A model generated the notes under the pieces. It was not told the origin of the DNA and searched no databases. It saw nothing but the letters and a program-made list of their open reading frames with translations. The position numbers were made by a program, and so were the translations under genes. This document shows, one piece after another, positions 1-64,000 of a stretch of 64,000 nt of DNA (position 1 is the first letter of the stretch; every line of letters starts with the position of its first letter). This DNA comes from Asanoa ishikariensis (GTDB lineage Bacteria; Actinomycetota; Actinomycetes; Mycobacteriales; Micromonosporaceae): NCBI RefSeq assembly GCF_900107455.1, contig NZ_FNQB01000001.1, positions 2,108,001 to 2,172,000 of the forward strand, in the 5' to 3' direction.

Positions 1-132
1 CTCGTCCGGGCCGGGCGGCACCGCCCAACCCAGCGCCGCACCCCGCGACACCATCTGGAAGATCCGATAGACGTGCGGTACCAACGCCTCGATCTCCGCC
101 GCGTCCGTCACTTCTTTCAGCACAACGCTCAT
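1..132 (-). CDS. Possible GNAT-family acetyltransferase, N-terminal fragment cut by window edge
   Basis: Reading leftwards from the ATG at 130-132 gives 44 residues (beginning MSVVLKEVTDAAEIEAL) that stay open to base 1. A short beta strand followed by a helix starting near 'DAAEIEALVP' is the usual opening of GNAT N-acetyltransferases, but the acetyl-CoA loop lies outside the window, so the family is only a guess. It starts 31 bp downstream of the ykoC stop on the same strand and may be the last gene of that transcription unit. Confidence 0.45.
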   Translation of the reverse strand, partial: MSVVLKEVTDAAEIEALVPHVYRIFQMVSRGAALGWAVPPGPDE

Positions 133-163
133 TCGCCACCGCCTCGAAAACGTGTGGCAGAGA

Positions 164-964
164 CTAGCCGAGAACGGGGCGGAACGTACCTGTAGCGATG
201 CTCACCGTGAGGATGGCCGCCGTGAGCAGCGCCGCGCCGAGCAGGAACAGCCAGTCGGCCCGGGTGAAATGCTGCTCCCGGGCGTGCGTACGCGGCGTGC
301 CGCTGTCGAAGCCCCGCGCGTCCATCGCGGTGGCCAGCCGGGTGCCCCGCCGGATCGCGCCGACCAGCAGCGCGAACACCGTCGACGCGAACAGCCGGGC
401 CGCCGCCACCGGGTTGCCGCCGGAGTCGACGCCGCGGGCCCGCCGGGCCATGCGCAGCGCCTGCCACTCCTGGCCGAGCAGGGGCACGAGCCGGAACGCG
501 GCCAGCGTGCCGATCGCGAACCGGGCCGGCGCCTTGGCGTTCTGCACCAGCGCGTCGGCGAGGTCGGTCGGGTCCGTGGTGCTGAACACCATGATGCCGG
601 GCAGCGCGAGCGCGACCAGGCGCAGCGCGAGTCCTAATGCGACAGTCAGCACGCCGGTGGTGACGTCGAGGGGGCCGAGCGCGAAGACGGACGACCCGTC
701 GCGGTTGGCGCCGAACAGGATCGTGGTCAGCACGACGCCGAACACCGAGAGCAGCACCGGCCAACCTCGGCGCAGCACGGTGCCGTAGCGGACGCCGAAC
801 AACGGCAGCAGGACCAGTTCCGCGGCGATGGCCAACGCCGGGGTCAGCGGGTCGAGGGTGGCGAGCACGCCGACCGCGAACACGGTGGCGGCCACCAGCT
901 TGGCGACCGGGTTGCGCCGGGCCAGGGGTGCGGACGAGCGGACCATCACCGCGGACAGCGTCAT
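164..964 (-). CDS. ykoC: ECF transporter transmembrane (T) component, YkoC-like
   Basis: 266-residue integral membrane protein that would be the scaffold subunit of an energy-coupling-factor importer, coupling the S component (substrate binding) to the ATPases. Several hydrophobic segments are visible, first near residues 20-55 ('VAATVFAVGVLATL') and again near 95-125. An arginine-rich cytoplasmic stretch around 'MARRARGVDSGG' and 'ATAMDARGFDSG' matches the A-R-G signatures of EcfT coupling helices. The ATG overlaps the stop of the ATPase gene by 4 bp (ATGA), so translation is coupled. Position as third gene after an S component and a fused ATPase under a TPP riboswitch gives the thiamine/hydroxymethylpyrimidine assignment; the protein alone would only say EcfT. 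Confidence 0.88.
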   Translation of the reverse strand: MTLSAVMVRSSAPLARRNPVAKLVAATVFAVGVLATLDPLTPALAIAAELVLLPLFGVRYGTVLRRGWPVLLSVFGVVLTTILFGANRDGSSVFALGPLDVTTGVLTVALGLALRLVALALPGIMVFSTTDPTDLADALVQNAKAPARFAIGTLAAFRLVPLLGQEWQALRMARRARGVDSGGNPVAAARLFASTVFALLVGAIRRGTRLATAMDARGFDSGTPRTHAREQHFTRADWLFLLGAALLTAAILTVSIATGTFRPVLG

Positions 965-2364
965 GGCGCCAGCTCCAGCCGCCGGTCGGCCAGCGCCTCG
1001 ACGAACGCCGGATCGTGGGTCACGGTGAGCACGCCGTGCCCGTCGTCGCGCAGGTCGGCCAGCAGCGCGACCAGCTCGACCCAGGTGCGCCGGTCCTGGC
1101 CGAAGGTCGGCTCGTCGAGCACCAGCAGGCGGGGCGCCGACGCCAGCGCCGTCGCGACGCTGAGCCGCCGTGCCTCACCACCGGAGAGGGTGTACGGGTT
1201 GGCCCGCGCCAGGTGGTCGAGGTGCAGCCGGGTCAGCAACTCGTCGACGACCGCGAGCGACCGGCCCAGCCGGCGTGGGCCGACGGCCAGCTCGGCGTGC
1301 ACGGTCGAGGCCACGAACTGGTGCTCGGGGTTCTGGAACACCGAGCCGATCCGGGCGGTCAGGTCGGCGGCCCGCCACCGGTGCGGTGGTCGGGCCGCGT
1401 CGCCGCCGGCTAGCACCGCGGACGCCACCACCCGGCCGGCGGCCGGCTTCAGGAGGCCGCCGAGCATGAGCGCGAGGGTGGACTTGCCGACGCCGTTGGG
1501 CCCGAGCACCGCGAGCGCCTCGCCGGCGCGTACCGCCAGGTCGGTCGGTGCCAACCGCGGCGCCAGCGCCACCCGGTCGGCGGTGACCAGCACCTCGCCC
1601 GGTGCGGCGACCGCCCGCCGGGGCGGTGGCAGCGGCTGCCCGGGCACCCAGATGCCGTCCGCGGCCAGGGCGGCGCCGTGCGCGCCGAAGACGCGTTCCG
1701 GCGGCCCTTCCGCGACGACACCGGCGCCGGGCGCCAGGACGACGACGCGGTCGACGAACGGGACGACCTCGGCCAGCCGGTGCTCAACCATGATCACCGT
1801 CGTCTCCCGCGACACGGCCGCACGCAGCGACGACCGCACAAGCTCGGCGCCGGCCGGGTCGAGGTTGGCGGTCGGCTCGTCGAGCAGCAGCAGGTCCGGT
1901 CGCAGCGCGAGGACGCCGGCCAGGGCCAGCCGCTGCTGCTCGCCGCCCGACAGCGCGTGGGTCGGCCGGTCCAGCGGGTGAGCGAGACCGACGGCGTCGA
2001 GCGCCCCGGCCACGCGCGGCCAGAGCTCCGCCCGGGGCACGCCGCGGTTCTCCAGGCCGAAGGCCACGTCGTCGCCGACCCGGGACATCACGAGCTGGGT
2101 CGCCGGGTCCTGGAACACGATGCCGACCCGCTCGCGCGCCTTGCGGGTGTCCAGCCCGTCGATCTCGACCGTGCCCTCCCGCTCGCCGGAGTCGTCGGCG
2201 AGGAGGCCGGCCAGCGCGGCCAGCAGCGTGCTCTTGCCGGCGCCGGACGGCCCCAGCAGCAGCACCCGCTCGCCGCGCTCGACGCGCAGGTCGACCCCGC
2301 GCACGGCCCACGCCTTGCGACCGGCATGCCGCCAGCCGAAGCCGCGCAGTTCGACGGCACTCAC
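961..2364 (-). CDS. ykoD: ECF transporter ATPase with two fused ABC domains, YkoD-like
   Basis: 467 residues with two complete ABC ATPase domains in one chain, the YkoD arrangement, replacing the separate EcfA/EcfA' subunits. First domain: Walker A GPSGAGKST near residue 38, signature LSGGEQQRLALAG, Walker B LLLLDEPTANLDP. Second domain: Walker A GPNGVGKST near residue 290, signature LSGGEARRLSVA, Walker B LLVLDEPTFGQD. It would power uptake of a thiamine precursor through YkoE and YkoC. GTG start at 2362-2364, only 7 bp after the ykoE stop; the 3' end overlaps ykoC by 4 bp. All nucleotide-binding motifs are intact. Confidence 0.93.
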   Translation of the reverse strand: MSAVELRGFGWRHAGRKAWAVRGVDLRVERGERVLLLGPSGAGKSTLLAALAGLLADDSGEREGTVEIDGLDTRKARERVGIVFQDPATQLVMSRVGDDVAFGLENRGVPRAELWPRVAGALDAVGLAHPLDRPTHALSGGEQQRLALAGVLALRPDLLLLDEPTANLDPAGAELVRSSLRAAVSRETTVIMVEHRLAEVVPFVDRVVVLAPGAGVVAEGPPERVFGAHGAALAADGIWVPGQPLPPPRRAVAAPGEVLVTADRVALAPRLAPTDLAVRAGEALAVLGPNGVGKSTLALMLGGLLKPAAGRVVASAVLAGGDAARPPHRWRAADLTARIGSVFQNPEHQFVASTVHAELAVGPRRLGRSLAVVDELLTRLHLDHLARANPYTLSGGEARRLSVATALASAPRLLVLDEPTFGQDRRTWVELVALLADLRDDGHGVLTVTHDPAFVEALADRRLELAP

Positions 2365-2370
2365 GACGGG

Positions 2371-2946
2371 TCAGACCGCCGCGCGTTCCCGGCCGGCCGG
2401 GAAGCGCTCGAGCACGCCGGTGTTGACCAGCGCACGCGTCAGGGCCCAGCCACCGACGCCGGCGATCACCAGCGAGCTGGCCGCGGTGAGCGCCAGGTAG
2501 GGGACACCGAAGCTGGCCCACGAGTTGCCGGGATACCAGTAGAGGACGTCGTAGAGCGCCGCCACCAGGCCGGCCGCGGCGCCGGCCAGCGCGGCCACCG
2601 GCAGCCGGTAGACGCGGTAGGCGAACAGGGCGAAGACGAGCTCCGCGCCGAGCCCTTCGAGCGGGCCCTGGAGCACCAGGGTCCAGCCCCAGGAGGTGCC
2701 GAAGGCGACCGAGACCAGCGCGGCGACCGTCTCGGTGAACAGCGCCGCGCCCGGTTTGCGGATGACCAGCGCGCCGAGCACGGCGGGCAGCAGCCAGACG
2801 CCGTAGAGCAGCGTGCGCGCGGGCATGGGGATCGCGTCGGCGGGTCCGTTGTAGAGCAGACCCCAGGCCCAGAAGACAACGCCGAACGCGACACCCAGGA
2901 CGGCGGCGACGACGATGTCGACCGTACGCCAGCGATTGTTGCTCAT
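2371..2946 (-). CDS. ykoE: ECF transporter S component, YkoE-like (thiamine/HMP uptake)
   Basis: 191-residue protein with about six hydrophobic helices, the size and shape of an ECF substrate-binding component. The N-terminus (RWRTVDIVVAAVLGVAFG) and the 'WLLPAVLGALVIRKPGAALFTE' region (quoted in part) resemble the YkoE family, which is repeatedly found under TPP riboswitches and is thought to bind hydroxymethylpyrimidine or thiamine. ATG at 2944-2946 is preceded by GGGAGG. It is the first gene after the TPP riboswitch, followed directly by the double ATPase and the T component. Substrate is inferred from regulation and family. Confidence 0.88.
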   Translation of the reverse strand: MSNNRWRTVDIVVAAVLGVAFGVVFWAWGLLYNGPADAIPMPARTLLYGVWLLPAVLGALVIRKPGAALFTETVAALVSVAFGTSWGWTLVLQGPLEGLGAELVFALFAYRVYRLPVAALAGAAAGLVAALYDVLYWYPGNSWASFGVPYLALTAASSLVIAGVGGWALTRALVNTGVLERFPAGRERAAV

Positions 2947-3043
2947 AGTGCTTTCCTCCCAGTTCGCTGAACCAGGAGAAGACGCACGCCATGCCCGAAA
3001 GGATCGGCGGAATCGCCGAACGATCGGACATGGCGCGGCTGGA

Positions 3044-3140
<97 letters not shown>

Positions 3141-3191
3141 TGAAGTTGTCTCGCCAGGTTAACACCGGTGCTGGCAGGTACGCTCGCGCGC

Positions 3192-4001
3192 ATGCGGATC
3201 GAGACACGCGGGCTGACCTTCGACGTGACGGAGGGTGGCCCGCCCGGCGGGCCGCCGGTGATCCTCCTGCACGGCTTCCCGCAGAACCGGGGTAGCTGGG
3301 CCGGCGTGACCGCACACCTCAACGCCGCGGGGTTGCGCACCTTCGCGATCGACCAGCGCGGCTACTCGCCGGGCGCGCGTCCGAGCGGTGTCGACGCCTA
3401 CCGGCAGGCCGAGTGCGTGGCCGACGCGGCCGCGTTCGTCGACGAGCTCGCCGGTGGCCGCGCCGACGTGGTCGGCCACGACTTCGGCGCCCTGGTCGGC
3501 TGGCAGCTCGCCGCGGCGCACCCGGATCGGGTCCGCTCGCTGACCGCGGTCAGCGTGCCGCACCCGGCCGCGTTCGCGCAGGCCGTCTTCACCGACCCGG
3601 ACCAGCAACGCCGCTCGTCGTACATCCAGCTCTTCCTCATGGTCGGCAAGGCCGAGGCGGTGCTCACCAGCGACGACGGGGCCAGGCTGCGCACGATGCT
3701 CGACGGCGTGGGCGATGCGGCGCCGCTGCTCGAGCCGGGTGCGCTCACGCCGGCCCTCAACTGGTACCGCGCGCTGGCGATCGAGGAACTGGCCAAGGTG
3801 GGCCCGGTGGAACGACCGACGACCTTCGTGTGGGGCGATCGGGACACTGCCGTCGGCCTGGTCGCGGCGAGCACGGCCGGCGAGCACGTGACCGGCGACT
3901 ACCGCTTCCTGCCGCTGCCGGGCGTCGACCACTGGGTCCCCGAGCGGCAGCCCGAGGTGCTGGCCCAGGCGATCCTCGCGCGGATCGCGGACGCGTCGTG
4001 A
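3192..4001 (+). CDS. Alpha/beta hydrolase, epoxide hydrolase-like
   Basis: 269 residues from ATG 3192. The fold is shown by HGFPQNRGSW (oxyanion loop) near residue 30, and by GHDFGALVGWQLA around residue 95, where the nucleophile-elbow position is Asp rather than Ser. Asp in a G-H-D-x-G elbow is typical of epoxide hydrolases and haloalkane dehalogenases. 'GVDHWVPERQP' near the C-terminus supplies the catalytic His. A GTG at 3168 would add eight residues but has no better ribosome site. The stop overlaps the GTG start of the AAC(3)-like gene by 4 bp, so the pair is co-translated. Natural substrate unknown. Confidence 0.85.
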   Translation: MRIETRGLTFDVTEGGPPGGPPVILLHGFPQNRGSWAGVTAHLNAAGLRTFAIDQRGYSPGARPSGVDAYRQAECVADAAAFVDELAGGRADVVGHDFGALVGWQLAAAHPDRVRSLTAVSVPHPAAFAQAVFTDPDQQRRSSYIQLFLMVGKAEAVLTSDDGARLRTMLDGVGDAAPLLEPGALTPALNWYRALAIEELAKVGPVERPTTFVWGDRDTAVGLVAASTAGEHVTGDYRFLPLPGVDHWVPERQPEVLAQAILARIADAS

Positions 4002-4837
4002 GCAACCACCCCGCGGAGGCGGCCGAACGGCTGCCGCACACCCGCGAATCGCTCGCCGCCGACCTGGCCGAGCTCGGCGTCCGGCCGGGCTCGACGCTGC
4101 TCGTACACGCGTCGCTCAAACCGGTCGGTTACGTGGCCGGTGGGCCGCACGCGCTGGTGCTGGCGCTGCGGGACGCGATCGGCCCGGACGGGACGCTGGT
4201 CGTGCCCACCCACACTCCCGACAACTCGGACCCGGCCGGCTGGCAGAACCCGCCCGTACCGGCGGACTGGTGGCCCGTGATCCGCGCGCACACGCCCGGC
4301 TTCGACCCGCAGGTAACGCCGAGCCGCTGGATGGGCGCGATCGCCGAGGTGGTCCGCACGTGGCCGGGCGGGCAACGCAGCGACCACCCGCAGGTCTCGT
4401 TCGCGGCGCTGGGCCGGCTGGCGGCCGAGGTGGTCTACGGCCAGCCGCGCGCCGGCATGCTGGGCGCCGACTCGCCCCTCGGCAAGATCTACGGCCTGGA
4501 CGGCGACGTCCTGCTGCTCGGCGTCGGGCACGACTCCAACACCTCGCTCCATCTGGCCGAGTACCGCCAGCAGGACGCGCCGGCCGCCCGACTGGGCGCG
4601 GCGGTCCAGACCGCGGACGGCGGCCGGGAATGGGTCTGGTGGGACGACATCGACCTGGACGAAAGCGACTTCGAACTGCTGGGAGCCGACTTCGACGCGA
4701 CGGGCAAGGTCCGCACGGGCCGCGTGGGCGGCGCCCTGGCCCGCCTGATGCCCCAACGCGCGGCAGTCGACTTCGCCGAGCGCTGGATGTCCGAAAACCG
4801 CAAGCAGACTCATCCTGGGGGAGATCAGCCAAGCTGA
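3998..4837 (+). CDS. Aminoglycoside N(3)-acetyltransferase (AAC(3)) family protein
   Basis: 279 residues from the GTG that overlaps the preceding hydrolase stop (GTGA). Family features seen: GVRPGSTLLVHASLKPVGYV near residue 27, GPDGTLVVPTHT, the SDHPQVSFAALG segment, and 'LGADSPLGKIYGLDGDVLLLGVGHDSNTS' (quoted here only as landmarks around residue 150), all typical of the acetyl-CoA-dependent AAC(3)/YokD fold. Length matches AAC(3) enzymes of actinomycetes. It could acetylate an aminoglycoside 3-amino group, but chromosomal members may have other amine substrates. No aminoglycoside biosynthesis genes are nearby. Confidence 0.85.
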   Translation: MSNHPAEAAERLPHTRESLAADLAELGVRPGSTLLVHASLKPVGYVAGGPHALVLALRDAIGPDGTLVVPTHTPDNSDPAGWQNPPVPADWWPVIRAHTPGFDPQVTPSRWMGAIAEVVRTWPGGQRSDHPQVSFAALGRLAAEVVYGQPRAGMLGADSPLGKIYGLDGDVLLLGVGHDSNTSLHLAEYRQQDAPAARLGAAVQTADGGREWVWWDDIDLDESDFELLGADFDATGKVRTGRVGGALARLMPQRAAVDFAERWMSENRKQTHPGGDQPS

Positions 4838-4951
4838 TCGGATCTCGCGTTTCGCGCTGGGCCGCTGGGGGAATTGACGGCGGACCGGCGCCCGCAGCGA
4901 CGACCATGAGGGCTAGCCGGCAATTCATTCCGGCTGGACGAAGGAGCCCGC

Positions 4952-5470
4952 ATGGCCCAGGAGCATTCCAGGGAGAGCCCGAAGCAGCGGTGGGACCGCA
5001 ACTTCGCCGATCTCCTTCAGGAGTTGCGGGTCGCGCAGACGGGCGTCCAGATCCTGTTCGCCTTCCTGCTGACCCTGCCGTTCAGCAACGGCTTTCCGAA
5101 GACCACCGAGTTCCAGCGCGACATCTACCTCGTCGCCCTGCTGTCCGCGGCCGCCGCCACCGCGATGATCATCGCGCCCGTGGCGTTCCACCGTGCGCTC
5201 TTTCGGCAGGGGCGCAAGCCGGAGTTGGTCAAGTTCGGCCACAAGATGGCCACCGGCGGTCTGTTCTTCATGCTCATCTCGATGTCCGCCGCGGTCCTGT
5301 TGATCACCGACTTCATCCTGTCGCGCATGGTGGCGATCATGCTCAGCGTGGTGACTGCCCTGTTCTTCACCACGTTCTGGGCGATCCTGCCGTGGTCGCG
5401 CCGCGACTGGTTCGAGGCGGACGAGACCGAGGAAGAGATCGAAGAGCGTCGCGAGAACCCCAAGGAATAG
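4952..5470 (+). CDS. DUF6328-like four-helix membrane protein
   Basis: 172 residues with a charged N-terminus (HSRESPKQRWDRNFADLLQE), four hydrophobic segments (about residues 32-50, 58-78, 100-120, 125-145) and an acidic tail rich in Glu (DETEEEIEERRENPKE). The motif ELRVAQTGVQILFAFLLTLPF is typical of the widespread actinobacterial DUF6328 family, whose function is unknown. ATG at 4952 has AAGGAG seven bases upstream. It stands alone between the AAC(3)-like gene and the acyl-CoA dehydrogenase. Family name is from memory of the pattern. Confidence 0.78.
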   Translation: MAQEHSRESPKQRWDRNFADLLQELRVAQTGVQILFAFLLTLPFSNGFPKTTEFQRDIYLVALLSAAAATAMIIAPVAFHRALFRQGRKPELVKFGHKMATGGLFFMLISMSAAVLLITDFILSRMVAIMLSVVTALFFTTFWAILPWSRRDWFEADETEEEIEERRENPKE

Positions 5471-5547
5471 CAGAAGCCTACCGGCGGGTAACAAAGCGGG
5501 GTACCGTCAGAGCCAGCACTGCCAAGCCCGGACAAAAGGGGGAAGCC

Positions 5548-7521
5548 GTGACGACTACGCAGAACAGGCCGCCGGAGGCCGGCGGCACCGACGGTGCCGG
5601 TGCTCTGCCGCAGGAGGCCGGCACGGTTTCCTATCAGGAATCCCGCGAGGTCGCCGAGGCGTCCCGCGAGACCAACTGGACCAAACCGAGCTTCGGCAAG
5701 GAGCTCTTCCTCGGCCGGCTCCGGCTCGACCTGATCGACCCGTGGCCGCAGCCCGACCCGATCCGCTCCGCCAAGGGCGAAGAGTTCGTCAAGAAGCTCA
5801 ACGCGTACATCCGCAGCGATGTCGACGGCGCCCTGATCGAGCGTGAGGACCGCATCCCGGACGACGTCTTCCACGGCCTGGCCCGGCTGGGCGCGTTCGG
5901 CATGAAGATCGACGAGAAGTACGGCGGCCTCGGGCTGACCAACCTCGACTACGCGCGGAGCCTGATGCTGGCCGGCTCGGCCAGCCCGGCGATCGGCGCG
6001 CTGCTCTCCGCACACCAGTCCATCGGCGTCCCGCAGCCGCTCAAGCTGTTCGGCACCGCCGAGCAGAAGCGCCGCTACCTGCCCCGGCTGGCCGGCGGCG
6101 AGGTGTCGGCGTTCCTGCTCACCGAGCCCGACGTCGGCTCCGACCCGGCCCGCCTCGGCACCATCGCCGAGCCGGTCGAGGGCGGCTACCGGCTCAACGG
6201 CGTCAAGCTCTGGGCCACCAACGGCACCGTCGCCACGCTGCTCGTGGTGATGGCCCGGGTGCCCAAGGCGGAGGGCCGCCGCGGCGGCATCACCGCGTTC
6301 GTCGTCGAGGGCGACTCGCCGGGCATCACCATCGAGCGGCGCAACAGCTTCGTCGGCCTGCGTGGCCTGGAAAACAGCGTGACCCGCTTCCACGACGTGT
6401 TCGTGCCGACCGACCAGATGATCGGTGGCGAGGGGCGCGGCCTGAAGATCGCGCTGACCACGCTCAACACCGGCCGGCTGTCGCTGCCCGCGATGTGTGT
6501 CGGCGCCGGCAAGTGGTGCCTCAACGTGGCCCGGCAGTGGTCCGCGGAGCGGGTGCAGTGGGGTCGGCCCGTCGGCGACCACGAGGCGATCGCCCAGAAG
6601 CTGTCCTTCATGGCCGCGACCACGTACGGCATGGAGACCATGCTCAACCTGTGCTGCATGCTGGCCGACGACGACCGCAACGACATCCGCATCGAGGCGG
6701 CGCTGGTCAAGCTCTACGCGAGCGAGATGGCCTGGAAGATCGCCGACGAGCTGGTGCAGATCCGGGGCGGCCGTGGCTACGAGACGGCGGACTCGATGGC
6801 GGCCCGCGGCGAGCGCGCCGTGGCGACCGAGCAGATCCTCCGCGACCTGCGGATCAACCGGATCTTCGAGGGCTCGACCGAGATCATGCACCTGCTGATC
6901 GCCCGTGAGGCGGTCGACGCACACCTCGCGGTGGCCGGCGACATCATCGACCCGAAGGCCGACCTGGGCCGCAAGGCGAAGGCCGGCGCCCGGGCGACCG
7001 CCTTCTACGCCAAGTGGCTGCCGGGTCTGGCGGTGGGCAAGGGTCAGAACCCGTCCGCCTTCAACGAGTACGGCCCGCTGGCCCAGCACCTGCGGTACGT
7101 CGAGCGAGCGGCCCGCAAGATGGCCCGGTCGACCTTCTACGGCATGTCCCGCTGGCAGGCCCGGATGGAGGACCGCGAGGTCTTCCTGGGCCGGGTCGTC
7201 GACATCGGCGCCGAGTTGTTCGCGATGGCGTCGGTCTGCGTCCGGGCCACCTCCGAGCGGGAGACCCGCCCGGAGGGTGTGGAACTGGCCGATCTGTTCT
7301 GCCGGCAGGCCAAGGTACGCGCCGACGCGCTGTTCACCGCACTCTGGGACAACACGGACGCGGTCGACGTCAAGGCGGCCAAGCGCATCCTCGACGGGCG
7401 CTACGCCTGGCTCGAGGAGGGCGTCGTGCACCCCGACGACGATCTGCCCTGGGTGGCGACCTGGAAGCCGGGGCCGTCGACGGCCGAGGACGTACGCCGG
7501 CGGATTCCACCCGTTTCCTGA
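5548..7521 (+). CDS. Acyl-CoA dehydrogenase, large FadE type
   Basis: 657 residues from GTG 5548, preceded by AAAGGGGGA; longer than the usual 380-400 residue enzyme. An acidic/polar lead of about 50 residues precedes the helical N-domain. FAD/acyl-CoA motifs: FLLTEPDVGSDPARL near residue 190, WATNGTVATLLVVMARV, then GGRGYETADSMAARGERA and NRIFEGSTEIMHLLIAREA near 430, the region with the catalytic glutamate. The extra C-terminal ~190 residues are a further helical domain as in very-long-chain type enzymes. Role: FAD-dependent alpha,beta-dehydrogenation of acyl-CoA in fatty-acid oxidation; chain length cannot be read. Followed by a strong hairpin. Confidence 0.92.
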   Translation: MTTTQNRPPEAGGTDGAGALPQEAGTVSYQESREVAEASRETNWTKPSFGKELFLGRLRLDLIDPWPQPDPIRSAKGEEFVKKLNAYIRSDVDGALIEREDRIPDDVFHGLARLGAFGMKIDEKYGGLGLTNLDYARSLMLAGSASPAIGALLSAHQSIGVPQPLKLFGTAEQKRRYLPRLAGGEVSAFLLTEPDVGSDPARLGTIAEPVEGGYRLNGVKLWATNGTVATLLVVMARVPKAEGRRGGITAFVVEGDSPGITIERRNSFVGLRGLENSVTRFHDVFVPTDQMIGGEGRGLKIALTTLNTGRLSLPAMCVGAGKWCLNVARQWSAERVQWGRPVGDHEAIAQKLSFMAATTYGMETMLNLCCMLADDDRNDIRIEAALVKLYASEMAWKIADELVQIRGGRGYETADSMAARGERAVATEQILRDLRINRIFEGSTEIMHLLIAREAVDAHLAVAGDIIDPKADLGRKAKAGARATAFYAKWLPGLAVGKGQNPSAFNEYGPLAQHLRYVERAARKMARSTFYGMSRWQARMEDREVFLGRVVDIGAELFAMASVCVRATSERETRPEGVELADLFCRQAKVRADALFTALWDNTDAVDVKAAKRILDGRYAWLEEGVVHPDDDLPWVATWKPGPSTAEDVRRRIPPVS

Positions 7522-7533
7522 CTCCACGCGGCG

Positions 7534-7559
7534 GTGGCCCGGGCTTCGGCCCGGGCCAC
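7534..7559. terminator. Bidirectional intrinsic terminator hairpin
   Basis: Perfect 11-bp stem GTGGCCCGGGC/GCCCGGGCCAC closed by a TTCG tetraloop. It sits in the 42 bp between the stop of the acyl-CoA dehydrogenase (+) and the stop of the DedA gene (-), so it can end both convergent transcripts. No T-run follows, as is common in high-GC actinobacteria. Confidence 0.85.
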
Positions 7560-7563
7560 TTCG

Positions 7564-8214
7564 CTATTTCCCGTCGCCTCCGACACCCACCTCTTGGGGC
7601 TTGGGCTTCTCGGGCGGTGGCCGGCGGCGGTGCCGCAGCCACTGGATCAGCTCGGCCACCCCGGCCAGGGCCAGGGCGATGCCGAAGCCGAGCGCGAGGC
7701 CCTGGATCGGGTGGTCCTGGAAGGCAGAGCCACCCACGAAGCCCAGCAGCGTCGTGTACGCGGCCCAGGAGAAGCAGGCCAGCGCGTCGAACGCGGTGAA
7801 CCGGCGGCGTGGATATCGGATCGCGCCGGTGGTCAGCGTGATCGCGGTCCGCCCGCCCGGGATGTACCGGGCGATCACCAGGGCGATGCCGCCGTGCGAG
7901 TAGAGGAGCTGGCGTACCCATGCGAAGGTCTTGGCCCGGCGGCTGCCCTCCGGTATCCGGTTGATCACGTTCTCGCCGCCGGCCCGGCCGATGAAGTACG
8001 AGATGTGGTCACCGACCATGGCACCGACGGCCCCGGTCAGGATGATCAGCAGGACGTTGGGCTCGCCGCTGGCCGCGAACACCCCAGCGGTGATCAGCGT
8101 GGCCTCACTGGGCACGATCGGGAGGAACGCGTCCAGAGCCGCCAACGCGAAAACGACGCCGTAGACCCACGGCGACGTGATGAAGGGGTCAAGGAAGTCT
8201 AGGAAGCCATCCAT
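7564..8214 (-). CDS. DedA family membrane protein
   Basis: 216 residues. The DedA/VTT domain is shown by an N-terminal amphipathic segment (FLDFLDPFITSPWVYG), then FLPIVPSEATLITAGVFA, the conserved GAVGAMVGDHISYFIGRAGG near residue 80, and the ARYIPGGRTAITLTTGAIRY region near 135, which carries the G-[RK]-[FY]-hPG-h-R-like signature. Four to five membrane helices and a basic Pro-rich tail (HRRRPPPEKPKPQ). DedA proteins act in the cytoplasmic membrane, proposed as lipid scramblases/carrier-lipid flippases and needed for membrane-potential homeostasis. Monocistronic, convergent with the dehydrogenase gene. Confidence 0.92.
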   Translation of the reverse strand: MDGFLDFLDPFITSPWVYGVVFALAALDAFLPIVPSEATLITAGVFAASGEPNVLLIILTGAVGAMVGDHISYFIGRAGGENVINRIPEGSRRAKTFAWVRQLLYSHGGIALVIARYIPGGRTAITLTTGAIRYPRRRFTAFDALACFSWAAYTTLLGFVGGSAFQDHPIQGLALGFGIALALAGVAELIQWLRHRRRPPPEKPKPQEVGVGGDGK

Positions 8215-8285
8215 GGAATGAAGATCGCGTTGACAGTGATCTTCAAAGCCTAGCCTCGGTTTTGCCGTTCACCCAGTCGCGGTGA

Positions 8286-8894
8286 TCATCGTTGTCGCAG
8301 GCCAAGGGACTTGAGCTCGAGGGCGGCCAGGGCTTCCACTGTGGAGTCGTCGGAGCGCCGCCAGGACTCGGCGACGTCCGGGCCGAGCTTGGCGAGCTTG
8401 CTCAGCGGCTGGGTGGCCAGGGCCCGCAGGGCGAGCAGGTCGCGGCCGGCCGCCGACTTCCGTACGCGCGAGGCGGCGCTGGCCCGGCGGACCCAGCGGA
8501 CCCGCAGCGGCAGCCAGAACAGCAGCACGAACAGGATCGGCAGCACGGCGGTGATCACCGCGAGCGCGAGCGCGAGGTCGCCGACCACGTCCTGCTGGGA
8601 CTGGCCCGCCTCGGCGACCGAGCGGGCCGCGCCGGCCGCCTTCTCGAACGGCGCGGTGAGCTCGTCGCCGACAAGTGGCACGCGGCCCACCTTGCTGCTC
8701 GCCTCGGCCAGGTTCTCGGCCAGCGCGCTGCCGGCGCCTTCGAGCTTCTGCCCTGGTACGCCCAGCTTCTGGACCTGGTCCTGCAACCAGAGCGCACCGC
8801 GGATCCAGAAGTAGACCCACGCGATCACGAACAGGTCGGTGAGGACCTGGAGGAGGAACCGGGGAAAGCGGTCGGCGTAAATCTTCACGCCCAC
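8286..8894 (-). CDS. Putative membrane protein of unknown function
   Basis: About 202 residues if it starts at the GTG at 8892-8894 (a second GTG lies at 8886-8888). Two hydrophobic helices are visible: LLQVLTDLFVIAWVYFWI near residue 12 and 'ALAVITAVLPILFVLLFWL' near 120. Between them is an Ala/Glu/Val-rich, probably helical extracytoplasmic segment; the C-terminal third is basic and cytoplasmic. I do not recognise a family with confidence. It lies 32 bp downstream of zur on the same strand and may be read through from the zinc operon. The longer open frame extending into zur is an overlap artefact. Confidence 0.68.
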   Translation of the reverse strand: MGVKIYADRFPRFLLQVLTDLFVIAWVYFWIRGALWLQDQVQKLGVPGQKLEGAGSALAENLAEASSKVGRVPLVGDELTAPFEKAAGAARSVAEAGQSQQDVVGDLALALAVITAVLPILFVLLFWLPLRVRWVRRASAASRVRKSAAGRDLLALRALATQPLSKLAKLGPDVAESWRRSDDSTVEALAALELKSLGLRQR

Positions 8895-8926
8895 AGCGTC
8901 CCGTACAAGCGGGTCCGCCGCACGGG

Positions 8927-9328
8927 TCAGGCCCGGCAGCAGCCCTGGCAGGTTCCGAAGATCTCCAGGGTGTGGCTCACGTCGGTGAAGCCGTGCTTCT
9001 CCGCCACGCGGTCCGCCCAGTTCTCGACCGCCGGGCCCTCTACCTCGACGGTCGAACCGCAGGACCGGCAGACCAGGTGGTGATGGTGGCCCTGGCTGCA
9101 CCGGCGGTAGAGGTGCTCGCCGCCGGGCGGGCGCATCACGTCGATCTCACCGGCGTCGGCAAGGCTCTGCAGGGTGCGGTAGACGGTGGTCAGCCCGACC
9201 CGCTCGCCCCGATCGCGGAGCATCGAGTGCAGTTCCTGGGCGCTGTGGAAGCCCTCGACCGACCCGAGCAACGAACTCACCGCGCGCCGCTGGTGGGTAT
9301 TGCGCAGGGTGCCGGCCTCGCCGCTCAT
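8927..9328 (-). CDS. zur: Zinc-responsive Fur-family repressor Zur
   Basis: 133 residues with the Fur fold: winged helix spanning residues 10-80 (TTVYRTLQSLADAGEIDVM recognition part) and a dimerisation domain with the structural zinc cysteines CRSCG and CQGC. The RRCSQGHHHHLVCRSCG stretch carries the regulatory metal ligands. Zur, rather than Fur or PerR, is supported by the adjoining smtB-like gene and zinc ABC genes. The start overlaps the smtB-like stop by 4 bp. In mycobacteria smtB and zur (furB) are likewise co-transcribed next to glyS. Confidence 0.92.
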   Translation of the reverse strand: MSGEAGTLRNTHQRRAVSSLLGSVEGFHSAQELHSMLRDRGERVGLTTVYRTLQSLADAGEIDVMRPPGGEHLYRRCSQGHHHHLVCRSCGSTVEVEGPAVENWADRVAEKHGFTDVSHTLEIFGTCQGCCRA

Positions 9329-9624
9329 GATGCCTCCCGGGCGTGGCTGACCGCGTCGGCCACGATGTGCGCGATGTGCTCGTCGACAAGGGAGTACGCG
9401 ATCTCCCGGCCCCGCCGGTTGCCGCGTACGAGGCCTGCGCCGCGCAGCACCCGCAGGTGCTGGGACACCAGGGGCTGCGGCGCGCGCAGCGACTCGACCA
9501 GCTCGTGCACGCAGCGTTCGCCGCCGCCGAGCTCCGTGACGATGGCGACCCGGATCGGCGCCGCCAGGGCGCGCAGGAGTTCACCCGCGCGCTCGTACGA
9601 CTCGTACCCGTTGCCCTCCGTCAT
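9325..9624 (-). CDS. smtB: ArsR/SmtB-family metal-sensing repressor
   Basis: 99 residues, an ArsR-type winged helix: LLRALAAPIRVAIVTELGGG, then CVHELVESL, the recognition helix QPLVSQHLRVLRGAGLV and the wing NRRGREIAYSLVDEHIAHIV. The terminal helix pattern D-x-H-x-x-x-I is the alpha5 zinc site of SmtB/ZiaR-like sensors, and one cysteine lies in the alpha3N region (RCVHEL). The likely role is derepression of an efflux or zinc-stress target when zinc is high. Co-transcribed with znuB upstream (15 bp gap) and zur downstream (ATGA overlap). Confidence 0.88.
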   Translation of the reverse strand: MTEGNGYESYERAGELLRALAAPIRVAIVTELGGGERCVHELVESLRAPQPLVSQHLRVLRGAGLVRGNRRGREIAYSLVDEHIAHIVADAVSHAREAS

Positions 9625-9638
9625 ACCGGAACGGTAGC

Positions 9639-10538
9639 TCAGCGGGAATCCAGGACGACCTCGTGTGGCTCCGGCTCGGCGGTGGCGGGCCGACCTGGGG
9701 CCTGGCTCGCGCGTAGGGCCGTCCGTCTGCGGACGGCCCGCAGTGCCGCCAGGGCCACGGCGACGACCAGGAAGCCGGCGATCGCGAGCACCACGATGGT
9801 CGCGCCGAGCGCGGTGTCGATCTCCCAGGCCAGCCAGACGCCGGAGCCCGCGGCGGCGACGCCGAGCACCATCGCCAGGCCCATCGTGGCCAGGAAGCCG
9901 CGGGCCACCTGTTGCGCGGTCGCCACCGGCACCACCATCAGCGCGCTGACCAGCAGCAGGCCGACCGCGCGCATGGAGATCGTCACGGTGACCGCGGTCA
10001 TGACCGCGACGAGCAGGTTGAGCGCGCGCACCGGCAGGCCGGAGACCCGGGCGTACTCCTCGTCGTGGCTGGCCGCGAACAGCGCCGGGCGCAGGCCGAT
10101 GGCCAGCCCGAGCACGACGGCGCCGAGCACCAGGATCAGCACCAGGTCCGACCGGGAGGTGGTGGCCAAGGATCCGAAGAGGTACGTCATCAGGTTGGCG
10201 TTGCTGCGGCTCCCCGAGAGGCCGACCAGCATCACACCGCCCGCGATGCCGCCGTAGAAGAGCAGGGCGAGGGCCAGGTCGCCGGAGGTACGACCGCGTT
10301 CCCGGATCAGCTCGATGGCGATCGCGCCGACCGCCGAGACGACCACCGCCGTCCAGACAGGCGAGGTGTTCAGCAGCAGGCCGACGCCGACACCGGTCAG
10401 CGCGACGTGGCCGACCCCGTCGCCGATCAGGGACATCCGCCGCTGCACGAGGTAGATGCCCAGCGCGGGTGCGGTCAGGCCGATCACGACAGCGCCGACG
10501 AACGCCCGGATCATGAACTCGTTCGCGAAAATACTCAT
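9639..10538 (-). CDS. znuB: Zinc ABC transporter permease ZnuB
   Basis: 299 residues, ABC-3 type permease with eight or nine membrane helices. Typical segments: RMSLIGDGVGHVALTGVGVG near residue 35, DLALALLFYGGIAGGVMLVG, and MRAVGLLLVSALMVVPVATA near 190, which is the conserved coupling/substrate region of metal permeases. ATG at 10536-10538 overlaps the ATPase stop by 4 bp; an in-frame start nine bases earlier is less likely. The C-terminal 40 residues are a charged tail. Moves Zn2+ delivered by ZnuA across the membrane. Confidence 0.92.
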   Translation of the reverse strand: MSIFANEFMIRAFVGAVVIGLTAPALGIYLVQRRMSLIGDGVGHVALTGVGVGLLLNTSPVWTAVVVSAVGAIAIELIRERGRTSGDLALALLFYGGIAGGVMLVGLSGSRSNANLMTYLFGSLATTSRSDLVLILVLGAVVLGLAIGLRPALFAASHDEEYARVSGLPVRALNLLVAVMTAVTVTISMRAVGLLLVSALMVVPVATAQQVARGFLATMGLAMVLGVAAAGSGVWLAWEIDTALGATIVVLAIAGFLVVAVALAALRAVRRRTALRASQAPGRPATAEPEPHEVVLDSR

Positions 10539-11290
10539 GCTCCCCACATCCCCCGTGTCTCGTGCGGCGCGTGCGGGTGCACGTGGTCGTGGTCGGGGTC
10601 GGCGTGGTGGCCGGCGGGCGCCGGCACGGAGCCCTCGTGCGCGATCTCGCCGTGGTGCACCACGACGCAGCGGGTGATCAACGGTTGCAGCGGGCCGAGC
10701 TCGTGCGCGACCAGCAGCACGGTGCCCCCGCCGGTGACGAACTCGCCCAGCGCGCCCGCGAAGGCGGCCTGGCTGGCGGAGTCGACGCCGGCCGTCGGCT
10801 CGTCGAGGACCAGCAGTTCGGGGCGGCCGGCCAGGGCGCGGGCGATCAGCGTGCGCTGCTGCTGGCCGCCGGAGAGGCTGCTGACCGGGTCACCGGCGCG
10901 GTCGGCCAGCCCGACGGCGTCCAGCGCGGTCGTCACGGCGGCCCGGTCGGCGGCGCCCGGCGGGCGGAAGATGCCCCGGCGGGCGACCAGGCCCGAGCCG
11001 ACCACCTCGGCGACGGTCGCCGGCACACCGGAACCGGCGCCGATGCGCTGCGGCACGTACCCGATGCGCTGCCATTTCTTGAAGCGTCGGTCGCCGAACA
11101 GGGTGATCTCGCCGGCGCTCAGCGGCACCAGCCGCAGGATCGACCGCACCAGCGTGGACTTGCCGGAGCCGTTGGCGCCGAGGATCGCGACCACGTCGCC
11201 GCGCTGGACGCTCAGCGAGACCCCGCGCAGCACGATCTTGTCGTCGTAGCCGACGACGGCGTTGCTGACCTCGACGACAGGGTTGGTCAT
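10535..11290 (-). CDS. znuC: Zinc ABC transporter ATPase ZnuC
   Basis: 251 residues with all ABC motifs: Walker A GANGSGKST near residue 38, Q-loop region GYVPQRIG, signature SSLSGGQQQRTLIARALAG near 140, Walker B ELLVLDEPTAGVD, and H-loop LLVAHELG. A notable C-terminal tail, HHADPDHDHVHPHAPHE, is rich in His and Asp and could bind zinc, perhaps as feedback or buffer; such tails occur in some metal ABC ATPases. Start overlaps znuA stop by 4 bp. Energises zinc uptake. Confidence 0.92.
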   Translation of the reverse strand: MTNPVVEVSNAVVGYDDKIVLRGVSLSVQRGDVVAILGANGSGKSTLVRSILRLVPLSAGEITLFGDRRFKKWQRIGYVPQRIGAGSGVPATVAEVVGSGLVARRGIFRPPGAADRAAVTTALDAVGLADRAGDPVSSLSGGQQQRTLIARALAGRPELLVLDEPTAGVDSASQAAFAGALGEFVTGGGTVLLVAHELGPLQPLITRCVVVHHGEIAHEGSVPAPAGHHADPDHDHVHPHAPHETRGMWGA

Positions 11291-12225
11291 GAGCAGTCCA
11301 GGGCGGTGCGGATGGCGGTCAGGTTCGTGCGCATGATCGAAAAGTAGTCGCCGGTCGCGCCGGGCTGGAGCCCCTCGATCGGGTCGAGCACCGCGGTCCG
11401 GGCGCCGACCTCGGCCGCGATGGTGTCGGCGACCTTCGGGCTGACCAGCGTCTCGAAGAAGATCGTGGTGGCGCCGTGCTCGCGGGCCTCGGCGGCGACG
11501 GCGGCCAGCCGCTGCGGCGCCGGCTCGGTGTCCGGTGTCACCCCGGTCAGCCCGACCTGCTCCAGGTGGTAGCGGTCGGCGAGGTAGCCGAACGCGGCGT
11601 GCCCGGTCACGAGCTCGCGCCGCTGGCAGGTCGCGAGGCCGGCCGCGTACTCCTGGTCGAGTCCGGTCAGCTCGGTGCGCAACCGGGCCGCGTTGGCCTG
11701 GTAGTCCGCGGCGTGATCCGGATCTTGGGCTGCGAGCCGGTCGGCCACCTGCTGCCCGATCGTGGCGAGCCGGGTCGGGTCCAGCCAGACGTGGGGGTCG
11801 GTGCTGCTCGCGTCGGCGTGCTCGGCTTCTTCGCCCTCGTGCACGTGGTCGCTCTCACCGGCCTTGAGCAGCGGCACCGCCGTGCTCACGTCGAACGCCC
11901 GGTCGCCGCCGACCTGCTCGACCGCGTCGTCCATCGCCGGCTGGAAGCCCTTGAGGTAGACGATCACCTCGGCGTCCGAGACGCGGCCCACCTGGCGGGC
12001 GCTGAGCTCCAGGTCGTGCGGTTCGGCGCCGGGCTTGGCCAGGTTTGTCACCGCGACGTGGCCGCCGCCGACCTGCTCGGAGACGAACTGGAGGGGGTAG
12101 AAGGCGGCCACCACGTCGACCTTGCCGGGCGCGGCCGCCGAGTCGGTGGTGCAGGCCGCCAGGCCGGTCGCGGCGAAGACGGCGAGACCGGCGAAGACCG
12201 CGGCGAGGGTACGGCGGCGACGCAT
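11287..12225 (-). CDS. znuA: Zinc-binding lipoprotein ZnuA (ABC solute-binding protein)
   Basis: 312 residues from ATG 12225. Signal peptide RRRRTLAAVFAGLAVFAATG ends in lipobox LAAC, so the mature protein is anchored outside the membrane. Cluster A-I fold of metal receptors: FYPLQFVSEQVGG, AKPGAEPHDLELS (first His ligand), a His/Asp/Glu loop DHVHEGEEAEHADASSTDPHVWLDP (landmarks) near residue 130 as in zinc receptors, TGHAAFGYLADRY (third His), and ETLVSPKVADTIAAE. The acidic-His loop favours zinc over manganese. First gene of the operon; a Zur-like palindrome lies 17 bp upstream of this ATG. A TTG 21 bases upstream also opens the frame but lies inside that operator. Confidence 0.92.
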   Translation of the reverse strand: MRRRRTLAAVFAGLAVFAATGLAACTTDSAAAPGKVDVVAAFYPLQFVSEQVGGGHVAVTNLAKPGAEPHDLELSARQVGRVSDAEVIVYLKGFQPAMDDAVEQVGGDRAFDVSTAVPLLKAGESDHVHEGEEAEHADASSTDPHVWLDPTRLATIGQQVADRLAAQDPDHAADYQANAARLRTELTGLDQEYAAGLATCQRRELVTGHAAFGYLADRYHLEQVGLTGVTPDTEPAPQRLAAVAAEAREHGATTIFFETLVSPKVADTIAAEVGARTAVLDPIEGLQPGATGDYFSIMRTNLTAIRTALDCS

Positions 12226-12241
12226 GCCCTCAACTGTCGCC

Positions 12242-12260
12242 GACAATGAAATTGATTGTC
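12242..12260 (-). promoter_or_regulatory. Putative Zur operator upstream of znuA
   Basis: 19-bp inverted repeat GACAAT-7-ATTGTC in an otherwise high-GC region. Arms and the A+T-rich centre resemble actinobacterial Zur boxes (general form TGAnAATnATTnTCA). A TTGACA (-35-like) on the minus strand at 12262-12257 overlaps it, so Zur-Zn bound here would block RNA polymerase. All of znuA, znuC, znuB, smtB and zur lie downstream, predicting autoregulation. Confidence 0.75.
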
Positions 12261-12301
12261 AAAAACGCATGAGTCGTGGCGGGTGTTGGCGGGTGACGGC
12301 G

Positions 12302-12559
12302 CTAGAGGATCTTGAGGATCGCAATGCCGATGAGGGCGGTGAGCAGCACGAGGCGTACGAGGCGGGTCTGCGGCGCCTGGACCGACCAGGTCAGCCGGGC
12401 CAGCGCGATCATGCCGCCGGCCAGGATCAGCAGCACCAGGCCGCCGATGATCCCCGGCAGCAGGAGCCCGGCCAGGATGAACGCCAGCGCGAGGAGGAAC
12501 GCCCGCGTCGGGTTGACCCGGGCCAGACGCTCCGGCAGAGCGCGCTGCGTAGGCTGCAT
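12302..12559 (-). CDS. Small two- or three-helix membrane protein (DUF6703-like)
   Basis: 85 residues: a basic N-terminus (QPTQRALPERLARVNPTRAF), then three hydrophobic stretches (FLLALAFILAGLLLPGIIGG, LVLLILAGGMIALARL, VLLTALIGIAILKIL). This resembles a small conserved actinobacterial family I recall as DUF6703; that name is not certain. It sits between znuA (divergent side of the Zur box) and the ABM-domain gene, which starts 27 bp away in the opposite direction, so the two share a promoter region. Confidence 0.7.
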   Translation of the reverse strand: MQPTQRALPERLARVNPTRAFLLALAFILAGLLLPGIIGGLVLLILAGGMIALARLTWSVQAPQTRLVRLVLLTALIGIAILKIL

Positions 12560-12586
12560 GCCGACACTCTACGAGGAGGTTCGTCC

Positions 12587-12928
12587 GTGCTGGTCGTCAA
12601 CCGGTTCGTGGTGGCCGAGGAGGCCGCCGACGGGTTCACCGAACGGGCCCACGCCGCCCTCGAGGCGCTGGCCGCTCGCCCCGGCTACCGGTCCGGGCAA
12701 CTCGTCCGCGGGCTCGACGACCCGACCGCCTGGTGCCTGGTCACCGACTGGGAGTCGGTGGGCACGTACCGGCGTGCGCTCGGCGGGTTCGACGTCAAGG
12801 TGCACGCGACGCCGCTGCTGGCCGAGTCGCTCGACGAGCCGTCGGCGTTCGAGCCGCTGGCCAGCGCCGAGCCCGGCGGTTCCGTGGAGACCCGGGCCAG
12901 CGACCGGTCGGTAGGCCCCGGGCGGTGA
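12587..12928 (+). CDS. Antibiotic-biosynthesis-monooxygenase (ABM) domain protein
   Basis: 113 residues from GTG 12587, preceded by GAGGAGGT at 12573-12580. Fold features: a first strand VLVVNRFVVAEEAADGFTER, helix with LEALAARPGYRSGQLVRGL, and strand AWCLVTDWESVGTYRRAL, the ferredoxin-like dimeric ABM pattern. ABM-fold proteins include cofactor-free monooxygenases, heme-degrading enzymes and stress proteins; no catalytic assignment is possible. The C-terminal 25 residues look disordered. Twenty-five bases separate it from the following Pro-rich protein. Confidence 0.85.
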   Translation: MLVVNRFVVAEEAADGFTERAHAALEALAARPGYRSGQLVRGLDDPTAWCLVTDWESVGTYRRALGGFDVKVHATPLLAESLDEPSAFEPLASAEPGGSVETRASDRSVGPGR

Positions 12929-12953
12929 GCCCGGTCGCACTACGCTGGCTGAC

Positions 12954-13553
12954 ATGAACCCGACGCCCGGCCCGCCGGAGATCCCACCCGGCCCGCCGTC
13001 GGGCTTCCTCACCGCGCCGACCTCGCCCGCGCCCGCGCCGGCCCCGCATCCGGTCGGGCCGCCCGTGCCGCCTGTGCCGCCGCAAGGTCCGGGAGTCGTA
13101 CCCCCGTTCGCCGCACCGCCCACCGAGGGCCGCACCAAGCGGCTCTGGCTGGGGCTCGGCGTGGCCGGGGTGTTCGCACTGCTCTGCTGCGGCGGCGGCA
13201 TCGCCTCGGTCGCCGGGCTGACCGTCTTCGGTGTCCGGGCGATCGAGGAGCAGGCCCGCGTGGTGGTCACCGACTACGTCGAGGCACTCCAGCATGCGGA
13301 ATATGCGGACGCGTACGCCCTGCTCTGCGACTCCCGGCAACGGGCGCAGTCGCCGACCGACTTCGCCGCCACCGAGTCGCTGGCCCCACGGATCGACCGG
13401 TTCCAGGTGGGTTCCATCTCGACCGGCAGCACCAACGGCATCATCGTGCCGGTCGACGTCACCTACGCGACCGGGTCGTCGTCGACGCTGAGCTTCACCA
13501 TGGCGCAGGACCGCGGGACGGGCGGGTTAGAGGTCTGCGGCGTCACCGACTAA
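12954..13553 (+). CDS. Pro-rich single-pass membrane protein with extracellular domain
   Basis: 199 residues: about 60 residues of Pro/Ala/Gly-rich cytoplasmic tail ([27 protein letters not shown]), one helix [19 protein letters not shown] with a double Cys at its end, then a roughly 110-residue outer domain beginning [22 protein letters not shown]. That domain resembles the NTF2-like/DUF4878 modules common on actinobacterial surface proteins with Pro-rich cytoplasmic tails. Two cysteines (LLCDSR and LEVCGVT) may pair. Function unknown. Ends 65 bp before glyS. Confidence 0.75.
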
Positions 13554-13618
13554 TCTCGGTGCGTTGTCTGTCCCTTTTTGAAAGCCTCAGCCGACCGCCA
13601 GCCGGCGTAGGAGGAACC

Positions 13619-14985
<1,367 letters not shown>

Positions 14986-14989
<4 letters not shown>

Positions 14990-16014
14990 CGAAGCAAGGG
15001 ACCCTTCTTAACGCTTTCCGCATAGGAAGGGTCCCTTGTTAACACGTCGCAGGTGACAGAGCCGAGGCGTGCGTCGTGCGTCTGCTCGATGAGGCGGCGT
15101 ACGCGTCGGGGGTTCGTGCGAATCTCGGCCGGGGTGAAGTGGAGCACCAGCACGCCCACGCGGCCCAGTTCGTTGTGCCGGTCCATCGTGCGGCGCCACC
15201 CGTCGGCCGAGTAATGGAACTCCTGCGAGTCGACCTCGATCGCGAGGGCTGAATCGGCTATCCAGGCATCCGGCGTCGGGAGTCGTGTGCCGTCCTTTTC
15301 GTGAAGCGGCGGATTCCAGCGCAGCAGCGGCGCGAGGGCGCTGCCGGCCAGGCACTCGCGCAACTCTGCTTCCGGCGCCGACCGAACGCCCGCCAGGATC
15401 TCGTCGACAACCCGCCTGATCAATGCTGTACGACTGCGCTTCGCCCGACGGATCTCGTCGACCAACGCCGGAGGATCGGTGAAGCCGCGTTGCACCGCCT
15501 CGGCCGTGATCGCCCTGATCGGGCGTAGCTCGCGGAGTTCGCGTCCGGCGTCCACCACTGCGCGGGCGGGTGAGCAGACGCGATAAAGGCCGGCGTCGCG
15601 GGCGTTGGGGTCCAACTCCATGGCACGAGCCACGATCACGTGGCCGGCCGATCTGCGGCGAGCCTCATGAGGCACCAGGAGCTGGACTCGGTCGGAGATG
15701 GGCGCGTATCGAAATCCGTGCCAGGCCAACGCGGCGAGGCTGGTGATCTGCGCGTTCTCGCCGGCGTACAGGGCAGCAGCGATTCGCCGTTGCTCGTCGC
15801 TGAGATGTCCGGTGGTCAACACATAGACGCCGGGGAGGACGCGCTGCCAGCGCGCCGACCTGGTGCGGCGGTAGATCGCCATGTCGTCGTATCCGGCAAC
15901 GAGCAGCTGGGCTCGGGTCACGATCTGCTGCTGTCGTTCGGCCAGGTCGGAGATGTCGACGCGAGTCGTTCGCGAGGTCGCGGTCATTTCCGCAGCTTGC
16001 CGTCGGTCAGTCAC
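14986..16014 (-). CDS. AbiEi-like winged helix / DUF559-type nuclease-fold protein
   Basis: 342 residues from GTG 16014 (or 333 from ATG 15987). The N-terminal part has the AbiEi-like pattern [19 protein letters not shown] then [14 protein letters not shown]. The C-terminal part has the DUF559/Vsr-like PD-(D/E)xK pattern: [52 protein letters not shown]. Such proteins are highly paralogous in actinobacteria and no toxin partner is visible here, so an antitoxin role is doubtful. The last ~14 codons ([13 protein letters not shown]) are encoded inside a 52-bp palindromic repeat, and a second copy lies in inverted orientation just upstream of the start. Confidence 0.75.
14992..15043 (+). repeat. 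52-bp nested palindromic repeat, copy 1
   Basis: Starts AAGCAAGGGACCCTTCTTAA, centre CGCTTTCCGCATAGG, ends AAGGGTCCCTTGTTAAC. Each arm contains its own small palindrome AAGGGNCCCTT and the two arms also pair with each other. It begins 3 bp after the glyS stop and forms the end of the opposing gene, so it could also act as a terminator. A near-identical copy in opposite orientation is at 16044-16096. Confidence 0.9.
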
Positions 16015-16043
16015 GCGTCGCTGACCCCTGTGGATAAGTGCGC

Positions 16044-16096
16044 GTTAGTAAGGGGCCCTTCCTATGCGGAAAGCGTTAACAAGGGACCCTTGCTTA
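16044..16096 (-). repeat. 53-bp nested palindromic repeat, copy 2 (inverted)
   Basis: Its reverse complement reads TAAGCAAGGGTCCCTTGTTA, then ACGCTTTCCGCATAGGAAGG, then GGCCCTTACTAAC, matching copy 1 at all but a few positions. It supplies the TAA stop codon (16096-16094) of the XdhC-like gene. Together the two copies bracket the DUF559-like gene as a 1.1 kb inverted-repeat unit. Confidence 0.9.
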
Positions 16097-16618
16097 GAAC
16101 TCGAAGCCGCCCGGGCGGGTGTTGCGGTCCGCGATCAGGCCCGCCAGGGTGGCGATCGCGATCTCCGCCGGGGTGCGGGAGCCGATGTTGAGGCCGATCG
16201 GGCGGTGGACGCGGGCGATCTCGTCGTCGGCGACCCCGAGGTCGCGCAGGGCCTTGACGTGCGGGCCCTCGTGGTGGGGGTTGCCCATCAGGCCGATCCA
16301 GCGGGTCTTCGCGGTCAACGCGTCGCGGATCAGCGTGCCCAGCTCGCCCCGGTGGTGATCGCAGACCACGACGTCGGTGTTGCCGTCGAGGCCAGCGGCA
16401 TCCAACGTGGACACGGCACCGTCGGCGTTCGTCGGTCCCAGCTTCGTCGGGTCGGGCTCGACCAGCACGGTGCGGTAGCCGAGGTCCAGCGCGTAGCGCA
16501 GCAACTGCGCGGACATCGGTGAGGCGAAGATGGCGACCAGCGTCTTGGGCTCGTCGCGCGGTGCCGGCGCGTCGCCGTGGGCGACGGCACAGGAGGCGTC
16601 ATGCACGTGGTCGGTCAC
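16094..16618 (-). CDS. XdhC-like Rossmann-domain protein (molybdenum hydroxylase maturation)
   Basis: 174 residues from GTG 16618. It is the C-terminal Rossmann part of XdhC alone: TLVAIFASPMSAQLLRYALD near residue 27 (quoted to 20), TVLVEPDPTKLGP, DVVVCDHHRGELGTLI, WIGLMGNPHHEGPH and HRPIGLNIGSRTPAEIAIAT, the last being the XdhC hallmark. The N-terminal CoxI/XdhC module is absent. XdhC proteins load sulfurated molybdenum cofactor onto xanthine-dehydrogenase-family enzymes. The only such enzyme in view is encoded at 31,415-35,177, so it may serve that. Starts 3 bp after the winged-helix gene stop; its own stop lies in a palindromic repeat. Confidence 0.85.
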   Translation of the reverse strand: MTDHVHDASCAVAHGDAPAPRDEPKTLVAIFASPMSAQLLRYALDLGYRTVLVEPDPTKLGPTNADGAVSTLDAAGLDGNTDVVVCDHHRGELGTLIRDALTAKTRWIGLMGNPHHEGPHVKALRDLGVADDEIARVHRPIGLNIGSRTPAEIAIATLAGLIADRNTRPGGFEF

Positions 16619-16620
16619 GC

Positions 16621-17652
16621 CTATGACTCTGCCACGACCACCTCCTCGCCGGCGGCCTCCGCGAGCGCGCGCAGGTCCAGGGCGGGCGCGAAAGGCGTAA
16701 CCGTGATCGTGCCTTTGCGCCGCCGCCAGGTGCCGGCCACGGCGCCGTCGGCGAGCACGACGCCCGGGTTGGCGGTGGGTCGCCAGACCTGCTTGCGGCG
16801 GGCCGGGTCGGGCACCAGCAACTGGCGGTCGCCTAGTTCGAGCACCGGGTCGTACGGCGGTAGGAGCCGGACGCCCCGGGCGGGCGGTGCGGCGCGGGCG
16901 GCGTCGAGCTCGTCCGGGTGCAGGAAGAGGCGGCGCCCGTCGACCTCGACCGGCACCACCTCGGCCAGCGCCCACCAGCGTCGAGCGGCGGCGGGGGAGA
17001 GGGCCAGCCACGTGGCCAGGCCGTCGCGGTCCGTCGGGCCGGCGTAGCGGAGGAACCGCCGGACCAGCTCGCGGCGGGCCGTCTCCGGGTCTCCGCGTGG
17101 CAGCGGTGGGCCGGCGACGAAGTCGGCGGAGCCGTCGCCGTTGGGCACGAGGCGCAGGCCGGCGGGCAGCGAGGCGAGCCGGAACAGCGCGTCGTCGACG
17201 TGGTGGGCCGCGCAGCCCGCGCACCACGGCCGCAGGCGCTCGTCGACGGTTTCCTGGAGTGCGGTGGACAGCTCGCCCTTGCCGCACCGGGCACCGGACG
17301 CCAGCGCCGCCGCCATCGCGCCGGCGACCTCGTCGAGCGCGCCGCCGATGGGCCGGTCCAGCGCCGCGAAGAACGGCCCGAAGTGCTGTTTCCGCAGGTC
17401 AGAGGGATCGTCAGGGCGCAGGGCGGCGGCCAGTGCCGGCAGGTCGGCCGCCCGGTGCAGGTGCATCGTGCCCCGGGCACCGTGCACCAGAGCGGAATCG
17501 GACAGGTCGCCGTCGCCCCGGGCGGCCAGGGCGAGCCGGGCAGTCGAGCCCGGCGGCGTGTCCTGGATGCCCGTGTCGAGGACGTCGATCCCACCGAGAT
17601 GCGTCGCCACGCGGTGGGCGCGGACCTCGGCGTCGGTCAGGCGGAGGGCCAT
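16621..17652 (-). CDS. Winged-helix DNA-binding (HTH_42 / AlkZ-like) protein
   Basis: 343 residues from ATG 17652. Recognised by overall pattern: DTGIQDTPPGSTARLALAAR near residue 32, HGARGTMHLHRAADLPALAA, RYAGPTDRDGLATWLAL, LLPPYDPVLELGDRQLLVPD, and the close GVVLADGAVAGTWRRRKGTI typical of the HTH_42 family. This family includes AlkZ/YcaQ DNA glycosylases that unhook crosslinks and use a Gln-containing motif; here the equivalent is IQD rather than QxQ, so activity is uncertain. A distant paralogue of the same length lies at 56,703-57,734. Divergent from dusB across 43 bp. Confidence 0.82.
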   Translation of the reverse strand: MALRLTDAEVRAHRVATHLGGIDVLDTGIQDTPPGSTARLALAARGDGDLSDSALVHGARGTMHLHRAADLPALAAALRPDDPSDLRKQHFGPFFAALDRPIGGALDEVAGAMAAALASGARCGKGELSTALQETVDERLRPWCAGCAAHHVDDALFRLASLPAGLRLVPNGDGSADFVAGPPLPRGDPETARRELVRRFLRYAGPTDRDGLATWLALSPAAARRWWALAEVVPVEVDGRRLFLHPDELDAARAAPPARGVRLLPPYDPVLELGDRQLLVPDPARRKQVWRPTANPGVVLADGAVAGTWRRRKGTITVTPFAPALDLRALAEAAGEEVVVAES

Positions 17653-17695
17653 ATGGGCAGGATGCCGCACGGGTACGACAACGTACGCTCGATGC

Positions 17696-18817
17696 GTGAC
17701 GCCGCTGCTCATCGGACCCCACAGGGTCGACCCGCCGGTGGTCCTGGCACCCATGGCCGGGATCACCAACGTGGCGTTCCGCCAACTCTGCCGCGAGCAG
17801 GGTGGCGGCCTCTACGTCTGCGAAATGATCACCACGCGGGCCCTGGTCGAGCGTAACCCCAAGACCTTCAAGATGATCGCCTTCGCCGGTGACGAGCGCC
17901 CCCGCAGCCTCCAGCTCTACGGCGTCGACCCGGACGTGACCGCGGCCGCCGTGCGGATGGTCGTCCAGGAGAACCTCGCCGACCACGTGGACCTCAACTT
18001 CGGCTGCCCGGTACCCAAGGTCACCCGCAAGGGTGGCGGCGCCGCCCTGCCCTGGCGCCGGCGCCTCTTCGCCCGCCTGGTCCGCGCAGCCGTCGACGCC
18101 GCCGAGGGCGCCGTCCCGGTCACGATCAAGATGCGCAAGGGCATCGACGACGATCACCTGACGTACGTGGAAGCCGGCCTGGCCGCCCAGGACGCCGGCG
18201 TGGCGGCGGTGGCCCTGCACGCCCGCACGGCCGCGCAGCGCTACTCGGGCACCGCGGACTGGGAAGCGATCGCCACCCTCAAGCAGGCGCTCGACGTGCC
18301 GGTACTCGGCAACGGCGACATCTGGGAGGCCGAGGACGCCCTGCGGATGGTCGCCGAGACCGGCGCCGACGGCGTGGTCGTCGGCCGGGGCTGCCTGGGC
18401 CGCCCGTGGCTGTTCGCCGACCTGGAGGCCGCGTTCGCCGGCCGCCCGGCTCGCAAACTGCCGAGCCTGGGCGAGGTGGCCGGCGTCCTGCGCCGGCACG
18501 CGGAGCTGCTCACGGACACGTTCGGCAGCGAGCGCGACGCCTGCGTCGACATCCGCAAGCACGTCGCCTGGTATCTCAAGGGCTTCCCGGTGGGCGCCGA
18601 ACTGCGCCGCAGCCTGGCCATGGTCTCGTCACTGACCGAGCTCGACGACCTGCTGGGCAAGCTCGACGCCGACGAGCCGTTCCCGCTGGACACCCTGGGC
18701 CAACCGCGCGGCCGCACCAACGCCCCGGGCAAGGTCCACCTCCCGGACGGCTGGCTCGCCTCCCGCGACACGGACGTCGTCCCCGAGGGAGCGGAAGTCG
18801 AGAACTCCGGCGGCTAG
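17696..18817 (+). CDS. dusB: tRNA-dihydrouridine synthase (DusB type)
   Basis: 373 residues from GTG 17696; no clear ribosome site, and the short divergent gap suggests a leaderless or near-leaderless message. FMN TIM barrel of the Dus family: PVVLAPMAGITNVAFRQLCR near residue 15, catalytic Cys in NFGCPVPKVTRKGGGAAL near 102, KMRKG, ALHARTAAQRYSG, LGNGDIWEAEDAL, and GADGVVVGRGCLGRPWLF near 230. Reduces uridine to dihydrouridine in tRNA D loops with NADPH. The C-terminal helical domain (HVAWYLKGFPVGAELRRSLA) contacts tRNA. DusB is the usual actinobacterial member. Confidence 0.93.
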   Translation: MTPLLIGPHRVDPPVVLAPMAGITNVAFRQLCREQGGGLYVCEMITTRALVERNPKTFKMIAFAGDERPRSLQLYGVDPDVTAAAVRMVVQENLADHVDLNFGCPVPKVTRKGGGAALPWRRRLFARLVRAAVDAAEGAVPVTIKMRKGIDDDHLTYVEAGLAAQDAGVAAVALHARTAAQRYSGTADWEAIATLKQALDVPVLGNGDIWEAEDALRMVAETGADGVVVGRGCLGRPWLFADLEAAFAGRPARKLPSLGEVAGVLRRHAELLTDTFGSERDACVDIRKHVAWYLKGFPVGAELRRSLAMVSSLTELDDLLGKLDADEPFPLDTLGQPRGRTNAPGKVHLPDGWLASRDTDVVPEGAEVENSGG

Positions 18818-18963
18818 GTCGACACGCGACACGGACGCGGGCCAGCCCCGGGGCGCCTTGGCGAATACTCGAAAGCTGACGCCTGGGGCAGTGCGGTAAC
18901 TTCGTTCGGGCAGCCGCCGGATAGGCACGAGCGGCCGGCAAACAGCGTTGAGGGGTTACGAGA

Positions 18964-20664
18964 GTGGCGCAGGCAATCGAAGCGGACTGGGTGGCGCGGT
19001 TTGCCGATGAGGTGATCGCCGAGGCCGACCGCAGGGCGCCTGGTAAGCCCATCGTCTGCGCGAGTGGCCTTAGCCCCTCCGGGCCTGTGCACCTCGGCAA
19101 CCAGCGCGAGCTGATGACCCCCCACCTCGTCGCCGACGAGATTCGGCGGCGTGGGCGCGAAGTGAAGCACATCCTGTCCTGGGACGACTTCGACCGGTTC
19201 GGCAAGGTGCCCGGCGACGTCGACCCGTCCTGGGCCGAGCACATCGGCAAGCCGCTGACCGCCGTCCCGGCGCCCGCGGGCAGTGCGTACCCCAACTGGG
19301 CCGAGCACTTCAAGGCGCCTCTGATCGCGGCCATGGCTGAGCTCGGCATCGAGGTCACGGCGATCAGCCAGACCGCCATGTACACCTCCGGTGCGTACCG
19401 TGCGCAGATCCTGCACGCGATGAGTCGGCGGGCGAAGATCGACGAGGTGTTGGGGCGCTACCGGACCAAGAAGAAGTCCGGCAAGGCGCTCACCGACCCC
19501 GACGAGGTGGCGGCCGCCGAGGGGTCCGGGGCGGCCAGTGAGGACGACGGCGGCACCGCGTCCGGTTACTACCCCTACAAGCCCTACTGCCAGGACTGCG
19601 GCAAGGACACCACGACCGTCACCGCGTACGACGATGCGACCACCGCGTTGACCTACACCTGCGCGTGCGGCCACTCAGAGACCGTTCTGCTGAGTGAGTT
19701 CAACAACGGCAAGCTGGTCTGGAAGGTCGACTGGCCGATGCGCTGGGCGTACGAGGGCGTGGTCTTCGAACCCAGCGGGGTCGACCACAGCTCGCCCGGC
19801 TCCAGCTTCGTGGTCGGCAGCCAGCTCGTGCGTGACATCTTCGACGCCGAGCCGCCGATCGGTCCCATGTACGCCTTCGTCGGCATCAAGGGCATGGCCA
19901 AGATGAGCAGCTCCCGGGGCGGGGTGCCGACCGCGGCCGACGCTCTGCAGATCATGGAGCCGCCGTTGCTGCGCTGGCTGTACGCGCGCCGCCGGCCGAA
20001 CCAGTCCTTCGACATCGCGTTCGACCAGGAGATCCAGCGGCTGTACGACGAGTGGGACGGGCTGACCGCCCGCGTCGAGAACGGCACGGCCTCCAGCGGC
20101 GACCTGGCCGCCTACGGGCGAAGCGCCGCCACCGCCGCCGGGCCGCTCCCGTTGACACCGAGAGCAGTGCCCTACCGCACGCTCGCGTCCATCGTCGACA
20201 TCACCACCGGCAACGACGACCAGACGCTGCGGATCCTGCGCGACCTGGACCCGGCCGACCCGGTGAAGGACCTCGACGAGACCCGGCCCCGGCTCGACTG
20301 CGCCAGCAACTGGGTGCGCACCCAGCTCACCCCGGACGAGCGCACCCGGGTCCGCGAGGAGGCCGACGACGTCCTGCTCCAGGGCCTCGACGACGACCAG
20401 CGCACCGCGCTCCGGATGCTCCGCGACGGGCTCGCCGACAACTGGTCGCTCGCCGGGCTGACCACGCTCGTCTACGGCGTACCCAAGCAGCTCCTCGGCC
20501 TGCCCGCGGACGTCAAGCCGACCCCGGAGCTCAAGGTCGCGCAGCGGTCGTTCTTCGCACTGCTCTACCGCCTGTTGATCGGCAAGGAGACCGGCCCGCG
20601 GCTGCCCACGCTGCTCCTGGCCACCGGGGCCGACCGGGTCCGCGAACTGCTCGGCGGGTCGTAG
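18964..20664 (+). CDS. lysS: Lysyl-tRNA synthetase, class I
   Basis: 566 residues from GTG 18964 (GAGG upstream). Class I signatures: GPVHLGN (HIGH equivalent) near residue 41 and GMAKMSSSRGG (KMSKS equivalent) near 315. A zinc-ribbon-like insert with CQDCGK and TCACGHS near 215-240 matches LysRS1. The C-terminal half is helical. This is the archaeal-type enzyme, unrelated to the common class II bacterial LysRS. It charges tRNA-Lys. A flexible Gly/Ser/Glu insert (EGSGAASEDDGGTASG) near 180 is unusual but in frame. No class II LysRS gene is in the window. Confidence 0.95.
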   Translation: MAQAIEADWVARFADEVIAEADRRAPGKPIVCASGLSPSGPVHLGNQRELMTPHLVADEIRRRGREVKHILSWDDFDRFGKVPGDVDPSWAEHIGKPLTAVPAPAGSAYPNWAEHFKAPLIAAMAELGIEVTAISQTAMYTSGAYRAQILHAMSRRAKIDEVLGRYRTKKKSGKALTDPDEVAAAEGSGAASEDDGGTASGYYPYKPYCQDCGKDTTTVTAYDDATTALTYTCACGHSETVLLSEFNNGKLVWKVDWPMRWAYEGVVFEPSGVDHSSPGSSFVVGSQLVRDIFDAEPPIGPMYAFVGIKGMAKMSSSRGGVPTAADALQIMEPPLLRWLYARRRPNQSFDIAFDQEIQRLYDEWDGLTARVENGTASSGDLAAYGRSAATAAGPLPLTPRAVPYRTLASIVDITTGNDDQTLRILRDLDPADPVKDLDETRPRLDCASNWVRTQLTPDERTRVREEADDVLLQGLDDDQRTALRMLRDGLADNWSLAGLTTLVYGVPKQLLGLPADVKPTPELKVAQRSFFALLYRLLIGKETGPRLPTLLLATGADRVRELLGGS

Positions 20665-20717
20665 GCTCGAAGGCGGGGAGGGAGACCGCGCCGCCCGACC
20701 GCACGGGAGGTCGCGCG

Positions 20718-21104
20718 ATGAAGAGCGGCAGCGTCACCCATTTCGAGATTCCGGCCGACAACGTCGAGCGGGCCGAGCGCTTCTACGCGGAGTCGTTCGG
20801 ATGGAACATCCAGGACATGCCTGAGATGTCGTACGCCATGCTGAGCACCACGCCGAGCGGGAAAGACGGCCGGCCGAAGGACCCTGGTGCGATCAACGGC
20901 GGGATGATGAAGCGCAGCGGCATGTTCACGGCTCCAGTCGTCACGATCGACGTCGACGACATCGACGAGGCGCTCGCCACGGTCGAACAGCACGGTGGCA
21001 CGACCAAGATGGGGCGCCAGGCCGTCGGTGACATGGGGTTCACGGGCTACTTCTCGGACACCGAGGGCAACCTCATCGGGTTGTGGCAATCTGCGAATAG
21101 TTAG
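20718..21104 (+). CDS. VOC/glyoxalase-fold protein
   Basis: 128 residues from ATG 20718, preceded by GGGAGG. Two beta-alpha-beta-beta-beta halves: GSVTHFEIPADNVERAERFY at the start and APVVTIDVDDIDEALATVEQ in the middle, ending GFTGYFSDTEGNLIGLWQS. The spacing is that of the small 'VOC family' group often named as 27 kDa antigen CFP30B-like. Metal ligands would be His8 and a C-terminal Glu (TEGN), both present. Substrate unknown. Likely monocistronic after lysS (53 bp gap). Confidence 0.88.
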   Translation: MKSGSVTHFEIPADNVERAERFYAESFGWNIQDMPEMSYAMLSTTPSGKDGRPKDPGAINGGMMKRSGMFTAPVVTIDVDDIDEALATVEQHGGTTKMGRQAVGDMGFTGYFSDTEGNLIGLWQSANS

Positions 21105-21291
21105 CAGACGAGACGGCCATACCGTGCGCGGTATTGCACGGAAGAACGCTCCCAAACTCGCCTGTGTGCGTAGCGTTGTGCCAATAGTCACCGAGGGCTC
21201 CCAACCGGCCTGAAACCTCGCTTAACCTGCGCCCACGGTGGGAATGGTTAACGCAGTGGTCGTTCAGTGTTGAGCGCCTGGGAGGGCTCCG

Positions 21292-23979
21292 GTGACAAAG
21301 TTCGTCTATGGCTTCTCGGAAGGGAACAAGGATCTTCGCGATCTGCTCGGCGGCAAGGGCGCGAACCTGGCGGAGATGACCAACATCGGGCTGCCGGTGC
21401 CACCCGGCTTCACGATCACCACAGAAGCCTGCCGGGCGTACCTCGACTCCGGCCACCAGCCGGAGGGGCTCGCCGAGGAGATCGCGACCCATCTCGACGC
21501 GCTGGAGGCGTCGATGGGTCGCAAGCTGGGGGAGCCCGGCGACCCGCTGCTGGTCTCGGTGCGCTCCGGCGCCGCCTTCTCGATGCCCGGCATGATGGAG
21601 ACGGTGCTCAACGTCGGGCTGAACGACGCGTCGGTGGACGGGCTTTCCCGGCAGGCCGGCGGCAACGACCGGTTCGCCTGGGACTCGTACCGCCGGCTGA
21701 TCCAGATGTTCGGCAAGACCGTCTGTGACGTGCCGGGCGACGAGTTCGAGCACGCGATCGACGCGGCCAAGCGGGCCAAGGGCAGCGAAGACGACCTCGA
21801 CCTGGACGCCGGCGACCTGCGTGGGCTGGTCGACGAGTACAAGGCGATCTTCGCCAAGCACACCGGCCGCGAGTTCCCGCAGGACCCGAAGGAGCAACTC
21901 GACCTGGCCATCCGCGCGGTGTTCGAGTCGTGGAACGCGGACCGTGCGGTGCTCTACCGCCGTCAGGAGCGGATCCCGACCGACCTGGGCACGGCGGTCA
22001 ACGTGGTGGCGATGGTGTTCGGCAACCTCGGCTCAGACTCCGGCACCGGCGTCGCGTTCACCCGCGACCCGGCCTCCGGCGCGCAGGGCGTCTACGGCGA
22101 CTACCTGGCCAACGCGCAGGGCGAGGACGTGGTCGCCGGCATCCGCAACACGGTGCCGTTGCAGGACCTGGAGCGGCTCGACAAGGCGTCGTACGACGAC
22201 CTGATTCGGATCATGGCCACGCTGGAGGAGCACTACAAGGACCTCTGCGACATCGAGTTCACCATCGAGCGCGGCAAGCTCTGGATGCTCCAGACCCGGG
22301 TCGGCAAGCGCACCGCGGCGGCCGCGTTCATCATCGCCGGCCAGCTCGTCGACGAGGGCGTGATCGACCTCGACGAGGCGCTGCACCGGGTCAACGGCGC
22401 GCAGCTCGGCCAGCTCATGTTCCCCCGCTTCGACCTGTCCGGGAGGCCCAGCCAGCTCACCAAGGGTGTCGGCGCCTCACCGGGCGCGGCGGTCGGCCGG
22501 GTGGTGTTCGACGCGCTCACGGCCAAGGAGAAGGCGGCCGCCGGCGACGACGTGATCCTGGTCCGCCGGGAGACCAACCCCGACGACCTGCCGGGCATGA
22601 TCGCCGCGCAGGGCATCCTGACCTCCCGGGGCGGCAAGACCAGCCACGCCGCGGTGGTCGCCCGGGGGATGGGCAAGACCTGTGTCTGCGGCGCCGACGA
22701 GATCGAGGTCGACGTCAAGGGCAAGCGGTTCACCGTCGCCGGGAAGACGATCGCGGAAGGCGACGTGATCTCCGTCGACGGCACCACCGGCAAGATCTAC
22801 CTCGGTGAGGTGCCGGTGCAGCCGTCCGAGGTGGTCCGCTACTTCGAGGGCACGCTCGACCCCGCGCAGGCCGGCGACGCGCTGGTCAAGGCCGTGCACC
22901 GGGTCATGTCGCATGCCGACTCGCGGCGCCGGCTCGCGGTGCGGGCCAACAGCGACACCGGCGTCGACTCGGCGCGCGCCCGGCGCTTCGGCGCCCAGGG
23001 CATCGGGCTGTGCCGCACCGAGCACATGTTCCTCGGCGACCGGCGGGAGTTGGTCGAGCGGCTGATCCTGGCGGCCACGCCGGACGAGCGTGAGGCCGCG
23101 CTGGCCGAGCTGCTTCCGTTGCAGCGGGCCGACTTCGCGGAGATCTTCCGGGAGATGGACGGGCTGCCGGTGACCATCCGGCTGATCGACCCGCCGCTGC
23201 ACGAGTTCCTGCCGTCGCTGGAGGAGCTCGCCGTGCACGTGGCGGTCGCGCACGAGCGCGGCCAGGACGTCGGCCGCGACGAGAAGCTGCTCGCCGCGGT
23301 CCGCCGGATGCATGAGCAGAACCCGATGCTGGGCCTGCGCGGCGTCCGGCTCGGCCTCGTCATCCCCGGCCTGTTCGCGATGCAGGTGCGGGCCATCGTC
23401 GAGGCCGCCGTGCTGCGGGCCGGCGAGGGCGGCACACCCAAACCCGAGATCATGGTGCCGCTCGTCGGTGCCGTGCAGGAGTTGGAGACGGTACGCACGG
23501 AGGCCGAGCGGATCATCGCCGAGGTGGTCGCGGACAGCGGCGTCGAGGTGCTGATCGGCACGATGATCGAGGTGCCGCGGGCAGCGTTGACCGCCGGCCA
23601 GATCGCCGAGGCCGCACAGTTCTTCTCCTTCGGCACCAACGACCTCACCCAGATGTCGTGGGGCTTCAGCCGCGACGACGTCGAGGGCGCGTTCTTCTGG
23701 CGCTATCTGGAACTGGGCATCTTCGGGATCTCGCCGTTCGAGTCGATCGACCGCGACGGCGTCGGCCGGCTGGTGCGGATCGCGGTCGACGAGGGCCGCC
23801 GCGCCCGCCCGGACCTCAAGCTGGGCGTGTGCGGTGAGCACGGCGGTGACCCGGACTCCGTGCACTTCTTCCACGACGTCGGGCTGGACTACGTGTCCTG
23901 CTCGCCGTTCCGGGTGCCGATCGCCCGGCTCGAGGCAGGCCGCGCCGCCTGCGAGTCGCGCGGCTCCGACAGCAGGTAG
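21292..23979 (+). CDS. ppdK: Pyruvate, phosphate dikinase
   Basis: 895 residues from GTG 21292 (GGGAGGG upstream). Order of domains: ATP-grasp N-terminus (FSEGNKDLRDLLGGKGANLA, and SVRSGAAFSMPGMMETVLNV near 90), central phosphohistidine domain with SRGGKTSHAAVVARGMGKTC near 455 containing the catalytic His, and a C-terminal PEP/pyruvate barrel with GIGLCRTEHMF near 570 and LGVCGEHGGDP near 845 carrying the catalytic Cys. Length fits bacterial PPDK. Interconverts pyruvate + ATP + Pi and PEP + AMP + PPi. Followed by a strong terminator. The 188 bp upstream hold its promoter; no regulator site recognised. Confidence 0.96.
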   Translation: MTKFVYGFSEGNKDLRDLLGGKGANLAEMTNIGLPVPPGFTITTEACRAYLDSGHQPEGLAEEIATHLDALEASMGRKLGEPGDPLLVSVRSGAAFSMPGMMETVLNVGLNDASVDGLSRQAGGNDRFAWDSYRRLIQMFGKTVCDVPGDEFEHAIDAAKRAKGSEDDLDLDAGDLRGLVDEYKAIFAKHTGREFPQDPKEQLDLAIRAVFESWNADRAVLYRRQERIPTDLGTAVNVVAMVFGNLGSDSGTGVAFTRDPASGAQGVYGDYLANAQGEDVVAGIRNTVPLQDLERLDKASYDDLIRIMATLEEHYKDLCDIEFTIERGKLWMLQTRVGKRTAAAAFIIAGQLVDEGVIDLDEALHRVNGAQLGQLMFPRFDLSGRPSQLTKGVGASPGAAVGRVVFDALTAKEKAAAGDDVILVRRETNPDDLPGMIAAQGILTSRGGKTSHAAVVARGMGKTCVCGADEIEVDVKGKRFTVAGKTIAEGDVISVDGTTGKIYLGEVPVQPSEVVRYFEGTLDPAQAGDALVKAVHRVMSHADSRRRLAVRANSDTGVDSARARRFGAQGIGLCRTEHMFLGDRRELVERLILAATPDEREAALAELLPLQRADFAEIFREMDGLPVTIRLIDPPLHEFLPSLEELAVHVAVAHERGQDVGRDEKLLAAVRRMHEQNPMLGLRGVRLGLVIPGLFAMQVRAIVEAAVLRAGEGGTPKPEIMVPLVGAVQELETVRTEAERIIAEVVADSGVEVLIGTMIEVPRAALTAGQIAEAAQFFSFGTNDLTQMSWGFSRDDVEGAFFWRYLELGIFGISPFESIDRDGVGRLVRIAVDEGRRARPDLKLGVCGEHGGDPDSVHFFHDVGLDYVSCSPFRVPIARLEAGRAACESRGSDSR

Positions 23980-23983
23980 GAAA

Positions 23984-24010
23984 GAGGGGGTCCCGGACCG
24001 GGACCCCCTC
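23984..24010. terminator. Intrinsic terminator hairpin after ppdK
   Basis: 11-bp perfect stem GAGGGGGTCCC/GGGACCCCCTC with loop GGACC, five bases after the ppdK stop and eight bases before the stop of the opposing Roadblock gene, so it can serve both strands. Confidence 0.88.
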
Positions 24011-24018
24011 CCGTGTTC

Positions 24019-24390
24019 CTAGAGCTCCATCTCCGATTCGATCTTGCGGAGCTGGTGGCGGGCCATCGCGAGGTTCGCCCGGTTGCGCTGGAGCGCGATG
24101 TAGAGGAACAGGCCCTTGCCGGCCCGGCCGGTGAGCAGCCGGATCAGGTGGTACTGCGAGTCGAGGGTGATCAGGATGTCCTCGATCCCCTCCTTGAGCC
24201 CGAGCATCTCGAGCGTGCGCAGCTTCGCCCGCACCACGTCGGTGTTGCCGGCCGCGGCGACCGTCAGGTCGAGGTCCTTGCCTCCGCCGACCACGCCCAG
24301 CGACATGCCGCTGGTGTAGTCGACGAGCGCGACACCGATCGCGCCTTCGATCGTCATGCATTCCTTGAGTGCGGTGTCCATGTCAGTCAT
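24019..24390 (-). CDS. Roadblock/LC7 domain protein (1)
   Basis: 123 residues. Roadblock/LC7 fold: ALKECMTIEGAIGVALVDYT, then NTDVVRAKLRTLEMLGLKEG, EDILITLDSQYHLIRLLTGR and LFLYIALQRNRANLAMARHQ. Such proteins (MglB-like) usually bind a small Ras-like GTPase (MglA/CvnD type) as activator or scaffold. No GTPase gene is adjacent. Second-half similarity to the protein at 26,369-26,749 is clear (both have IEGAIG/IPGAIG + VDYT + YHLLR/YHLIR), so they are paralogues. The gene lies 74 bp downstream of a second Roadblock gene. Confidence 0.88.
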   Translation of the reverse strand: MTDMDTALKECMTIEGAIGVALVDYTSGMSLGVVGGGKDLDLTVAAAGNTDVVRAKLRTLEMLGLKEGIEDILITLDSQYHLIRLLTGRAGKGLFLYIALQRNRANLAMARHQLRKIESEMEL

Positions 24391-24464
24391 GAGCCTGTGT
24401 CCTCCGTTGTGTTCGGGCCTGCGGCCCGGACCGTCGAAGCCGAACGACGGGACGGGCCGGTGTT

Positions 24465-24953
24465 TCAGGACCGGGCAGCGCTGGGTCGGCCCGATCCGGT
24501 GGGGCGGGTGTTGCGGCGGGGCAGCGGATCACGCGCCGGCGGCGCCGGCGGCGGGTTGCCACCGGGGGCGCGCCCCGGGGGTTGGGCGGCTAGCTCCTCG
24601 ACGAGTACGCCGAGTCGGTGCGCCACCGTGCGGGAGGTGTGGTGCACCAGGGCCAGGTTGGCCTGGGGCATGGCGACGACCGTCAGCAGTGCGGCACCCG
24701 CCGCGTAGCTGACCAGGCATCCACCGTCGGCCTGGATGACCGTCTCGCGGTGGAGGCCGAGACCCACGGTCTCGGCGAACCGCCGGCCGAGGCCGACGGT
24801 GGCCGCCGCCATCGCGGCGACGGTGTCGGGTTCGACCCGGTCGACATCGCTCGAGATGAGCAGGCCGTCCGGGCCGGCCAGAACCGACCCGATCACGTCC
24901 GGGACCTCGCGCAGCGCGCGGAGCGCGGCGGCGATGGCGCGATCGGTGTCCAC
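24465..24953 (-). CDS. Roadblock/LC7 domain protein (2)
   Basis: 162 residues. Roadblock core at residues 5-120: ALRALREVPDVIGSVLAGPD, GLLISSDVDRVEPDTVAAMA, ETVIQADGGCLVSYAAGAAL, LLTVVAMPQANLALVHHTSR. This resembles the MglB/conservon CvnB type more than its two neighbours do. A disordered Pro/Arg tail (GRAPGGNPPPAPPARDPLPR) follows. Between proteins (1) and (3) of the same family in one leftward cluster. Role: probably part of a polar or GTPase-linked signalling complex; partner not in view. Confidence 0.85.
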   Translation of the reverse strand: MDTDRAIAAALRALREVPDVIGSVLAGPDGLLISSDVDRVEPDTVAAMAAATVGLGRRFAETVGLGLHRETVIQADGGCLVSYAAGAALLTVVAMPQANLALVHHTSRTVAHRLGVLVEELAAQPPGRAPGGNPPPAPPARDPLPRRNTRPTGSGRPSAARS

Positions 24954-25014
24954 TGGCGGTTTCTCTCCTTTGGTTGGGATGACTGCATCCGGCCGCTGAC
25001 CGGCGGTCCGCGGC

Positions 25015-26265
25015 TCATCGCAGTGCCTTCAACGCGGTGCGGATGCGCTTGAGCAGCGCCTCGTCGGCCGGGACGGGCGCTGCGACATCGAGCGGCTCCT
25101 CGGTCATCTCCGGGAGTCGCTCACCCGGTGCGCGCCGGGGCAGAGCGGGCAGCGAGCCGGGCGGGGCCGGCGCCGGCACTGCCGCACGGATAGGTAGGGC
25201 GGCGTCGTCGAACGCCTCGGAGCGTTCCGGCGCGACCGGGGTGCGCCGCCGAGGCATGCCCGCGTCGCCCAACGCGGCGGCCGGGTTGCCCAACGACGCC
25301 GCGGGGTTGCCCAACGACGCGGCTGGGTTGCCCAACGACGCTGCGGGATTGCCCAACGAGGCTCCGGGATTGCCCAACGACGCGGAGGGACTTCGTAACG
25401 CCGCGGCGGGGTTGCCCAGTGCCACGGCCGGTTTGTTCAGGGCGGCCGCCGGGTCGACCCGGGCCAGGCCGGTCGCGACGTCGGACCGCTCCATCTGCTC
25501 GGTCCACGGGATCAAGGGGGCCGGCCGCTGCGCGATCGGTGCGTTCCGGACAACCAGCGGAATGGCGCCGGCCGGCAGGGCGATCAGGCCGGCCGCGGCT
25601 AGTCGGCGCACCTCGGTCAGCACCGCGTAGCCGGCCCGGCCGAGCTCTTTGGCCAGGCCGATCGGGTTGAGCGTGCCGTCGGCGCGGCCCACGATCTCCC
25701 ACTGGAGGGCCGACAGCACGACCCGCGGCACCGGCGGCCGGCGGACCGGCACGATGACGGCGTGGTCGACGCCCGGCTCGTGGTAGATCTCGTCGAGCAG
25801 CTTGCGCCGCCGGGCCACCTCGCGGGCCAGCACGGCCGGGTCGACCGAGGTGACCGAGCCCATCCCGTGCGTCTCGCCGTCGATGAAGCGGAGCAGCGCG
25901 CTGGCCGAGCCGAGCGCGAAGTAGGCGGCGTCGTAGATCGCGCCGAGCACGCACAGCTCTAGCTCGCCGTGCGTGAGGTGGCCCTGCTGGACGAGCCAGG
26001 CGGGCGGTCGCACGTCCGCCTTGCCGACGGCGCCGCCGGTGGCCAGCGCCGCCAGCCAGGTCTGCGGCGCCAGCCGGTCGGACGCGGTGAGCAGGTCGCC
26101 GATGCTGGGGGAGCTGCCCGACTCGGCGAACACGACGGAACCGTTGACCAGGTAGATGCAGTCCTCGGTGCCGATGTGCAGCGCACCCGTCGCGCCGGCC
26201 GAGGTCAACTGGGTCAGGGCCCGCCGCGGCGAGCCCGTGCGGGGGATCCGTACGGACTTCGCCAA
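25015..26265 (-). CDS. Roadblock-cluster protein, DUF4388-like N-terminus, with tandem-repeat linker
   Basis: About 416 residues if it starts at TTG 26265, which has AGGAGG four bases upstream; an ATG at 26316 is an alternative without a ribosome site. The N-terminal ~90 residues (RRALTQLTSAGATGALHIGT, CIYLVNGSVVFAESGSSPSI) look like the DUF4388/PatA-N type found in bacterial gliding and GTPase systems. A winged-helix-like middle (GTLNPIGLAKELGRAGYAVL) follows. Residues ~275-335 are a tandem run of LGNPAAS-like heptads, then a Pro/Ala tail ending in a short helix EALLKRIRTALKAL. Function unknown; its place between Roadblock genes suggests a shared complex. Confidence 0.72.
   Translation of the reverse strand: MAKSVRIPRTGSPRRALTQLTSAGATGALHIGTEDCIYLVNGSVVFAESGSSPSIGDLLTASDRLAPQTWLAALATGGAVGKADVRPPAWLVQQGHLTHGELELCVLGAIYDAAYFALGSASALLRFIDGETHGMGSVTSVDPAVLAREVARRRKLLDEIYHEPGVDHAVIVPVRRPPVPRVVLSALQWEIVGRADGTLNPIGLAKELGRAGYAVLTEVRRLAAAGLIALPAGAIPLVVRNAPIAQRPAPLIPWTEQMERSDVATGLARVDPAAALNKPAVALGNPAAALRSPSASLGNPGASLGNPAASLGNPAASLGNPAASLGNPAAALGDAGMPRRRTPVAPERSEAFDDAALPIRAAVPAPAPPGSLPALPRRAPGERLPEMTEEPLDVAAPVPADEALLKRIRTALKALR
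25268..25424 (-). repeat. 21-bp tandem coding repeat (minisatellite), about 7-8 units
   Basis: Repeating unit of form GGGTTGCCCAACGACGCCGCG read on the plus strand, with a few units degenerate (for example the unit near 25,390 reads GGACTTCGTAACGCC). It encodes the heptad S-L-G-N-P-A-A in the minus-strand protein. Unit length of exactly seven codons keeps frame on copy-number change. Confidence 0.9.
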
Positions 26266-26368
26266 CGCTCCTCCTGACGACTCGATTGCTCCAGGCGTTC
26301 CGGATCTAGGAGACATGTCCCGGGCGACGGTGGCCGCGCGAGGGTGGTTGGTCACGGGTGCCGGTGCC

Positions 26369-26749
26369 TCAGGCCGCGACGAGGTCGTCGGCGAGGATGC
26401 GGATCCGCCGCTGGGCGACGGCCAGGTTGCCTTCATGGCGGTCGAGCCACACGTAGAGCAGCAACCGACTGTCGAAGTCGGTGCGGATCATGCGTAGGAG
26501 GTGATAGCCGCCGTGCGTGGTGATGACCACGTCTTCGACCAGGTCGTTGGGGCGCGTCGACGCGAACGGGGCGCGATTGATCGCCGCGTGGATGACGTCG
26601 GACGAGCCGGCGGCGGACGCGTCGGGGTCGCCGGTGGGCGCGTTGCCCGCCCACGCGAGCGCGAAACCGGTCGTGTAATCGACCACGCTCGCCCCGATGG
26701 CGCCAGGGATGGTCATCGCCTGCCGGAGGCAGTCGTCTATGCCGGACAC
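26369..26749 (-). CDS. Roadblock/LC7 domain protein (3)
   Basis: 126 residues from GTG 26749, which has GGAGGA seven bases upstream; a longer open frame to 26848 adds an Arg/Pro-rich stretch with no family likeness. Roadblock features: CLRQAMTIPGAIGASVVDYT, AINRAPFASTRPNDLVEDVV, ITTHGGYHLLRMIRTDFDSR and LLLYVWLDRHEGNLAVAQRR. Paralogue of the protein at 24,019-24,390. First gene of the leftward four-gene Roadblock cluster (26,749 to 24,019). Confidence 0.87.
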   Translation of the reverse strand: MSGIDDCLRQAMTIPGAIGASVVDYTTGFALAWAGNAPTGDPDASAAGSSDVIHAAINRAPFASTRPNDLVEDVVITTHGGYHLLRMIRTDFDSRLLLYVWLDRHEGNLAVAQRRIRILADDLVAA

Positions 26750-27080
26750 ACGTGCTCCTCCACCCGGGCGGAGCCTTTCGCGTCCACTCCGGCCAGAGGG
26801 CGCGCGAGAATCCCGGGTAAACGGGTCGGGGCCGGCGTGGCCGGCCATGACGATGTGCTTCCGCGACGCTACTCCCGGGCGAAGATCGTCCGCAGCAGTC
26901 TCACCCTTGGCGATTGGCTAGCAACTCTCGACTGATCGGAGGTTGCAAAAGGGACGCAGATGGGCATGTGCCCCGCGCGGTGCTCAGGACGACCGAACGG
27001 GCGCACCGGCGATCGTGGGCGTAACCTGGCGGACACCTTCTCGTTTCCGTCCGTCCGTGCGTCCGCATCGGAGGTAGCTC
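26750..27080. other. Intergenic gap, divergent promoters, no gene seen
   Basis: 331 bp between the Roadblock cluster (left) and the VOC gene (right). It contains the reverse ribosome site GGAGGA of the left gene and GGAGGTAGCTC of the right gene. I see no tRNA, clear operator or convincing short frame. Confidence 0.5.
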
Positions 27081-27434
27081 ATGGGCAATCGCTGGGAGAA
27101 CCTGGTTGTCGACGCGCGCGACCCGGCCCGGCTAGCCCGGTGGTGGGCCGAAGCGCTCAACTACCAGATCACCTACGAGAAGCCCGACGAGGTGGAGATC
27201 CGGCGGTTGCCCGACGAGTTGCCCGGCCTGGTGTTCGTGCCCGTGCCGGAGACCAAAGAGGTCAAGAACCGGCTGCACATCGACCTGCGGCCCGACGACC
27301 AGGAGGCCGAGGTCGAGCGCCTGGTCGACATGGGCGCCCGGCACGTCGACGTAGGACAGGCACCGAGCGCGCGCTGGATCGTGCTGGCCGATCCTGAGGG
27401 CAACGAGTTCTGTGTGCTCTCACCCAGGCAGTAG
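27081..27434 (+). CDS. Glyoxalase-like (VOC) domain protein
   Basis: 117 residues from ATG 27081 (GGAGGTAGCTC upstream). One VOC repeat pair: NRWENLVVDARDPARLARWW, FVPVPETKEVKNRLHIDLRP and IVLADPEGNEFCVLSP, the glyoxalase-like subset in which the second half keeps HIDL and DPEGNEFC. This group often has hydrolase/isomerase-like unknown roles. Nine bases before the dgt start, so the two are probably one transcript. Confidence 0.88.
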   Translation: MGNRWENLVVDARDPARLARWWAEALNYQITYEKPDEVEIRRLPDELPGLVFVPVPETKEVKNRLHIDLRPDDQEAEVERLVDMGARHVDVGQAPSARWIVLADPEGNEFCVLSPRQ

Positions 27435-27443
27435 TTTGACCAT

Positions 27444-28658
27444 GTGAGCACCACTGGCGACGCGGAGCGCTGGGCGCCCGAGCCGCCCAAGGACACCGGT
27501 GCGGGGCGCGGCCCGTACGAGCGGGATCGCGCCCGGGTGTTGCACTCGGCCGCGTTCCGGCGGCTCGCGGCCAAGACCCAGGTGCACCTGGCGGGCACGG
27601 ACGACTTCCTGCGCACCCGGCTCACCCACTCGCTGGAGGTCGCCCAGATCGGTCGCGAGATGGGCGCCCGGCTCGGCTGCGACCCCGACGTGGTCGACGT
27701 GGCCGGGCTGGCGCACGACCTCGGTCATCCGCCGTTCGGCCACAACGGGGAGGCCGCGCTCAACGAGCTCGCGAAGGAGTGCGGCGGCTTCGAGGGCAAC
27801 GCGCAGACGCTGCGGGTGCTGACCCGCCTGGAGGCCAAGGTGCTCGGCGCCGGCCTCAACCTGACCAGGGCGGCGCTGGACGCGACCTGCAAATATCCCT
27901 GGCCCCGGAAATCCGAGACGCGCAAGTTCGGCGTGTACGCCGACGACCTGCCGGTCTTCGACTGGCTGCGCGCGGCGGCGCCCGAGCCGGAGCGGCGCTG
28001 CCTGGAGGCCCAGGTGATGGACTGGGCCGACGACGTCGCCTATTCGGTGCACGACGTGGAGGACGCCATCCACGGCGGTTATGTGCGGGTGCGCCTGCTG
28101 ATCGACGACGCGGACGAGCGGGCGGCGGTCTGCCGGGCCGCGGCCGAGGCCTACTCGGCGGAGCCGGTCGACGCCCTCGCCCCGGTGCTCGACGAGCTGC
28201 TCGCCGACCCGGCGCTGGTCGCCGTCGCCGACCACGACGGGAGCCAGCGGGCCCAGGCCGCGCTCAAGGGCCTGACCAGCGCGGTGACCGGCCGGTTCGT
28301 CGCGGCCGCGGTGGAGAGCACGCGCGTCGCGCACGGCGCCGGCCCGCTGCGCCGTTATGCCGCCGACCTGGTCGTGCCGGCCCGGATCCGCGCGCAGTGC
28401 GCGCTGCTCAAGGGCATCGCGCTGCGCTACGTGATGCGCCGGCCGGGCGCGCACGGCCGCTACGAGCAGCAGCGCGCGGTGCTGACCGAGCTCGTGGAGG
28501 TGCTGGCCGACCGTGCGCCGGACGGGCTCGACCCGGCGTTCGCGGCCGAGTGGAAGGCGGCCCACGACGACCAGGCCCGGCTGCGGGTGGTCGTCGACCA
28601 GGTCGCCTCGCTGACCGACCCGGCCGCGGTGGACTGGCACTATCGGCTGACCCGCTGA
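27444..28658 (+). CDS. dgt: Deoxyguanosinetriphosphate triphosphohydrolase-like protein
   Basis: 404 residues from GTG 27444. HD-domain dNTPase: [20 protein letters not shown] near residue 28, [18 protein letters not shown], then [20 protein letters not shown] with the metal-binding HD pair near residue 95, [20 protein letters not shown] (second metal Asp) and a C-terminal helical part. Cleaves dNTPs to nucleoside and triphosphate, lowering dNTP pools. In mycobacteria dgt lies directly next to dnaG; here they are 34 kb apart. Confidence 0.93.
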
Positions 28659-28670
28659 CCGTCAACCCGG

Positions 28671-28814
28671 TCACCGGGTGGTCCGGGCGGACCGGAGACG
28701 GTCGCCCCGACGCCGGTTGACCTGGTTGAACAGCCGCTTGCGATCGGCGTCGGCGATCAGCTCGCGCTGGTGGTCGTGCGCCAGGGTGAGCATCAGTTCG
28801 GGGTGCTGGTACAT
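28671..28814 (-). CDS. Small conserved-looking basic protein
   Basis: 47 residues from ATG 28814 (MYQHPELMLTLAHDHQRELI start). Amphipathic helix with HDHQRELIADADRKRLFNQV, then a strongly basic tail NRRRGDRLRSARTTR. Similar ~50-residue 'leader-like' proteins with M-hydrophobic-x-H-x-x-E-L and Arg-rich tails occur throughout actinobacterial genomes, function unknown. Its stop faces the dgt stop at 13 bp; a small hairpin ACCCGG-TCA-CCGGGT lies there (28,665-28,679). Confidence 0.6.
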   Translation of the reverse strand: MYQHPELMLTLAHDHQRELIADADRKRLFNQVNRRRGDRLRSARTTR

Positions 28815-28943
28815 CGCATGACTCCCAATGTCGAGGTGATGTGTCCATCCTGTTCGGACGGGCACTCCACGACATCGGCAGCGACTCCCTAACTTCCCGC
28901 GCGGACCCTCCTTACGCCGCCCCGAGTCGCCGTCTAGGCATAC

Positions 28944-29999
28944 CTAGTGCCGCAGCGAGTAGAAGCGGAAGAAGCCGAAGTCGGAGATCGGCAGCACGTC
29001 GACGTCGCTGAAGCCGGCCGCCTGGGCGTACCCGCGCAAGGTCTCCGGACGCATCACGGTGCCGGTGCCGACCGACTCCGGGTCCGTCAGGCTGTCCGGC
29101 AGGCAGACCAGCGTGCTGAAGCCGTACATCAGCCGCTCGACGTCGTCGCCCGGCGCGTGGAACGTCTCGCCCACCGCCTCGTCCATCACCACCACCGGTG
29201 CGCCGGGCCGGACCGCGCCGCGGATCGCCGTCAGCACCTCGACCGGCCGGGGCAGGTCGTGCATGCACTCGAAGGCGAACGCCGCGTCGTAGTCCCCGGA
29301 GCCGGGCAGCCCGCTCGCGTCGACGTGGTGGAACGTCACTCGATCGCGCAGCTTCACCTCCCGCGCGTTGGCGGTGGCCAGCGCCACCGACGGTTGGTCC
29401 ACGTCGAAACCGTCGACCCGGGCCTGCGGGTACGCACGGGCGAGCGCGATGGACGACCAGCCTCCCCCGCAGCCGATGTCGGCGATCCGGGCACCCGGGC
29501 GGCGCAGCACGTCGTCGAGCTCCGGCACGCCGGCCAGCGCGGCCGGCAGCGCGTGCTCGAACCAGGGTCGGTTGGCGTCGGCCTGCGCCTCGCGCATCTC
29601 GGTGCCGTACGTCGCCCAACCCACCCCGCCGCCGTCGCGGTAGGCACCGACCAGCGCCGGGAGCTGGATCGCGGCCGCGGCGAAGGTGCGGGCCAGCGGT
29701 GCGAGGTAGTTCAGGCTCCGGGTGTCGGTGAGCACCTCGGCGGCTCCGGGCGGCAGCGCGAACCGGCCGTCCCCGGTGGTGGTCAGGATGCCGACCGAGG
29801 CCTGCTGCTCCAGCCACTCCCGCGCGTACCGCTGGATGCCCCCGGCCCGCTCGACCAGCGCCGCCGCGTCCGCCGGGCCGCCGTCGGCCAGCGCCCGGTA
29901 CCAGCCGAGCCGGTCGCCGAGGTAGACCGACAGCAGCTCCGCCGTGCCGAGCGCGGAGCGGAACAGGCGGTCGGCGAACTCTTCCGTGGTCTGTGTCAT
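28944..29999 (-). CDS. Class I SAM-dependent methyltransferase with N-terminal winged helix
   Basis: 351 residues from ATG 29999. Residues 1-110 form a helical/winged domain (SALGTAELLSVYLGDRLGWY, YAREWLEQQASVGILTTTGD), as in O-methyltransferase-like proteins. SAM site: IADIGCGGGWSSIALARAYP near residue 175 (motif I), VDGFDVDQPSVALATANARE (motif II), FAFECMHDLPRPVEVLTAIR (post-II/III). Substrate unknown. It stands alone, divergent from the flavoprotein gene across 77 bp. Confidence 0.85.
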   Translation of the reverse strand: MTQTTEEFADRLFRSALGTAELLSVYLGDRLGWYRALADGGPADAAALVERAGGIQRYAREWLEQQASVGILTTTGDGRFALPPGAAEVLTDTRSLNYLAPLARTFAAAAIQLPALVGAYRDGGGVGWATYGTEMREAQADANRPWFEHALPAALAGVPELDDVLRRPGARIADIGCGGGWSSIALARAYPQARVDGFDVDQPSVALATANAREVKLRDRVTFHHVDASGLPGSGDYDAAFAFECMHDLPRPVEVLTAIRGAVRPGAPVVVMDEAVGETFHAPGDDVERLMYGFSTLVCLPDSLTDPESVGTGTVMRPETLRGYAQAAGFSDVDVLPISDFGFFRFYSLRH

Positions 30000-30076
30000 C
30001 CGTCGGACGCTAGCCATCCCGAGGACACCACACCGCGTAAAACACGACAGAACGTGGTTTCTGGTTGACTGTCCGA

Positions 30077-31333
30077 ATGAGCGAGCGGGTGTTCGTGATC
30101 GTGGGTGCGTCCCTGGCCGGCTCACGCGCCGCCGAGACGTTGCGCGCCGAGGGCTTCGACGGGCGGATCGTGCTGATCGGCCTGGAGCAGCAGCTTCCTT
30201 ACGAGCGGCCGCCGCTGTCGAAGGGCTACCTGCTCGGCAAGGAAGAGCGCGGCAAGGCATTCCAGCACGACGAGAAGTGGTACGCCGACCAGCGGATCGA
30301 CCTGCGCATGGGCACCCGGGTCACCGCGGTCGACCCCGCCGCGCGCCGGGTGACCCTCGACGACGGTGAGCAGGTGGCCTACGACAAGCTGCTGCTGGCC
30401 ACCGGCTCGTCCCCGCGCACGCTCGACCTGCCGGGCGGCGAGGGGCCGCGGATCCACCACCTGCGCACGATCGAGGAGTCCGAGGCCCTCGGCGCGACGC
30501 TGCGCGCCGGCGGGCCGCTGGTGGTGATCGGTGCCGGCTGGATCGGGCTCGAGATCGCCGCCGCCGCGCGCCACTACGGCTGTGACGTCACCGTCGTGGA
30601 GACCGACCGCGGGCCGCTGCGCCAGGTGCTCGGCGACGAGGTCAGTGACATCTTCCGCGACCTGCACCGGGCGCACGGTGTCGACTTCCACTTCGAGACC
30701 CAGGTGCGCGAGCTGGGCGGCATCGGCGACCGGATCACCCACGCGGTGCTCGACGACAACGTCGAGGTGCCCGCGTCCGCGGCCCTGATCGCGGTCGGCA
30801 TCACCCCCAACGTCGAGCTCGCCCGGGCCGCCGGGCTGCGGGTCGACGACGGCGTGGTGACCGACGCGGCGCTGCGCACCAGCGATCCCGACATCTACGC
30901 GTGCGGCGACGTCATGTCGGCCTACCACCCGCTGCTGCACCAGCACCTCCGCGTCGAGCACTGGGCCAACGCGCTCAACAGCGGGCCGGCCGCGGCCCGG
31001 TCGATGCTCGGCCAGGACGTCTCGTACGACCGCGTTCCCTACTTCTTCACAGATCAATACGACCTGGGCATGGAGCTGGCCGGGTGGTTCCCGCGCGGCG
31101 GCTACGACCGGGTGGTGTTCCGCGGCGACCCGTCCATCGTGGACGGCAAGGCACCCGAGTTCATGGCCTTCTGGACCCGGCACGGGCACGTCCTCGCTGG
31201 GATGAACGTCAACGTATGGGACGTACAGGACGATATTCAGAAACTCGTGCGAGGCGGCTACACCGGCAAGGATGTCGACCTCGACCGGCTCGCCGACCCC
31301 AGCGTGCCCCTCGACACGCTTCTGGCCGGATAG
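30077..31333 (+). CDS. NAD(P)/FAD-dependent ferredoxin-reductase-like oxidoreductase
   Basis: 418 residues from ATG 30077. Two dinucleotide folds: FAD site FVIVGASLAGSRAAETLRAE at residue 6, NAD site PLVVIGAGWIGLEIAAAARH near 155 (quoted to 20), and the ATG-like LLLATGSSPRTLDLPGG and IYACGDVMS (second FAD motif) near 275. C-terminal reductase domain ends VNVWDVQDDIQKLVRGG. This is the putidaredoxin/rhodocoxin reductase family that passes electrons from NAD(P)H to a [2Fe-2S] protein. Eighty-one bases ahead of the molybdenum hydroxylase genes, so it may feed or drain electrons for that enzyme. Confidence 0.92.
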   Translation: MSERVFVIVGASLAGSRAAETLRAEGFDGRIVLIGLEQQLPYERPPLSKGYLLGKEERGKAFQHDEKWYADQRIDLRMGTRVTAVDPAARRVTLDDGEQVAYDKLLLATGSSPRTLDLPGGEGPRIHHLRTIEESEALGATLRAGGPLVVIGAGWIGLEIAAAARHYGCDVTVVETDRGPLRQVLGDEVSDIFRDLHRAHGVDFHFETQVRELGGIGDRITHAVLDDNVEVPASAALIAVGITPNVELARAAGLRVDDGVVTDAALRTSDPDIYACGDVMSAYHPLLHQHLRVEHWANALNSGPAAARSMLGQDVSYDRVPYFFTDQYDLGMELAGWFPRGGYDRVVFRGDPSIVDGKAPEFMAFWTRHGHVLAGMNVNVWDVQDDIQKLVRGGYTGKDVDLDRLADPSVPLDTLLAG

Positions 31334-31414
31334 CACGCCGGATTCCCTGATCGCCCGCAGGTCGCGCACGCGGTTGGCAATGCTGAAGCTCTGGCGAGAG
31401 CCGAGGAGCGAGCG

Positions 31415-31939
31415 ATGGCAATCAACCAATCGACCGCGCCCGCGGTCACGGGTGTGCGGGGGCCGGAGCGCGAACCGGTCACCCTCGACGTCAACGGTTC
31501 GACCTTCCCGATCGAGCTGGAACCGCGCGTAAGCCTGCTCGACGCCCTGCGCGAGCATCTCGACCTCACGGGCACCAAGAAGGGCTGCGACCAGGGCACC
31601 TGCGGCGCGTGCACGGTGTGGGTCGACGGCCGCCGCGTGCTGTCCTGCCTGACCCTGGCGATGTCCTGCGAAGGGCACCAGGTCTCCACGATCGAGGGCA
31701 TCGCCCAGGACGGCGAGCTGCACCCGATGCAGCAGGCGTTCGTCGACCACGACGCCTTCCAGTGCGGCTACTGCACGCCGGGGCAGATCATGTCGGCGAT
31801 CGCGCTGCTCCGGGAGGGCAACGCCACCACCGACGCGGACATCGCCGAGCACATGAGCGGCAACATCTGCCGGTGCCAGGCGTACCCGAACATCCACGCG
31901 GCGATCCGCGAGGTGCGTGACGCTGACGACGGGGGTTGA
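31415..31939 (+). CDS. Molybdenum hydroxylase [2Fe-2S] subunit (PaoA/YagT/CoxS-like)
   Basis: 174 residues. Plant-type ferredoxin part with KKGCDQGTCGACTVWVDGRR and VLSCLTL (first cluster), then helical part with CGYCTPGQI and MSGNICRCQAYPNI (second cluster), all eight cysteines present. The 35-residue lead lacks a twin-arginine signal, unlike E. coli PaoA, so the enzyme is probably cytoplasmic. Small electron-transfer subunit of a xanthine-dehydrogenase-family heterotrimer. Stop overlaps the FAD subunit start (TGATG). Confidence 0.93.
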   Translation: MAINQSTAPAVTGVRGPEREPVTLDVNGSTFPIELEPRVSLLDALREHLDLTGTKKGCDQGTCGACTVWVDGRRVLSCLTLAMSCEGHQVSTIEGIAQDGELHPMQQAFVDHDAFQCGYCTPGQIMSAIALLREGNATTDADIAEHMSGNICRCQAYPNIHAAIREVRDADDGG

Positions 31940-32931
31940 TGACGATGCGACCGATCACGTTCTTCCGGGCCGGCTCGATCGACGACGCGGTCGCCGCGGT
32001 CAGCGCCAACCCGGACAGCGCGTTCCTGGCCGGCGGCACGACCGAGATCGACCTGCTGCGGCTGGGCGTGATCCAGCCGACGCTGCTGGTCGACGTCAAC
32101 GAGCTCCCGCTGACCTATCTCGAGGACACCGAGAGCGGCGGCGTACGGATCGGCGCGATGGCCCGGATGAGCGACGTGGCCCGGGCGCCGCGCATCGTCG
32201 AGCGCTATCCCGGCATGTCGCAGGCGCTGCTGCTGGGCGCCTCGGAACAGTTGCGCAACATGGCGTCGATGGGCGGCAACATGTGCCAGCGCACCCGCTG
32301 TGCCTACTTCCGCGACGGCCGGTCGCCGTGCAACAAGCGCGAGCCCGGCAGCGGCTGCTCGGCGCTGAACGGGGTCAACCGCGGCCACGCCATTCTGGGC
32401 ACCTCGGACCAGTGCATCGCGACCCACCCGTCCGACGTGGCGGTGGCGTTGGTGGCGCTGGACGCGACGGTCCGCACGATGGGACCGGACGGCATCCGGA
32501 CGATCCCGATCGAGCAGTTCTTCCTGCGCCCGGAGGACACACCGAGCGTCGAGCACCCGCTGGAGCACGGCGAGCTCATCGTCGCGATCGACGTGCCGGA
32601 TCTGCCGGTCGCCCGCGCGTCGCGCTACGTCAAGCACCGCGACCGGGCCTCGTACGAGTTCGCGCTGGTCTCGGTCTTCTCCGCGATGCGGGTCGACGAC
32701 AAGGGCAACGTCGCCGAACTGCGGCTGGCCCTCGGCGGCGTCGGCACGGTTCCCTGGCGGGCGCACCGGGCCGAGGAGGCACTGATCGGCCGGCCGGCGA
32801 CGCCGGAGAACTTCGCGGCCGCCGCCGACGCGGAACTGGCCGACGCCGACACCCGGCCGATGAACGCGTTCAAGGTGACGTTCGCCAAGCGCGCGATCGT
32901 CCGCGAGCTGAGCCAGGTGGTGACCTCATGA
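31939..32931 (+). CDS. Molybdenum hydroxylase FAD subunit with [4Fe-4S]-type insert (PaoB/YagS-like)
   Basis: 330 residues from ATG 31939. FAD-binding PCMH fold: FLAGGTTEIDLLRLGVIQPT near residue 35, ASMGGNMCQRTRCAYFRDGR near 110. The run CQRTRC, SPCNKREPGSGC, then NRGHAILGTSDQC gives four or more spaced cysteines, the pattern of the extra [4Fe-4S] cluster described in E. coli PaoB and in 4-hydroxybenzoyl-CoA reductase beta subunits. Ordinary CoxM/XdhA FAD subunits lack it. ATGA overlap with the large subunit gene. Confidence 0.92.
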   Translation: MTMRPITFFRAGSIDDAVAAVSANPDSAFLAGGTTEIDLLRLGVIQPTLLVDVNELPLTYLEDTESGGVRIGAMARMSDVARAPRIVERYPGMSQALLLGASEQLRNMASMGGNMCQRTRCAYFRDGRSPCNKREPGSGCSALNGVNRGHAILGTSDQCIATHPSDVAVALVALDATVRTMGPDGIRTIPIEQFFLRPEDTPSVEHPLEHGELIVAIDVPDLPVARASRYVKHRDRASYEFALVSVFSAMRVDDKGNVAELRLALGGVGTVPWRAHRAEEALIGRPATPENFAAAADAELADADTRPMNAFKVTFAKRAIVRELSQVVTS

Positions 32932-35177
32932 GTCCGGTACTCGGCAAGCCTGTCAATCGCGTCGACGGCCCCGACAAGGTCACCGGGACCGGCCGCTACT
33001 GCGGCGAGATCGTGTTGCCCGGCCTCGCGTACGGGCTGATCGTCGGCGCCGACGTGGCCAAGGGGCGGGTGGTGTCGATCGACGAGTCGGCCGCCCGCGC
33101 GGCCGGCGGCGTCTACGGCATCCTGACCCACCGGAACACGCCCAAGGTGGCCAACGCACCGCACCTGATCCCCTCGCTGGCGGGCCAGCCGGCGCCGGGG
33201 GAGAGCTTCTTCCCGATGCAGGACGACGTCGTGCACTACTGGGGACAGCCGGTCGCGCTGGTGGTCGCGGACTCGTTGGAAAGCGCGGCGCACGCGGCCG
33301 CGCTGCTCGACATCACGTACGAGGAGAGCCCCGCGGTCGCCACGATCGAGGACGGGCGGAAGTCGGCGTACGAGGCGGAGACGCTCTTCGGCGGGCTGAT
33401 GCCGGCCCGCGACGAGCGCGGTGACGTGACGGCGGCCCTGGCCGCGGCGGAGGTGACGGTCGACGCCTCCTACCGGTACGCGGCGAACCACCACAACCCG
33501 CTGGAGACCTCGGTGACCACGGCGCAGTGGGACGGCGACCGGCTCACGCTCTGGGACTCCACGATGGGCGTACGGGCCAGCCAGCTCACCGTCGCGTCGC
33601 TGCTCGGCATCCCGCTGTCCGACGTCCGGGTGATCACCCACTTCGTGGGCGGCGGGTTCGGCTCCAAGGCGATGGTCTGGCCGCACGTCACGCTGGCCGC
33701 GATGGCCGCCCGGCACGTCGGGCGCCCGGTGCGGCTCACGCTGACCCGGCCGCAGAGCTTCACCTCCAACGGGCACCGCGAGGAGCAGGAGCAACGGATC
33801 ACGCTGGGCGCGGGCCGCGACGGCCGGCTGACCGCGATCCGCCACCAGAAGCTGTCGATCACCTCGTCGTTCGACGACTGGGCCGAACCGGCGACCGGCG
33901 TCTCGACGCAGATCTACGGCTGCGACAACTACCTGGGCTCGCACAGCCTGATCAAGGGCAACACGATGACGCCGACGTTCACCCGGGCGCCGGGCGAGTC
34001 GCTCGGGTCGTTCTCGTTGGAGACGGCGATGGACCGGCTCGCGTACGAGCTCGGGATGGACCCGGTCGAGCTGCGGATCATGAACCACCCGCCGGTCGAC
34101 AACCACGGCAACCCGTGGTCCAGCGACGGCATGGCCGACTGCCTGCGCCGCGGCGCCGAGTTGATCGGCTGGGCCGATCGGGACCCGACGCCGGGCGTAC
34201 GCCAGGAGGGCGACAACCTGATCGGCACCGGTGTGGCCGGCGCCGGCTATCCGGTCGCGTTCATGATGCCGGTGCAGCACGCCCGCGCCCGGATCTTCAA
34301 CGACGGCAGCGTCGTCATCCAGACCAGCGCGCAGGAGTTCGGCATCGGCGTGACCACGTCGATGTCCCAGGTCGGTGCCGACGGGCTCGGCGTCGACATG
34401 GACGTGCTGCGGTTCGAGGCCGGCGACACCGATCTGCCGAACACCACCTCGGCGGTGGGCTCCATGGGCGCGACGATGCAGTCGTCCGCGGTGCACAACG
34501 CGGCCAGGACGCTGCGCAACGAGCTCATCGCGCACGCCGTCGCCGACGACAAGTCACCGTTGCACGGGCTGTCACCGAGCTCGGTGCGGGTCGCGGACGG
34601 GCGCATGACGTCCACTCTGGACCCGTCGATCAGCGAGTCGTACGCGGACATGTTGCAGCGCAACCGGCTCCTCGACCTGGAGGCACTGGGTAGCTGGACC
34701 CCGCCGCCGTTCACCACGCCGCACGGCCTGCTCACCTTCGGCGCGCAGTTCGCCGAGGTGGCCGTCGACAAGGACCTCGGCCTGGTCCGGGTGCGCCGGA
34801 TGGCCGGCGTGTTCGCGCCGGGCCGGGTGCTCAACCCCAAGCTGGCCCGCAGCCAACTGCTCGGCGGGATGCTCTGGGGCCTCGGCCAGGCCCTGCTGGA
34901 GGGCAACCAGATCGACCGCCAATCCGGGCGGTGGGCGCTGAACAACCTGGGCGAATATCTCGTGCCGGTGCACGCCGACATCCCGGACATCCAGGTCGAG
35001 TTCGTGGAGGTCGAGGACGACGTGGTGGGCCCGCTCGGCGTCAAGGGCGTCGGCGAGGTCGGCCAGGTCGGCGCCGCCGCGGCGATCGCCAACGCGGTCT
35101 TCCACGCCACCGGGCGCCGGATGAGCGAACTGCCGATGACGGCCGAGGTTGTGATGAACGGTGGCGGCGCCGGGTGA
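32928..35177 (+). CDS. Molybdenum hydroxylase large (Moco) subunit (PaoC/YagR-like)
   Basis: 749 residues. Xanthine-dehydrogenase-family Moco subunit: KPVNRVDGPDKVTGTGRYCG at the start, VVHYWGQPVALVVADSLESA, FVGGGFGSKAMVWPH near 240, MDRLAYELGMDPVELRIMN, and GVKGVGEVGQVGAAAAIANA near the end containing the catalytic Glu. Oxidises a small N-heterocycle or aldehyde by hydroxylation with water; PaoABC is an aromatic aldehyde oxidase, but the active-site loop does not fix the substrate. Requires Moco; the only XdhC-like factor in view is at 16,094-16,618. Confidence 0.93.
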   Translation: MSPVLGKPVNRVDGPDKVTGTGRYCGEIVLPGLAYGLIVGADVAKGRVVSIDESAARAAGGVYGILTHRNTPKVANAPHLIPSLAGQPAPGESFFPMQDDVVHYWGQPVALVVADSLESAAHAAALLDITYEESPAVATIEDGRKSAYEAETLFGGLMPARDERGDVTAALAAAEVTVDASYRYAANHHNPLETSVTTAQWDGDRLTLWDSTMGVRASQLTVASLLGIPLSDVRVITHFVGGGFGSKAMVWPHVTLAAMAARHVGRPVRLTLTRPQSFTSNGHREEQEQRITLGAGRDGRLTAIRHQKLSITSSFDDWAEPATGVSTQIYGCDNYLGSHSLIKGNTMTPTFTRAPGESLGSFSLETAMDRLAYELGMDPVELRIMNHPPVDNHGNPWSSDGMADCLRRGAELIGWADRDPTPGVRQEGDNLIGTGVAGAGYPVAFMMPVQHARARIFNDGSVVIQTSAQEFGIGVTTSMSQVGADGLGVDMDVLRFEAGDTDLPNTTSAVGSMGATMQSSAVHNAARTLRNELIAHAVADDKSPLHGLSPSSVRVADGRMTSTLDPSISESYADMLQRNRLLDLEALGSWTPPPFTTPHGLLTFGAQFAEVAVDKDLGLVRVRRMAGVFAPGRVLNPKLARSQLLGGMLWGLGQALLEGNQIDRQSGRWALNNLGEYLVPVHADIPDIQVEFVEVEDDVVGPLGVKGVGEVGQVGAAAAIANAVFHATGRRMSELPMTAEVVMNGGGAG

Positions 35178-35178
35178 G

Positions 35179-36309
35179 GTGAGCGCGGCCGCCGCCCTAC
35201 CCGAACGGCCGGTCATCAGCACTCCGACTAGTGAGCTGAAACCGGCCGTCCGCGCCGCACAACAGCGGAGCGTCGCCCGCCAACCGTGGCTCGGCCTGGC
35301 CGGGTTGCTGTTCGTGGTGCCGATCGCGGTGGCGTTGGCGTTCGCGCTCGACGGCCCGGTCCGCTCGGTCGTGGTGATCGGCCCGCTGGTCACGTTCTCG
35401 CTCGTCCCGGTCGCGGTCGTGGCCTTCTGGTGGAACGACTGGCCGGGCACCGCGCTCGCACCCCGCTGGCTGTCCGGGTGGCTCAACACCCTGTTCATCG
35501 TCGCGTTCGGTGTCGGGCTGACCTTCCTCGGCCAGCTCATAGCCGGCGGGGTCGACCCACGCGGCGTCTTCGACCCGAACCCGGGACCCGGCCAGCTGCC
35601 GACCTTCCCGGCCACGCTGCCCATCGCCGGCACCGCGTTCACCGCGATGCTCCAGTTCACCCTGGTCAACGAGGGCTGGCCGCTGCGCAAGCTGCCCCGG
35701 GTGCCGGCCGGGCTGCTGGCCGCCGCCGTAGCCTGGGGCGCCGCGCTGCTCGTCTACTACTTCGTCGTCGACGTGCACCCACCGCCGTCGACCGGCCTGC
35801 ACAGCCAGACCGGGCCGATGTCCGGCGCCGCGCTCGGCGCCCTGACGGTGACCATCGGCGCGTGGCAGACGTGGCTCTACGTGACGTGGCGGGGCTGGCC
35901 GTTCAACCTGATCAAGCGCCGCTGGCTGCGGCTGCTGGTGGCCAACGGGACGGTGATCCTGGGCGGCTGGGCCACGTACACCCTGATTCACCTGGCGGTG
36001 AGCCCGGGGAAGATCATCGCCGGGGCGGCGGCCTTCATCGCGGCCGGCCTGGTGGTCTCGATGCTGTTCGAGAACGCGGTGCGCCCGCACATCACCGCGG
36101 TGATGGACAAGTGGCTGTCGGTGCTGACGGTGTCCGCGCTGGCGACGGCGCTGTACGTGGTGCTGACGGCCTATGCCCGAACCGTCGACTTCGGCCGCCT
36201 GGAACCGAGCGAGTTCGTGGTGCACGGCAGCCTCAACGCGGTCGCCTTCTCGGTGATTACGCACGTCGCCGTCGGCCGCCGATGGCCCTTCGCCCGCGAC
36301 CTACCCTGA
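35179..36309 (+). CDS. Polytopic membrane protein, unknown function
   Basis: 376 residues from GTG 35179 (a GTG at 35161 inside the previous gene would add six). A 40-residue Pro/Ala lead is followed by about nine hydrophobic segments, such as LGLAGLLFVVPIAVALAFAL, VVIGPLVTFSLVPVAVVAFW, LLAAAVAWGAALLVYYFVVD and ALATALYVVLTAYA. Trp-rich loops (GWPFNLIKRRWLRL) recur. I do not recognise the family. It directly follows the molybdenum hydroxylase and overlaps the convergent MmcQ/YjbR gene by 9 bp, so it is the last gene of that operon. Confidence 0.7.
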   Translation: MSAAAALPERPVISTPTSELKPAVRAAQQRSVARQPWLGLAGLLFVVPIAVALAFALDGPVRSVVVIGPLVTFSLVPVAVVAFWWNDWPGTALAPRWLSGWLNTLFIVAFGVGLTFLGQLIAGGVDPRGVFDPNPGPGQLPTFPATLPIAGTAFTAMLQFTLVNEGWPLRKLPRVPAGLLAAAVAWGAALLVYYFVVDVHPPPSTGLHSQTGPMSGAALGALTVTIGAWQTWLYVTWRGWPFNLIKRRWLRLLVANGTVILGGWATYTLIHLAVSPGKIIAGAAAFIAAGLVVSMLFENAVRPHITAVMDKWLSVLTVSALATALYVVLTAYARTVDFGRLEPSEFVVHGSLNAVAFSVITHVAVGRRWPFARDLP

Positions 36310-36651
36310 GGGCCGCTCCCGCTTGGGGAGCTTGGCCACGACGGCGTCGTACGAGGCGTCGATCGCCTCCAGGATCTCGTCGTCAGGGATGCCGGTGCCG
36401 ACCTGGAGCGTGTTCCACCCCGACCGTCCGATGTAGGCCATCACGGCGGCCGAGTCGGGGTAGCGGGCCAACCACTCGTCGGCCATCTCCCGGTTCGCGC
36501 CGCACTTGAGCCCGACGGTGGGCGGCGGTCCGGCGCCGAGGAACGCGAAAATCTTGCCACCCACCTTGGCGACCTGGTCGCCCTCCCACGGCTCGTCCGG
36601 CCACGCACCCGGCTTGGCCAGGCAGTAGGCCACCAAATCATCCCGGGTCAT
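36301..36651 (-). CDS. MmcQ/YjbR family protein
   Basis: 116 residues. YjbR 'CyaY-like' fold: LVAYCLAKPGAWPDEPWEGD at the start, KIFAFLGAGPPPTVGLKCGA, YIGRSGWNTLQVGTGIPDDE and a final helix SYDAVVAKLPKRER. Described as a DNA-binding double-wing motif family; biological role unclear. ATG 36651 is followed upstream by the LacI promoter region in the other direction. Convergent with, and 9 bp overlapping, the membrane protein. Confidence 0.9.
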   Translation of the reverse strand: MTRDDLVAYCLAKPGAWPDEPWEGDQVAKVGGKIFAFLGAGPPPTVGLKCGANREMADEWLARYPDSAAVMAYIGRSGWNTLQVGTGIPDDEILEAIDASYDAVVAKLPKRERPSG

Positions 36652-36738
36652 GCGGTCACCATAACCGTCGCGGACCTCGATGTTCGCTCGACGGAGCGTG
36701 TCCGCGCGGACACCGATCGCGGCGAGCGCGCTCCCATA

Positions 36739-36750
36739 GGAAACGTATTC
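36739..36750 (+). promoter_or_regulatory. Degenerate LacI-type half operator
   Basis: GGAAACGTATTC, sharing GGAAACGT with the better site 56 bp downstream. It lies upstream of a TTGACC (-35-like, 36,762). Weak on its own. Confidence 0.4.
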
Positions 36751-36794
36751 GTAACGAGGTCTTGACCCCCTAGCTGATCACGGCGCAAACTCCC

Positions 36795-36806
36795 GGAAAC
36801 GTTTAC
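36795..36806 (+). promoter_or_regulatory. LacI-family operator 1
   Basis: GGAAACGTTTAC, a near-perfect AACGTT-centred palindrome of the LacI/GalR type, between the -35-like element and the ribosome site of the repressor gene. Centre is 43 bp from operator 2. Confidence 0.8.
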
Positions 36807-36830
36807 AGCTACCGGGTGGAGGTGCAGGAC

Positions 36831-37898
36831 GTGGGTCGTAAACGTTTACAGGAGTCCGCGGACGTTCGGCCGACGGTGCACACCGTGGCCGCTCGTGCCG
36901 GTGTCTCCATCGCGTCCGCGTCCCGGGTGTTGAACGGGGTCGGTGGCAGTCCGGAGACCGTCCGCAAGGTGCGCGAGGCGGCGGCCGAGGTCGGTTACGT
37001 GCCCAACGCGATCGCCCGTTCGCTGCAGTCGCAGCGCACCGAGCTCATCGCGCTGGCCGTCGAGGACATCGGCAACCCGGTCTACGTCGAGATGATGCGG
37101 GCCATCGAGGCCGTCGTCGCCTCCTCCGGGCGGCAACTGCTGGTGCACGCCACCGGCGGGCGGATCGACAACGAGACCGCCCTGCTGCGCCGGCTCGCCA
37201 ACCGCTACGTCGACGGGATGATCGTCTCGCCGATCCGCGTCACCGCCGACCATCTGACCGCGCTCCAGGACAGCCCGGTGCCGGTGGTCGTGGTCGGTCA
37301 GCTAGCCGCGGACGCACCGGTCGACAACGTCCGCACCGACTCGCGCCGGGGCATCGCGATGGCGGTGGACCATCTCGTCGCCACCGGCCGGCGCCGGATC
37401 GGTTTCGTCAACGGCCCGCTCGACACGGTCCCGGGCGCGGCCCGTGACGCCGGGTTCCGCGCCGCGCTGGCCGCACACGGCATCGCGCTGGACGAGAACC
37501 TGATCGAGATCGGCGACTTCCAGTACGCCGCCGGCCGGGACGCCACCGAACGGCTGCTCGCCCGCGCCGAGCCGGACGCCCTGGTCTGCGCCAACGACCT
37601 GATCGCCGCCGGCGCGCTGCACACCCTGCTGGCCCGGGGCCGGCGCGTGCCGATCGACGTCGCCCTGGTCGGCATGGACGACACCGAGCTGGCCCGGATG
37701 ATGTTTCCCCAGCTCTCCAGCGTCTCCCTCGGCTCGGCCGAGCGTGGACGCCGCGCCGCCGAGCTGCTCCTGCAACGCATCGCCGACCCGAGCCTGCCGC
37801 CGCGCCGCGCGTCGGTCGAGCCCAGTCTCGCCGTGCGGGCCTCCAGCGCGCAGGCCCAGGTCCCGGCCCAACCGTCCCGGGAAGAGGTGACGTCATGA
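36831..37898 (+). CDS. LacI-family transcriptional repressor of the 36.8-50.4 kb operon
   Basis: 355 residues from GTG 36831, chosen because GGAGG lies eight bases upstream; an earlier GTG at 36816 lacks a site. HTH and hinge: PTVHTVAARAGVSIASASRV, LNGVGGSPETVRKVREAAAE, GYVPNAIARSLQSQRTELIA. Effector domain of periplasmic-binding fold: DNVRTDSRRGIAMAVDHLVA, RRRIGFVNGPLDTVPGAARD, PDALVCANDLIAAGALHTLL and VALVGMDDTELARMMFPQLS. It is the first gene of the operon (ATGA overlap to the permease) and its start codons contain a perfect operator, so it should autoregulate. Effector unknown, probably a pentose or glycoside. Confidence 0.92.
   Translation: MGRKRLQESADVRPTVHTVAARAGVSIASASRVLNGVGGSPETVRKVREAAAEVGYVPNAIARSLQSQRTELIALAVEDIGNPVYVEMMRAIEAVVASSGRQLLVHATGGRIDNETALLRRLANRYVDGMIVSPIRVTADHLTALQDSPVPVVVVGQLAADAPVDNVRTDSRRGIAMAVDHLVATGRRRIGFVNGPLDTVPGAARDAGFRAALAAHGIALDENLIEIGDFQYAAGRDATERLLARAEPDALVCANDLIAAGALHTLLARGRRVPIDVALVGMDDTELARMMFPQLSSVSLGSAERGRRAAELLLQRIADPSLPPRRASVEPSLAVRASSAQAQVPAQPSREEVTS
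36838..36849 (+). promoter_or_regulatory. LacI-family operator 2, inside the repressor's first codons
   Basis: GTAAACGTTTAC, a perfect 12-bp palindrome, only 7 bp past the repressor start. With operator 1 it brackets the ribosome site; binding could cause looping or a roadblock. Confidence 0.85.
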
Positions 37899-38800
37899 CG
37901 ACGCTGCGCGTCGGGAAGCCGCACAAGGCCCGCTCCGACAAGCTCACCATCTACCTGCTGCTGCTTCCCTCGCTGCTGCCGGTCCTCCTGCTCTCGGTGT
38001 TCCCGCTGCTGCGGGGCATCTACCTCGGCTTCACCGACGCCCGCGCCGGCCGCAACGTCGACGTCACCTTCACCGGCTTCGAGAACTACAAGGAGCTGCT
38101 CGGCGACGAGATGTTCTGGAACTCATTCAAGATCGGCCTGATCTGGGCGCTCGGCGTCACCGTGCTCCAGTTCGTGCTCGCCCTCGGGCTCGCGCTGCTG
38201 CTCAACCAGCAGCTCCGGTTCCGAGGCGTGGCCCGGGTGCTGTCCGTCGTGCCGTGGGCGATGCCGCCGGTCGTGGTCGGCATCCTCTGGAAGCTCGTCT
38301 ACCACCCGGACGCCGGGCTGCTCAACGAGTTCTTCCACCGGATCGGCGCCGACGGCCTGCGCGCCAACTGGCTCGGCGACTTCAGCACCGCACTGCCCGC
38401 GGTCATCATCGTGGGCGTCTGGGCCGGCATGCCGCAGACCACCGTGGTGCTGCTCGCCGGCCTCCAAGGGGTCGCGCCCGAGCTGCACGAGGCGGCGGCC
38501 GTGGACGGGGCCAGCGCGTGGCACCGGTTCCGGCACGTCACGCTGCCCGCGCTGGCGCCGGTCATCGTGGCGATCACGTCGCTGGACTTCATCTGGAACT
38601 TCAACTCGTTCGGCCTGGTCTACGTGCTGACCGCCGGCGGTCCGGGCGGCAAGACGATGTTGCCGATGCTCTTCGCGTACGAGGAGGCGTTCCGCTACGG
38701 CAACTACGGATACGCCGCCGCCCTCGGCAACGTGATGGTCGTGATCATCGTGGCGCTGCTCGCCATCTATCTCCGTCGCCGGCTGCGGGAGGCGAACTGA
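37895..38800 (+). CDS. Sugar ABC transporter permease, MalF-like
   Basis: 301 residues. Six membrane helices, starting IYLLLLPSLLPVLLLSVFPL near residue 18. Binding-protein-dependent permease loop EAAAVDGASAWHRFRHVTLP near 205 (EAA motif) followed by ALAPVIVAITSLDFIWNFN. First permease of a CUT1-type importer with the gene at 38,802 and the lipoprotein at 39,676. Overlaps the repressor by ATGA. Confidence 0.93.
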   Translation: MTTLRVGKPHKARSDKLTIYLLLLPSLLPVLLLSVFPLLRGIYLGFTDARAGRNVDVTFTGFENYKELLGDEMFWNSFKIGLIWALGVTVLQFVLALGLALLLNQQLRFRGVARVLSVVPWAMPPVVVGILWKLVYHPDAGLLNEFFHRIGADGLRANWLGDFSTALPAVIIVGVWAGMPQTTVVLLAGLQGVAPELHEAAAVDGASAWHRFRHVTLPALAPVIVAITSLDFIWNFNSFGLVYVLTAGGPGGKTMLPMLFAYEEAFRYGNYGYAAALGNVMVVIIVALLAIYLRRRLREAN

Positions 38801-38801
38801 C

Positions 38802-39641
38802 ATGCTGGGCAAACCGAGCCGCACCGGTCGGACCTTGCAGTACCTGGCCCTCGCGGCATACCTGATCTTCCTCGGGTTCCCGCTGGTCTGGCTGCTCTCG
38901 ACGGCCTTCAAGCCACCGCGCGAGCTGGTGCAACTGCACCCGACCCTGATTCCGAGCAACCCTACGGTCCAGAACTTCGTCCAGGCCTTCACCGAGCAGG
39001 AGCTGGGGCGGGCGGCGTGGAACAGCCTCCAGGTCTCGCTCGCGTCGGCGGTGCTGACCGTGCTGGTCGCCATGCCGGCGTCGTACGCCCTCGCCAGGTT
39101 CAAGTCCAAGCTCGGCACGCTGGCGCTGGGCTGGGTGCTGCTGTCCCAGCTCTTCCCGTTCGTCCTGCTGATCATCCCGATCTTCCTGGTGCTGCGGCAG
39201 GCCGGCCTGGCCAACTCGCACGCCGGGCTCGTGCTGATCTACGTGGTCTGGGCGCTGCCGTTCGCGCTCTGGATGCTCCAGGGCTTCGTCCGCAACATCC
39301 CGCGTGAGCTGGAGGAGGCGGCGTCGGTCGACGGCGCGAGCCGGCTGCAGACCCTGCGTCGAGTGGTCTTCCCGCTGCTCGCGCCGGGCCTGGTGGCGAC
39401 CGCGCTGTTCTCGTTCATCTCCGCCTGGAACGAGTTCTTCTTCGCCCTGGTCCTGATCAAGACGCCCGAGCTGCAGACGTTGCCCGTCGCGCTGGCGCGG
39501 TTCGTCGGCATCGAGGGCACCGCCCGGCTCGGCCCGCTGGCCGCCGGCGCACTGCTGGCCACCCTGCCCAGCCTGATCTTTTTCGCGTTCATGCAACGCC
39601 GGCTCTCGTCCGGGTCACTAGCCGGCGCGGTCAAGGGCTGA
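38802..39641 (+). CDS. Sugar ABC transporter permease, MalG-like
   Basis: 279 residues with six helices (YLALAAYLIFLGFPLVWLLS, LLSQLFPFVLLIIPIFLVLR) and the EAA loop ELEEAASVDGASRLQTLRRV near 170, then FSFISAWNEFFFALVLIKT typical of MalG. Starts one base after the MalF-like stop region. No cognate ATPase is in the operon, as usual for CUT1 systems that share MsiK. Confidence 0.93.
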   Translation: MLGKPSRTGRTLQYLALAAYLIFLGFPLVWLLSTAFKPPRELVQLHPTLIPSNPTVQNFVQAFTEQELGRAAWNSLQVSLASAVLTVLVAMPASYALARFKSKLGTLALGWVLLSQLFPFVLLIIPIFLVLRQAGLANSHAGLVLIYVVWALPFALWMLQGFVRNIPRELEEAASVDGASRLQTLRRVVFPLLAPGLVATALFSFISAWNEFFFALVLIKTPELQTLPVALARFVGIEGTARLGPLAAGALLATLPSLIFFAFMQRRLSSGSLAGAVKG

Positions 39642-39675
39642 TCTCTCTACCCCACCCCCAAGGAGGTAAGAACCC

Positions 39676-40968
39676 ATGCTCCCCATCAGATTCCGTCGAC
39701 TGGCCGCGGCCGCGGCTATCGCGGTCGTCGGCGTCGGCGCGCTCGCCGCGTGTGGCAACGGCGGCGACGACGAGGCCTCGGCCGGCCCCGTCAAGCTGCG
39801 CTTCCTCAGCCTCGCGTGGCAGAAGGAGTCGCTCCAGGCCAACAAGGACCTGGTCGCCAAGTGGAACTCCGAGCACCCCGACATCCAGGTCGAGTACGTC
39901 CAGGGTGACTGGAACTCGGTGCACGACCAGTTGCTCACCTCGTTCGAGGGCGGCGACGCCCCCGACATCGTGCACTACGAGGCCTCGTCGATCGGCGAGT
40001 TCAGCAAGCAGGGCTACCTGGCCGACCTGAAGGACCTGATCCCGGCCGACCTCAAGGGCCAGATCGACCAGGGCGTCTGGGACACCGTCACCTTCGACGG
40101 CCAGGTCACCGGCGTTCCGTTCCTGCTGGAGTCGCAGGTCGTCATCGCCAACAAGAAGCTGCTCGACGCCGCCGGTGTCACGGTGCCGCCGGCCGACGGC
40201 GGCTGGACCTGGGACGAGTTCCAGGCCAACGCCCAGAAGCTGACCAAGTCCGGCCAGTACGGCGTGGCGTGGGCGCTGAAGTCGCCGACCAACCGGGTGC
40301 TGAACCTGGCGCTCAACTACGACGGCAAGTTCTTCTACTCCGACGGCGGCAAGACCGAGGTCAAGATCGGTGACGCGGAGAAGGAGATCCCGAAGCGGAT
40401 CCACGACATGCTCTACACCTCGAAGACGGCCTCGCCGGAGGCGCTGGGCATGAGCGGCGCCGACACGCTGCCGGGCTTCTTCGGTGGCAAGTACGCGATG
40501 CTGCCCGGCTCGGTCTCGCTGCGCCAGCAGATGGTCGAGCAGGCTCCGAAGGACTTCGAGTGGGTCACGCTGCCGCCGGTCAAGGGCCTGTCCGCCAACC
40601 AGGCGGCCAACCCGCAGACGCTGTCGGTCTCCGCGGACTCCAAGCACAAGGAGCAGGCCGCGCAGTTCCTGTCCTACTTCCTCAACCCCACCAACATGGC
40701 CACGCTGGCCAAGGGTGACTGGCTGGTCCCGACCGGCAAGCAGGCCAACGAGGAGCTCGTGAAGCTCACCGAGGGCAAGCAGGGTTGGGACGTCGCCGCG
40801 AACAGCGCCGCCGACCTGACCGTCGCACCGTTCCAGCAGGCCGACGGCTACCCGGAGTGGAAGACCAAGTACGCCACCCCGGCCCTTCAGCAGTACTTCG
40901 CCAACAAGATCACCCTGGACCAGCTCGCGAGTCAGCTGGTCGACGGTGGCAAGCAGGTTCTGAGGTAA
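39676..40968 (+). CDS. Sugar ABC transporter solute-binding lipoprotein
   Basis: 430 residues from ATG 39676 (AAGGAGG upstream). Lipoprotein signal: FRRLAAAAAIAVVGVGALAA then CGNGG, lipobox LAAC. Family 1 extracellular solute-binding protein: VKLRFLSLAWQKESLQANKD, VEYVQGDWNSVHDQLLTSFE, APDIVHYEASSIGEFSKQGY, VTGVPFLLESQVVIANKKLL, GFFGGKYAMLPGS. Delivers the operon's oligosaccharide or glycoside to the two permeases. Ligand not predictable. Confidence 0.93.
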   Translation: MLPIRFRRLAAAAAIAVVGVGALAACGNGGDDEASAGPVKLRFLSLAWQKESLQANKDLVAKWNSEHPDIQVEYVQGDWNSVHDQLLTSFEGGDAPDIVHYEASSIGEFSKQGYLADLKDLIPADLKGQIDQGVWDTVTFDGQVTGVPFLLESQVVIANKKLLDAAGVTVPPADGGWTWDEFQANAQKLTKSGQYGVAWALKSPTNRVLNLALNYDGKFFYSDGGKTEVKIGDAEKEIPKRIHDMLYTSKTASPEALGMSGADTLPGFFGGKYAMLPGSVSLRQQMVEQAPKDFEWVTLPPVKGLSANQAANPQTLSVSADSKHKEQAAQFLSYFLNPTNMATLAKGDWLVPTGKQANEELVKLTEGKQGWDVAANSAADLTVAPFQQADGYPEWKTKYATPALQQYFANKITLDQLASQLVDGGKQVLR

Positions 40969-40970
40969 CA

Positions 40971-42116
40971 ATGTCACTCTTGCTCGACACATCGGTCGGT
41001 TGCCTGGTCGGCGCCGCGGTCGGAGACGCCCTGGGTGGCGCCACCGAAACCGCGTTGCCGGAGCAGATCCGAGCCCGCTTCGGCGGCTGGGTCGAGGGCA
41101 TCGTGCCCCCGTACCACGCCGACTGGGCCACCGCGCGGCCACTCGCGCCGTACCACAAGGGCGACGGGCACATCACCGACGACACATTGATGACCCATGC
41201 CCTGGTACGCGCGTACGCGGCCAAACGGGACCACCTCGACGCGTACGACGTGGCGGAACTGTTGGTGCCTGACCTGATCGAGCGGGTGGTGCACATCCCC
41301 GACCTGGAGCGGGACGGGGTGACCTTCCATCGGCTCGCGGCCGCCGAGCGGTGGCTGGTCACCCGCCTGCACCACGCACACGCGGACCCGCGCGAGGCCG
41401 GGGTCGGCAACATCGTCAACTGTGGCGCGGCCATGTACATGGCACCGGTCGGCATCGTCAACGCGGGCGACCCGGCCGGGGCGTATCTCGAAGCGGTGGA
41501 GCTCACCGGGGCGCACCAGCACAGCTACGGCCGGGAGGCCGCGGCGGTCTTCGCCGCCGCGGTCGCGGCGGCGGCGGCACCCGGCGCGAGCGTCGAGGAC
41601 GTGGTGGCGGCGGCGCTCGACCTGGCGCGCGACGGCACGAGGGGGGCCATCGACGCCGTGGTCAAGGAGGCCCGGGGGCACGACGACTGGCGCGTGGCGA
41701 TCCCCGCGCTGCGCGCCGCCGTGGCGCCCTTCGACACGGTCGGCGAGGACTACCGCCGGCCGGGTCTGGGCGCCCGTCGGCCGAGCCGGCTGCACGCCAT
41801 CGAGGAGCTGCCGGTCGCCATCGGCATGCTCGTCGTGGCCCGCGGCGAGTTCCGCCCGGCGGTGCTGGGCTCGGTCAACTACGGCCGGGACGCCGACTCG
41901 ACCGCCACCATGGCCGGCGCGATCGCCGGTGCGCTCGGTGGCGCCGACGCGGTGCCCGCCGAGTGGTCCGACGTGGTCGGCACCGCCTCGAAGACCGACC
42001 TGGTGGAGCCGGCCCGCGTCCTCGCGACCGTGGCCACCGAGGTCTTCGAACGGGACCGCGCCCGGTTCGCCCGGCGCGCCGAGCGGTTCGCCGAGCTCGC
42101 CGGCGGCGCCCGGTGA
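40971..42116 (+). CDS. ADP-ribosylglycohydrolase-family protein A
   Basis: 381 residues from ATG 40971, two bases after the binding-protein stop. All-helical ARH fold with metal motifs: VGAAVGDALGGATETALPEQ at the start, GHITDDTLMTHALVRAYAAK (TDDT motif) near 62, and NYGRDADSTATMAGAIAGAL (DADST motif) near 300. Both di-magnesium motifs are intact. ARH-family enzymes cleave ribosyl-N or -O bonds; in sugar-importer operons the real substrate may be another glycoside. Overlaps the second family member by GTGA. Confidence 0.92.
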   Translation: MSLLLDTSVGCLVGAAVGDALGGATETALPEQIRARFGGWVEGIVPPYHADWATARPLAPYHKGDGHITDDTLMTHALVRAYAAKRDHLDAYDVAELLVPDLIERVVHIPDLERDGVTFHRLAAAERWLVTRLHHAHADPREAGVGNIVNCGAAMYMAPVGIVNAGDPAGAYLEAVELTGAHQHSYGREAAAVFAAAVAAAAAPGASVEDVVAAALDLARDGTRGAIDAVVKEARGHDDWRVAIPALRAAVAPFDTVGEDYRRPGLGARRPSRLHAIEELPVAIGMLVVARGEFRPAVLGSVNYGRDADSTATMAGAIAGALGGADAVPAEWSDVVGTASKTDLVEPARVLATVATEVFERDRARFARRAERFAELAGGAR

Positions 42117-43450
42117 GGATCACCTGGGTGCAGCCCGAGGACCTGCTGCCGCACGAGCTAGCGGCCAGCCGGGACGAGGGCCGCGACGTGACCGCGCTGG
42201 CTGCACTGTGGACGGCTGCCGGTGGGGATCTCACCCCGCCGGTCAGCGGTGCGTCGCCGGAGCCGGCGTCGCCGGCAATGCGGGCGCTCGCCGTGGAACT
42301 GCTCGACGCGGCCGACGCGCTGCCGCCCGTCGCCGCCGCGGACGAGCCCGACGACCTGGCCGGCCTGCGGGCGACCTGGCCCGCGACGTGGTCGCTGCCG
42401 ACCACCGTGTCGGTCGACCGGATGCACGGTGCCTGGCTGGGCCGGGCGGTCGGCTGCCTGCTCGGCAAGCCGGTGGAGAAGATCTCCCGACACGGGATCC
42501 GGGAGATCCTCACCGCCACCGGCGGGTGGCCCCTGCGTGGTTACTTCACCGCGCGGGGGCTGCCGGCCGAGGTCGCGCAGCGCTTTCCGTGGAACCGGCG
42601 CAGCGCCCCGACCAGCCTCGCCGAGAACATCGACGGCATGCCCGAGGACGACGACCTGAACTTCGCGCTCCTGGCCCTGCGGGTGCTGGAGACGCACGGA
42701 CGCGGCTTCACCAGCGCCGACGTGGCGCAGGCGTGGCTCGACTGGCTGCCCGGCGGGCGGGTCTTCACCGCCGAGCGCGTCGCCTACCGAAATCTTCTGT
42801 TGGGCTACCCGCCTCCGCTCAGCGCGCGGCGGCACAACCCGTTCCGGGAGTGGATCGGCGCCCAGATCCGCACCGACGTGTACGGCTGGGTCAACCCGGG
42901 TCGGCCCGACCTGGCGGCCGAGCTGGCCTGGCGGGACGCCGTGGTCAGCCACGTCCGCGGCGGGGTGCACGGCGCGCTGTGGGCCGCCGCCCTGGCCGCT
43001 GCCGCGACGGTCGCCCGCGACGTCGACGAGGTGCTGGACGCCGCCGAGGCCGTGCTGCCGCCGCGCAGCCGGTTCGCCGCCACCGTCCGCGAGGCGCGGG
43101 TGCTCGGCGCCGGCACCGACGACTGGGAGGCGGTGGTCGACGCGCTCTACGCCCGGCACGGCCACCTGCACTGGGTGCACGTGCGCAACAACGCCGCCCT
43201 GGTGGCCGCCGCGCTCGCGTACGGCCGGGGCGACCTCGAACGGTCGATCTGCGCGGTGGTCAGCGGCGGGTGGGACACCGACTCGACCGGCGCCACCGTC
43301 GGCGCGGTCACCGGCGCCTTGACCGGCGCCGCCGCACTGCCGGAGCGCTGGGTCGGTCCGCTGCACAACCGGCTGGCCAGCAGCATCGCGGGGTTCGACG
43401 GAATCGGCTTCGACGAGCTCGCCGCCCGGACTCTGGCGGTGGCTTCATGA
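42113..43450 (+). CDS. ADP-ribosylglycohydrolase-family protein B
   Basis: 445 residues from GTG 42113. A 100-residue extra N-terminus (RITWVQPEDLLPHELAASRD) precedes the fold: MHGAWLGRAVGCLLGKPVEK, IDGMPEDDDLNFALLALRVL (first acidic motif is EDDDL rather than TDDT), SARRHNPFREWIGAQIRTDV, and SGGWDTDSTGATVGAVTGAL near 385 (intact DTDST). The altered first motif suggests a different substrate or metal geometry from protein A. ATGA coupling to the kinase. Confidence 0.9.
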   Translation: MRITWVQPEDLLPHELAASRDEGRDVTALAALWTAAGGDLTPPVSGASPEPASPAMRALAVELLDAADALPPVAAADEPDDLAGLRATWPATWSLPTTVSVDRMHGAWLGRAVGCLLGKPVEKISRHGIREILTATGGWPLRGYFTARGLPAEVAQRFPWNRRSAPTSLAENIDGMPEDDDLNFALLALRVLETHGRGFTSADVAQAWLDWLPGGRVFTAERVAYRNLLLGYPPPLSARRHNPFREWIGAQIRTDVYGWVNPGRPDLAAELAWRDAVVSHVRGGVHGALWAAALAAAATVARDVDEVLDAAEAVLPPRSRFAATVREARVLGAGTDDWEAVVDALYARHGHLHWVHVRNNAALVAAALAYGRGDLERSICAVVSGGWDTDSTGATVGAVTGALTGAAALPERWVGPLHNRLASSIAGFDGIGFDELAARTLAVAS

Positions 43451-44358
43451 ACGCGCGCGTCGTGGTGGTCGGCAGCACCAACCTGGACCTGGTCGTGACG
43501 ACGCCGCAGCTTCCCCGGCCGGGGGAGACCGTGCTCGGCGCGGACTTCCGCACCGTGCCCGGCGGCAAGGGCGCCAACCAGGCCGTCGCCGCCGCCCGGG
43601 CCGGCGCCACGTGCGAGTTCGTGGGCGCGATCGGCTCCGACGACTTCGGAGTGCGGCTGCGCGACAGCCTGGTCGCGGCCGAGGTCGGCGTCCGAGGCCT
43701 GCGCACGGTTCCCGGCCCGTCCGGGGTGGCGCTGATCGCGGTCGACCGGGCCGCCGAGAACTTCATCGTGGTCGCGCCCGGTGCCAACAGCGCGCTCACC
43801 GACCTGACCGACGACGACCGGTCCGCGATCGCCGCCGCCGACGTGCTGCTGCTCCAGCTCGAGGTGCCGCTGCCCACTGTGGTCGCCGCGGCCGGCGCCG
43901 CCCGGGCGGCCGGCACCACCGTGGTGCTCAACGCCGCACCGGCCGCGTCGCTGCCGGCGGAGCTGCTGGACCTGGTAGACCTGCTGGTGGTCAACGAACA
44001 CGAGGCAGCCGTCGTGGCCGGACGAGACGAGCCGGTCGACGCCCTCCTGGAGCTCGTGCCCCGGGTGGTGCTGACGCTGGGCGCGCGCGGCGCCGCCTAC
44101 GCCGACCGTTCCGGTCTCCGGCTCGCCGTGCCCGCACCGCGCATCGAGGCCGTCGACACCACCGCGGCCGGCGACGCCTTCACCGGCGCCCTCGCGGTGA
44201 GCTGGGCCGAGCGCGGGGAGGCGGCGGTCGAGCGCACCCTGCGCTGGGCCTGCGCCGCCGGTGCCGCCTGCGCCCAGCGCGCCGGCGCCTCCTCCGCCCT
44301 GCCCGACCGGGCCACCATCGACGCCCTGCACGACGCGACCTACCGAGGAACTCCGTGA
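43447..44358 (+). CDS. rbsK: Ribokinase-like PfkB sugar kinase
   Basis: 303 residues. PfkB signatures: VVVVGSTNLDLVVTTPQLPR at the start, FRTVPGGKGANQAVAAARAG near 35 (signature 1), VVNEHEAAVVAG, and DTTAAGDAFTGALAVSWAER near 235 (signature 2 with catalytic Asp). N-terminal VGS-N-D-L-V and GGKGANQAV are ribokinase hallmarks. Phosphorylates ribose or a similar pentose, which fits release of ribose by the two hydrolases upstream. GTGA overlap with the next gene. Confidence 0.88.
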   Translation: MNARVVVVGSTNLDLVVTTPQLPRPGETVLGADFRTVPGGKGANQAVAAARAGATCEFVGAIGSDDFGVRLRDSLVAAEVGVRGLRTVPGPSGVALIAVDRAAENFIVVAPGANSALTDLTDDDRSAIAAADVLLLQLEVPLPTVVAAAGAARAAGTTVVLNAAPAASLPAELLDLVDLLVVNEHEAAVVAGRDEPVDALLELVPRVVLTLGARGAAYADRSGLRLAVPAPRIEAVDTTAAGDAFTGALAVSWAERGEAAVERTLRWACAAGAACAQRAGASSALPDRATIDALHDATYRGTP

Positions 44359-46301
44359 GCTTCAACCCGTACGTCCCGCGGCCCATCGACCTGCCGACCG
44401 AGGTGCCGCTGGCCGGCCACGCGGACCTCACCGAGCTCGACGAGGCGAAGATCTTCGCCGCGCCGTCCGACCCGGCCGACTGGCCGGCCTGGCGGGCGCA
44501 GCTCACCCGGTGGCGGGCGGGTGCGCGCAGCCGGCTCGGCTATACCGGCAGCCACTACGACGAGATCGCCGGCGACTGCTTCACGGTCTGCCTGGCCTGG
44601 CTGTGGGACGAGACGCTCTACGACCACGAACGCGGCGTCTTCACCGTCGACGCGTTCCTCGACGGTGCCGCCACGGACTTCGGCGGGTTCGACGGCGTGG
44701 TGCTCTGGCACGCGTACCCGGTGATCGGTCTGGACGACCGCAACCAGTTCGACTGGTACCGGGACGTGCCCGAACTGCCTGACGTGGTGCGCGCTTTCCA
44801 GGACCGGGGCGTCCGGGTGTTCGTCGACTACAACCCGTGGGACACCGGGACCCGCCGTGAGCCGGGCACCGACGCCGCGGAGGTCGCCGCCCTGGCCGAC
44901 CTGCTCGGCGTCGACGGCGTCTTCCTGGACACCCTCAAGGAGGGCGCCGGCGAGCTGCGCGCGACGCTCGACAAGGTCCGCCCCGGCCTGGTGCTGGAGG
45001 GGGAGAGCCGCGTCCCGCTCGCCCGGATCGAGGATCACGCGATGTCGTGGGCGCAGTGGTTCGCCGACTCCGAGGTGCCGGGCGTGCTGCGCGCCAAGTG
45101 GTTCGAGCGGCGGCACGTGCTGCACCACACCCGTCGCTGGCACCGCGACCACCTGGACGAGCTGCACTCCGCCTGGCTCAACGGCGTCGGCCTGCTGGTC
45201 TGGGAGAGCGTCTTCGGCGTCTGGGTCGGCTGGAACGAGCGCGACCGCGCGGTGCTGCGGGCGATGCGCCGCGTCCAGACGAGCCACCCGGCGTGGTTGC
45301 GCTCCGAGGACTGGGTGCCGCTCGCCGACCACCCCGGCACCGGTCAGGTGTACGCGTCCCGCTGGACGCACGACGACGTTCCGCTGTGGACGGTGGCGAA
45401 CCGGGGCGGCGACCACGACGGGCCGTGGTTGGTGCTCGACGGCGCCGGCGGGCGGTTCGTCGACCTGGTCACCGGCGCTGAGTTGACCGTCACGTCGGTG
45501 GGTGACGGCCGGATCGCGGTCGGCGGGCCGCTGCCGGCGGGCGCGATCGCCGCTGTGCTGCGCACCGACGCCTCGGTGGAGTCGCACGAGTCCCCGGTCG
45601 GCGATCCGTCGTTCCCGGCCCGTTCCGCCGTCCGCACCCGCACGCCGTGGGCGCCGCTGGCGGACGTGCCTTCAGGTCTGGTCGCCGTCGATGCCGTCCG
45701 GCGGGACCTGGTCGTCCGGCACCGGGTGCGGGAGACCGGCCTCTACGGCGAGGCACCCTACGTCGACGAGTGGAAGCCGCTGCCGCCCCGCCTGCACCAC
45801 ACCGCCACGGTGCGCCGCAGCGTCCACCTAGGACGTTTCGGAATCGCCACGCACGAGGTGACCCACGCCGAGTACGCCGAGTTCCGGAAGGCCACCGGCT
45901 ACGCGCCGATCCGGGCGGAACGCTTCACCGCCGGGCAGGGTCCGGCCGACGCGCCGGTCACCGGTGTCGACCTGGCCGATGCCCGGGCGTACGCCGCCTG
46001 GGCCGGTCTCCGGCTGCCCACCGAGGACGAGTGGCAGGTGGCCGCCGAGGCGGGGCTGCTCGCCCGCCGGGACCCGCTGGTGTGGAACCTGACCGAGAGC
46101 GAGCACTCGGACGGGCGCACCCGCTTCGTGATCCTCAAGGGCGGCGCCGCGTACGAGGCGCAGGGCTCCGATTGGTACTTCGACGGCGGACCGCAGCCGG
46201 CCGAGGTCTCGGTGAAGCTGCTGCTGACCGGCGCCGGAATGACCCGCTCCGACCAGATCGGCTTCCGTTGCGCGGCCGACCTTCCCACCACCGAGGAGTG
46301 A
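44355..46301 (+). CDS. TIM-barrel glycosidase-like protein fused to a SUMF1-like domain
   Basis: 648 residues from GTG 44355. Residues ~20-450 look like a glycoside-hydrolase barrel: FDGVVLWHAYPVIGLDDRNQ, VRVFVDYNPWDTGTRREPGT, GVDGVFLDTLKEGAGELRAT (possible catalytic Asp), LVLEGESRVPLARIEDHAMS (possible acid Glu), then a beta domain. Residues ~500-648 are a SUMF1/FGE-like fold: GRFGIATHEVTHAEYAEFRK, GLRLPTEDEWQVAAEAGLLA, ending RSDQIGFRCAADLP. The paired cysteines of true formylglycine-generating enzymes are missing, so that activity is unlikely. No signal peptide: cytoplasmic. I do not recognise the exact GH family. Confidence 0.75.
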   Translation: MSFNPYVPRPIDLPTEVPLAGHADLTELDEAKIFAAPSDPADWPAWRAQLTRWRAGARSRLGYTGSHYDEIAGDCFTVCLAWLWDETLYDHERGVFTVDAFLDGAATDFGGFDGVVLWHAYPVIGLDDRNQFDWYRDVPELPDVVRAFQDRGVRVFVDYNPWDTGTRREPGTDAAEVAALADLLGVDGVFLDTLKEGAGELRATLDKVRPGLVLEGESRVPLARIEDHAMSWAQWFADSEVPGVLRAKWFERRHVLHHTRRWHRDHLDELHSAWLNGVGLLVWESVFGVWVGWNERDRAVLRAMRRVQTSHPAWLRSEDWVPLADHPGTGQVYASRWTHDDVPLWTVANRGGDHDGPWLVLDGAGGRFVDLVTGAELTVTSVGDGRIAVGGPLPAGAIAAVLRTDASVESHESPVGDPSFPARSAVRTRTPWAPLADVPSGLVAVDAVRRDLVVRHRVRETGLYGEAPYVDEWKPLPPRLHHTATVRRSVHLGRFGIATHEVTHAEYAEFRKATGYAPIRAERFTAGQGPADAPVTGVDLADARAYAAWAGLRLPTEDEWQVAAEAGLLARRDPLVWNLTESEHSDGRTRFVILKGGAAYEAQGSDWYFDGGPQPAEVSVKLLLTGAGMTRSDQIGFRCAADLPTTEE

Positions 46302-46305
46302 CCTG

Positions 46306-48435
46306 ATGAGCAGACTCTGGCGAATCGTCGGCGGCGTGGCCGTCATCCTCCTCGCGCTCGGCCTGGCCGGCGCGCTGCCCGGCCCGGCCGGTGCGGAACG
46401 CCTCCGCGCGGGCACGCTGACCACCGCGGCCGCGCCGTCGCCGGCACTGGGCGGCGACATCGACTACACCGTCTACCTGCCGTACGGCTACGACGCGGCT
46501 GCCGCCACCCGCTACCCGGTGCTCTACCTGCTGCACGGGCGCGGCGACACCATGGCGGCCTGGACCCGGGTGAAGGACGACCTGGACAAGCTGATCGCCG
46601 ACAAAGAGGTGCCGCCGGTGATCGCGGTGCTGCCGGACGCGCCCTGGAGCGACCGCGGCAACTACTACGTGGACTCGGCCTACACCGGCGCCGACGACCC
46701 CGGCCGGCCCGTGGAGACGGCGTTCACCCGCGACCTGGTCGCCCACGTCGACGCCACCTACCGCACCGCCGCTCACCGGGGTGCCCGGCTGATCGGCGGC
46801 TACTCGATGGGCGGGGCCGGTGCCCTGCGCTACTCCCTCGCGCACTCCGACCTCTTCGCGAACGCGCTGGTGCTCAGCCCGGCCGTCTACAAGCCACTGC
46901 CGCCGGCGGACTCGTCGGCGCGGGAGTTCGGGGCCTTCGGGTCGGGCGACGAGCGTTTCTCCGACGAGGTCTACCAACGGCTCAACTACCCGGCCCTGCT
47001 GTCCGGCCGGGACGCGGACACGCCGGTGCGGATGTACATCGCGGTCGGCGACGACGAGTGGGCCAACCCCGACCCGGCCGACGCGGCACACGACCTCGAC
47101 TACGAGGCCGCGACGCTCTACAACTCCGTGCGGCGCGCCGACGGCGTGGCCGCCGAGTTCCGGGTCATCGACGGCGGGCACGACTGGGACGTCTGGCGAC
47201 CGGCCTTCGTGGACGGTCTCAAGCACCTCGCACCCACGCTCAGTGCCACGCCGCCGGCCGGCCTGCCCGGACCGGTGCACGGCACCGCGGGCGCCGACTG
47301 GGCGGGCGGCGTCGCGGCGCACCCCGACGGCACCACCACCATCGGGTACGCGGCCTCGGGTCCGGTGGCCGGGCAGCCGTACGCCGGCGGGCTGGACGCG
47401 GTCGTGAGCCGCGTCGGCGGCTGGACCACGCAGTTCGGCACGCCGGCCAACGACCGCCTCTACGGCGTGGTGCCGACGGCCGACGGCGGCGTGCTCGCGG
47501 CGGGCTACACCCGCGGCGACCTGGACGGCGCGCATCCGGGCAGCCCGGCCGACGACGGTTTCGTGACCCGGCTGACCGCTGCCGGCCAGCGCACCTGGCT
47601 CACCCAGGCCGGCGATCCGGCCAAGGCGGACCGGTTCTACGCGTTGGCGGCGGCCCCGGACGGCGGCGCCTACGTGGCGGGCTACTCGAGCGGCTCGTTC
47701 GCGGGCGGCGCGGCGGCCGGCGACAAGGACGCGGTGCTGGCGCGGCTCGACCCTGCCGGAAAGGTCGTCTGGAGCCGACAGTTCGGCGGACCCGGTGAGG
47801 ACAAGGCGTACGCGGTGGCCGCGGACGCCCAGGGCGTCTACGTCGCCGGCAGCACCTCGGCCGCCCTGGCCGGCACCACGCCGCTCGGCGGCACCGACGG
47901 CTGGCTCGCCCGGTTCACACCGGACGGCGCGCGCGACTGGGTGACCGCCGTCGGCGGCACCGGCGACGACCTGCTCGGTGGTGTCGCGATCGCCACGAAC
48001 GGCACGGCGGTGGCCACCGGGTCGAGCGACGGAGACGTCCTGACGGTCGCGTACACGAAGGCCGGCAAGCAGAAGTGGCGCGTGGTCACCGGCGGCCGTG
48101 GCGCCGAGGCCGGCGCGGACGTGGTGCCGCTGCCCGACGGCGGCGTCGCGGTGGTCGGCTTCACCGGCAGCACGCTCGGGCTGCCGGTCGGCGGCGCCGA
48201 CGTGCTGACCCTGCGGCTGGACGCGCGCGGGCGCCAGGTCGGCGTGGCCCAGTACGGCACCGCCCGCGACGACGCGGCCGACGCGTTCGGCGAGGAGAAC
48301 GTCTACGCGACCCGGGCCGCGGACGGCCGGCTGCTGGTCACCGGTCTGACCGCGGGGTCACCGGTCGGCGGCGGGGCGCTCGGCAACGGCGACGTCTTCC
48401 TCGCGTCCGTCGACCCCGCCAAGGGGACGCCATGA
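46306..48435 (+). CDS. Secreted esterase fused to a beta-propeller
   Basis: 709 residues, four bases after the previous stop. Signal peptide: RLWRIVGGVAVILLALGLAG, cut after PAGA. Esterase D/feruloyl-esterase-like domain, residues ~40-315: TRYPVLYLLHGRGDTMAAWT, GARLIGGYSMGGAGALRYSL with nucleophile Ser near 167, a late Asp (VGDDEW) and FRVIDGGHDWDVW (His). From ~325 to the end are repeated ~50-residue units such as DGGVLAAGYTRGDL, GGAYVAGYSSGSF, QGVYVAGSTSAAL, each with a GT/GG-x-D-D/A motif, typical of SBBP/delta-60 propellers. Probably deacylates an extracellular glycoside or polymer. Overlaps the CoA-transferase by ATGA. Confidence 0.85.
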   Translation: MSRLWRIVGGVAVILLALGLAGALPGPAGAERLRAGTLTTAAAPSPALGGDIDYTVYLPYGYDAAAATRYPVLYLLHGRGDTMAAWTRVKDDLDKLIADKEVPPVIAVLPDAPWSDRGNYYVDSAYTGADDPGRPVETAFTRDLVAHVDATYRTAAHRGARLIGGYSMGGAGALRYSLAHSDLFANALVLSPAVYKPLPPADSSAREFGAFGSGDERFSDEVYQRLNYPALLSGRDADTPVRMYIAVGDDEWANPDPADAAHDLDYEAATLYNSVRRADGVAAEFRVIDGGHDWDVWRPAFVDGLKHLAPTLSATPPAGLPGPVHGTAGADWAGGVAAHPDGTTTIGYAASGPVAGQPYAGGLDAVVSRVGGWTTQFGTPANDRLYGVVPTADGGVLAAGYTRGDLDGAHPGSPADDGFVTRLTAAGQRTWLTQAGDPAKADRFYALAAAPDGGAYVAGYSSGSFAGGAAAGDKDAVLARLDPAGKVVWSRQFGGPGEDKAYAVAADAQGVYVAGSTSAALAGTTPLGGTDGWLARFTPDGARDWVTAVGGTGDDLLGGVAIATNGTAVATGSSDGDVLTVAYTKAGKQKWRVVTGGRGAEAGADVVPLPDGGVAVVGFTGSTLGLPVGGADVLTLRLDARGRQVGVAQYGTARDDAADAFGEENVYATRAADGRLLVTGLTAGSPVGGGALGNGDVFLASVDPAKGTP

Positions 48436-49622
48436 CGACCCAGCCCTTGGAGGGCGTAAAGGTCGTCGACCTGGCGACGCTCTTCGCCGGCCCGCTCGCG
48501 GCGGCCTTCCTCGGTGACTTCGGCGCCGACGTGGTCAAGGTCGAGCACCCGGCCAAGCCGGACCCGGCCCGCGGCCACGGCCCCGCCAAGGACGGCGTCG
48601 GTCTGTGGTGGAAGGTGCTGGGCCGCAACAAGCGCACGGTCACGGTCAACCTCTCCGACCCGGACGGCGCGGCGGTGCTACGGACGCTGCTCGCGGACGC
48701 CGACGTGCTCGTGGAGAACTTCCGCCCCGGCACGCTGGAGCGGTGGGGCCTCGGGCCGGCGGAGTTGCACGCCGTCAACCCTCGGTTGGTGGTCGCCCGG
48801 ATCAGCGGGTTCGGCCAGGTCGGGCCCTACGCGCGCCGGCCCGGCTTCGGCACACTGGCGGAGGCGATGAGCGGGTTCGCCGCCGCGACCGGTGAACCGG
48901 ACGGTCCGCCGACGCTGCCGCCGTTCGGGTTGGCGGACTCGATCGCGGCGCTGGCCACGGCGTACGCGGTGATGCTGGCCCTGCGCTCCCGGGACGTCAG
49001 CGGCACCGGGCAGGTGGTCGACCTGGCCATCATCGAGCCGATCATGGCGATGCTCGGACCGCAGATCACCTGGTACGACCAGCTCGGCTACGTCCAGCCC
49101 CGGCTCGGCAACCGGTCGAACAACAACGCGCCGCGCAACACGTACCAGTGTGCCGACGGTCGTTGGGTGGCGGTCTCGACCAGTGCCCAGAGCATCGCCG
49201 AGCGCGTGATGGCGCTGGTCGGCCGGCCCGAGCTGGTCGACGAGCCGTGGTTCAGCACCGGCAGCGGCCGGGCCGCGCACGCCGACGAGCTCGACGCCGC
49301 GGTGGGCTCCTGGGTGGCGCGCCGCGATCGGGACGAGGTGGTGGCCGCGTTCGAGGAGGCGCAGGCCGCGGTGGCGCCCGTCTACGACGTGCGGGACATC
49401 CTCGCGGACCCGCAGTACTCGGCGCTGGGGACCGTGCTCGCGGTGCCCGACGAGGAGCTGGGCTCGGTGCGGATGCAGAACGTGCCGTTCCGGCTGTCCG
49501 AGACGCCGGGGGAGATCCGGCACGCCGGCCGGCGGCACGGCCAGGACACCGATGCGGTCCTGGCGGCCCTCGGCTACGACCCTGACGAGCTGGCCGCGTT
49601 CCGCGCGCGTGGGGTGATCTGA
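48432..49622 (+). CDS. CaiB/BaiF-type CoA-transferase (family III)
   Basis: 396 residues. Family III CoA-transferase: LEGVKVVDLATLFAGPLAAA near residue 6, FLGDFGADVVKVEHPAKPDP with the catalytic Asp in the GADVVKVE region, GRNKRTVTVNLSDPDGAAVL, VLVENFRPGTLERWGLGPAE, RISGFGQVGPYARRPGFGTL, and IEPIMAMLGPQITW. Moves CoA between an acyl donor and a carboxylate such as a di- or hydroxy-acid. Stop and next start share one base (TGATG). Confidence 0.92.
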   Translation: MTTQPLEGVKVVDLATLFAGPLAAAFLGDFGADVVKVEHPAKPDPARGHGPAKDGVGLWWKVLGRNKRTVTVNLSDPDGAAVLRTLLADADVLVENFRPGTLERWGLGPAELHAVNPRLVVARISGFGQVGPYARRPGFGTLAEAMSGFAAATGEPDGPPTLPPFGLADSIAALATAYAVMLALRSRDVSGTGQVVDLAIIEPIMAMLGPQITWYDQLGYVQPRLGNRSNNNAPRNTYQCADGRWVAVSTSAQSIAERVMALVGRPELVDEPWFSTGSGRAAHADELDAAVGSWVARRDRDEVVAAFEEAQAAVAPVYDVRDILADPQYSALGTVLAVPDEELGSVRMQNVPFRLSETPGEIRHAGRRHGQDTDAVLAALGYDPDELAAFRARGVI

Positions 49623-50428
49623 TGCTGCTGACCTGGCTCTACGTGCCCGGCGACCGACCGGACAGGTTCGCCAAGGCGGTGGCGTCGGGCGCGGACGCGG
49701 TGATCCTCGACCTGGAGGACGCCGTCGTTCTCGGCCGCAAGGCGTACGCCCGGTCGGCGGTCGCGGAGTTCCTCGCCGCACCGCACCCGGTGCCGGTGCA
49801 GGTGCGGGTCAGCGAAGACGTGGATGCCGACCTGGCGGCGGTGGCCGGCCTCCCCGGGCTCGGCGGGCTGCGGCTGCCCAAAGTGGAATCGTCGAGCGCG
49901 GTCACGTCGTTGGCTTCGCGGGTCGACGTGCCGCTGCACCCGCTGATCGAGTCGGCGGTCGGGCTGGAGAACGCTTTCGCCATCGCGTCCGCCCATCCGG
50001 CGGTCGCGTCTCTCGGTCTCGGCGAGGCCGACCTGCGCTCGGACCTGGGCGTGAGCGACGACGACGGACTGCTCTGGGCACGCGGCCGGGTCGTGGTGGC
50101 GGCCCGCGCCGCCGGCCTGCCACCGCCGGCGATGTCGGTTTTTGTCGACCTCGCGGACACCGACGGACTGGCCGCGTCGTGCGCGCGCGGCCGACGGCTC
50201 GGCTTCCTCGGCCGGTCGGCGATCCACCCGCGCCAGCTCCCCGTGATCGTCTCGGCCTTCAGACCGTCGGCCGCCGAGGTCGACCGGGCAGCCGAGCTGT
50301 TGGCGGCCGTGGCCGAGGCGTCGAGCCGGGAGTCGGGGACCGCGGTGCTCCCGGACGGCCGGTTCGCCGACCGCGCGATGGTCGCCGCTGCGCAGCGCAC
50401 CGTCGACCTGGCCGCCCGCTACAGCTGA
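49622..50428 (+). CDS. HpcH/HpaI-type CoA ester lyase (CitE-like)
   Basis: 268 residues. CitE-like barrel: TWLYVPGDRPDRFAKAVASG, DAVILDLEDAVVLGRKAYAR near 27 with the Mg-binding Asp/Glu, VPLHPLIESAVGLENAFAIA near 110, LGLGEADLRSDLGVSDDDGL and GFLGRSAIHPRQLPVI at the C-terminal cap. Cleaves beta-hydroxyacyl-CoA such as malyl-, citramalyl- or related CoA to acetyl-/propionyl-CoA and an oxo-acid. With the CaiB gene it forms an activate-and-cleave pair. Last gene of the operon; its 3' end overlaps the opposing hydrolase by 10 bp. Confidence 0.9.
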   Translation: MLLTWLYVPGDRPDRFAKAVASGADAVILDLEDAVVLGRKAYARSAVAEFLAAPHPVPVQVRVSEDVDADLAAVAGLPGLGGLRLPKVESSSAVTSLASRVDVPLHPLIESAVGLENAFAIASAHPAVASLGLGEADLRSDLGVSDDDGLLWARGRVVVAARAAGLPPPAMSVFVDLADTDGLAASCARGRRLGFLGRSAIHPRQLPVIVSAFRPSAAEVDRAAELLAAVAEASSRESGTAVLPDGRFADRAMVAAAQRTVDLAARYS

Positions 50429-51288
50429 GCCATCGCTTTGGTGACCGTCGGCCAGATCTCGCGTGGGAGGTCGTGTCCGACGCCTGCCAGCTCCACGTAG
50501 CGAGCGTCGGGAACGGCGGCGGCGATGTGCCGGCCGGCGGACGGGCGGGCCAGCGGGTCCCGGGCGCCGTGCAGCACGAGGGTGGGCACTCGGAGAGTCT
50601 TCAGTCGAGGGCCGTGCCAGGACGCGCCGGTCTGTCGGGCCTGCGCGGCGGTGTCGCGCACGCCGCTGGACAGTCCTGCGTCGAGCTCACGCTCCACCCT
50701 GGACCGGGCGTCCTGCTCGTCGAAGGGATAGCCGGGGGAGGCGACCAACCGGGCCAGGGCCAGCCCGGCCGCCACGTCACCGGCCCGGCCGTCCGGAAAA
50801 CGCAGGCGCGCGAGGCGAGCCAGGAAGGGCAGGCGCACGTAGCGGAGGACGGCGGCACCGCTGGCGTCGCTCGGCACCGAGGCGAACGAGGTCAGCGTGC
50901 GCACCCTCGTCGGATGGCGCAGCGCGGTGCGTTGCGCCACGAGGCCGCCCTGCGAGATGCCGAAGAGGTGGGCGCTCGGCCAGCCGAGGGCGTCGAGCAC
51001 CGCGGCGGTGTCGTCGGCCATGTCCTCGGCGGTGTAGGCCGGCGGCCGCCGGCGCAGCAGCGCGGCGAGCGGGTTGCCGGCGGGCGCGTCGAGGAAGTGC
51101 GTCGAGCCGCCGGAGTCGCGGCCGTCGAAGGCGGCGACGTGGAACCCGGCGTCCTTGAACGCGTCGACGAGCCCGTCGGGCCACCAGTAGCGGGACACGC
51201 CGAGGCCCATCACCAGCAGGAGCGGCTCACCGGTGCCGCCGAGGTCGTCGACCGCGAGGGTCACGTCGCCATTGTGCGCTTCGATCAT
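50419..51288 (-). CDS. Alpha/beta hydrolase (serine type)
   Basis: 289 residues from ATG 51288, which has GGAG six bases upstream; the ATG at 51300 is in the same frame. GEPLLLVMGLGVSRYWWPDG, FDGRDSGGSTHFLDAPAGN, nucleophile elbow HLFGISQGGLVAQRTALRHP near 118, TLVLHGARDPLARPSAG (acid) and LAGVGHDLPREIW (His). Similar to the TetR-paired hydrolases of actinobacteria, often proline iminopeptidase/esterase-like; substrate unknown. Divergent from a TetR gene across a palindromic site, which suggests it is the regulated target. Confidence 0.88.
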   Translation of the reverse strand: MIEAHNGDVTLAVDDLGGTGEPLLLVMGLGVSRYWWPDGLVDAFKDAGFHVAAFDGRDSGGSTHFLDAPAGNPLAALLRRRPPAYTAEDMADDTAAVLDALGWPSAHLFGISQGGLVAQRTALRHPTRVRTLTSFASVPSDASGAAVLRYVRLPFLARLARLRFPDGRAGDVAAGLALARLVASPGYPFDEQDARSRVERELDAGLSSGVRDTAAQARQTGASWHGPRLKTLRVPTLVLHGARDPLARPSAGRHIAAAVPDARYVELAGVGHDLPREIWPTVTKAMAQL

Positions 51289-51301
51289 GCGGGACTCCAT
51301 T

Positions 51302-51318
51302 CGAGAACAGTGTTCGCG
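51302..51318. promoter_or_regulatory. Putative TetR operator
   Basis: CGAGAACA-G-TGTTCGCG, a 17-bp palindrome with one mismatch, overlapping a second palindrome GTTCGCGAAC (51,312-51,321). It lies between the divergent hydrolase and TetR starts and is the only inverted repeat in that gap. Confidence 0.7.
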
Positions 51319-51367
51319 AACGACGATAGTACGGTGATCTCGAACCGTCGACCGTCAGAGAGGGAGC

Positions 51368-52030
51368 ATGGACGTCCCGGTATGGCTGCGATCCCGTCGC
51401 GCCGGCGTCGGTCGTCCGCCGGAGCGCTCCGTGGCGGAGGTGACCGCGGCGGCGATTGCCCTGGCCGACCGGGAGGGTCTGGCCGCAGTCTCCATGCGCC
51501 GCGTCGCCGCGTCGTTGGACACCGGAGCGGCCTCGCTCTACCGCTACGTGTCCTCCCGAGACGACCTCCTGGACCTCATGGCCGACGAGGTCGCGGCCGG
51601 CTACGACCTGCCGGCGCCCGGCGGCCCCTGGCTGGCTGGATTGCTCGAGGTGGGCCGGCAGGGTCGCACGCTCATGCTGGGCCATCCGTGGCTGCCCGAG
51701 CTCGTCCTCACCCGCGCGCCCCTCGGACCGCACGGCGTCGACCTGCTCGAACACGTCCTGGCGGTGCTCGACGGGCACCCGGCCGACCCGGCCCGCAAGC
51801 TGGAGGCGTTCGCGGTGCTGAACACCATGACGGCCGCGTTCGTCCTGAACGAGCTAGGCGCCGCCTCCGGCACCCGCATGCGGCAGGGCGCCTACCTCGC
51901 CCACGCGATCGCCGCCGGCGCGCATCCGCACATCGCCGCCCTGGGGCCTTCGCCGGTGCCGGGACGCTTCGAGGACACCCTGTCCCGCATCCTCGCCGGA
52001 CTGCTGGACGATCAAAAGGAGAAACCATGA
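51368..52030 (+). CDS. TetR-family regulator
   Basis: 220 residues from ATG 51368 (AGGGAG upstream). HTH: RSVAEVTAAAIALADREGLA, AVSMRRVAASLDTGAASLYR, YVSSRDDLLDLMADEVAAGY. The C-terminal ligand domain is the TetR_C type 'HAIAAGAHPHIAALGPS'. Long 16-residue lead VWLRSRRAGVGRPPER. Likely represses the divergent hydrolase and its own operon; ATGA overlap to the UPF0303 gene. Confidence 0.92.
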   Translation: MDVPVWLRSRRAGVGRPPERSVAEVTAAAIALADREGLAAVSMRRVAASLDTGAASLYRYVSSRDDLLDLMADEVAAGYDLPAPGGPWLAGLLEVGRQGRTLMLGHPWLPELVLTRAPLGPHGVDLLEHVLAVLDGHPADPARKLEAFAVLNTMTAAFVLNELGAASGTRMRQGAYLAHAIAAGAHPHIAALGPSPVPGRFEDTLSRILAGLLDDQKEKP

Positions 52031-52497
52031 CCGATCTGGACGCCCTCGTCGCCGAGCTCGAGGACCAGGAGCAGCGACTGCGGTTCGCGAGGTTCGACAA
52101 CGACGATGCCTGGCGGCTCGGGTCCCTGATCGTGTCGTTGGGGCGCGAGCGGAACCTGCCCATCACGGTGGACATCCGGCGGAACGGCCACCAGCTCTTC
52201 CACGCGGCGCTGCCCGGCACCGCGCCGGACAACGACCGCTGGATCGAACGCAAGATCCGGGTCGTCGAGCGCTTCAACGCCGCCTCGTACCTGGTCGGCC
52301 GGCGGTTGGCCCGGGCAGGCCGCACGCTCGGCCCGGACGAGGGCATCGTCCCGGCCGACTACGCACCGCACGGCGGCTCGTTCCCGGTGCGGATCACCGA
52401 CGTCGGCGTCGTGGGCACCGTGACGGTCTCCGGCCTGCCCCAGGGCGACGACCACGCGCTCGTGGTCGAGGCGATCGAGCAGTTCCTGGCAGGCTGA
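52027..52497 (+). CDS. UPF0303 / HbpS-like heme-degrading domain protein
   Basis: 156 residues. The family pattern ELEDQEQRLRFARFDNDDAW, RRNGHQLFHAALPGTAPDND, RWIERKIRVVERFNAASYLV and GSFPVRITDVGVVGTVTVSG matches UPF0303 (YBR137w/HbpS fold), reported as heme-binding or redox sensing in related proteins. No signal peptide, so cytoplasmic, unlike secreted HbpS. Co-translated with the TetR gene; five bases before the PatB gene. Confidence 0.85.
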   Translation: MTDLDALVAELEDQEQRLRFARFDNDDAWRLGSLIVSLGRERNLPITVDIRRNGHQLFHAALPGTAPDNDRWIERKIRVVERFNAASYLVGRRLARAGRTLGPDEGIVPADYAPHGGSFPVRITDVGVVGTVTVSGLPQGDDHALVVEAIEQFLAG

Positions 52498-52502
52498 CCG
52501 AC

Positions 52503-53636
52503 ATGGACCTGCTGCCGGTCGCTCCGATCGAAACCCTGCGCCAACGCCGCAGCGCGAAGTGGCGCTTCCATCCGTCGGACGTGTTGCCGCTGCCGGTGGC
52601 CGAGATGGACTTCGACCTCGCGCCGCCGATCCAGGCCGCGCTGCGATCGGCGATCGAGCGGTCCGACACGGGCTATCCGGCACCGGTCCCGACGCTGTCC
52701 GACGCCCTGGCGGGCTTCGCCGGCGAGCGATGGGGCTGGGAGATCGACCCGGCGTCGGTGACCGCGGTGGCCGACGTCGGCGTGGGCGTCGTGGAACTGC
52801 TGCGGGTCCTGGCGCGGCCGGGCGACCCCGTGGTGATCTGCCCACCGGTCTACCCGCCGTTCTTCGACTGGGTGCCGGAGGCGGGCGGCCGGGTACACGA
52901 GGTGCCACTGGCGGACGGGCGCCTCGACCTGCCGGGCCTGGAGCGCGCGTTCGCCACACATCCGGCGGCGTTCGTGCTGTGCAACCCGCACAACCCGGTC
53001 GGCCGGGTGCACACCCGCGACGAGCTCACCGAGGTCGTGCGCCTGGCCACGGCGCACGGCGTGCCGATCGTCAGCGACGAGATCCACGCGCCGCTGGTGC
53101 TGCCGGGTGCGACCTTCACCCCGATCCTCACGGTCCCGGGCGCGGCCGCCGTGGCGGTCAGCCTGGTCTCGACGAGCAAGGCCTGGAACCTGGCGGGCCT
53201 GAAATGCGCCACCATCGTCACCGCGTCGCCACAGATGGCCGCCCTGACGGATCGCCTCCCACCGGACACCCCGTGGCGGATCGGCCACTTCGGCGTGCTG
53301 GCCAGCGTGGCCGCGTACACCGAAGGCGTCCCGTGGCTGGACCAGCTCCTCGCCACCCTCGACGCCCGCCGGGCACTGCTCGGCCGGTTGCTGGCGAAGC
53401 GCCTGCCGATGGTGTCCTGGCGGCCGCCGGATGCGACGTTCCTGGCCTGGCTCGACTGCTCCGCGATCAGTGCCGCCCCTCGCGACCTCTTCTTCGAGAA
53501 GGGCCGGGTGGCGCTCGAACCCGGCCCGCGCTTCGGCGCCCAGGGCAGCGGACATGTCCGCCTCAACTTCGGCACGAGCGCGGAGATCCTCGAAGCGGCG
53601 ATCGACCGGATGGCCCGAGCCACGAACGGCCATTGA
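52503..53636 (+). CDS. PLP-dependent C-S lyase, MalY/PatB-like
   Basis: 377 residues. Aminotransferase fold I: KWRFHPSDVLPLPVAEMDFD at the start (the 'AEMDF' is typical of PatB/MalY), VICPPVYPPFFDWVPEAGGR, VLCNPHNPVGRVHTRDELTE, IVSDEIHAPLVLPGATFTPI, and VSTSKAWNLAGLKCATIVTA near 230 with the PLP lysine. Cleaves cystathionine-type beta-C-S bonds or acts as a regulator. Third gene of the TetR operon. Length normal. Confidence 0.9.
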   Translation: MDLLPVAPIETLRQRRSAKWRFHPSDVLPLPVAEMDFDLAPPIQAALRSAIERSDTGYPAPVPTLSDALAGFAGERWGWEIDPASVTAVADVGVGVVELLRVLARPGDPVVICPPVYPPFFDWVPEAGGRVHEVPLADGRLDLPGLERAFATHPAAFVLCNPHNPVGRVHTRDELTEVVRLATAHGVPIVSDEIHAPLVLPGATFTPILTVPGAAAVAVSLVSTSKAWNLAGLKCATIVTASPQMAALTDRLPPDTPWRIGHFGVLASVAAYTEGVPWLDQLLATLDARRALLGRLLAKRLPMVSWRPPDATFLAWLDCSAISAAPRDLFFEKGRVALEPGPRFGAQGSGHVRLNFGTSAEILEAAIDRMARATNGH

Positions 53637-53670
53637 TTCTGACCTATTGGCCCCCACGCTCAAGTCGTGG

Positions 53671-54450
53671 TCACGTCTCGGGGGTCGGTGCCGCCGGTTG
53701 ATCGCCGATGTCATGACCACGGGCCACCAGCGCCTCTTCGACCGTGGCGCAGGCCGTCTCCACCACCATGACCCTGGCCTGGCGCTTGTCGTCGGCCGGG
53801 ACCACGTACCAGGGTGCCTTCGGGTGGTGGGTGCGCTCCAGCATCTCCTCCACTGCCGCCTCGTACTGTGGGCGCTTCTCGCGGTTGCGCCAGTCCTCCG
53901 CGGTCAGCTTCCATGACCGAAGGGGGTCGTCGGCCCGACTCTCGAAGCGCCTGAGCTGTTCGTCCTCGGACACGTGCATCCAGAACTTGACCAGGATCGT
54001 GCCTTCGGCGGCGAGGGTTCGTTCGAACTCGACAATCTCCTGGTACGCGCGCTTCCACTGCTCGTCGGACGCGAAACCCTCGACCCTCTCGACCAGGACC
54101 CGGCCGTACCAGGAGCGGTCGAGCACGGCCATGCCGCCCCACCCCGGCAGCACCGGCCAGAAGCGCCACAAGAAATGGTGACGCTTTTCGTCGTACGTGG
54201 GTGCGGCGAACTGGGCCACCCGAACGTGACGGGGATCGAGCGGGCCAACCAGTCGCTTGATGGCCCCGCCCTTACCGGACGCGTCCCAACCCTCGAAGAC
54301 GATGCACAGCGGCGGCCCGATCTCATGACCCTCGAGCTGACCGCCCAACATCAGCCGCAGCCGGAGCAGCCGCAGTTGCGCCGCTTCGAGGCGCTCGATG
54401 GCCTCCTTCTTGGGCATCTTCACGATGGGCTCGACCGCAAGCCGGTTCAT
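53671..54450 (-). CDS. ppk2: Polyphosphate kinase 2 (PPK2) family
   Basis: 259 residues. PPK2 motifs: PPLCIVFEGWDASGKGGAIK near 47 (Walker A), RHVRVAQFAAPTYDEKRHHF, WPVLPGWGGMAVLDRSWYGR near 100 (Walker B), VLVERVEGFASDEQWKRAYQ and the lid region DPLRSWKLTAEDWRNREKRP. Uses polyphosphate to phosphorylate nucleotides. Single-domain class; class I/II cannot be settled. Convergent with the PatB gene and monocistronic. Confidence 0.92.
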   Translation of the reverse strand: MNRLAVEPIVKMPKKEAIERLEAAQLRLLRLRLMLGGQLEGHEIGPPLCIVFEGWDASGKGGAIKRLVGPLDPRHVRVAQFAAPTYDEKRHHFLWRFWPVLPGWGGMAVLDRSWYGRVLVERVEGFASDEQWKRAYQEIVEFERTLAAEGTILVKFWMHVSEDEQLRRFESRADDPLRSWKLTAEDWRNREKRPQYEAAVEEMLERTHHPKAPWYVVPADDKRQARVMVVETACATVEEALVARGHDIGDQPAAPTPET

Positions 54451-54479
54451 CCGTTCAGCTTGCCACCGGCCGTCTCGCG

Positions 54480-54971
54480 TTACACCTCAGAGCGGTAGAC
54501 CAGTCCCACGGCATCGGTATGGCCGGGCCAGGTGAGAGTCAGGTGCCAACACCCAGGCTGTGGAAGATCGATGATGGAAGGCCCCGGCCCGCCGGGAACG
54601 CGCCGCGTCGCGGAGACGTCCGAGCCGTCGAGCCGCGCCTCGATAACGAGATCGCCAGGCGGTGCGGGTTCCTTGGACACCCAAAGAATCTTGTTGGAAG
54701 AGCCGTCCTTTTTTGATAGGGCAAGCGGATACCCAAAGATGGCAGCGACGACCTCAGCCCGGTCACCCATGACGTGGGGCATGCTCGAGTCGCCGGAGAA
54801 CCCAGCTCTGGCCCATTCCGGCAGCGGCCCAGTCTCGACGGGAGAGACGCAGCCGGTCCGAGTCGCGCTCGCGGCCGGCGACGCCGCACCCGCCGGCGCC
54901 GCGCTGGCGGTGCACGCGGCAAGGAGGACAAGAGTCGAGACGGACAGTCCAACGGACAGCAGAGTTCTCAC
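54480..54971 (-). CDS. Small lipoprotein, unknown function
   Basis: 163 residues from GTG 54971. Signal: RTLLSVGLSVSTLVLLAA then CTAS; lipobox LAAC. The mature part has SPVETGPLPEWARAGFSGDS, EVVAAIFGYPLALSKKDGSS, IEARLDGSDVSATRRVPGGP and QPGCWHLTLTWPGHTDAVGL, a beta-sandwich-like domain seen in many actinobacterial lipoproteins ('W-H-L-T-L-x-W' ending). Two cysteines may pair (SPVETG lead TGCVSP and PGCWHL). I do not recognise a defined family. Contains one A/T-rich run, KKDGSSNK. Confidence 0.72.
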   Translation of the reverse strand: MRTLLSVGLSVSTLVLLAACTASAAPAGAASPAASATRTGCVSPVETGPLPEWARAGFSGDSSMPHVMGDRAEVVAAIFGYPLALSKKDGSSNKILWVSKEPAPPGDLVIEARLDGSDVSATRRVPGGPGPSIIDLPQPGCWHLTLTWPGHTDAVGLVYRSEV

Positions 54972-55024
54972 ACCACGAAGAGCCGGATGTCGGCATGACG
55001 GTTCCCGCGCTCGGCGATTGACGG

Positions 55025-55516
55025 CTAGGCGGTCCGGGTGGCGACGATCGCCGCCCGCAACCGCGTTGCCAGGGCGGCCTGGTCCGCGTCGCTGATGGCC
55101 AGGACGCCGCGGCTGCTCATGACCGCGGCGAACTGCTGCTCCGCGTACGGCACTCCCGGCGGCAGCGGTGCGACATGCCAGTGCACGTGCGCGTTGCCCT
55201 GGTGCGAGCCGAGTGACATCAGATAGATCCGCTCGGTCGGCACGACCTGCTTGAGCGCCTCGGCCACGTCGTGCACGACGTCGGTGACGTGCCGGAACAG
55301 GGCGCGGTCGCCGGTAACGTCGGCCACGTGCGCGCGTGGCACCACCAGCGTGTAGCCGACCAACGGGGGATAGCGATTCAGGAACGCCACACAGGTGTCG
55401 TCCTCGTGCACGATGTGGTGTCGGTAGTCCGGGTCCCCGCGCAGGGTGGCGCAGACGAAGCACGGCCCGGTGCGGACCCGCCGCTCGTAGGCCGCCTCGT
55501 CGAACGGGACCTTCAT
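55025..55516 (-). CDS. HIT-family hydrolase
   Basis: 163 residues from ATG 55516, overlapping the previous gene's stop by 4 bp. HIT motif in HQGNAHVHWHVAPLPPGVPY near 105 (HVHWHVAP, catalytic middle His). Strand/loop VPFDEAAYERRVRTGPCFVC and VAFLNRYPPLVGYTLVVPRA are typical of the FHIT/Hint branch; one zinc-like CxxC start (CFVCATLRGD). Cleaves nucleotide phosphoramidates or dinucleoside polyphosphates. Confidence 0.92.
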   Translation of the reverse strand: MKVPFDEAAYERRVRTGPCFVCATLRGDPDYRHHIVHEDDTCVAFLNRYPPLVGYTLVVPRAHVADVTGDRALFRHVTDVVHDVAEALKQVVPTERIYLMSLGSHQGNAHVHWHVAPLPPGVPYAEQQFAAVMSSRGVLAISDADQAALATRLRAAIVATRTA

Positions 55517-56691
55517 CGCTTCAACGACGGTCCGGTCACCGTGGGCGGCCGGGCGCCGAGGAAGAAGATGCCCGGGAAGCCGCTCGTTTCGAAGCCGTCG
55601 CTGCGGTTGCCCTTCCAGGTGGTGTTCTCCACCCGCATCGTGCCGGAGCGGTCGTTGCTCACGAAGAAGACGCCGCCGCCGCCTTCCTTGGCGGTGTTGC
55701 CCTGCAGTTTCGAGCCGGCGATGCGCAGCGTGAACAGGTTGCCGTCCAGGTAGATAGCCCCGCCGCTGCCGCCGCCCGGGCTGCCGGAGCGGGCCGGGTT
55801 GGCGCCGCTGCCGATCGCCTTGTTGTTCGTGAACACGCTGTTGAGCACGACCCAGGAGACGCCGATGCTGGACAGCGCCGCACCGTTGGAGCAGACACCG
55901 CCCGTGAACGTGCTGCCGACGACGTACACCGGCTGGCCGTTGAACTGGCTCAGGACCCTGATCGCCGCGCCGCCGAGGTCGGGGCCGGAGGAGTCGCAGC
56001 GGTTGTCCGTGAACTTCGTGTTGACCGCCTTGAACCGGCCACCGCGTACGAAGATCGCGCCACCGCCGCCGCCCTCGGTCGTCTCGCCGGTCGAGTTGCC
56101 GCCGGTGAACGCCAGGTTCTGCACGGTCAGCCGCGGGTGGTCCTGGTCCTGGCAGTGCGAGGTGGTGAAGCCCTGTGCCTCGTCGCACGTGTTCATGTAG
56201 AGGATGCGGCGCTTGCCGCCACCGCTGAGCGTGACCTTCCCGCCGCCGTCGAGCACGATCTTCGGACCGTTGGCGTTCTTCACCTTCGCGGTCGCGGTCA
56301 TCGTGATGGTCACCGGGTCGGGGCCGCAGTTGAAGGTGATCACTCCGCCGGCCGCCACCGCCTTGACCACGGCTGCCGAGGTGCAGCTCGCCTTCGTACC
56401 CGTGCCGATCCTGCGGGTCGGTTTGCTCGTGTTCTCCGCACGTCCTTCGGCCGGGATCGTCGCCTTGCCGCCCGGGTTGCCGAAACTGGCCGGCTTGGCC
56501 GGTGGCTTCGGGGTCGGCCCGCGGCCGATGGCACCCTTGCCGGGCGGCGCGGTGGTCGTCGTTGTCGGCGCCGCCTGGTCCTGGGACGCGGTTCCGGTCG
56601 GAGCCGGTTGGCCGGCCTGGCCACAGGCCGAGGCCAACAGAGCCACCAGCAGCAGGGGTACGGCGGTCGCGCGGATCATTCGCACCCGCAC
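55513..56691 (-). CDS. Right-handed beta-helix lipoprotein (Pmp-like repeats)
   Basis: 392 residues. Lipoprotein signal: IRATAVPLLLVALLASA then CGQAG. A low-complexity Thr/Pro linker (APTTTTTAPPGKG) is followed by a parallel beta-helix: repeated GGGGAIFVRGG, GGAAIRVLSQFNG, GGAIYLDGNLFTL, GGGGVFFVSND, each rung with N-x-F/W near the end. This is the Chlamydia polymorphic outer-membrane (Pmp)-like pattern used for surface adhesion or polysaccharide binding. Two CxxC-like Cys (MNTCDEAQGFTTSHCQ) near 175. No enzyme motif. Overlaps the HIT gene by ATGA. Confidence 0.85.
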   Translation of the reverse strand: MRVRMIRATAVPLLLVALLASACGQAGQPAPTGTASQDQAAPTTTTTAPPGKGAIGRGPTPKPPAKPASFGNPGGKATIPAEGRAENTSKPTRRIGTGTKASCTSAAVVKAVAAGGVITFNCGPDPVTITMTATAKVKNANGPKIVLDGGGKVTLSGGGKRRILYMNTCDEAQGFTTSHCQDQDHPRLTVQNLAFTGGNSTGETTEGGGGGAIFVRGGRFKAVNTKFTDNRCDSSGPDLGGAAIRVLSQFNGQPVYVVGSTFTGGVCSNGAALSSIGVSWVVLNSVFTNNKAIGSGANPARSGSPGGGSGGAIYLDGNLFTLRIAGSKLQGNTAKEGGGGVFFVSNDRSGTMRVENTTWKGNRSDGFETSGFPGIFFLGARPPTVTGPSLKR

Positions 56692-56702
56692 GACCTTAGG
56701 GC

Positions 56703-57734
56703 TTAAGCGTGGAAATCCGCGAGCCGTTCGCCTTCCGCGTGCAGCCGCTCGCGCTCGGTCGCGGTGAGCGGGCGGAACTCGTCATAGCTGAGTGTGCCGT
56801 CCGTGGCCTTCCACGTGCCGGCGACCGCGCCGTCGACGAGGAACACCGGGAACGACTGCGGCGCGCGTACGTGGAAGATCCGCTTGCGGAACTCCTCCGG
56901 GAGCAGGCCCGACCGTCGCGCGTGGACCAGCAGTGCCGCGTCCCAGTTGGGCAGGAAGCGGGGTGGCGCGTCCGCGTCGCCGTCGACGATCGGTCCGCCG
57001 GCGAGGTCGACGAGCTCGGTGCCCTGCTCGTCCCGGTACGTGGTGGTGTCGAGCTCGGCCAGCACCGCGCCGACGGTGGCGACCGGCAGGCCCGCCCAGG
57101 TGGCGATCTCCTTGCGGGTGGCCGGGCCGAACCCGGTGAGGTAGCGCCGCACGAGCTGGACCCGGCCCTCCTCGACCGTGCTGTCCGGCGGACCGACCCA
57201 GTCGTCGGCGAGGGAGTAGAGGTCGGCGCGGCGCCGCTCCCAGGTGCCGCTGGGCGGTTGGCGGACGAGATCGAGCCAGAGACCGATGCCGCGCCGCCGG
57301 TCGGCGCCGATCAGCTTGTCGATCTCGGCCTGCTTGAGCGGCCCGTCGGCGAGCGCGGTGCGCAGGGTGGTGGCGGCCGCTTCCATCTCGTCATGGGACA
57401 AGGTGCCGCGCCACGCGCGCAGGGCTTGGACCCGGCGGTCCTCGCGGACGGCGAGGGCCCATGGCCAGTAGTCGCGTCGGCTGACCACGTGGATGGTCGA
57501 ACGCAGCAGGGTGCCCTGGATGATCTCGCCGTCATGCAGCAGTCGAGTAACGGCTTCGCGTTCGACGGGCTCGGCACGGGACCACAGGCCGATGTAGATC
57601 GCGGGCGCGTACTGGGCCTGAAGTCCGGCCATTCGCTCCAGAACCTGGGGGAGATCGTCCTGGGAGCGCTCCAGCAGCAGCTGGCGGTGCAGAACGGTCC
57701 GGTTGATCTCTGGGACGGTCAGGGTGCGCCTCAC
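56703..57734 (-). CDS. Winged-helix DNA-binding (HTH_42 / AlkZ-like) protein, second copy
   Basis: 343 residues. Family pattern: VLERMAGLQAQYAPAIYIGL near 35, HDGEIIQGTLLRSTIHVVSR, RYLTGFGPATRKEIATWAGL, FLPNWDAALLVHARRSGLLP and FLVDGAVAGTWKATDGTLSY. Unlike the gene at 16,621, it has QAQ at the position where AlkZ crosslink glycosylases carry their catalytic QxQ. It is thus the better candidate for a DNA glycosylase in the window. No antibiotic cluster is adjacent. Confidence 0.85.
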   Translation of the reverse strand: MRRTLTVPEINRTVLHRQLLLERSQDDLPQVLERMAGLQAQYAPAIYIGLWSRAEPVEREAVTRLLHDGEIIQGTLLRSTIHVVSRRDYWPWALAVREDRRVQALRAWRGTLSHDEMEAAATTLRTALADGPLKQAEIDKLIGADRRRGIGLWLDLVRQPPSGTWERRRADLYSLADDWVGPPDSTVEEGRVQLVRRYLTGFGPATRKEIATWAGLPVATVGAVLAELDTTTYRDEQGTELVDLAGGPIVDGDADAPPRFLPNWDAALLVHARRSGLLPEEFRKRIFHVRAPQSFPVFLVDGAVAGTWKATDGTLSYDEFRPLTATERERLHAEGERLADFHA

Positions 57735-57748
57735 AGCTCAGACACTTT

Positions 57749-57806
57749 CATATCCGCCAGGTGGCTGATGTCTCGGTGGCGATGTGCGTAGAGGCTGGTT
57801 CTCGTG
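57749..57806. repeat. Degenerate dispersed repeat, copy A
   Basis: Contains GATGTCTCGGTGGCGATGTG, then GGCTGGTTCTCGTGCCAACC. Partner B at 62,731-62,785 reads GATGTCCGGGTGGCGATT, then GGCAGGCTCGTTAGCAACC. About 24 of 29 bases match in the first part, and both are in the same orientation, 5 kb apart, bracketing the peptide/LuxR/palindrome region. Confidence 0.5.
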
Positions 57807-58011
57807 CCAACCGGCCGCCCCACACAGCTATGAGCGGCGGTAACCTCCGAACGATCGGCCTCCGCAGGCGCCGATCCGATCGAGGTTGCCGCCGCCCATG
57901 GTTCGCGAGGGTTGGCCGGCCAGCACCCTGCGTCGAAGCGGATTCGATGGCTGGCACCATCGAATTAGATAGCGCTCGACCCTTCCAGGGAAGAGACGGC
58001 GCGGGGCATTA
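57807..58011. other. Non-coding gap
   Basis: Between the winged-helix start and the small peptide stop. Short frames here have no ribosome site or family likeness. I see no structured RNA with confidence. Confidence 0.4.
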
Positions 58012-58197
58012 TTAGATGTCAAGCCATACGTTGCTCGTGTGAATGACACTGGAGGCAGCCGCAGCCGAAAAGTGGGATGCCGCATGCGCAGAAGTCATGA
58101 ACGAGCCGGTGAGGGTCGCGGCCAGGATGCCGACGACCGCTGCTCCCGCGGCCAGGGTCCGAGTGGTCCAGGCGGGGAGTCTGCGCGATGTGTTCAT
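58012..58197 (-). CDS. Small secreted peptide precursor
   Basis: 61 residues from ATG 58197, with AGGAG six to eight bases upstream. Signal peptide: basic start NTSRRLPAW, hydrophobic core LAAGAAVVGILAATLTGSF, cleavage site AHA|A. The predicted mature part is only 22 residues, starting ASHFSAAAASS and ending VWLDI, so this is a peptide rather than an enzyme. It faces away from the LuxR-type regulator gene across 296 bp. No modification enzyme is adjacent. Could be a secreted signal, a surface peptide or a short-lived leader; codon pattern is acceptable. Confidence 0.55.
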   Translation of the reverse strand: MNTSRRLPAWTTRTLAAGAAVVGILAATLTGSFMTSAHAASHFSAAAASSVIHTSNVWLDI

Positions 58198-58493
58198 GGC
58201 GGGCTCCTAATAGGACATTTACAGAATCACCCTGGCCAGGTGACTGAGTATTGCAAGCAGAACCGGATTGGTTCAACGGGACGTAATGGCGCGACTACAG
58301 CCAGTTGTCGATATGCAACCTGGCCGTTCGGAACATGGATGGCGGATTTTGACCGATGTGAACGGTTTTCGCGTGCGCAACGACGTGCAATCTGCAATTG
58401 CTTGCCCGCAATGACAGCAAAAACGTGTTTCCGTAATGACCGCATATTGGGTTAAAGCGTCGCACGATCAGACGCTCCGGAGGGAGTGGATCG
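58198..58493. promoter_or_regulatory. A+T-rich divergent promoter region
   Basis: 296 bp between the peptide gene and the LuxR-type gene. Much richer in A+T than anything else in the window, for example GGACATTTACAGAATCACCC near 58,212 and TGACAGCAAAAACGTGTTTC near 58,412, a stretch that could bend or take a nucleoid protein such as Lsr2. The LuxR ribosome site is GGAGGGA. No exact operator assigned. Confidence 0.5.
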
Positions 58494-61325
58494 GTGGCAG
58501 TCTCGCCTATGGCCGCAACCCCGATCGGCCGTGAGCGGCAGGTCGACGCCCTCCGACGCCTCGTAGAAGAGCTAGCCACCGGTCACGGTTCGGCGGCGAT
58601 GATCGAGGGTGAGCCCGGTATCGGCAAAACCTCCCTCGCGCGGGCCGCCGTCGCGACCGCCCACGGCACGCGGGTCCAGGTCATCTGGGCCGTGTGCGAC
58701 GAGCTCAGCCAGGCGTTCCCGTTCCTGCCGCTGCTGGAGGCGCTGCGCGCCCACCCCGACGTCCCGGCCGATGAGCACGCCCGCATCTGCGACCTGCTCC
58801 GCGCCGATCCCGGCATCGGCAACCGGATGGACGTGATCCCGGCCGCGACCGAGCAGTTGCTCTCCCTGGTCGACGACGTCTGCGCCAAGGCGCCCACGAT
58901 GCTCGTCGTCGACGACCTCCAATGGGCCGACGCCGCCACCGTCATGACGCTGGGCCGGCTCCTGCGCGGCATCGACCAGATGCGCCTGCTGGTGGTGGCG
59001 CTCAACCGCACCGTTCCGCGTCGCGACGACCTGCTCGCACTGCGCCGGGCGATCGAGCCCAACGTGTTCCGCATCGAGAGCCTCGACCCCGAGCAGGTCG
59101 AGGCGTTCGTCGCGCAGCTCGTCGACGGCGTGCCCGGTCCCGAGCTGCTCGAACTGGCCGGCGGCGCGGGCGGCAACCCGCTCTACCTGACCGAGCTCGT
59201 CGACGTCCTGGTCCGCGCGAAGGCCCTGGAACGCACCGACGAACATGTCGAGGCGCGGGCAACGGCCACCCCGAGCTCGCTGGCCGCCGCGATCTCCGAC
59301 CGCCTCGAGTTCATCTCGACACCGACGCGCGACACGCTGCGTGTAGCGGCCCTGCTCGGGATCGACTTCTCGGTCAGCGAGCTGGCCGTCGTCTCCGGCA
59401 GCCGCCTCCAGGACCTGCTGCCCGTGCTCGACGAGGCGATCCTCGCCGGCGTACTCCTGGAAAACGGCTCGGAGATGGCGTTCCGCCACCCGCTGATCCG
59501 CCAGTGCCTCTACGACGCGATGCCCGCGGGCGTCCGCGCGGCCTGGCATCGCGACGCCGCCCGGGCGCTCGCCGACAACGGCGCGTCCGCCGAGCGGGTG
59601 GCCCGGCAGCTTCGTCCCACCGTCGAGGAAGACTCCGCGGGCAAGGTGGTCGACGCCTGGGTCGTCAGGTGGCTGTCCGACTCGGCGCCGCAGCTCGTCG
59701 GCCAGGCGCCCCAGGTCGCCATCCCGATGTTGCGATGGGCGCTCAACGGCACCGCACCCGGCAACGACGTCTACGACGTGTTGTCCTGCCGGCTCGCCGA
59801 CGCCCTCTTCCGCGTGGGCGACCCGACCAACGCGGCCGACGTCGCCGCCACCGCGTTGTTGCACGTCAAGCGCCCTGACTCGCTGGTCGACCTGCACTGG
59901 ACCCTGACCCAGTGCCAGGCGCTGGCGGGCCGCTCGCAGGAGTCGCTCGACCCGCTGCGCCGGGCACTGAACGCGCCGGGCGTCGGCCCACGCCAGCGGG
60001 CCAGGCTGCTGGTCCTGATCGCCCGGGCCTACCGTTCCCTCGGCCGCGTCGACGCGGCCGGCCGGGTCGCCGAGGAGGCGTTGGAAACCGCCACCGAGGC
60101 CGGCGACCGCTTCGGCATGGGCTGGGCGCTGTTCGTGCGCACCATCGTGCACGGCATGCGCGGCGAGTCCGAGCTGGCGCTGCCCCTGTTCGACCGCGCG
60201 CTGGCGGTCGCCGAGGGCGACCCCGCGCTCGCCGACCTCCGCCTGATCCTGCAGATCAACCAGGCGGTGGCCTTCGGCGTCCTGGACCGCTACGACGACG
60301 CCGTCCGCCTGGCCGAACGGGTCCGCGACGGCGCCCAACGCGCGGGCAACGTCTTCCGCCTGGCCCAGGCGCACTGCGTACTCGGCGAGTTGCTCTTCGA
60401 CGTCGGCAAATGGGACGACGCCCTGGTCGAGATCGACTTGGCGCTCGACGTCTCCAAAGACCCGATGGTCGACTGCTTCCAACACGGCCTGGCCGCCACG
60501 ATCCAGCTCCACCGCGGCGACCCCGACAGCGAACGCCACCTGAAGGCGGCCGACCGCTACGCGGAAAAGCTCGGCGCCCGCATCTGTCGCCCGTTCGCCA
60601 TGGCCCGCGCGCTCCAGAAGGAACAGTCGGACGCTCCCGCGGCCGCACTCGAGATCCTGCTGGACGGCCTGTCCGACCGCGTCCAGGAGTCGGAAGACAC
60701 GGTCAACATGCTCGCCGACGCCGTCCGACTAGCCACCACCCTCGGCGACACCTCAGCGGCGGAAGCGGTCGTCCAACGCTCCGCGGCGATGGCACAGGAC
60801 TCGACCGGCCCACATCGCCGAGCGGTCGCACAACACTGCGAGAGCCTGCTGGCGGCCGACCCGGCGGGCCTGATCGAAGCGGCCAACGGCTACCGCGCCT
60901 CCGGCCGCCCACTGCCCCGAGCCCAGGCGCTCGAAGCAGCAGCCCTGATCTTCGCCGACCGCGGCGACATGTCCGAGGCCCGCAACCTGTTCACCGACGC
61001 CTTCGCCCTCTACTCGAAGATGGGCGCCGAGTGGGACCTCTCCCGCACCCAGGCGACCTTCCGCAACTACGGCATCCGCCGCGGCCCCCGGGTCCGCCAC
61101 CGCCAGGCCCGCCGAGGCTGGGAAGCCCTGACGCCAACCGAGATCAAAATCGCGGCGATGGTCGCCCAGGGAATGTCCAACCCTCAGATCGCGGCGCAGT
61201 TGTTCCTCTCCCGCCGGACCGTGCAGACCCACGTCTCACACATCCTGGCGAAGCTGGAGCTCTCGTCCCGCATCGACATCGCCCGCGAGGCCGGCCAACG
61301 CGAGACCACGCACGTCGTTAGCTGA
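58494..61325 (+). CDS. LAL-type (MalT-like) LuxR-family regulator
   Basis: 943 residues from GTG 58494 (GGAGGGA upstream). N-terminal AAA/STAND ATPase: MIEGEPGIGKTSLARAAVAT near 37 (Walker A) and TMLVVDDLQWADAATVMTLG near 133 (Walker B), SLAAAISDRLEFISTPTRDT, EMAFRHPLIRQCLYDAMPAG. A long TPR-like helical middle (SQESLDPLRRALNAPGVGPR and similar) follows. C-terminal LuxR HTH at residues ~878-925: LTPTEIKIAAMVAQGMSNPQ then LFLSRRTVQTHVSHILAKLE. Large LAL regulators often control a neighbouring pathway; the only near gene is the divergent peptide. It stops 6 bp before the big inverted element. Confidence 0.93.
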   Translation: MAVSPMAATPIGRERQVDALRRLVEELATGHGSAAMIEGEPGIGKTSLARAAVATAHGTRVQVIWAVCDELSQAFPFLPLLEALRAHPDVPADEHARICDLLRADPGIGNRMDVIPAATEQLLSLVDDVCAKAPTMLVVDDLQWADAATVMTLGRLLRGIDQMRLLVVALNRTVPRRDDLLALRRAIEPNVFRIESLDPEQVEAFVAQLVDGVPGPELLELAGGAGGNPLYLTELVDVLVRAKALERTDEHVEARATATPSSLAAAISDRLEFISTPTRDTLRVAALLGIDFSVSELAVVSGSRLQDLLPVLDEAILAGVLLENGSEMAFRHPLIRQCLYDAMPAGVRAAWHRDAARALADNGASAERVARQLRPTVEEDSAGKVVDAWVVRWLSDSAPQLVGQAPQVAIPMLRWALNGTAPGNDVYDVLSCRLADALFRVGDPTNAADVAATALLHVKRPDSLVDLHWTLTQCQALAGRSQESLDPLRRALNAPGVGPRQRARLLVLIARAYRSLGRVDAAGRVAEEALETATEAGDRFGMGWALFVRTIVHGMRGESELALPLFDRALAVAEGDPALADLRLILQINQAVAFGVLDRYDDAVRLAERVRDGAQRAGNVFRLAQAHCVLGELLFDVGKWDDALVEIDLALDVSKDPMVDCFQHGLAATIQLHRGDPDSERHLKAADRYAEKLGARICRPFAMARALQKEQSDAPAAALEILLDGLSDRVQESEDTVNMLADAVRLATTLGDTSAAEAVVQRSAAMAQDSTGPHRRAVAQHCESLLAADPAGLIEAANGYRASGRPLPRAQALEAAALIFADRGDMSEARNLFTDAFALYSKMGAEWDLSRTQATFRNYGIRRGPRVRHRQARRGWEALTPTEIKIAAMVAQGMSNPQIAAQLFLSRRTVQTHVSHILAKLELSSRIDIAREAGQRETTHVVS

Positions 61326-61350
61326 GATCGTTTGGTTGCGCGCCGTTTGG

Positions 61351-61489
61351 GTGGAGCTCCTCGTCGGGCTTCGCCTTAGGGCACCAGGATCTCCGGACGG
61401 CGACAAGGTCGTTCGTCCGGTTGGGCGCTCCACCTTGTCGCCGTCCGGAGATCCTGGTTCATCGGGCTACGCCCGACGAGGAGCTCCAC
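61351..61489. repeat. Nested palindrome, left copy
   Basis: Outer arms of 19 bp, GTGGAGCTCCTCGTCGGGC (61,351-61,369) with its perfect complement at 61,471-61,489. Inner arms of 27 bp (61,383-61,409 and 61,432-61,458, starting ACCAGGATCTCCGGACGGCG) are perfect too. Centre 61,410-61,431. Can form a long cruciform or RNA hairpin. Confidence 0.92.
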
Positions 61490-61582
61490 CCCCGTTCCCT
61501 CCGGGGGTGGTTGGGGCGTGAGGCAGTCTCCAGCCCGAGGTTGTCGCGCCAGGGGACGGGGCGACCAACACGATCCAGAGCG

Positions 61583-61663
61583 GGTCGTGTCGGTCGAGCC
61601 GCGCGGGCCGCGATCGGGCCGCCGGTCGTGTCGGTCGAGCCGCGCGGCCGCGACCGGGCCGCC
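61583..61663. repeat. Two tandem ~40-bp repeats inside the element
   Basis: Units 61,583-61,623 and 61,624-61,663, each starting GGTCGTGTCGGTCGAGCCGC and ending CGGGCCGCC; they differ by one base deletion and one substitution. They lie in the spacer between the two nested palindromes. Confidence 0.85.
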
Positions 61664-61767
61664 GCAGGAATGAAGGTCGGGCGCTCGTGCCGGTCACCTC
61701 GCAAGCGGCCTGACCACCTCGCCCTCCTGAAGACCTGATGCCCAACCCACCCCCCGGGGGGCAGGGG

Positions 61768-61908
61768 GTGGAGCTCCTCGTCGGGCGGAGCCCGCATGAA
61801 TCAGGATCTCCGGATGGGGACAAGGTGGAGCGCCCCACCGGACGAACGACCTTGTCCCCATCCGGAGATCCTGATGCCCTAACGGCGCAGCCCGACGAGG
61901 AGCTCCAC
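61768..61908. repeat. Nested palindrome, right copy (inverted)
   Basis: Outer arms 61,768-61,786 and 61,890-61,908 are the same 19-mer as in the left copy. Inner arms of 27 bp (61,800-61,826 and 61,849-61,875) match the left arms apart from a GACGGC to GATGGG type change that is compensated on both sides, so the stem is kept. Confidence 0.92.
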
Positions 61909-62035
61909 CCAAACGGCGCGCAACCAAAGAGGTCTAAGGCATAGCCACCGCGGACCTGGCAGCGAAGCGGTCCCTCGCGGGAGGAACGATCCGGACCACC
62001 GCGAACCCGAGCAAAGCAAGGTTCCTGAATAAGGA

Positions 62036-62072
62036 GACGCCACATCGGGTGGAGGCGGCCCGATGTGGCGTC
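62036..62072. terminator. Strong isolated hairpin
   Basis: 14-bp perfect stem GACGCCACATCGGG/CCCGATGTGGCGTC with a 9-base loop. No T-run. It lies in non-coding sequence between the inverted element and the doubtful small gene at 62,316, so it may end leftward transcription from there, or may be part of a decayed repeat. Confidence 0.65.
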
Positions 62073-62315
62073 AGTTCCGTGTCCGTGGAGTCGGTGCGAC
62101 TTACAGCGGCGGCGCGCCGCGCTGGTCAGGAATGCCTGGCCAGCCTGGGCGGCAGGTGCAGGACCAGCCGCCGAAGCGGCGGCGGGTGCGTAGGGCGCCG
62201 AGGCGGGGTGGGTTGGACCCGCATCCGCAGCGGCGGCACGCACGACCCGCCGTGGTGGAGCGGCGCCGGCCGAGCCATCGCCCGACCGGCACCGATCCGT
62301 ACCCGCGACCCAGAG
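62073..62315. other. Non-coding, very GC-rich remainder
   Basis: Only Arg/Pro-rich overlapping frames in several phases, the look of non-coding high-GC DNA. No RNA gene seen. Confidence 0.4.
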
Positions 62316-62579
62316 TCAGCCGGCGCGGCATGACCTGGTGGCGCGTGCCTCGGGGGTCGGCTTGGAGGCACCTCGCTGTCGCGGGATGTAGGCGCGCGGA
62401 AGGTCGATCTGATCGATCTCGTCCCGTCCGCCCATGGTGAGCAGATGGCGGCCCAGGTGGGCGCGGAGGCTCGCCTCCCAGACGCTCTGCTCGATGTGTG
62501 GTGGCGACACCCAGCGATGTGAGCTGTCGCTGTAGTGCAGATGCTCGTCACCACGACCAAGAATGCTCAATGAAGACAC
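62316..62579 (-). CDS. Possible small protein of unknown function
   Basis: 87 residues from GTG 62579, which has GGAGAAG directly upstream. The first ~65 residues have a normal composition (SILGRGDEHLHYSDSSHRWV, SVWEASLRAHLGRHLLTMGG, DEIDQIDLPRAYIPR), unlike the Arg/Pro frames around it; the last 20 are basic. No family recognised. In a poorly coding region, so it may be a remnant. Confidence 0.42.
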   Translation of the reverse strand: MSSLSILGRGDEHLHYSDSSHRWVSPPHIEQSVWEASLRAHLGRHLLTMGGRDEIDQIDLPRAYIPRQRGASKPTPEARATRSCRAG

Positions 62580-62954
62580 CTTCTCCGCCGTTTCCGGCGC
62601 CGGCGGTCCCAGCGCTTGACCAAAAGCTTCGTCGGAACGCTTGGCTGAGATAACGGCCAGCGCACTGAGATGCGGGTGTCACACGGACCCCTGAAATGGC
62701 GTACGTATGCAATTGGCCTTCCAGACATGCGCCACCTGGCGGATGTCCGGGTGGCGATTCGGAGGCAGGCTCGTTAGCAACCGAGCGTGAAGTCCTCGCC
62801 GACGTACCGCCAAGGGGCTGCGGTGGTGGGAGACACAGGGGACGTGACCGACCCCCCGACGGTCACGCCCCCTGCTCGGGATACGCGTCACACCCACCCC
62901 CACCAAGATCCGCATGGCAGGGCAGGATGGAGGACGACAGGGTGAGGGGAGCGC
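62580..62954. other. Gap before dnaG with degenerate repeat copy B
   Basis: 375 bp. Holds repeat copy B at 62,731-62,785 (see 57,749) and the dnaG ribosome site GGTGAGGGG at about 62,941. A short rightward frame from 62,696 is GC-rich and has no family likeness. No tRNA recognised. Confidence 0.45.
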
Positions 62955-64000
62955 ATGGCAGGCCGGATCCGCGAGGAAGACATCGCGCTGGTTCGCGAGC
63001 GGACCGCGATCGCCGACGTCATCTCGGAGCACGTGACGCTCAAGAGCGCGGGTGGCGGCAACCTCAAAGGGCTCTGCCCGTTTCATGACGAGAAGACCCC
63101 TTCATTCACCGTCGCGCCTGGTCGGAACGTCTTCTTTTGTCACGGTTGTGGCAAGGGCGGCGACGCGCTCTCGTTCCTGATGGACGTCGACCACCTGACG
63201 TTCGTCGAGTCGGTCGAGCGGCTCGCGTCCCGGGCCGGCATCCAGTTGCGCTACGTCGAGGGCGGTCCCTCGCCCGTCCGGGCCCAGCAGCAGGGGCAGA
63301 AGCAACGCCTGGTCGCCGCGCACGCCGCCGCCGCCGATTTCTACGCCGGGCAGTTGAGCACCCCGGGCGCCCGGCTGGCCCGCGAGTTCCTCGCCCAGCG
63401 CGGCTTCAACCGCGCCGCCGCACAGGACTTCGGCTGCGGTTTCGCGCCCGAGGGCTGGGACCCGCTGACCAAGCACCTGCGCCAACAGGGGTTCACCGGG
63501 CAGGAGCTGGTCGCCGCCGGGCTGGCCCGGGAGGCGCGTTCCGGTTCCCTGATCGACCGCTTCCGGCGCCGGCTGGTCTGGCCCATCCGCGAGCTGTCCG
63601 GCGACATCATCGGGTTCGGCGCGCGCAAGCTGTTCGACGACGATGACGGCCCGAAATACCTGAATACGCCCGAGACGACGCTCTACAAGAAGTCCCACGT
63701 GCTCTACGGCATCGAGCACGCCAAGCGGGAGATCGCGCGGCAGGGGCGGGCGGTCATCGTCGAGGGCTACACCGACGTGATGGCCTGCCACCTGGCCGGC
63801 GTCAAGACCGCGGTCGCGACCTGCGGCACCGCGTTCGGCAGCGACCACATCAGCGCGCTGCGCCGGTTGCTGATGGACACCGACGCGTTCGCCGGGGAGA
63901 TCATCTTCACCTTCGACGGCGATGCGGCGGGGCAGAAGGCGGCGCTGCGCGCGTTCGAAGAAGACCAGCGCTTCGTCGGGCGTACGTTCATCGCGGTCAG
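62955..64000 (+). CDS. dnaG: DNA primase (N-terminal 348 residues, cut by window edge)
   Basis: From ATG 62955 the frame is open to the end of the window. CHC2 zinc finger: C41-x2-H44 in CPFHDEKTPSFTV and C62-x2-C65 in FFCHGCGKGGDALSF. RNA polymerase-type core: GFGARKLFDDDDGPKYLNTP, toprim Glu in AVIVEGYTDVMACH near residue 268 and acidic pair in FTFDGDAAGQKA near 320. Synthesises RNA primers at the replication fork. The helicase-binding C-terminus is beyond the window. Ribosome site GAGGGGAGCGC. Confidence 0.97.
   Translation, partial: MAGRIREEDIALVRERTAIADVISEHVTLKSAGGGNLKGLCPFHDEKTPSFTVAPGRNVFFCHGCGKGGDALSFLMDVDHLTFVESVERLASRAGIQLRYVEGGPSPVRAQQQGQKQRLVAAHAAAADFYAGQLSTPGARLAREFLAQRGFNRAAAQDFGCGFAPEGWDPLTKHLRQQGFTGQELVAAGLAREARSGSLIDRFRRRLVWPIRELSGDIIGFGARKLFDDDDGPKYLNTPETTLYKKSHVLYGIEHAKREIARQGRAVIVEGYTDVMACHLAGVKTAVATCGTAFGSDHISALRRLLMDTDAFAGEIIFTFDGDAAGQKAALRAFEEDQRFVGRTFIAV

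What the first reader, a model, noticed from the sequence alone, without database searches (positions are those of the whole stretch)
36831..50428. Eleven-gene LacI operon pairing two ADP-ribosylglycohydrolases and a ribokinase with an importer, a GH/SUMF1 fusion, a secreted esterase and a CoA-transferase/lyase pair
Seen: eleven consecutive plus-strand genes, almost all overlapping by 1-4 bp or a few bases apart, from the repressor to the CitE-like gene. Known: ARH-family enzymes cleave ribosyl bonds, ribokinase phosphorylates ribose, CUT1 importers move glycosides, CaiB/CitE pairs activate and cleave hydroxy-acids. Inference: a complete route for an acylated riboside or related glycoside: extracellular deacylation, import, glycosidic cleavage, pentose phosphorylation, acid cleavage. 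I know of no named pathway with this exact set.
Basis: partly seen in the sequence, partly recalled or inferred. Interest (0 to 1): 0.78.

Follow-up and report, generated by a model that had tools for sequence, protein, structure and literature searches.

The report
Conserved ARH–CoA-lyase glycoside catabolic operon
Many actinobacteria share a gene cluster that seems to import an unknown sugar conjugate, split off its sugar with enzymes usually thought to undo ADP-ribosylation, and burn the acid that remains, which suggests that this enzyme family also has an ordinary food-digesting job.

Summary
The eleven-gene operon is real (window 36,816/36,831–50,428) and not an accident of this genome. 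In 71 named loci with enough flank, the second ARH-family gene is joined by the first ARH gene in 71, a CoA-transferase/CitE-like lyase pair in 62, a ribokinase-like gene in 50, and LacI plus importer in 48. The secreted esterase is in 9: an accessory. Of 394 genomes of the class, all 59 with the second ARH gene also carry the CoA-transferase, against 32 of 335 others. The GH-SUMF1 gene and a further ARH pair replace each other (26 loci against 41; 3 both, 1 neither), which points to glycoside cleavage by ARH proteins. The Streptomyces version has four ARH genes in a row and fits SCO2028–SCO2031, listed in print as uncharacterised DraG homologues. Best reading: a catabolic route for an imported furanosyl (probably ribosyl) conjugate whose other half enters metabolism through CoA transfer and acyl-CoA lysis, probably a C4-dicarboxylate-like hydroxy acid. 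Substrate and activities are untested.

The parts
36795..36849 (.). Twin LacI-type operator: GGAAACGTTTAC 36795-36806 and GTAAACGTTTAC 36838-36849, 43 bp apart; the second lies inside the LacI reading frame
   Evidence: sites AA[AC]CG[TG]TT near the LacI gene in 89 of 103 LacI-bearing loci (recounted; some genomes occur twice); exact AAACGTTT in 47 of the 51 named ones
36831..37898 (+). LacI/GalR-family repressor (start 36816 also possible)
   Evidence: Pfam PF00356 and PF13377; best NCBIfam hits RbsR, far below cut-off
37895..38800 (+). ABC permease 1 (CUT1-like; the class name is recalled)
   Evidence: Pfam PF00528; NCBIfam hits UgpA/MalF below cut-off
38802..39641 (+). ABC permease 2 (CUT1-like)
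   Evidence: Pfam PF00528; NCBIfam hits GlcU/MalG below cut-off
39676..40968 (+). Solute-binding lipoprotein (lipobox LAAC by eye)
   Evidence: Pfam PF01547/PF13416; best PDB relatives are mostly sugar-binding proteins
40971..42116 (+). ARH-A: ADP-ribosylglycohydrolase-fold protein, motifs T69-D70-D71 and D307-x-D309-S310
   Evidence: Pfam PF03747; motifs invariant in 41 sequences; model pLDDT 90.8, nearest DraG 2woe/2woc and MJ1187
42113..43450 (+). ARH-B: ARH-fold protein with ~100-residue N-terminal extension; motifs E178-D-D-D181 (variant) and D388-x-D390-S391
   Evidence: Pfam PF03747 from residue 106; alignment of 11
43447..44358 (+). Ribokinase-like PfkB kinase
   Evidence: Pfam PF00294; TIGR02152 268.4 bits, below its cut-off of 299.65
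44355..46301 (+). Glycosidase-like barrel fused to a SUMF1/EgtB-like domain; no signal peptide seen by eye
   Evidence: Pfam PF03781 at 485-574 only; model pLDDT 83.1, Foldseek hits to alpha-amylase-type barrels and to FGE/EgtB at low TM-scores; D192, E217, D227 invariant in 30
46306..48435 (+). Esterase with beta-propeller repeats, signal peptide by eye; lineage-specific accessory
   Evidence: Pfam PF00756, PF06739; in 9 of 71 loci
48432..49622 (+). CaiB: class III CoA-transferase
   Evidence: Pfam PF02515; PDB relatives include formyl-CoA and succinate-hydroxymethylglutarate CoA-transferases
49622..50428 (+). CitE-like acyl-CoA lyase; E110 and D137 invariant
   Evidence: Pfam PF03328; RipC and citE models below cut-off; alignment of 27

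Best explanation
A dedicated catabolic operon for an imported furanosyl (most likely ribosyl) conjugate. The lipoprotein and two permeases bring the conjugate in, probably using an ATPase shared with other sugar importers. Inside, ARH-A and ARH-B, together with either the GH/SUMF1 protein or the ARH-C/ARH-D pair, hydrolyse its glycosidic bonds. The ribokinase-like enzyme phosphorylates the freed pentose. The non-sugar half is, or becomes, a beta-hydroxy acid that CaiB turns into its CoA thioester and the CitE-like lyase splits into an acyl-CoA and a keto or aldehyde compound; the contexts of free-standing CaiB suggest a C4-dicarboxylate-like acid of the malate/citramalate type. LacI represses the operon until an intermediate binds it. 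Shown here by sequence: gene content, conserved linkage, conserved acidic motifs, a local operator. Inferred: substrate, order of steps, every enzyme activity.
For: Linkage: ARH-A in 71, CaiB and CitE together in 62, kinase in 50, LacI and importer in 48 of 71 loci; 9 of the 80 fetched were dropped for short flanks. Clustering of the genes called in 65 core loci gave, in ten or more loci, only these genes and housekeeping neighbours of the Streptomyces loci. Genome level: CaiB in 59 of 59 ARH-B genomes, 56 of them within 12 kb, against 32 of 335 others. For the nine loci without the CaiB/CitE pair, 8 of 9 genomes have a CaiB relative of 65-70% identity beside CitE elsewhere; the ninth (L108) has a partial CaiB (37% of its length) about 100 bases from the contig end, running with ARH-C and ARH-D on the other strand. 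Order changes but the set stays: CaiB-CitE precede LacI in L054 and L146; in L061 the CaiB comes from another clade, an apparent separate recruitment. GH/SUMF1 against ARH-C/D: 26 and 41 loci, 3 both, 1 neither, as expected if both do the same glycosidase step. A relative of ARH-B sits with a nucleoside hydrolase, an importer and a ribokinase-like gene in L041. Acid side: in 18 loci read around free-standing CaiB, a PrpD-family gene is in 14 and a cyclase-family gene in 14; known PrpD-family substrates share a C4-dicarboxylate core (PMC12290011, passages). Around the 8 relocated CaiB/CitE pairs a GntR gene is in 8 and a DctM gene in 2.
Against: No activity, ligand or expression data. The kinase was not scored near 21 of 71 loci and is below the ribokinase cut-off; all 12 kinase-less genomes examined (12 of the 21) have ribokinase-like genes elsewhere, but so have 14 of 14 control genomes. 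Most Streptomyces clusters have no importer. CaiB also lives without ARH genes: 32 of 91 CaiB genomes by search, of which two proved to have the cluster, 17 more were read and 13 were not; CitE was found near only 13 of the 18 free-standing CaiB loci. So the acid genes are not specific to this pathway. The loci are related by descent, so the Fisher values (5e-15; 4e-47) overstate the evidence. I know of no abundant natural product that fits the inferred substrate.
Confidence: 0.55

Rival explanations
1. The ARH genes are ADP-ribosyl hydrolases that reverse ADP-ribosylation or salvage ADP-ribose, as their annotation and the Streptomyces literature assume; the kinase and acid genes recycle by-products.
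For: The predicted fold of ARH-A is closest to DraG and MJ1187, then ARH3, with intact metal motifs. S. coelicolor papers list SCO2028-SCO2030 (PMC5087735) or SCO2028-SCO2031 (PMC9411070) among DraG/ARH homologues (passages).
Against: Linked to a sugar-type importer with a local repressor and to CaiB/CitE; no other gene family recurs around the core loci apart from Streptomyces housekeeping neighbours. The ARH-C/D pair alternates with a glycosidase-like protein. SCO2028 and SCO2030, presumed orthologues, showed no activity on U-alpha-ADPr (PMC13036486, passage), though that is a single substrate.
Confidence: 0.13
2. Nucleoside or nucleoside-antibiotic catabolism: the ARH enzymes cleave unusual (alpha or N-linked) ribosides and CaiB/CitE finish an acid made from the base.
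For: An ARH-B relative is next to a nucleoside hydrolase and a ribokinase-like gene (L041). In 18 loci of free-standing CaiB an amidohydrolase gene (allantoinase-like) is in 10 and a cyclase-family gene in 14.
Against: Neither of those two genes was found in any of the 80 named ARH loci (9 of these have short flanks); nucleosides usually use other importers than CUT1 (recalled).
Confidence: 0.17
3. Two neighbouring units: a glycoside operon and a general organic-acid unit that merely travel together.
For: CaiB exists without ARH genes and in nine of 71 loci the pair is not in the cluster.
Against: CaiB is in 59 of 59 ARH-B genomes and within 12 kb in 56, in varied order and with an apparent second recruitment in L061; in the window the genes overlap or abut.
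Confidence: 0.13

Closest known systems
DraG/ARH family (ADP-ribosylglycohydrolases; DraG, ARH1, ARH3)
   Same: Pfam PF03747 fold and metal motifs in ARH-A; PDB fold matches
   Different: Two to four paralogues in one catabolic-looking operon; ARH-B has a ~100-residue extension and EDDD in place of TDD; ARH-D has an altered second metal motif
E. coli yegTUV (transporter, ARH-family, PfkB-family kinase; gene roles recalled)
   Same: Transporter, ARH-family and sugar-kinase-like genes in one operon (gene roles recalled; operon and its regulator from the abstract start of PMC10819704 in a search listing)
   Different: GntR-type regulator YegW; one ARH gene and no CoA-transferase/lyase pair (recalled)
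Itaconate/citramalate degradation (Ict-Ich-Ccl; RipABC)
   Same: CoA-transferase and a CitE-family lyase; RipC is the best NCBIfam hit of the lyase but below cut-off
   Different: No hydratase gene in the operon; the transferase is class III; linked to glycoside genes
LacI-controlled CUT1 glycoside-utilisation operons of actinobacteria (kind recalled)
   Same: Repressor, two permeases, lipoprotein, glycosidase-like genes, palindromic operator
   Different: ARH-family proteins as the constant part, with a CoA-transferase/lyase branch

Membership tests
ARH/DraG fold (PF03747) | Sequence match to the family model | tested here: met
   ARH-A 161.7 and ARH-B 174.6 bits against cut-off 26.2
ARH/DraG fold (PF03747) | Two Asp-rich metal motifs (motif roles recalled) | tested here: met
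   ARH-A: T69-D70-D71, D307-D309-S310 invariant in 41. ARH-B: EDDD and DTDS invariant in 11, a variant of the first motif
ADP-ribosyl hydrolase (function) | Hydrolysis of an ADP-ribosylated substrate | not testable with these tools
   One outside test of presumed orthologues SCO2028 and SCO2030 on U-alpha-ADPr was negative (PMC13036486, passage)
DraG and Tri1 equivalogs | NCBIfam curated cut-offs | tested here: not met
   TIGR02662 54.9 and 36.9 of 337.05; NF041672 48.7 and 21.7 of 490
Ribokinase equivalog TIGR02152 | Score above curated cut-off | tested here: not met
   268.4 of 299.65; only 1 of 12 actinobacterial genomes and 4 of 14 controls have any gene over it, so a weak test
Alpha-amylase-like glycosidase (gene 8, N-terminal half) | Recognised GH sequence family | tested here: not met
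   No GH model in Pfam (E up to 0.001) or NCBIfam (E up to 0.01)
Alpha-amylase-like glycosidase (gene 8, N-terminal half) | Barrel fold with acidic catalytic residues | tested here: inconclusive
   Foldseek E about 1e-8 to alpha-amylase-type enzymes but query TM-scores about 0.3; D192, E217, D227 invariant
Formylglycine-generating enzyme / EgtB | Catalytic cysteines kept (FGE; recalled) | tested here: not met
   None of the three cysteines of the window protein is invariant; C639 in 19 of 30. EgtB iron ligands were not tested
Class III CoA-transferase | Family match over the full length | tested here: met
   PF02515, 405.7 bits, residues 6-373 of 396
CitE/HpcH lyase | Family match and metal-binding acidic residues | tested here: met
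   PF03328 91.6 bits; E110 and D137 invariant in 27; their role as metal ligands is recalled
CUT1 ABC importer | Own ATPase in the operon | tested here: not met
   None in the operon; five MalK-type OB domains over cut-off elsewhere in the genome; ATPase sharing is common in actinobacteria (recalled)

The most novel reading that the evidence does not exclude
A branch of the ARH superfamily is a true family of metabolic glycosidases, used in sets of two to four to take apart a widespread but unrecognised furanosyl (ribosyl) conjugate of a hydroxy-dicarboxylic acid, from streptomycetes to small-genome actinobacteria; the 'surplus' ADP-ribosyl hydrolases of Streptomyces coelicolor would be part of this food pathway and not erasers of ADP-ribosylation.
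Probability: 0.3. Interest if true: 0.78.

Novelty: new variant of a known kind. Interest (0 to 1): 0.6.

Why it matters
It gives a testable metabolic role to a block of ARH-family genes that in Streptomyces are counted as ADP-ribosylation erasers, predicts an unknown natural substrate shared by many actinobacterial families, and offers a new glycosidase-like protein (gene 8) whose first half no Pfam or NCBIfam model recognises and that seems able to stand in for an ARH pair.

Tried and rejected
Internal promoters or terminators: the simple scan gave nothing above chance. FGE activity of gene 8: rejected because no cysteine of the window protein is invariant. Esterase as a core step: rejected (9 of 71), although it recurs at two positions: between gene 8 and CaiB in Asanoa, Micromonospora and Rugosimonospora (L085, L088, L089, L091, L092), and after CitE in L105, L110, L137, L139 and L156 (Microbacteriaceae and Cellulosimicrobium); L104 ends before CitE. 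The xanthine-dehydrogenase-type genes upstream (30077-35177; one subunit by Pfam, the rest by eye) as part of the system: rejected, as they are not among the recurrent neighbours. ARH-A outside the class: in 246 genomes of the phylum 7 matched at E up to 1e-50, all 7 from the window's class, so nothing was learned from more distant groups.

Literature: eight searches (one search listed 20 of 39) showed no paper in which I saw this pathway described. I saw listings, and passages of six papers; none was read in full. The library lacks most subscription journals and preprints.

The identity of the Streptomyces cluster with SCO2028-SCO2031 is inferred from four consecutive ARH genes, from flanking genes named by eye from translations, and from the papers' lists; S. 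coelicolor itself was not read.
Full report
What is there. The window lies in a 9.09-Mb genome; its CaiB is nearest to that of Asanoa hainanensis (95%), so it is a Micromonosporaceae genome close to Asanoa. Neighbouring genes overlap or lie at most 34 bases apart. Pfam matches all of them, gene 8 only in its SUMF1-like half.

Regulation. The palindrome GTAAACGTTTAC lies at 36838-36849 and a one-mismatch copy at 36795-36806. In the whole genome one further site has at most one mismatch. A pair 43-45 bp apart recurs in most Micromonosporaceae loci of this type; other groups have one site or other spacings. In 89 of 103 LacI-bearing loci at least one site of the looser pattern lies near the LacI gene; 14 have none (some genomes occur twice). 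This fits a local repressor. The simple promoter and terminator scan found nothing above chance.

Conservation. ARH-B was searched in 250 genomes of the family (68 with a match at E up to 1e-20, including distant paralogues) and in 394 of the class (63 at E up to 1e-70). ARH-A in 246 genomes of the phylum gave 7 matches at E up to 1e-50, all within the class. Stretches at 80 places were read: 65 core loci and 15 with only more distant ARH-B relatives. One search clustered the genes called in them; in ten or more core loci only LacI, the permeases, SBP, ARH genes, kinase, gene 8, esterase, CaiB and CitE recur, apart from housekeeping neighbours of the Streptomyces loci. A second, named set of 80 loci (the best 80 of a capped list) was scored; nine were dropped because a contig end lay within 6 kb. 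Of the other 71: ARH-A 71, CaiB 62, CitE 62 (always together), kinase 50, LacI, both permeases and SBP 48 each, ARH-C 44, ARH-D 43, gene 8 29, esterase 9. The two sets overlap in some genomes.

Two alternative glycosidase parts. Loci have either gene 8 (26) or ARH-C, nearly always with ARH-D (41); 3 have both and 1 neither, and that one (L108) carries C, D and a partial CaiB on the other strand. In 46 sequences each, ARH-C keeps the metal motifs (GTDDTEY, GRDADT), while ARH-D keeps SDDAEW but has changed the second motif. The model of gene 8 (pLDDT 83.1) matches alpha-amylase-type barrels and, at its other end, FGE/EgtB; the TM-scores are low, so the exact GH relation is open. D192, E217 and D227 are invariant in 30 sequences; none of the protein's cysteines is. 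A relative locus (L067) again shows an ARH-C-like and an ARH-D-like gene near a gene of the alpha-amylase family.

Genome-level link. In the same number of class genomes, 394, CaiB relatives at E up to 1e-155 occur in 91 (the handles agree). All 59 genomes with an ARH-B orthologue (at least 330 bits, my cut) are among them, 56 with the two genes within 12 kb; of the 335 others 32 have CaiB. Two of those 32 (G516, G579) proved on reading to have the ARH cluster too (L182, L183). Kinship among genomes makes the p-values too small.

Where the acid module goes without ARH genes. The nine loci lacking CaiB/CitE were all followed: 8 of 9 genomes have a CaiB orthologue elsewhere, beside CitE and a GntR-type regulator gene in 8 of 8, with a DctM-type transporter gene in 2. 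The ninth is L108. Of the 32 CaiB genomes without an ARH-B match, 19 were read, plus a second CaiB copy in G464 (20 places); 13 were not. After removing L182 and L183, 18 loci remain: CitE 13, cyclase-family 14, PrpD-family 14, amidohydrolase 10, IclR 8, flavoprotein 6, branched-chain-type binding protein 5 (at 60 bits or more). The cyclase, PrpD, amidohydrolase and flavoprotein genes were found in none of the 80 named ARH loci. Known PrpD-family substrates share a four-carbon dicarboxylate core (PMC12290011, passages), which is my reason for guessing a C4-dicarboxylate-like acid.

History. In the CaiB tree (111 rows) the ARH-linked rows need three changes of label (at least two by well-supported branches); the deepest forks among them are not resolved. 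Of the 18 free-standing rows 16 form one supported group; L191 falls with the GntR-type rows and L197 stands apart. The one ARH-linked row inside the free-standing group is L061, from a 1.8-Mb genome (locus G+C 47%), whose cluster is LacI, permeases, SBP, ARH-A, ARH-B, gene 8, CaiB, CitE. This row has a long branch and odd composition, so the separate recruitment is likely but not certain. In L054 and L146 the CaiB-CitE pair stands before LacI.

Streptomyces. There the cluster is ARH-C, ARH-D, ARH-A, ARH-B, with or without the kinase, then CaiB and CitE, mostly without importer (L141 and L143 have one). In the two loci read in detail it lies beside genes that look like glutamate synthase, lgt and tryptophan synthesis (names by eye). 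S. coelicolor papers list SCO2028 to SCO2030 (PMC5087735) or SCO2028 to SCO2031 (PMC9411070) as uncharacterised DraG/ARH homologues (passages), and SCO2028 and SCO2030 did not act on U-alpha-ADPr (PMC13036486, passage). The orthology is my inference.

Mechanism and limits. The best reading is import, glycosidic cleavage by ARH-A and ARH-B plus gene 8 or ARH-C/D, pentose phosphorylation, and CoA transfer and lysis of the acid. Linkage, motifs and operator are shown by sequence. Ribose as the sugar, the nature of the acid, and the order of steps are inferred. The kinase misses the curated ribokinase cut-off and was not scored near 21 of 71 loci; 12 of those genomes were examined and all 12 have ribokinase-like genes elsewhere, as have all 14 control genomes, so this neither helps nor hurts. 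The importer's ATPase is not in the operon; five MalK-type domains over cut-off lie elsewhere in the genome.

Verdict. A real, conserved and apparently undescribed catabolic gene set (no description seen in eight searches). New variant of a known kind.

Noticed in passing
window 30077-35177: Ferredoxin-reductase-like gene followed by a 2Fe-2S protein, an FAD-binding subunit (Pfam) and a large molybdopterin-type subunit (by eye): a xanthine-dehydrogenase-like set upstream of the operon, not conserved with it.
   Followed up: partly
L067:11532-17969: An ARH-C-like and an ARH-D-like gene, an alpha-amylase-family protein and a probably secreted ARH-family protein of 651 residues in one place.
   Followed up: partly
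L184-L201: A recurrent operon of CaiB, often CitE, a cyclase-family gene and a PrpD-family gene, often with an allantoinase-like gene and a TcuA-like flavoprotein: an organic-acid pathway of its own that I could not name.
   Followed up: partly
L149: ARH-A to ARH-D and LacI appear on a 4.9-kb contig labelled as a Trueperaceae MAG: transfer or wrong binning.
   Followed up: no
L061: A 1.8-Mb actinobacterial genome (G509) keeps the cluster with LacI, importer, ARH-A, ARH-B, gene 8, CaiB and CitE despite its small size.
   Followed up: partly
G548, G306, G439, G349: Second, distant ARH-B paralogues whose match runs through one in-frame stop codon.
   Followed up: no
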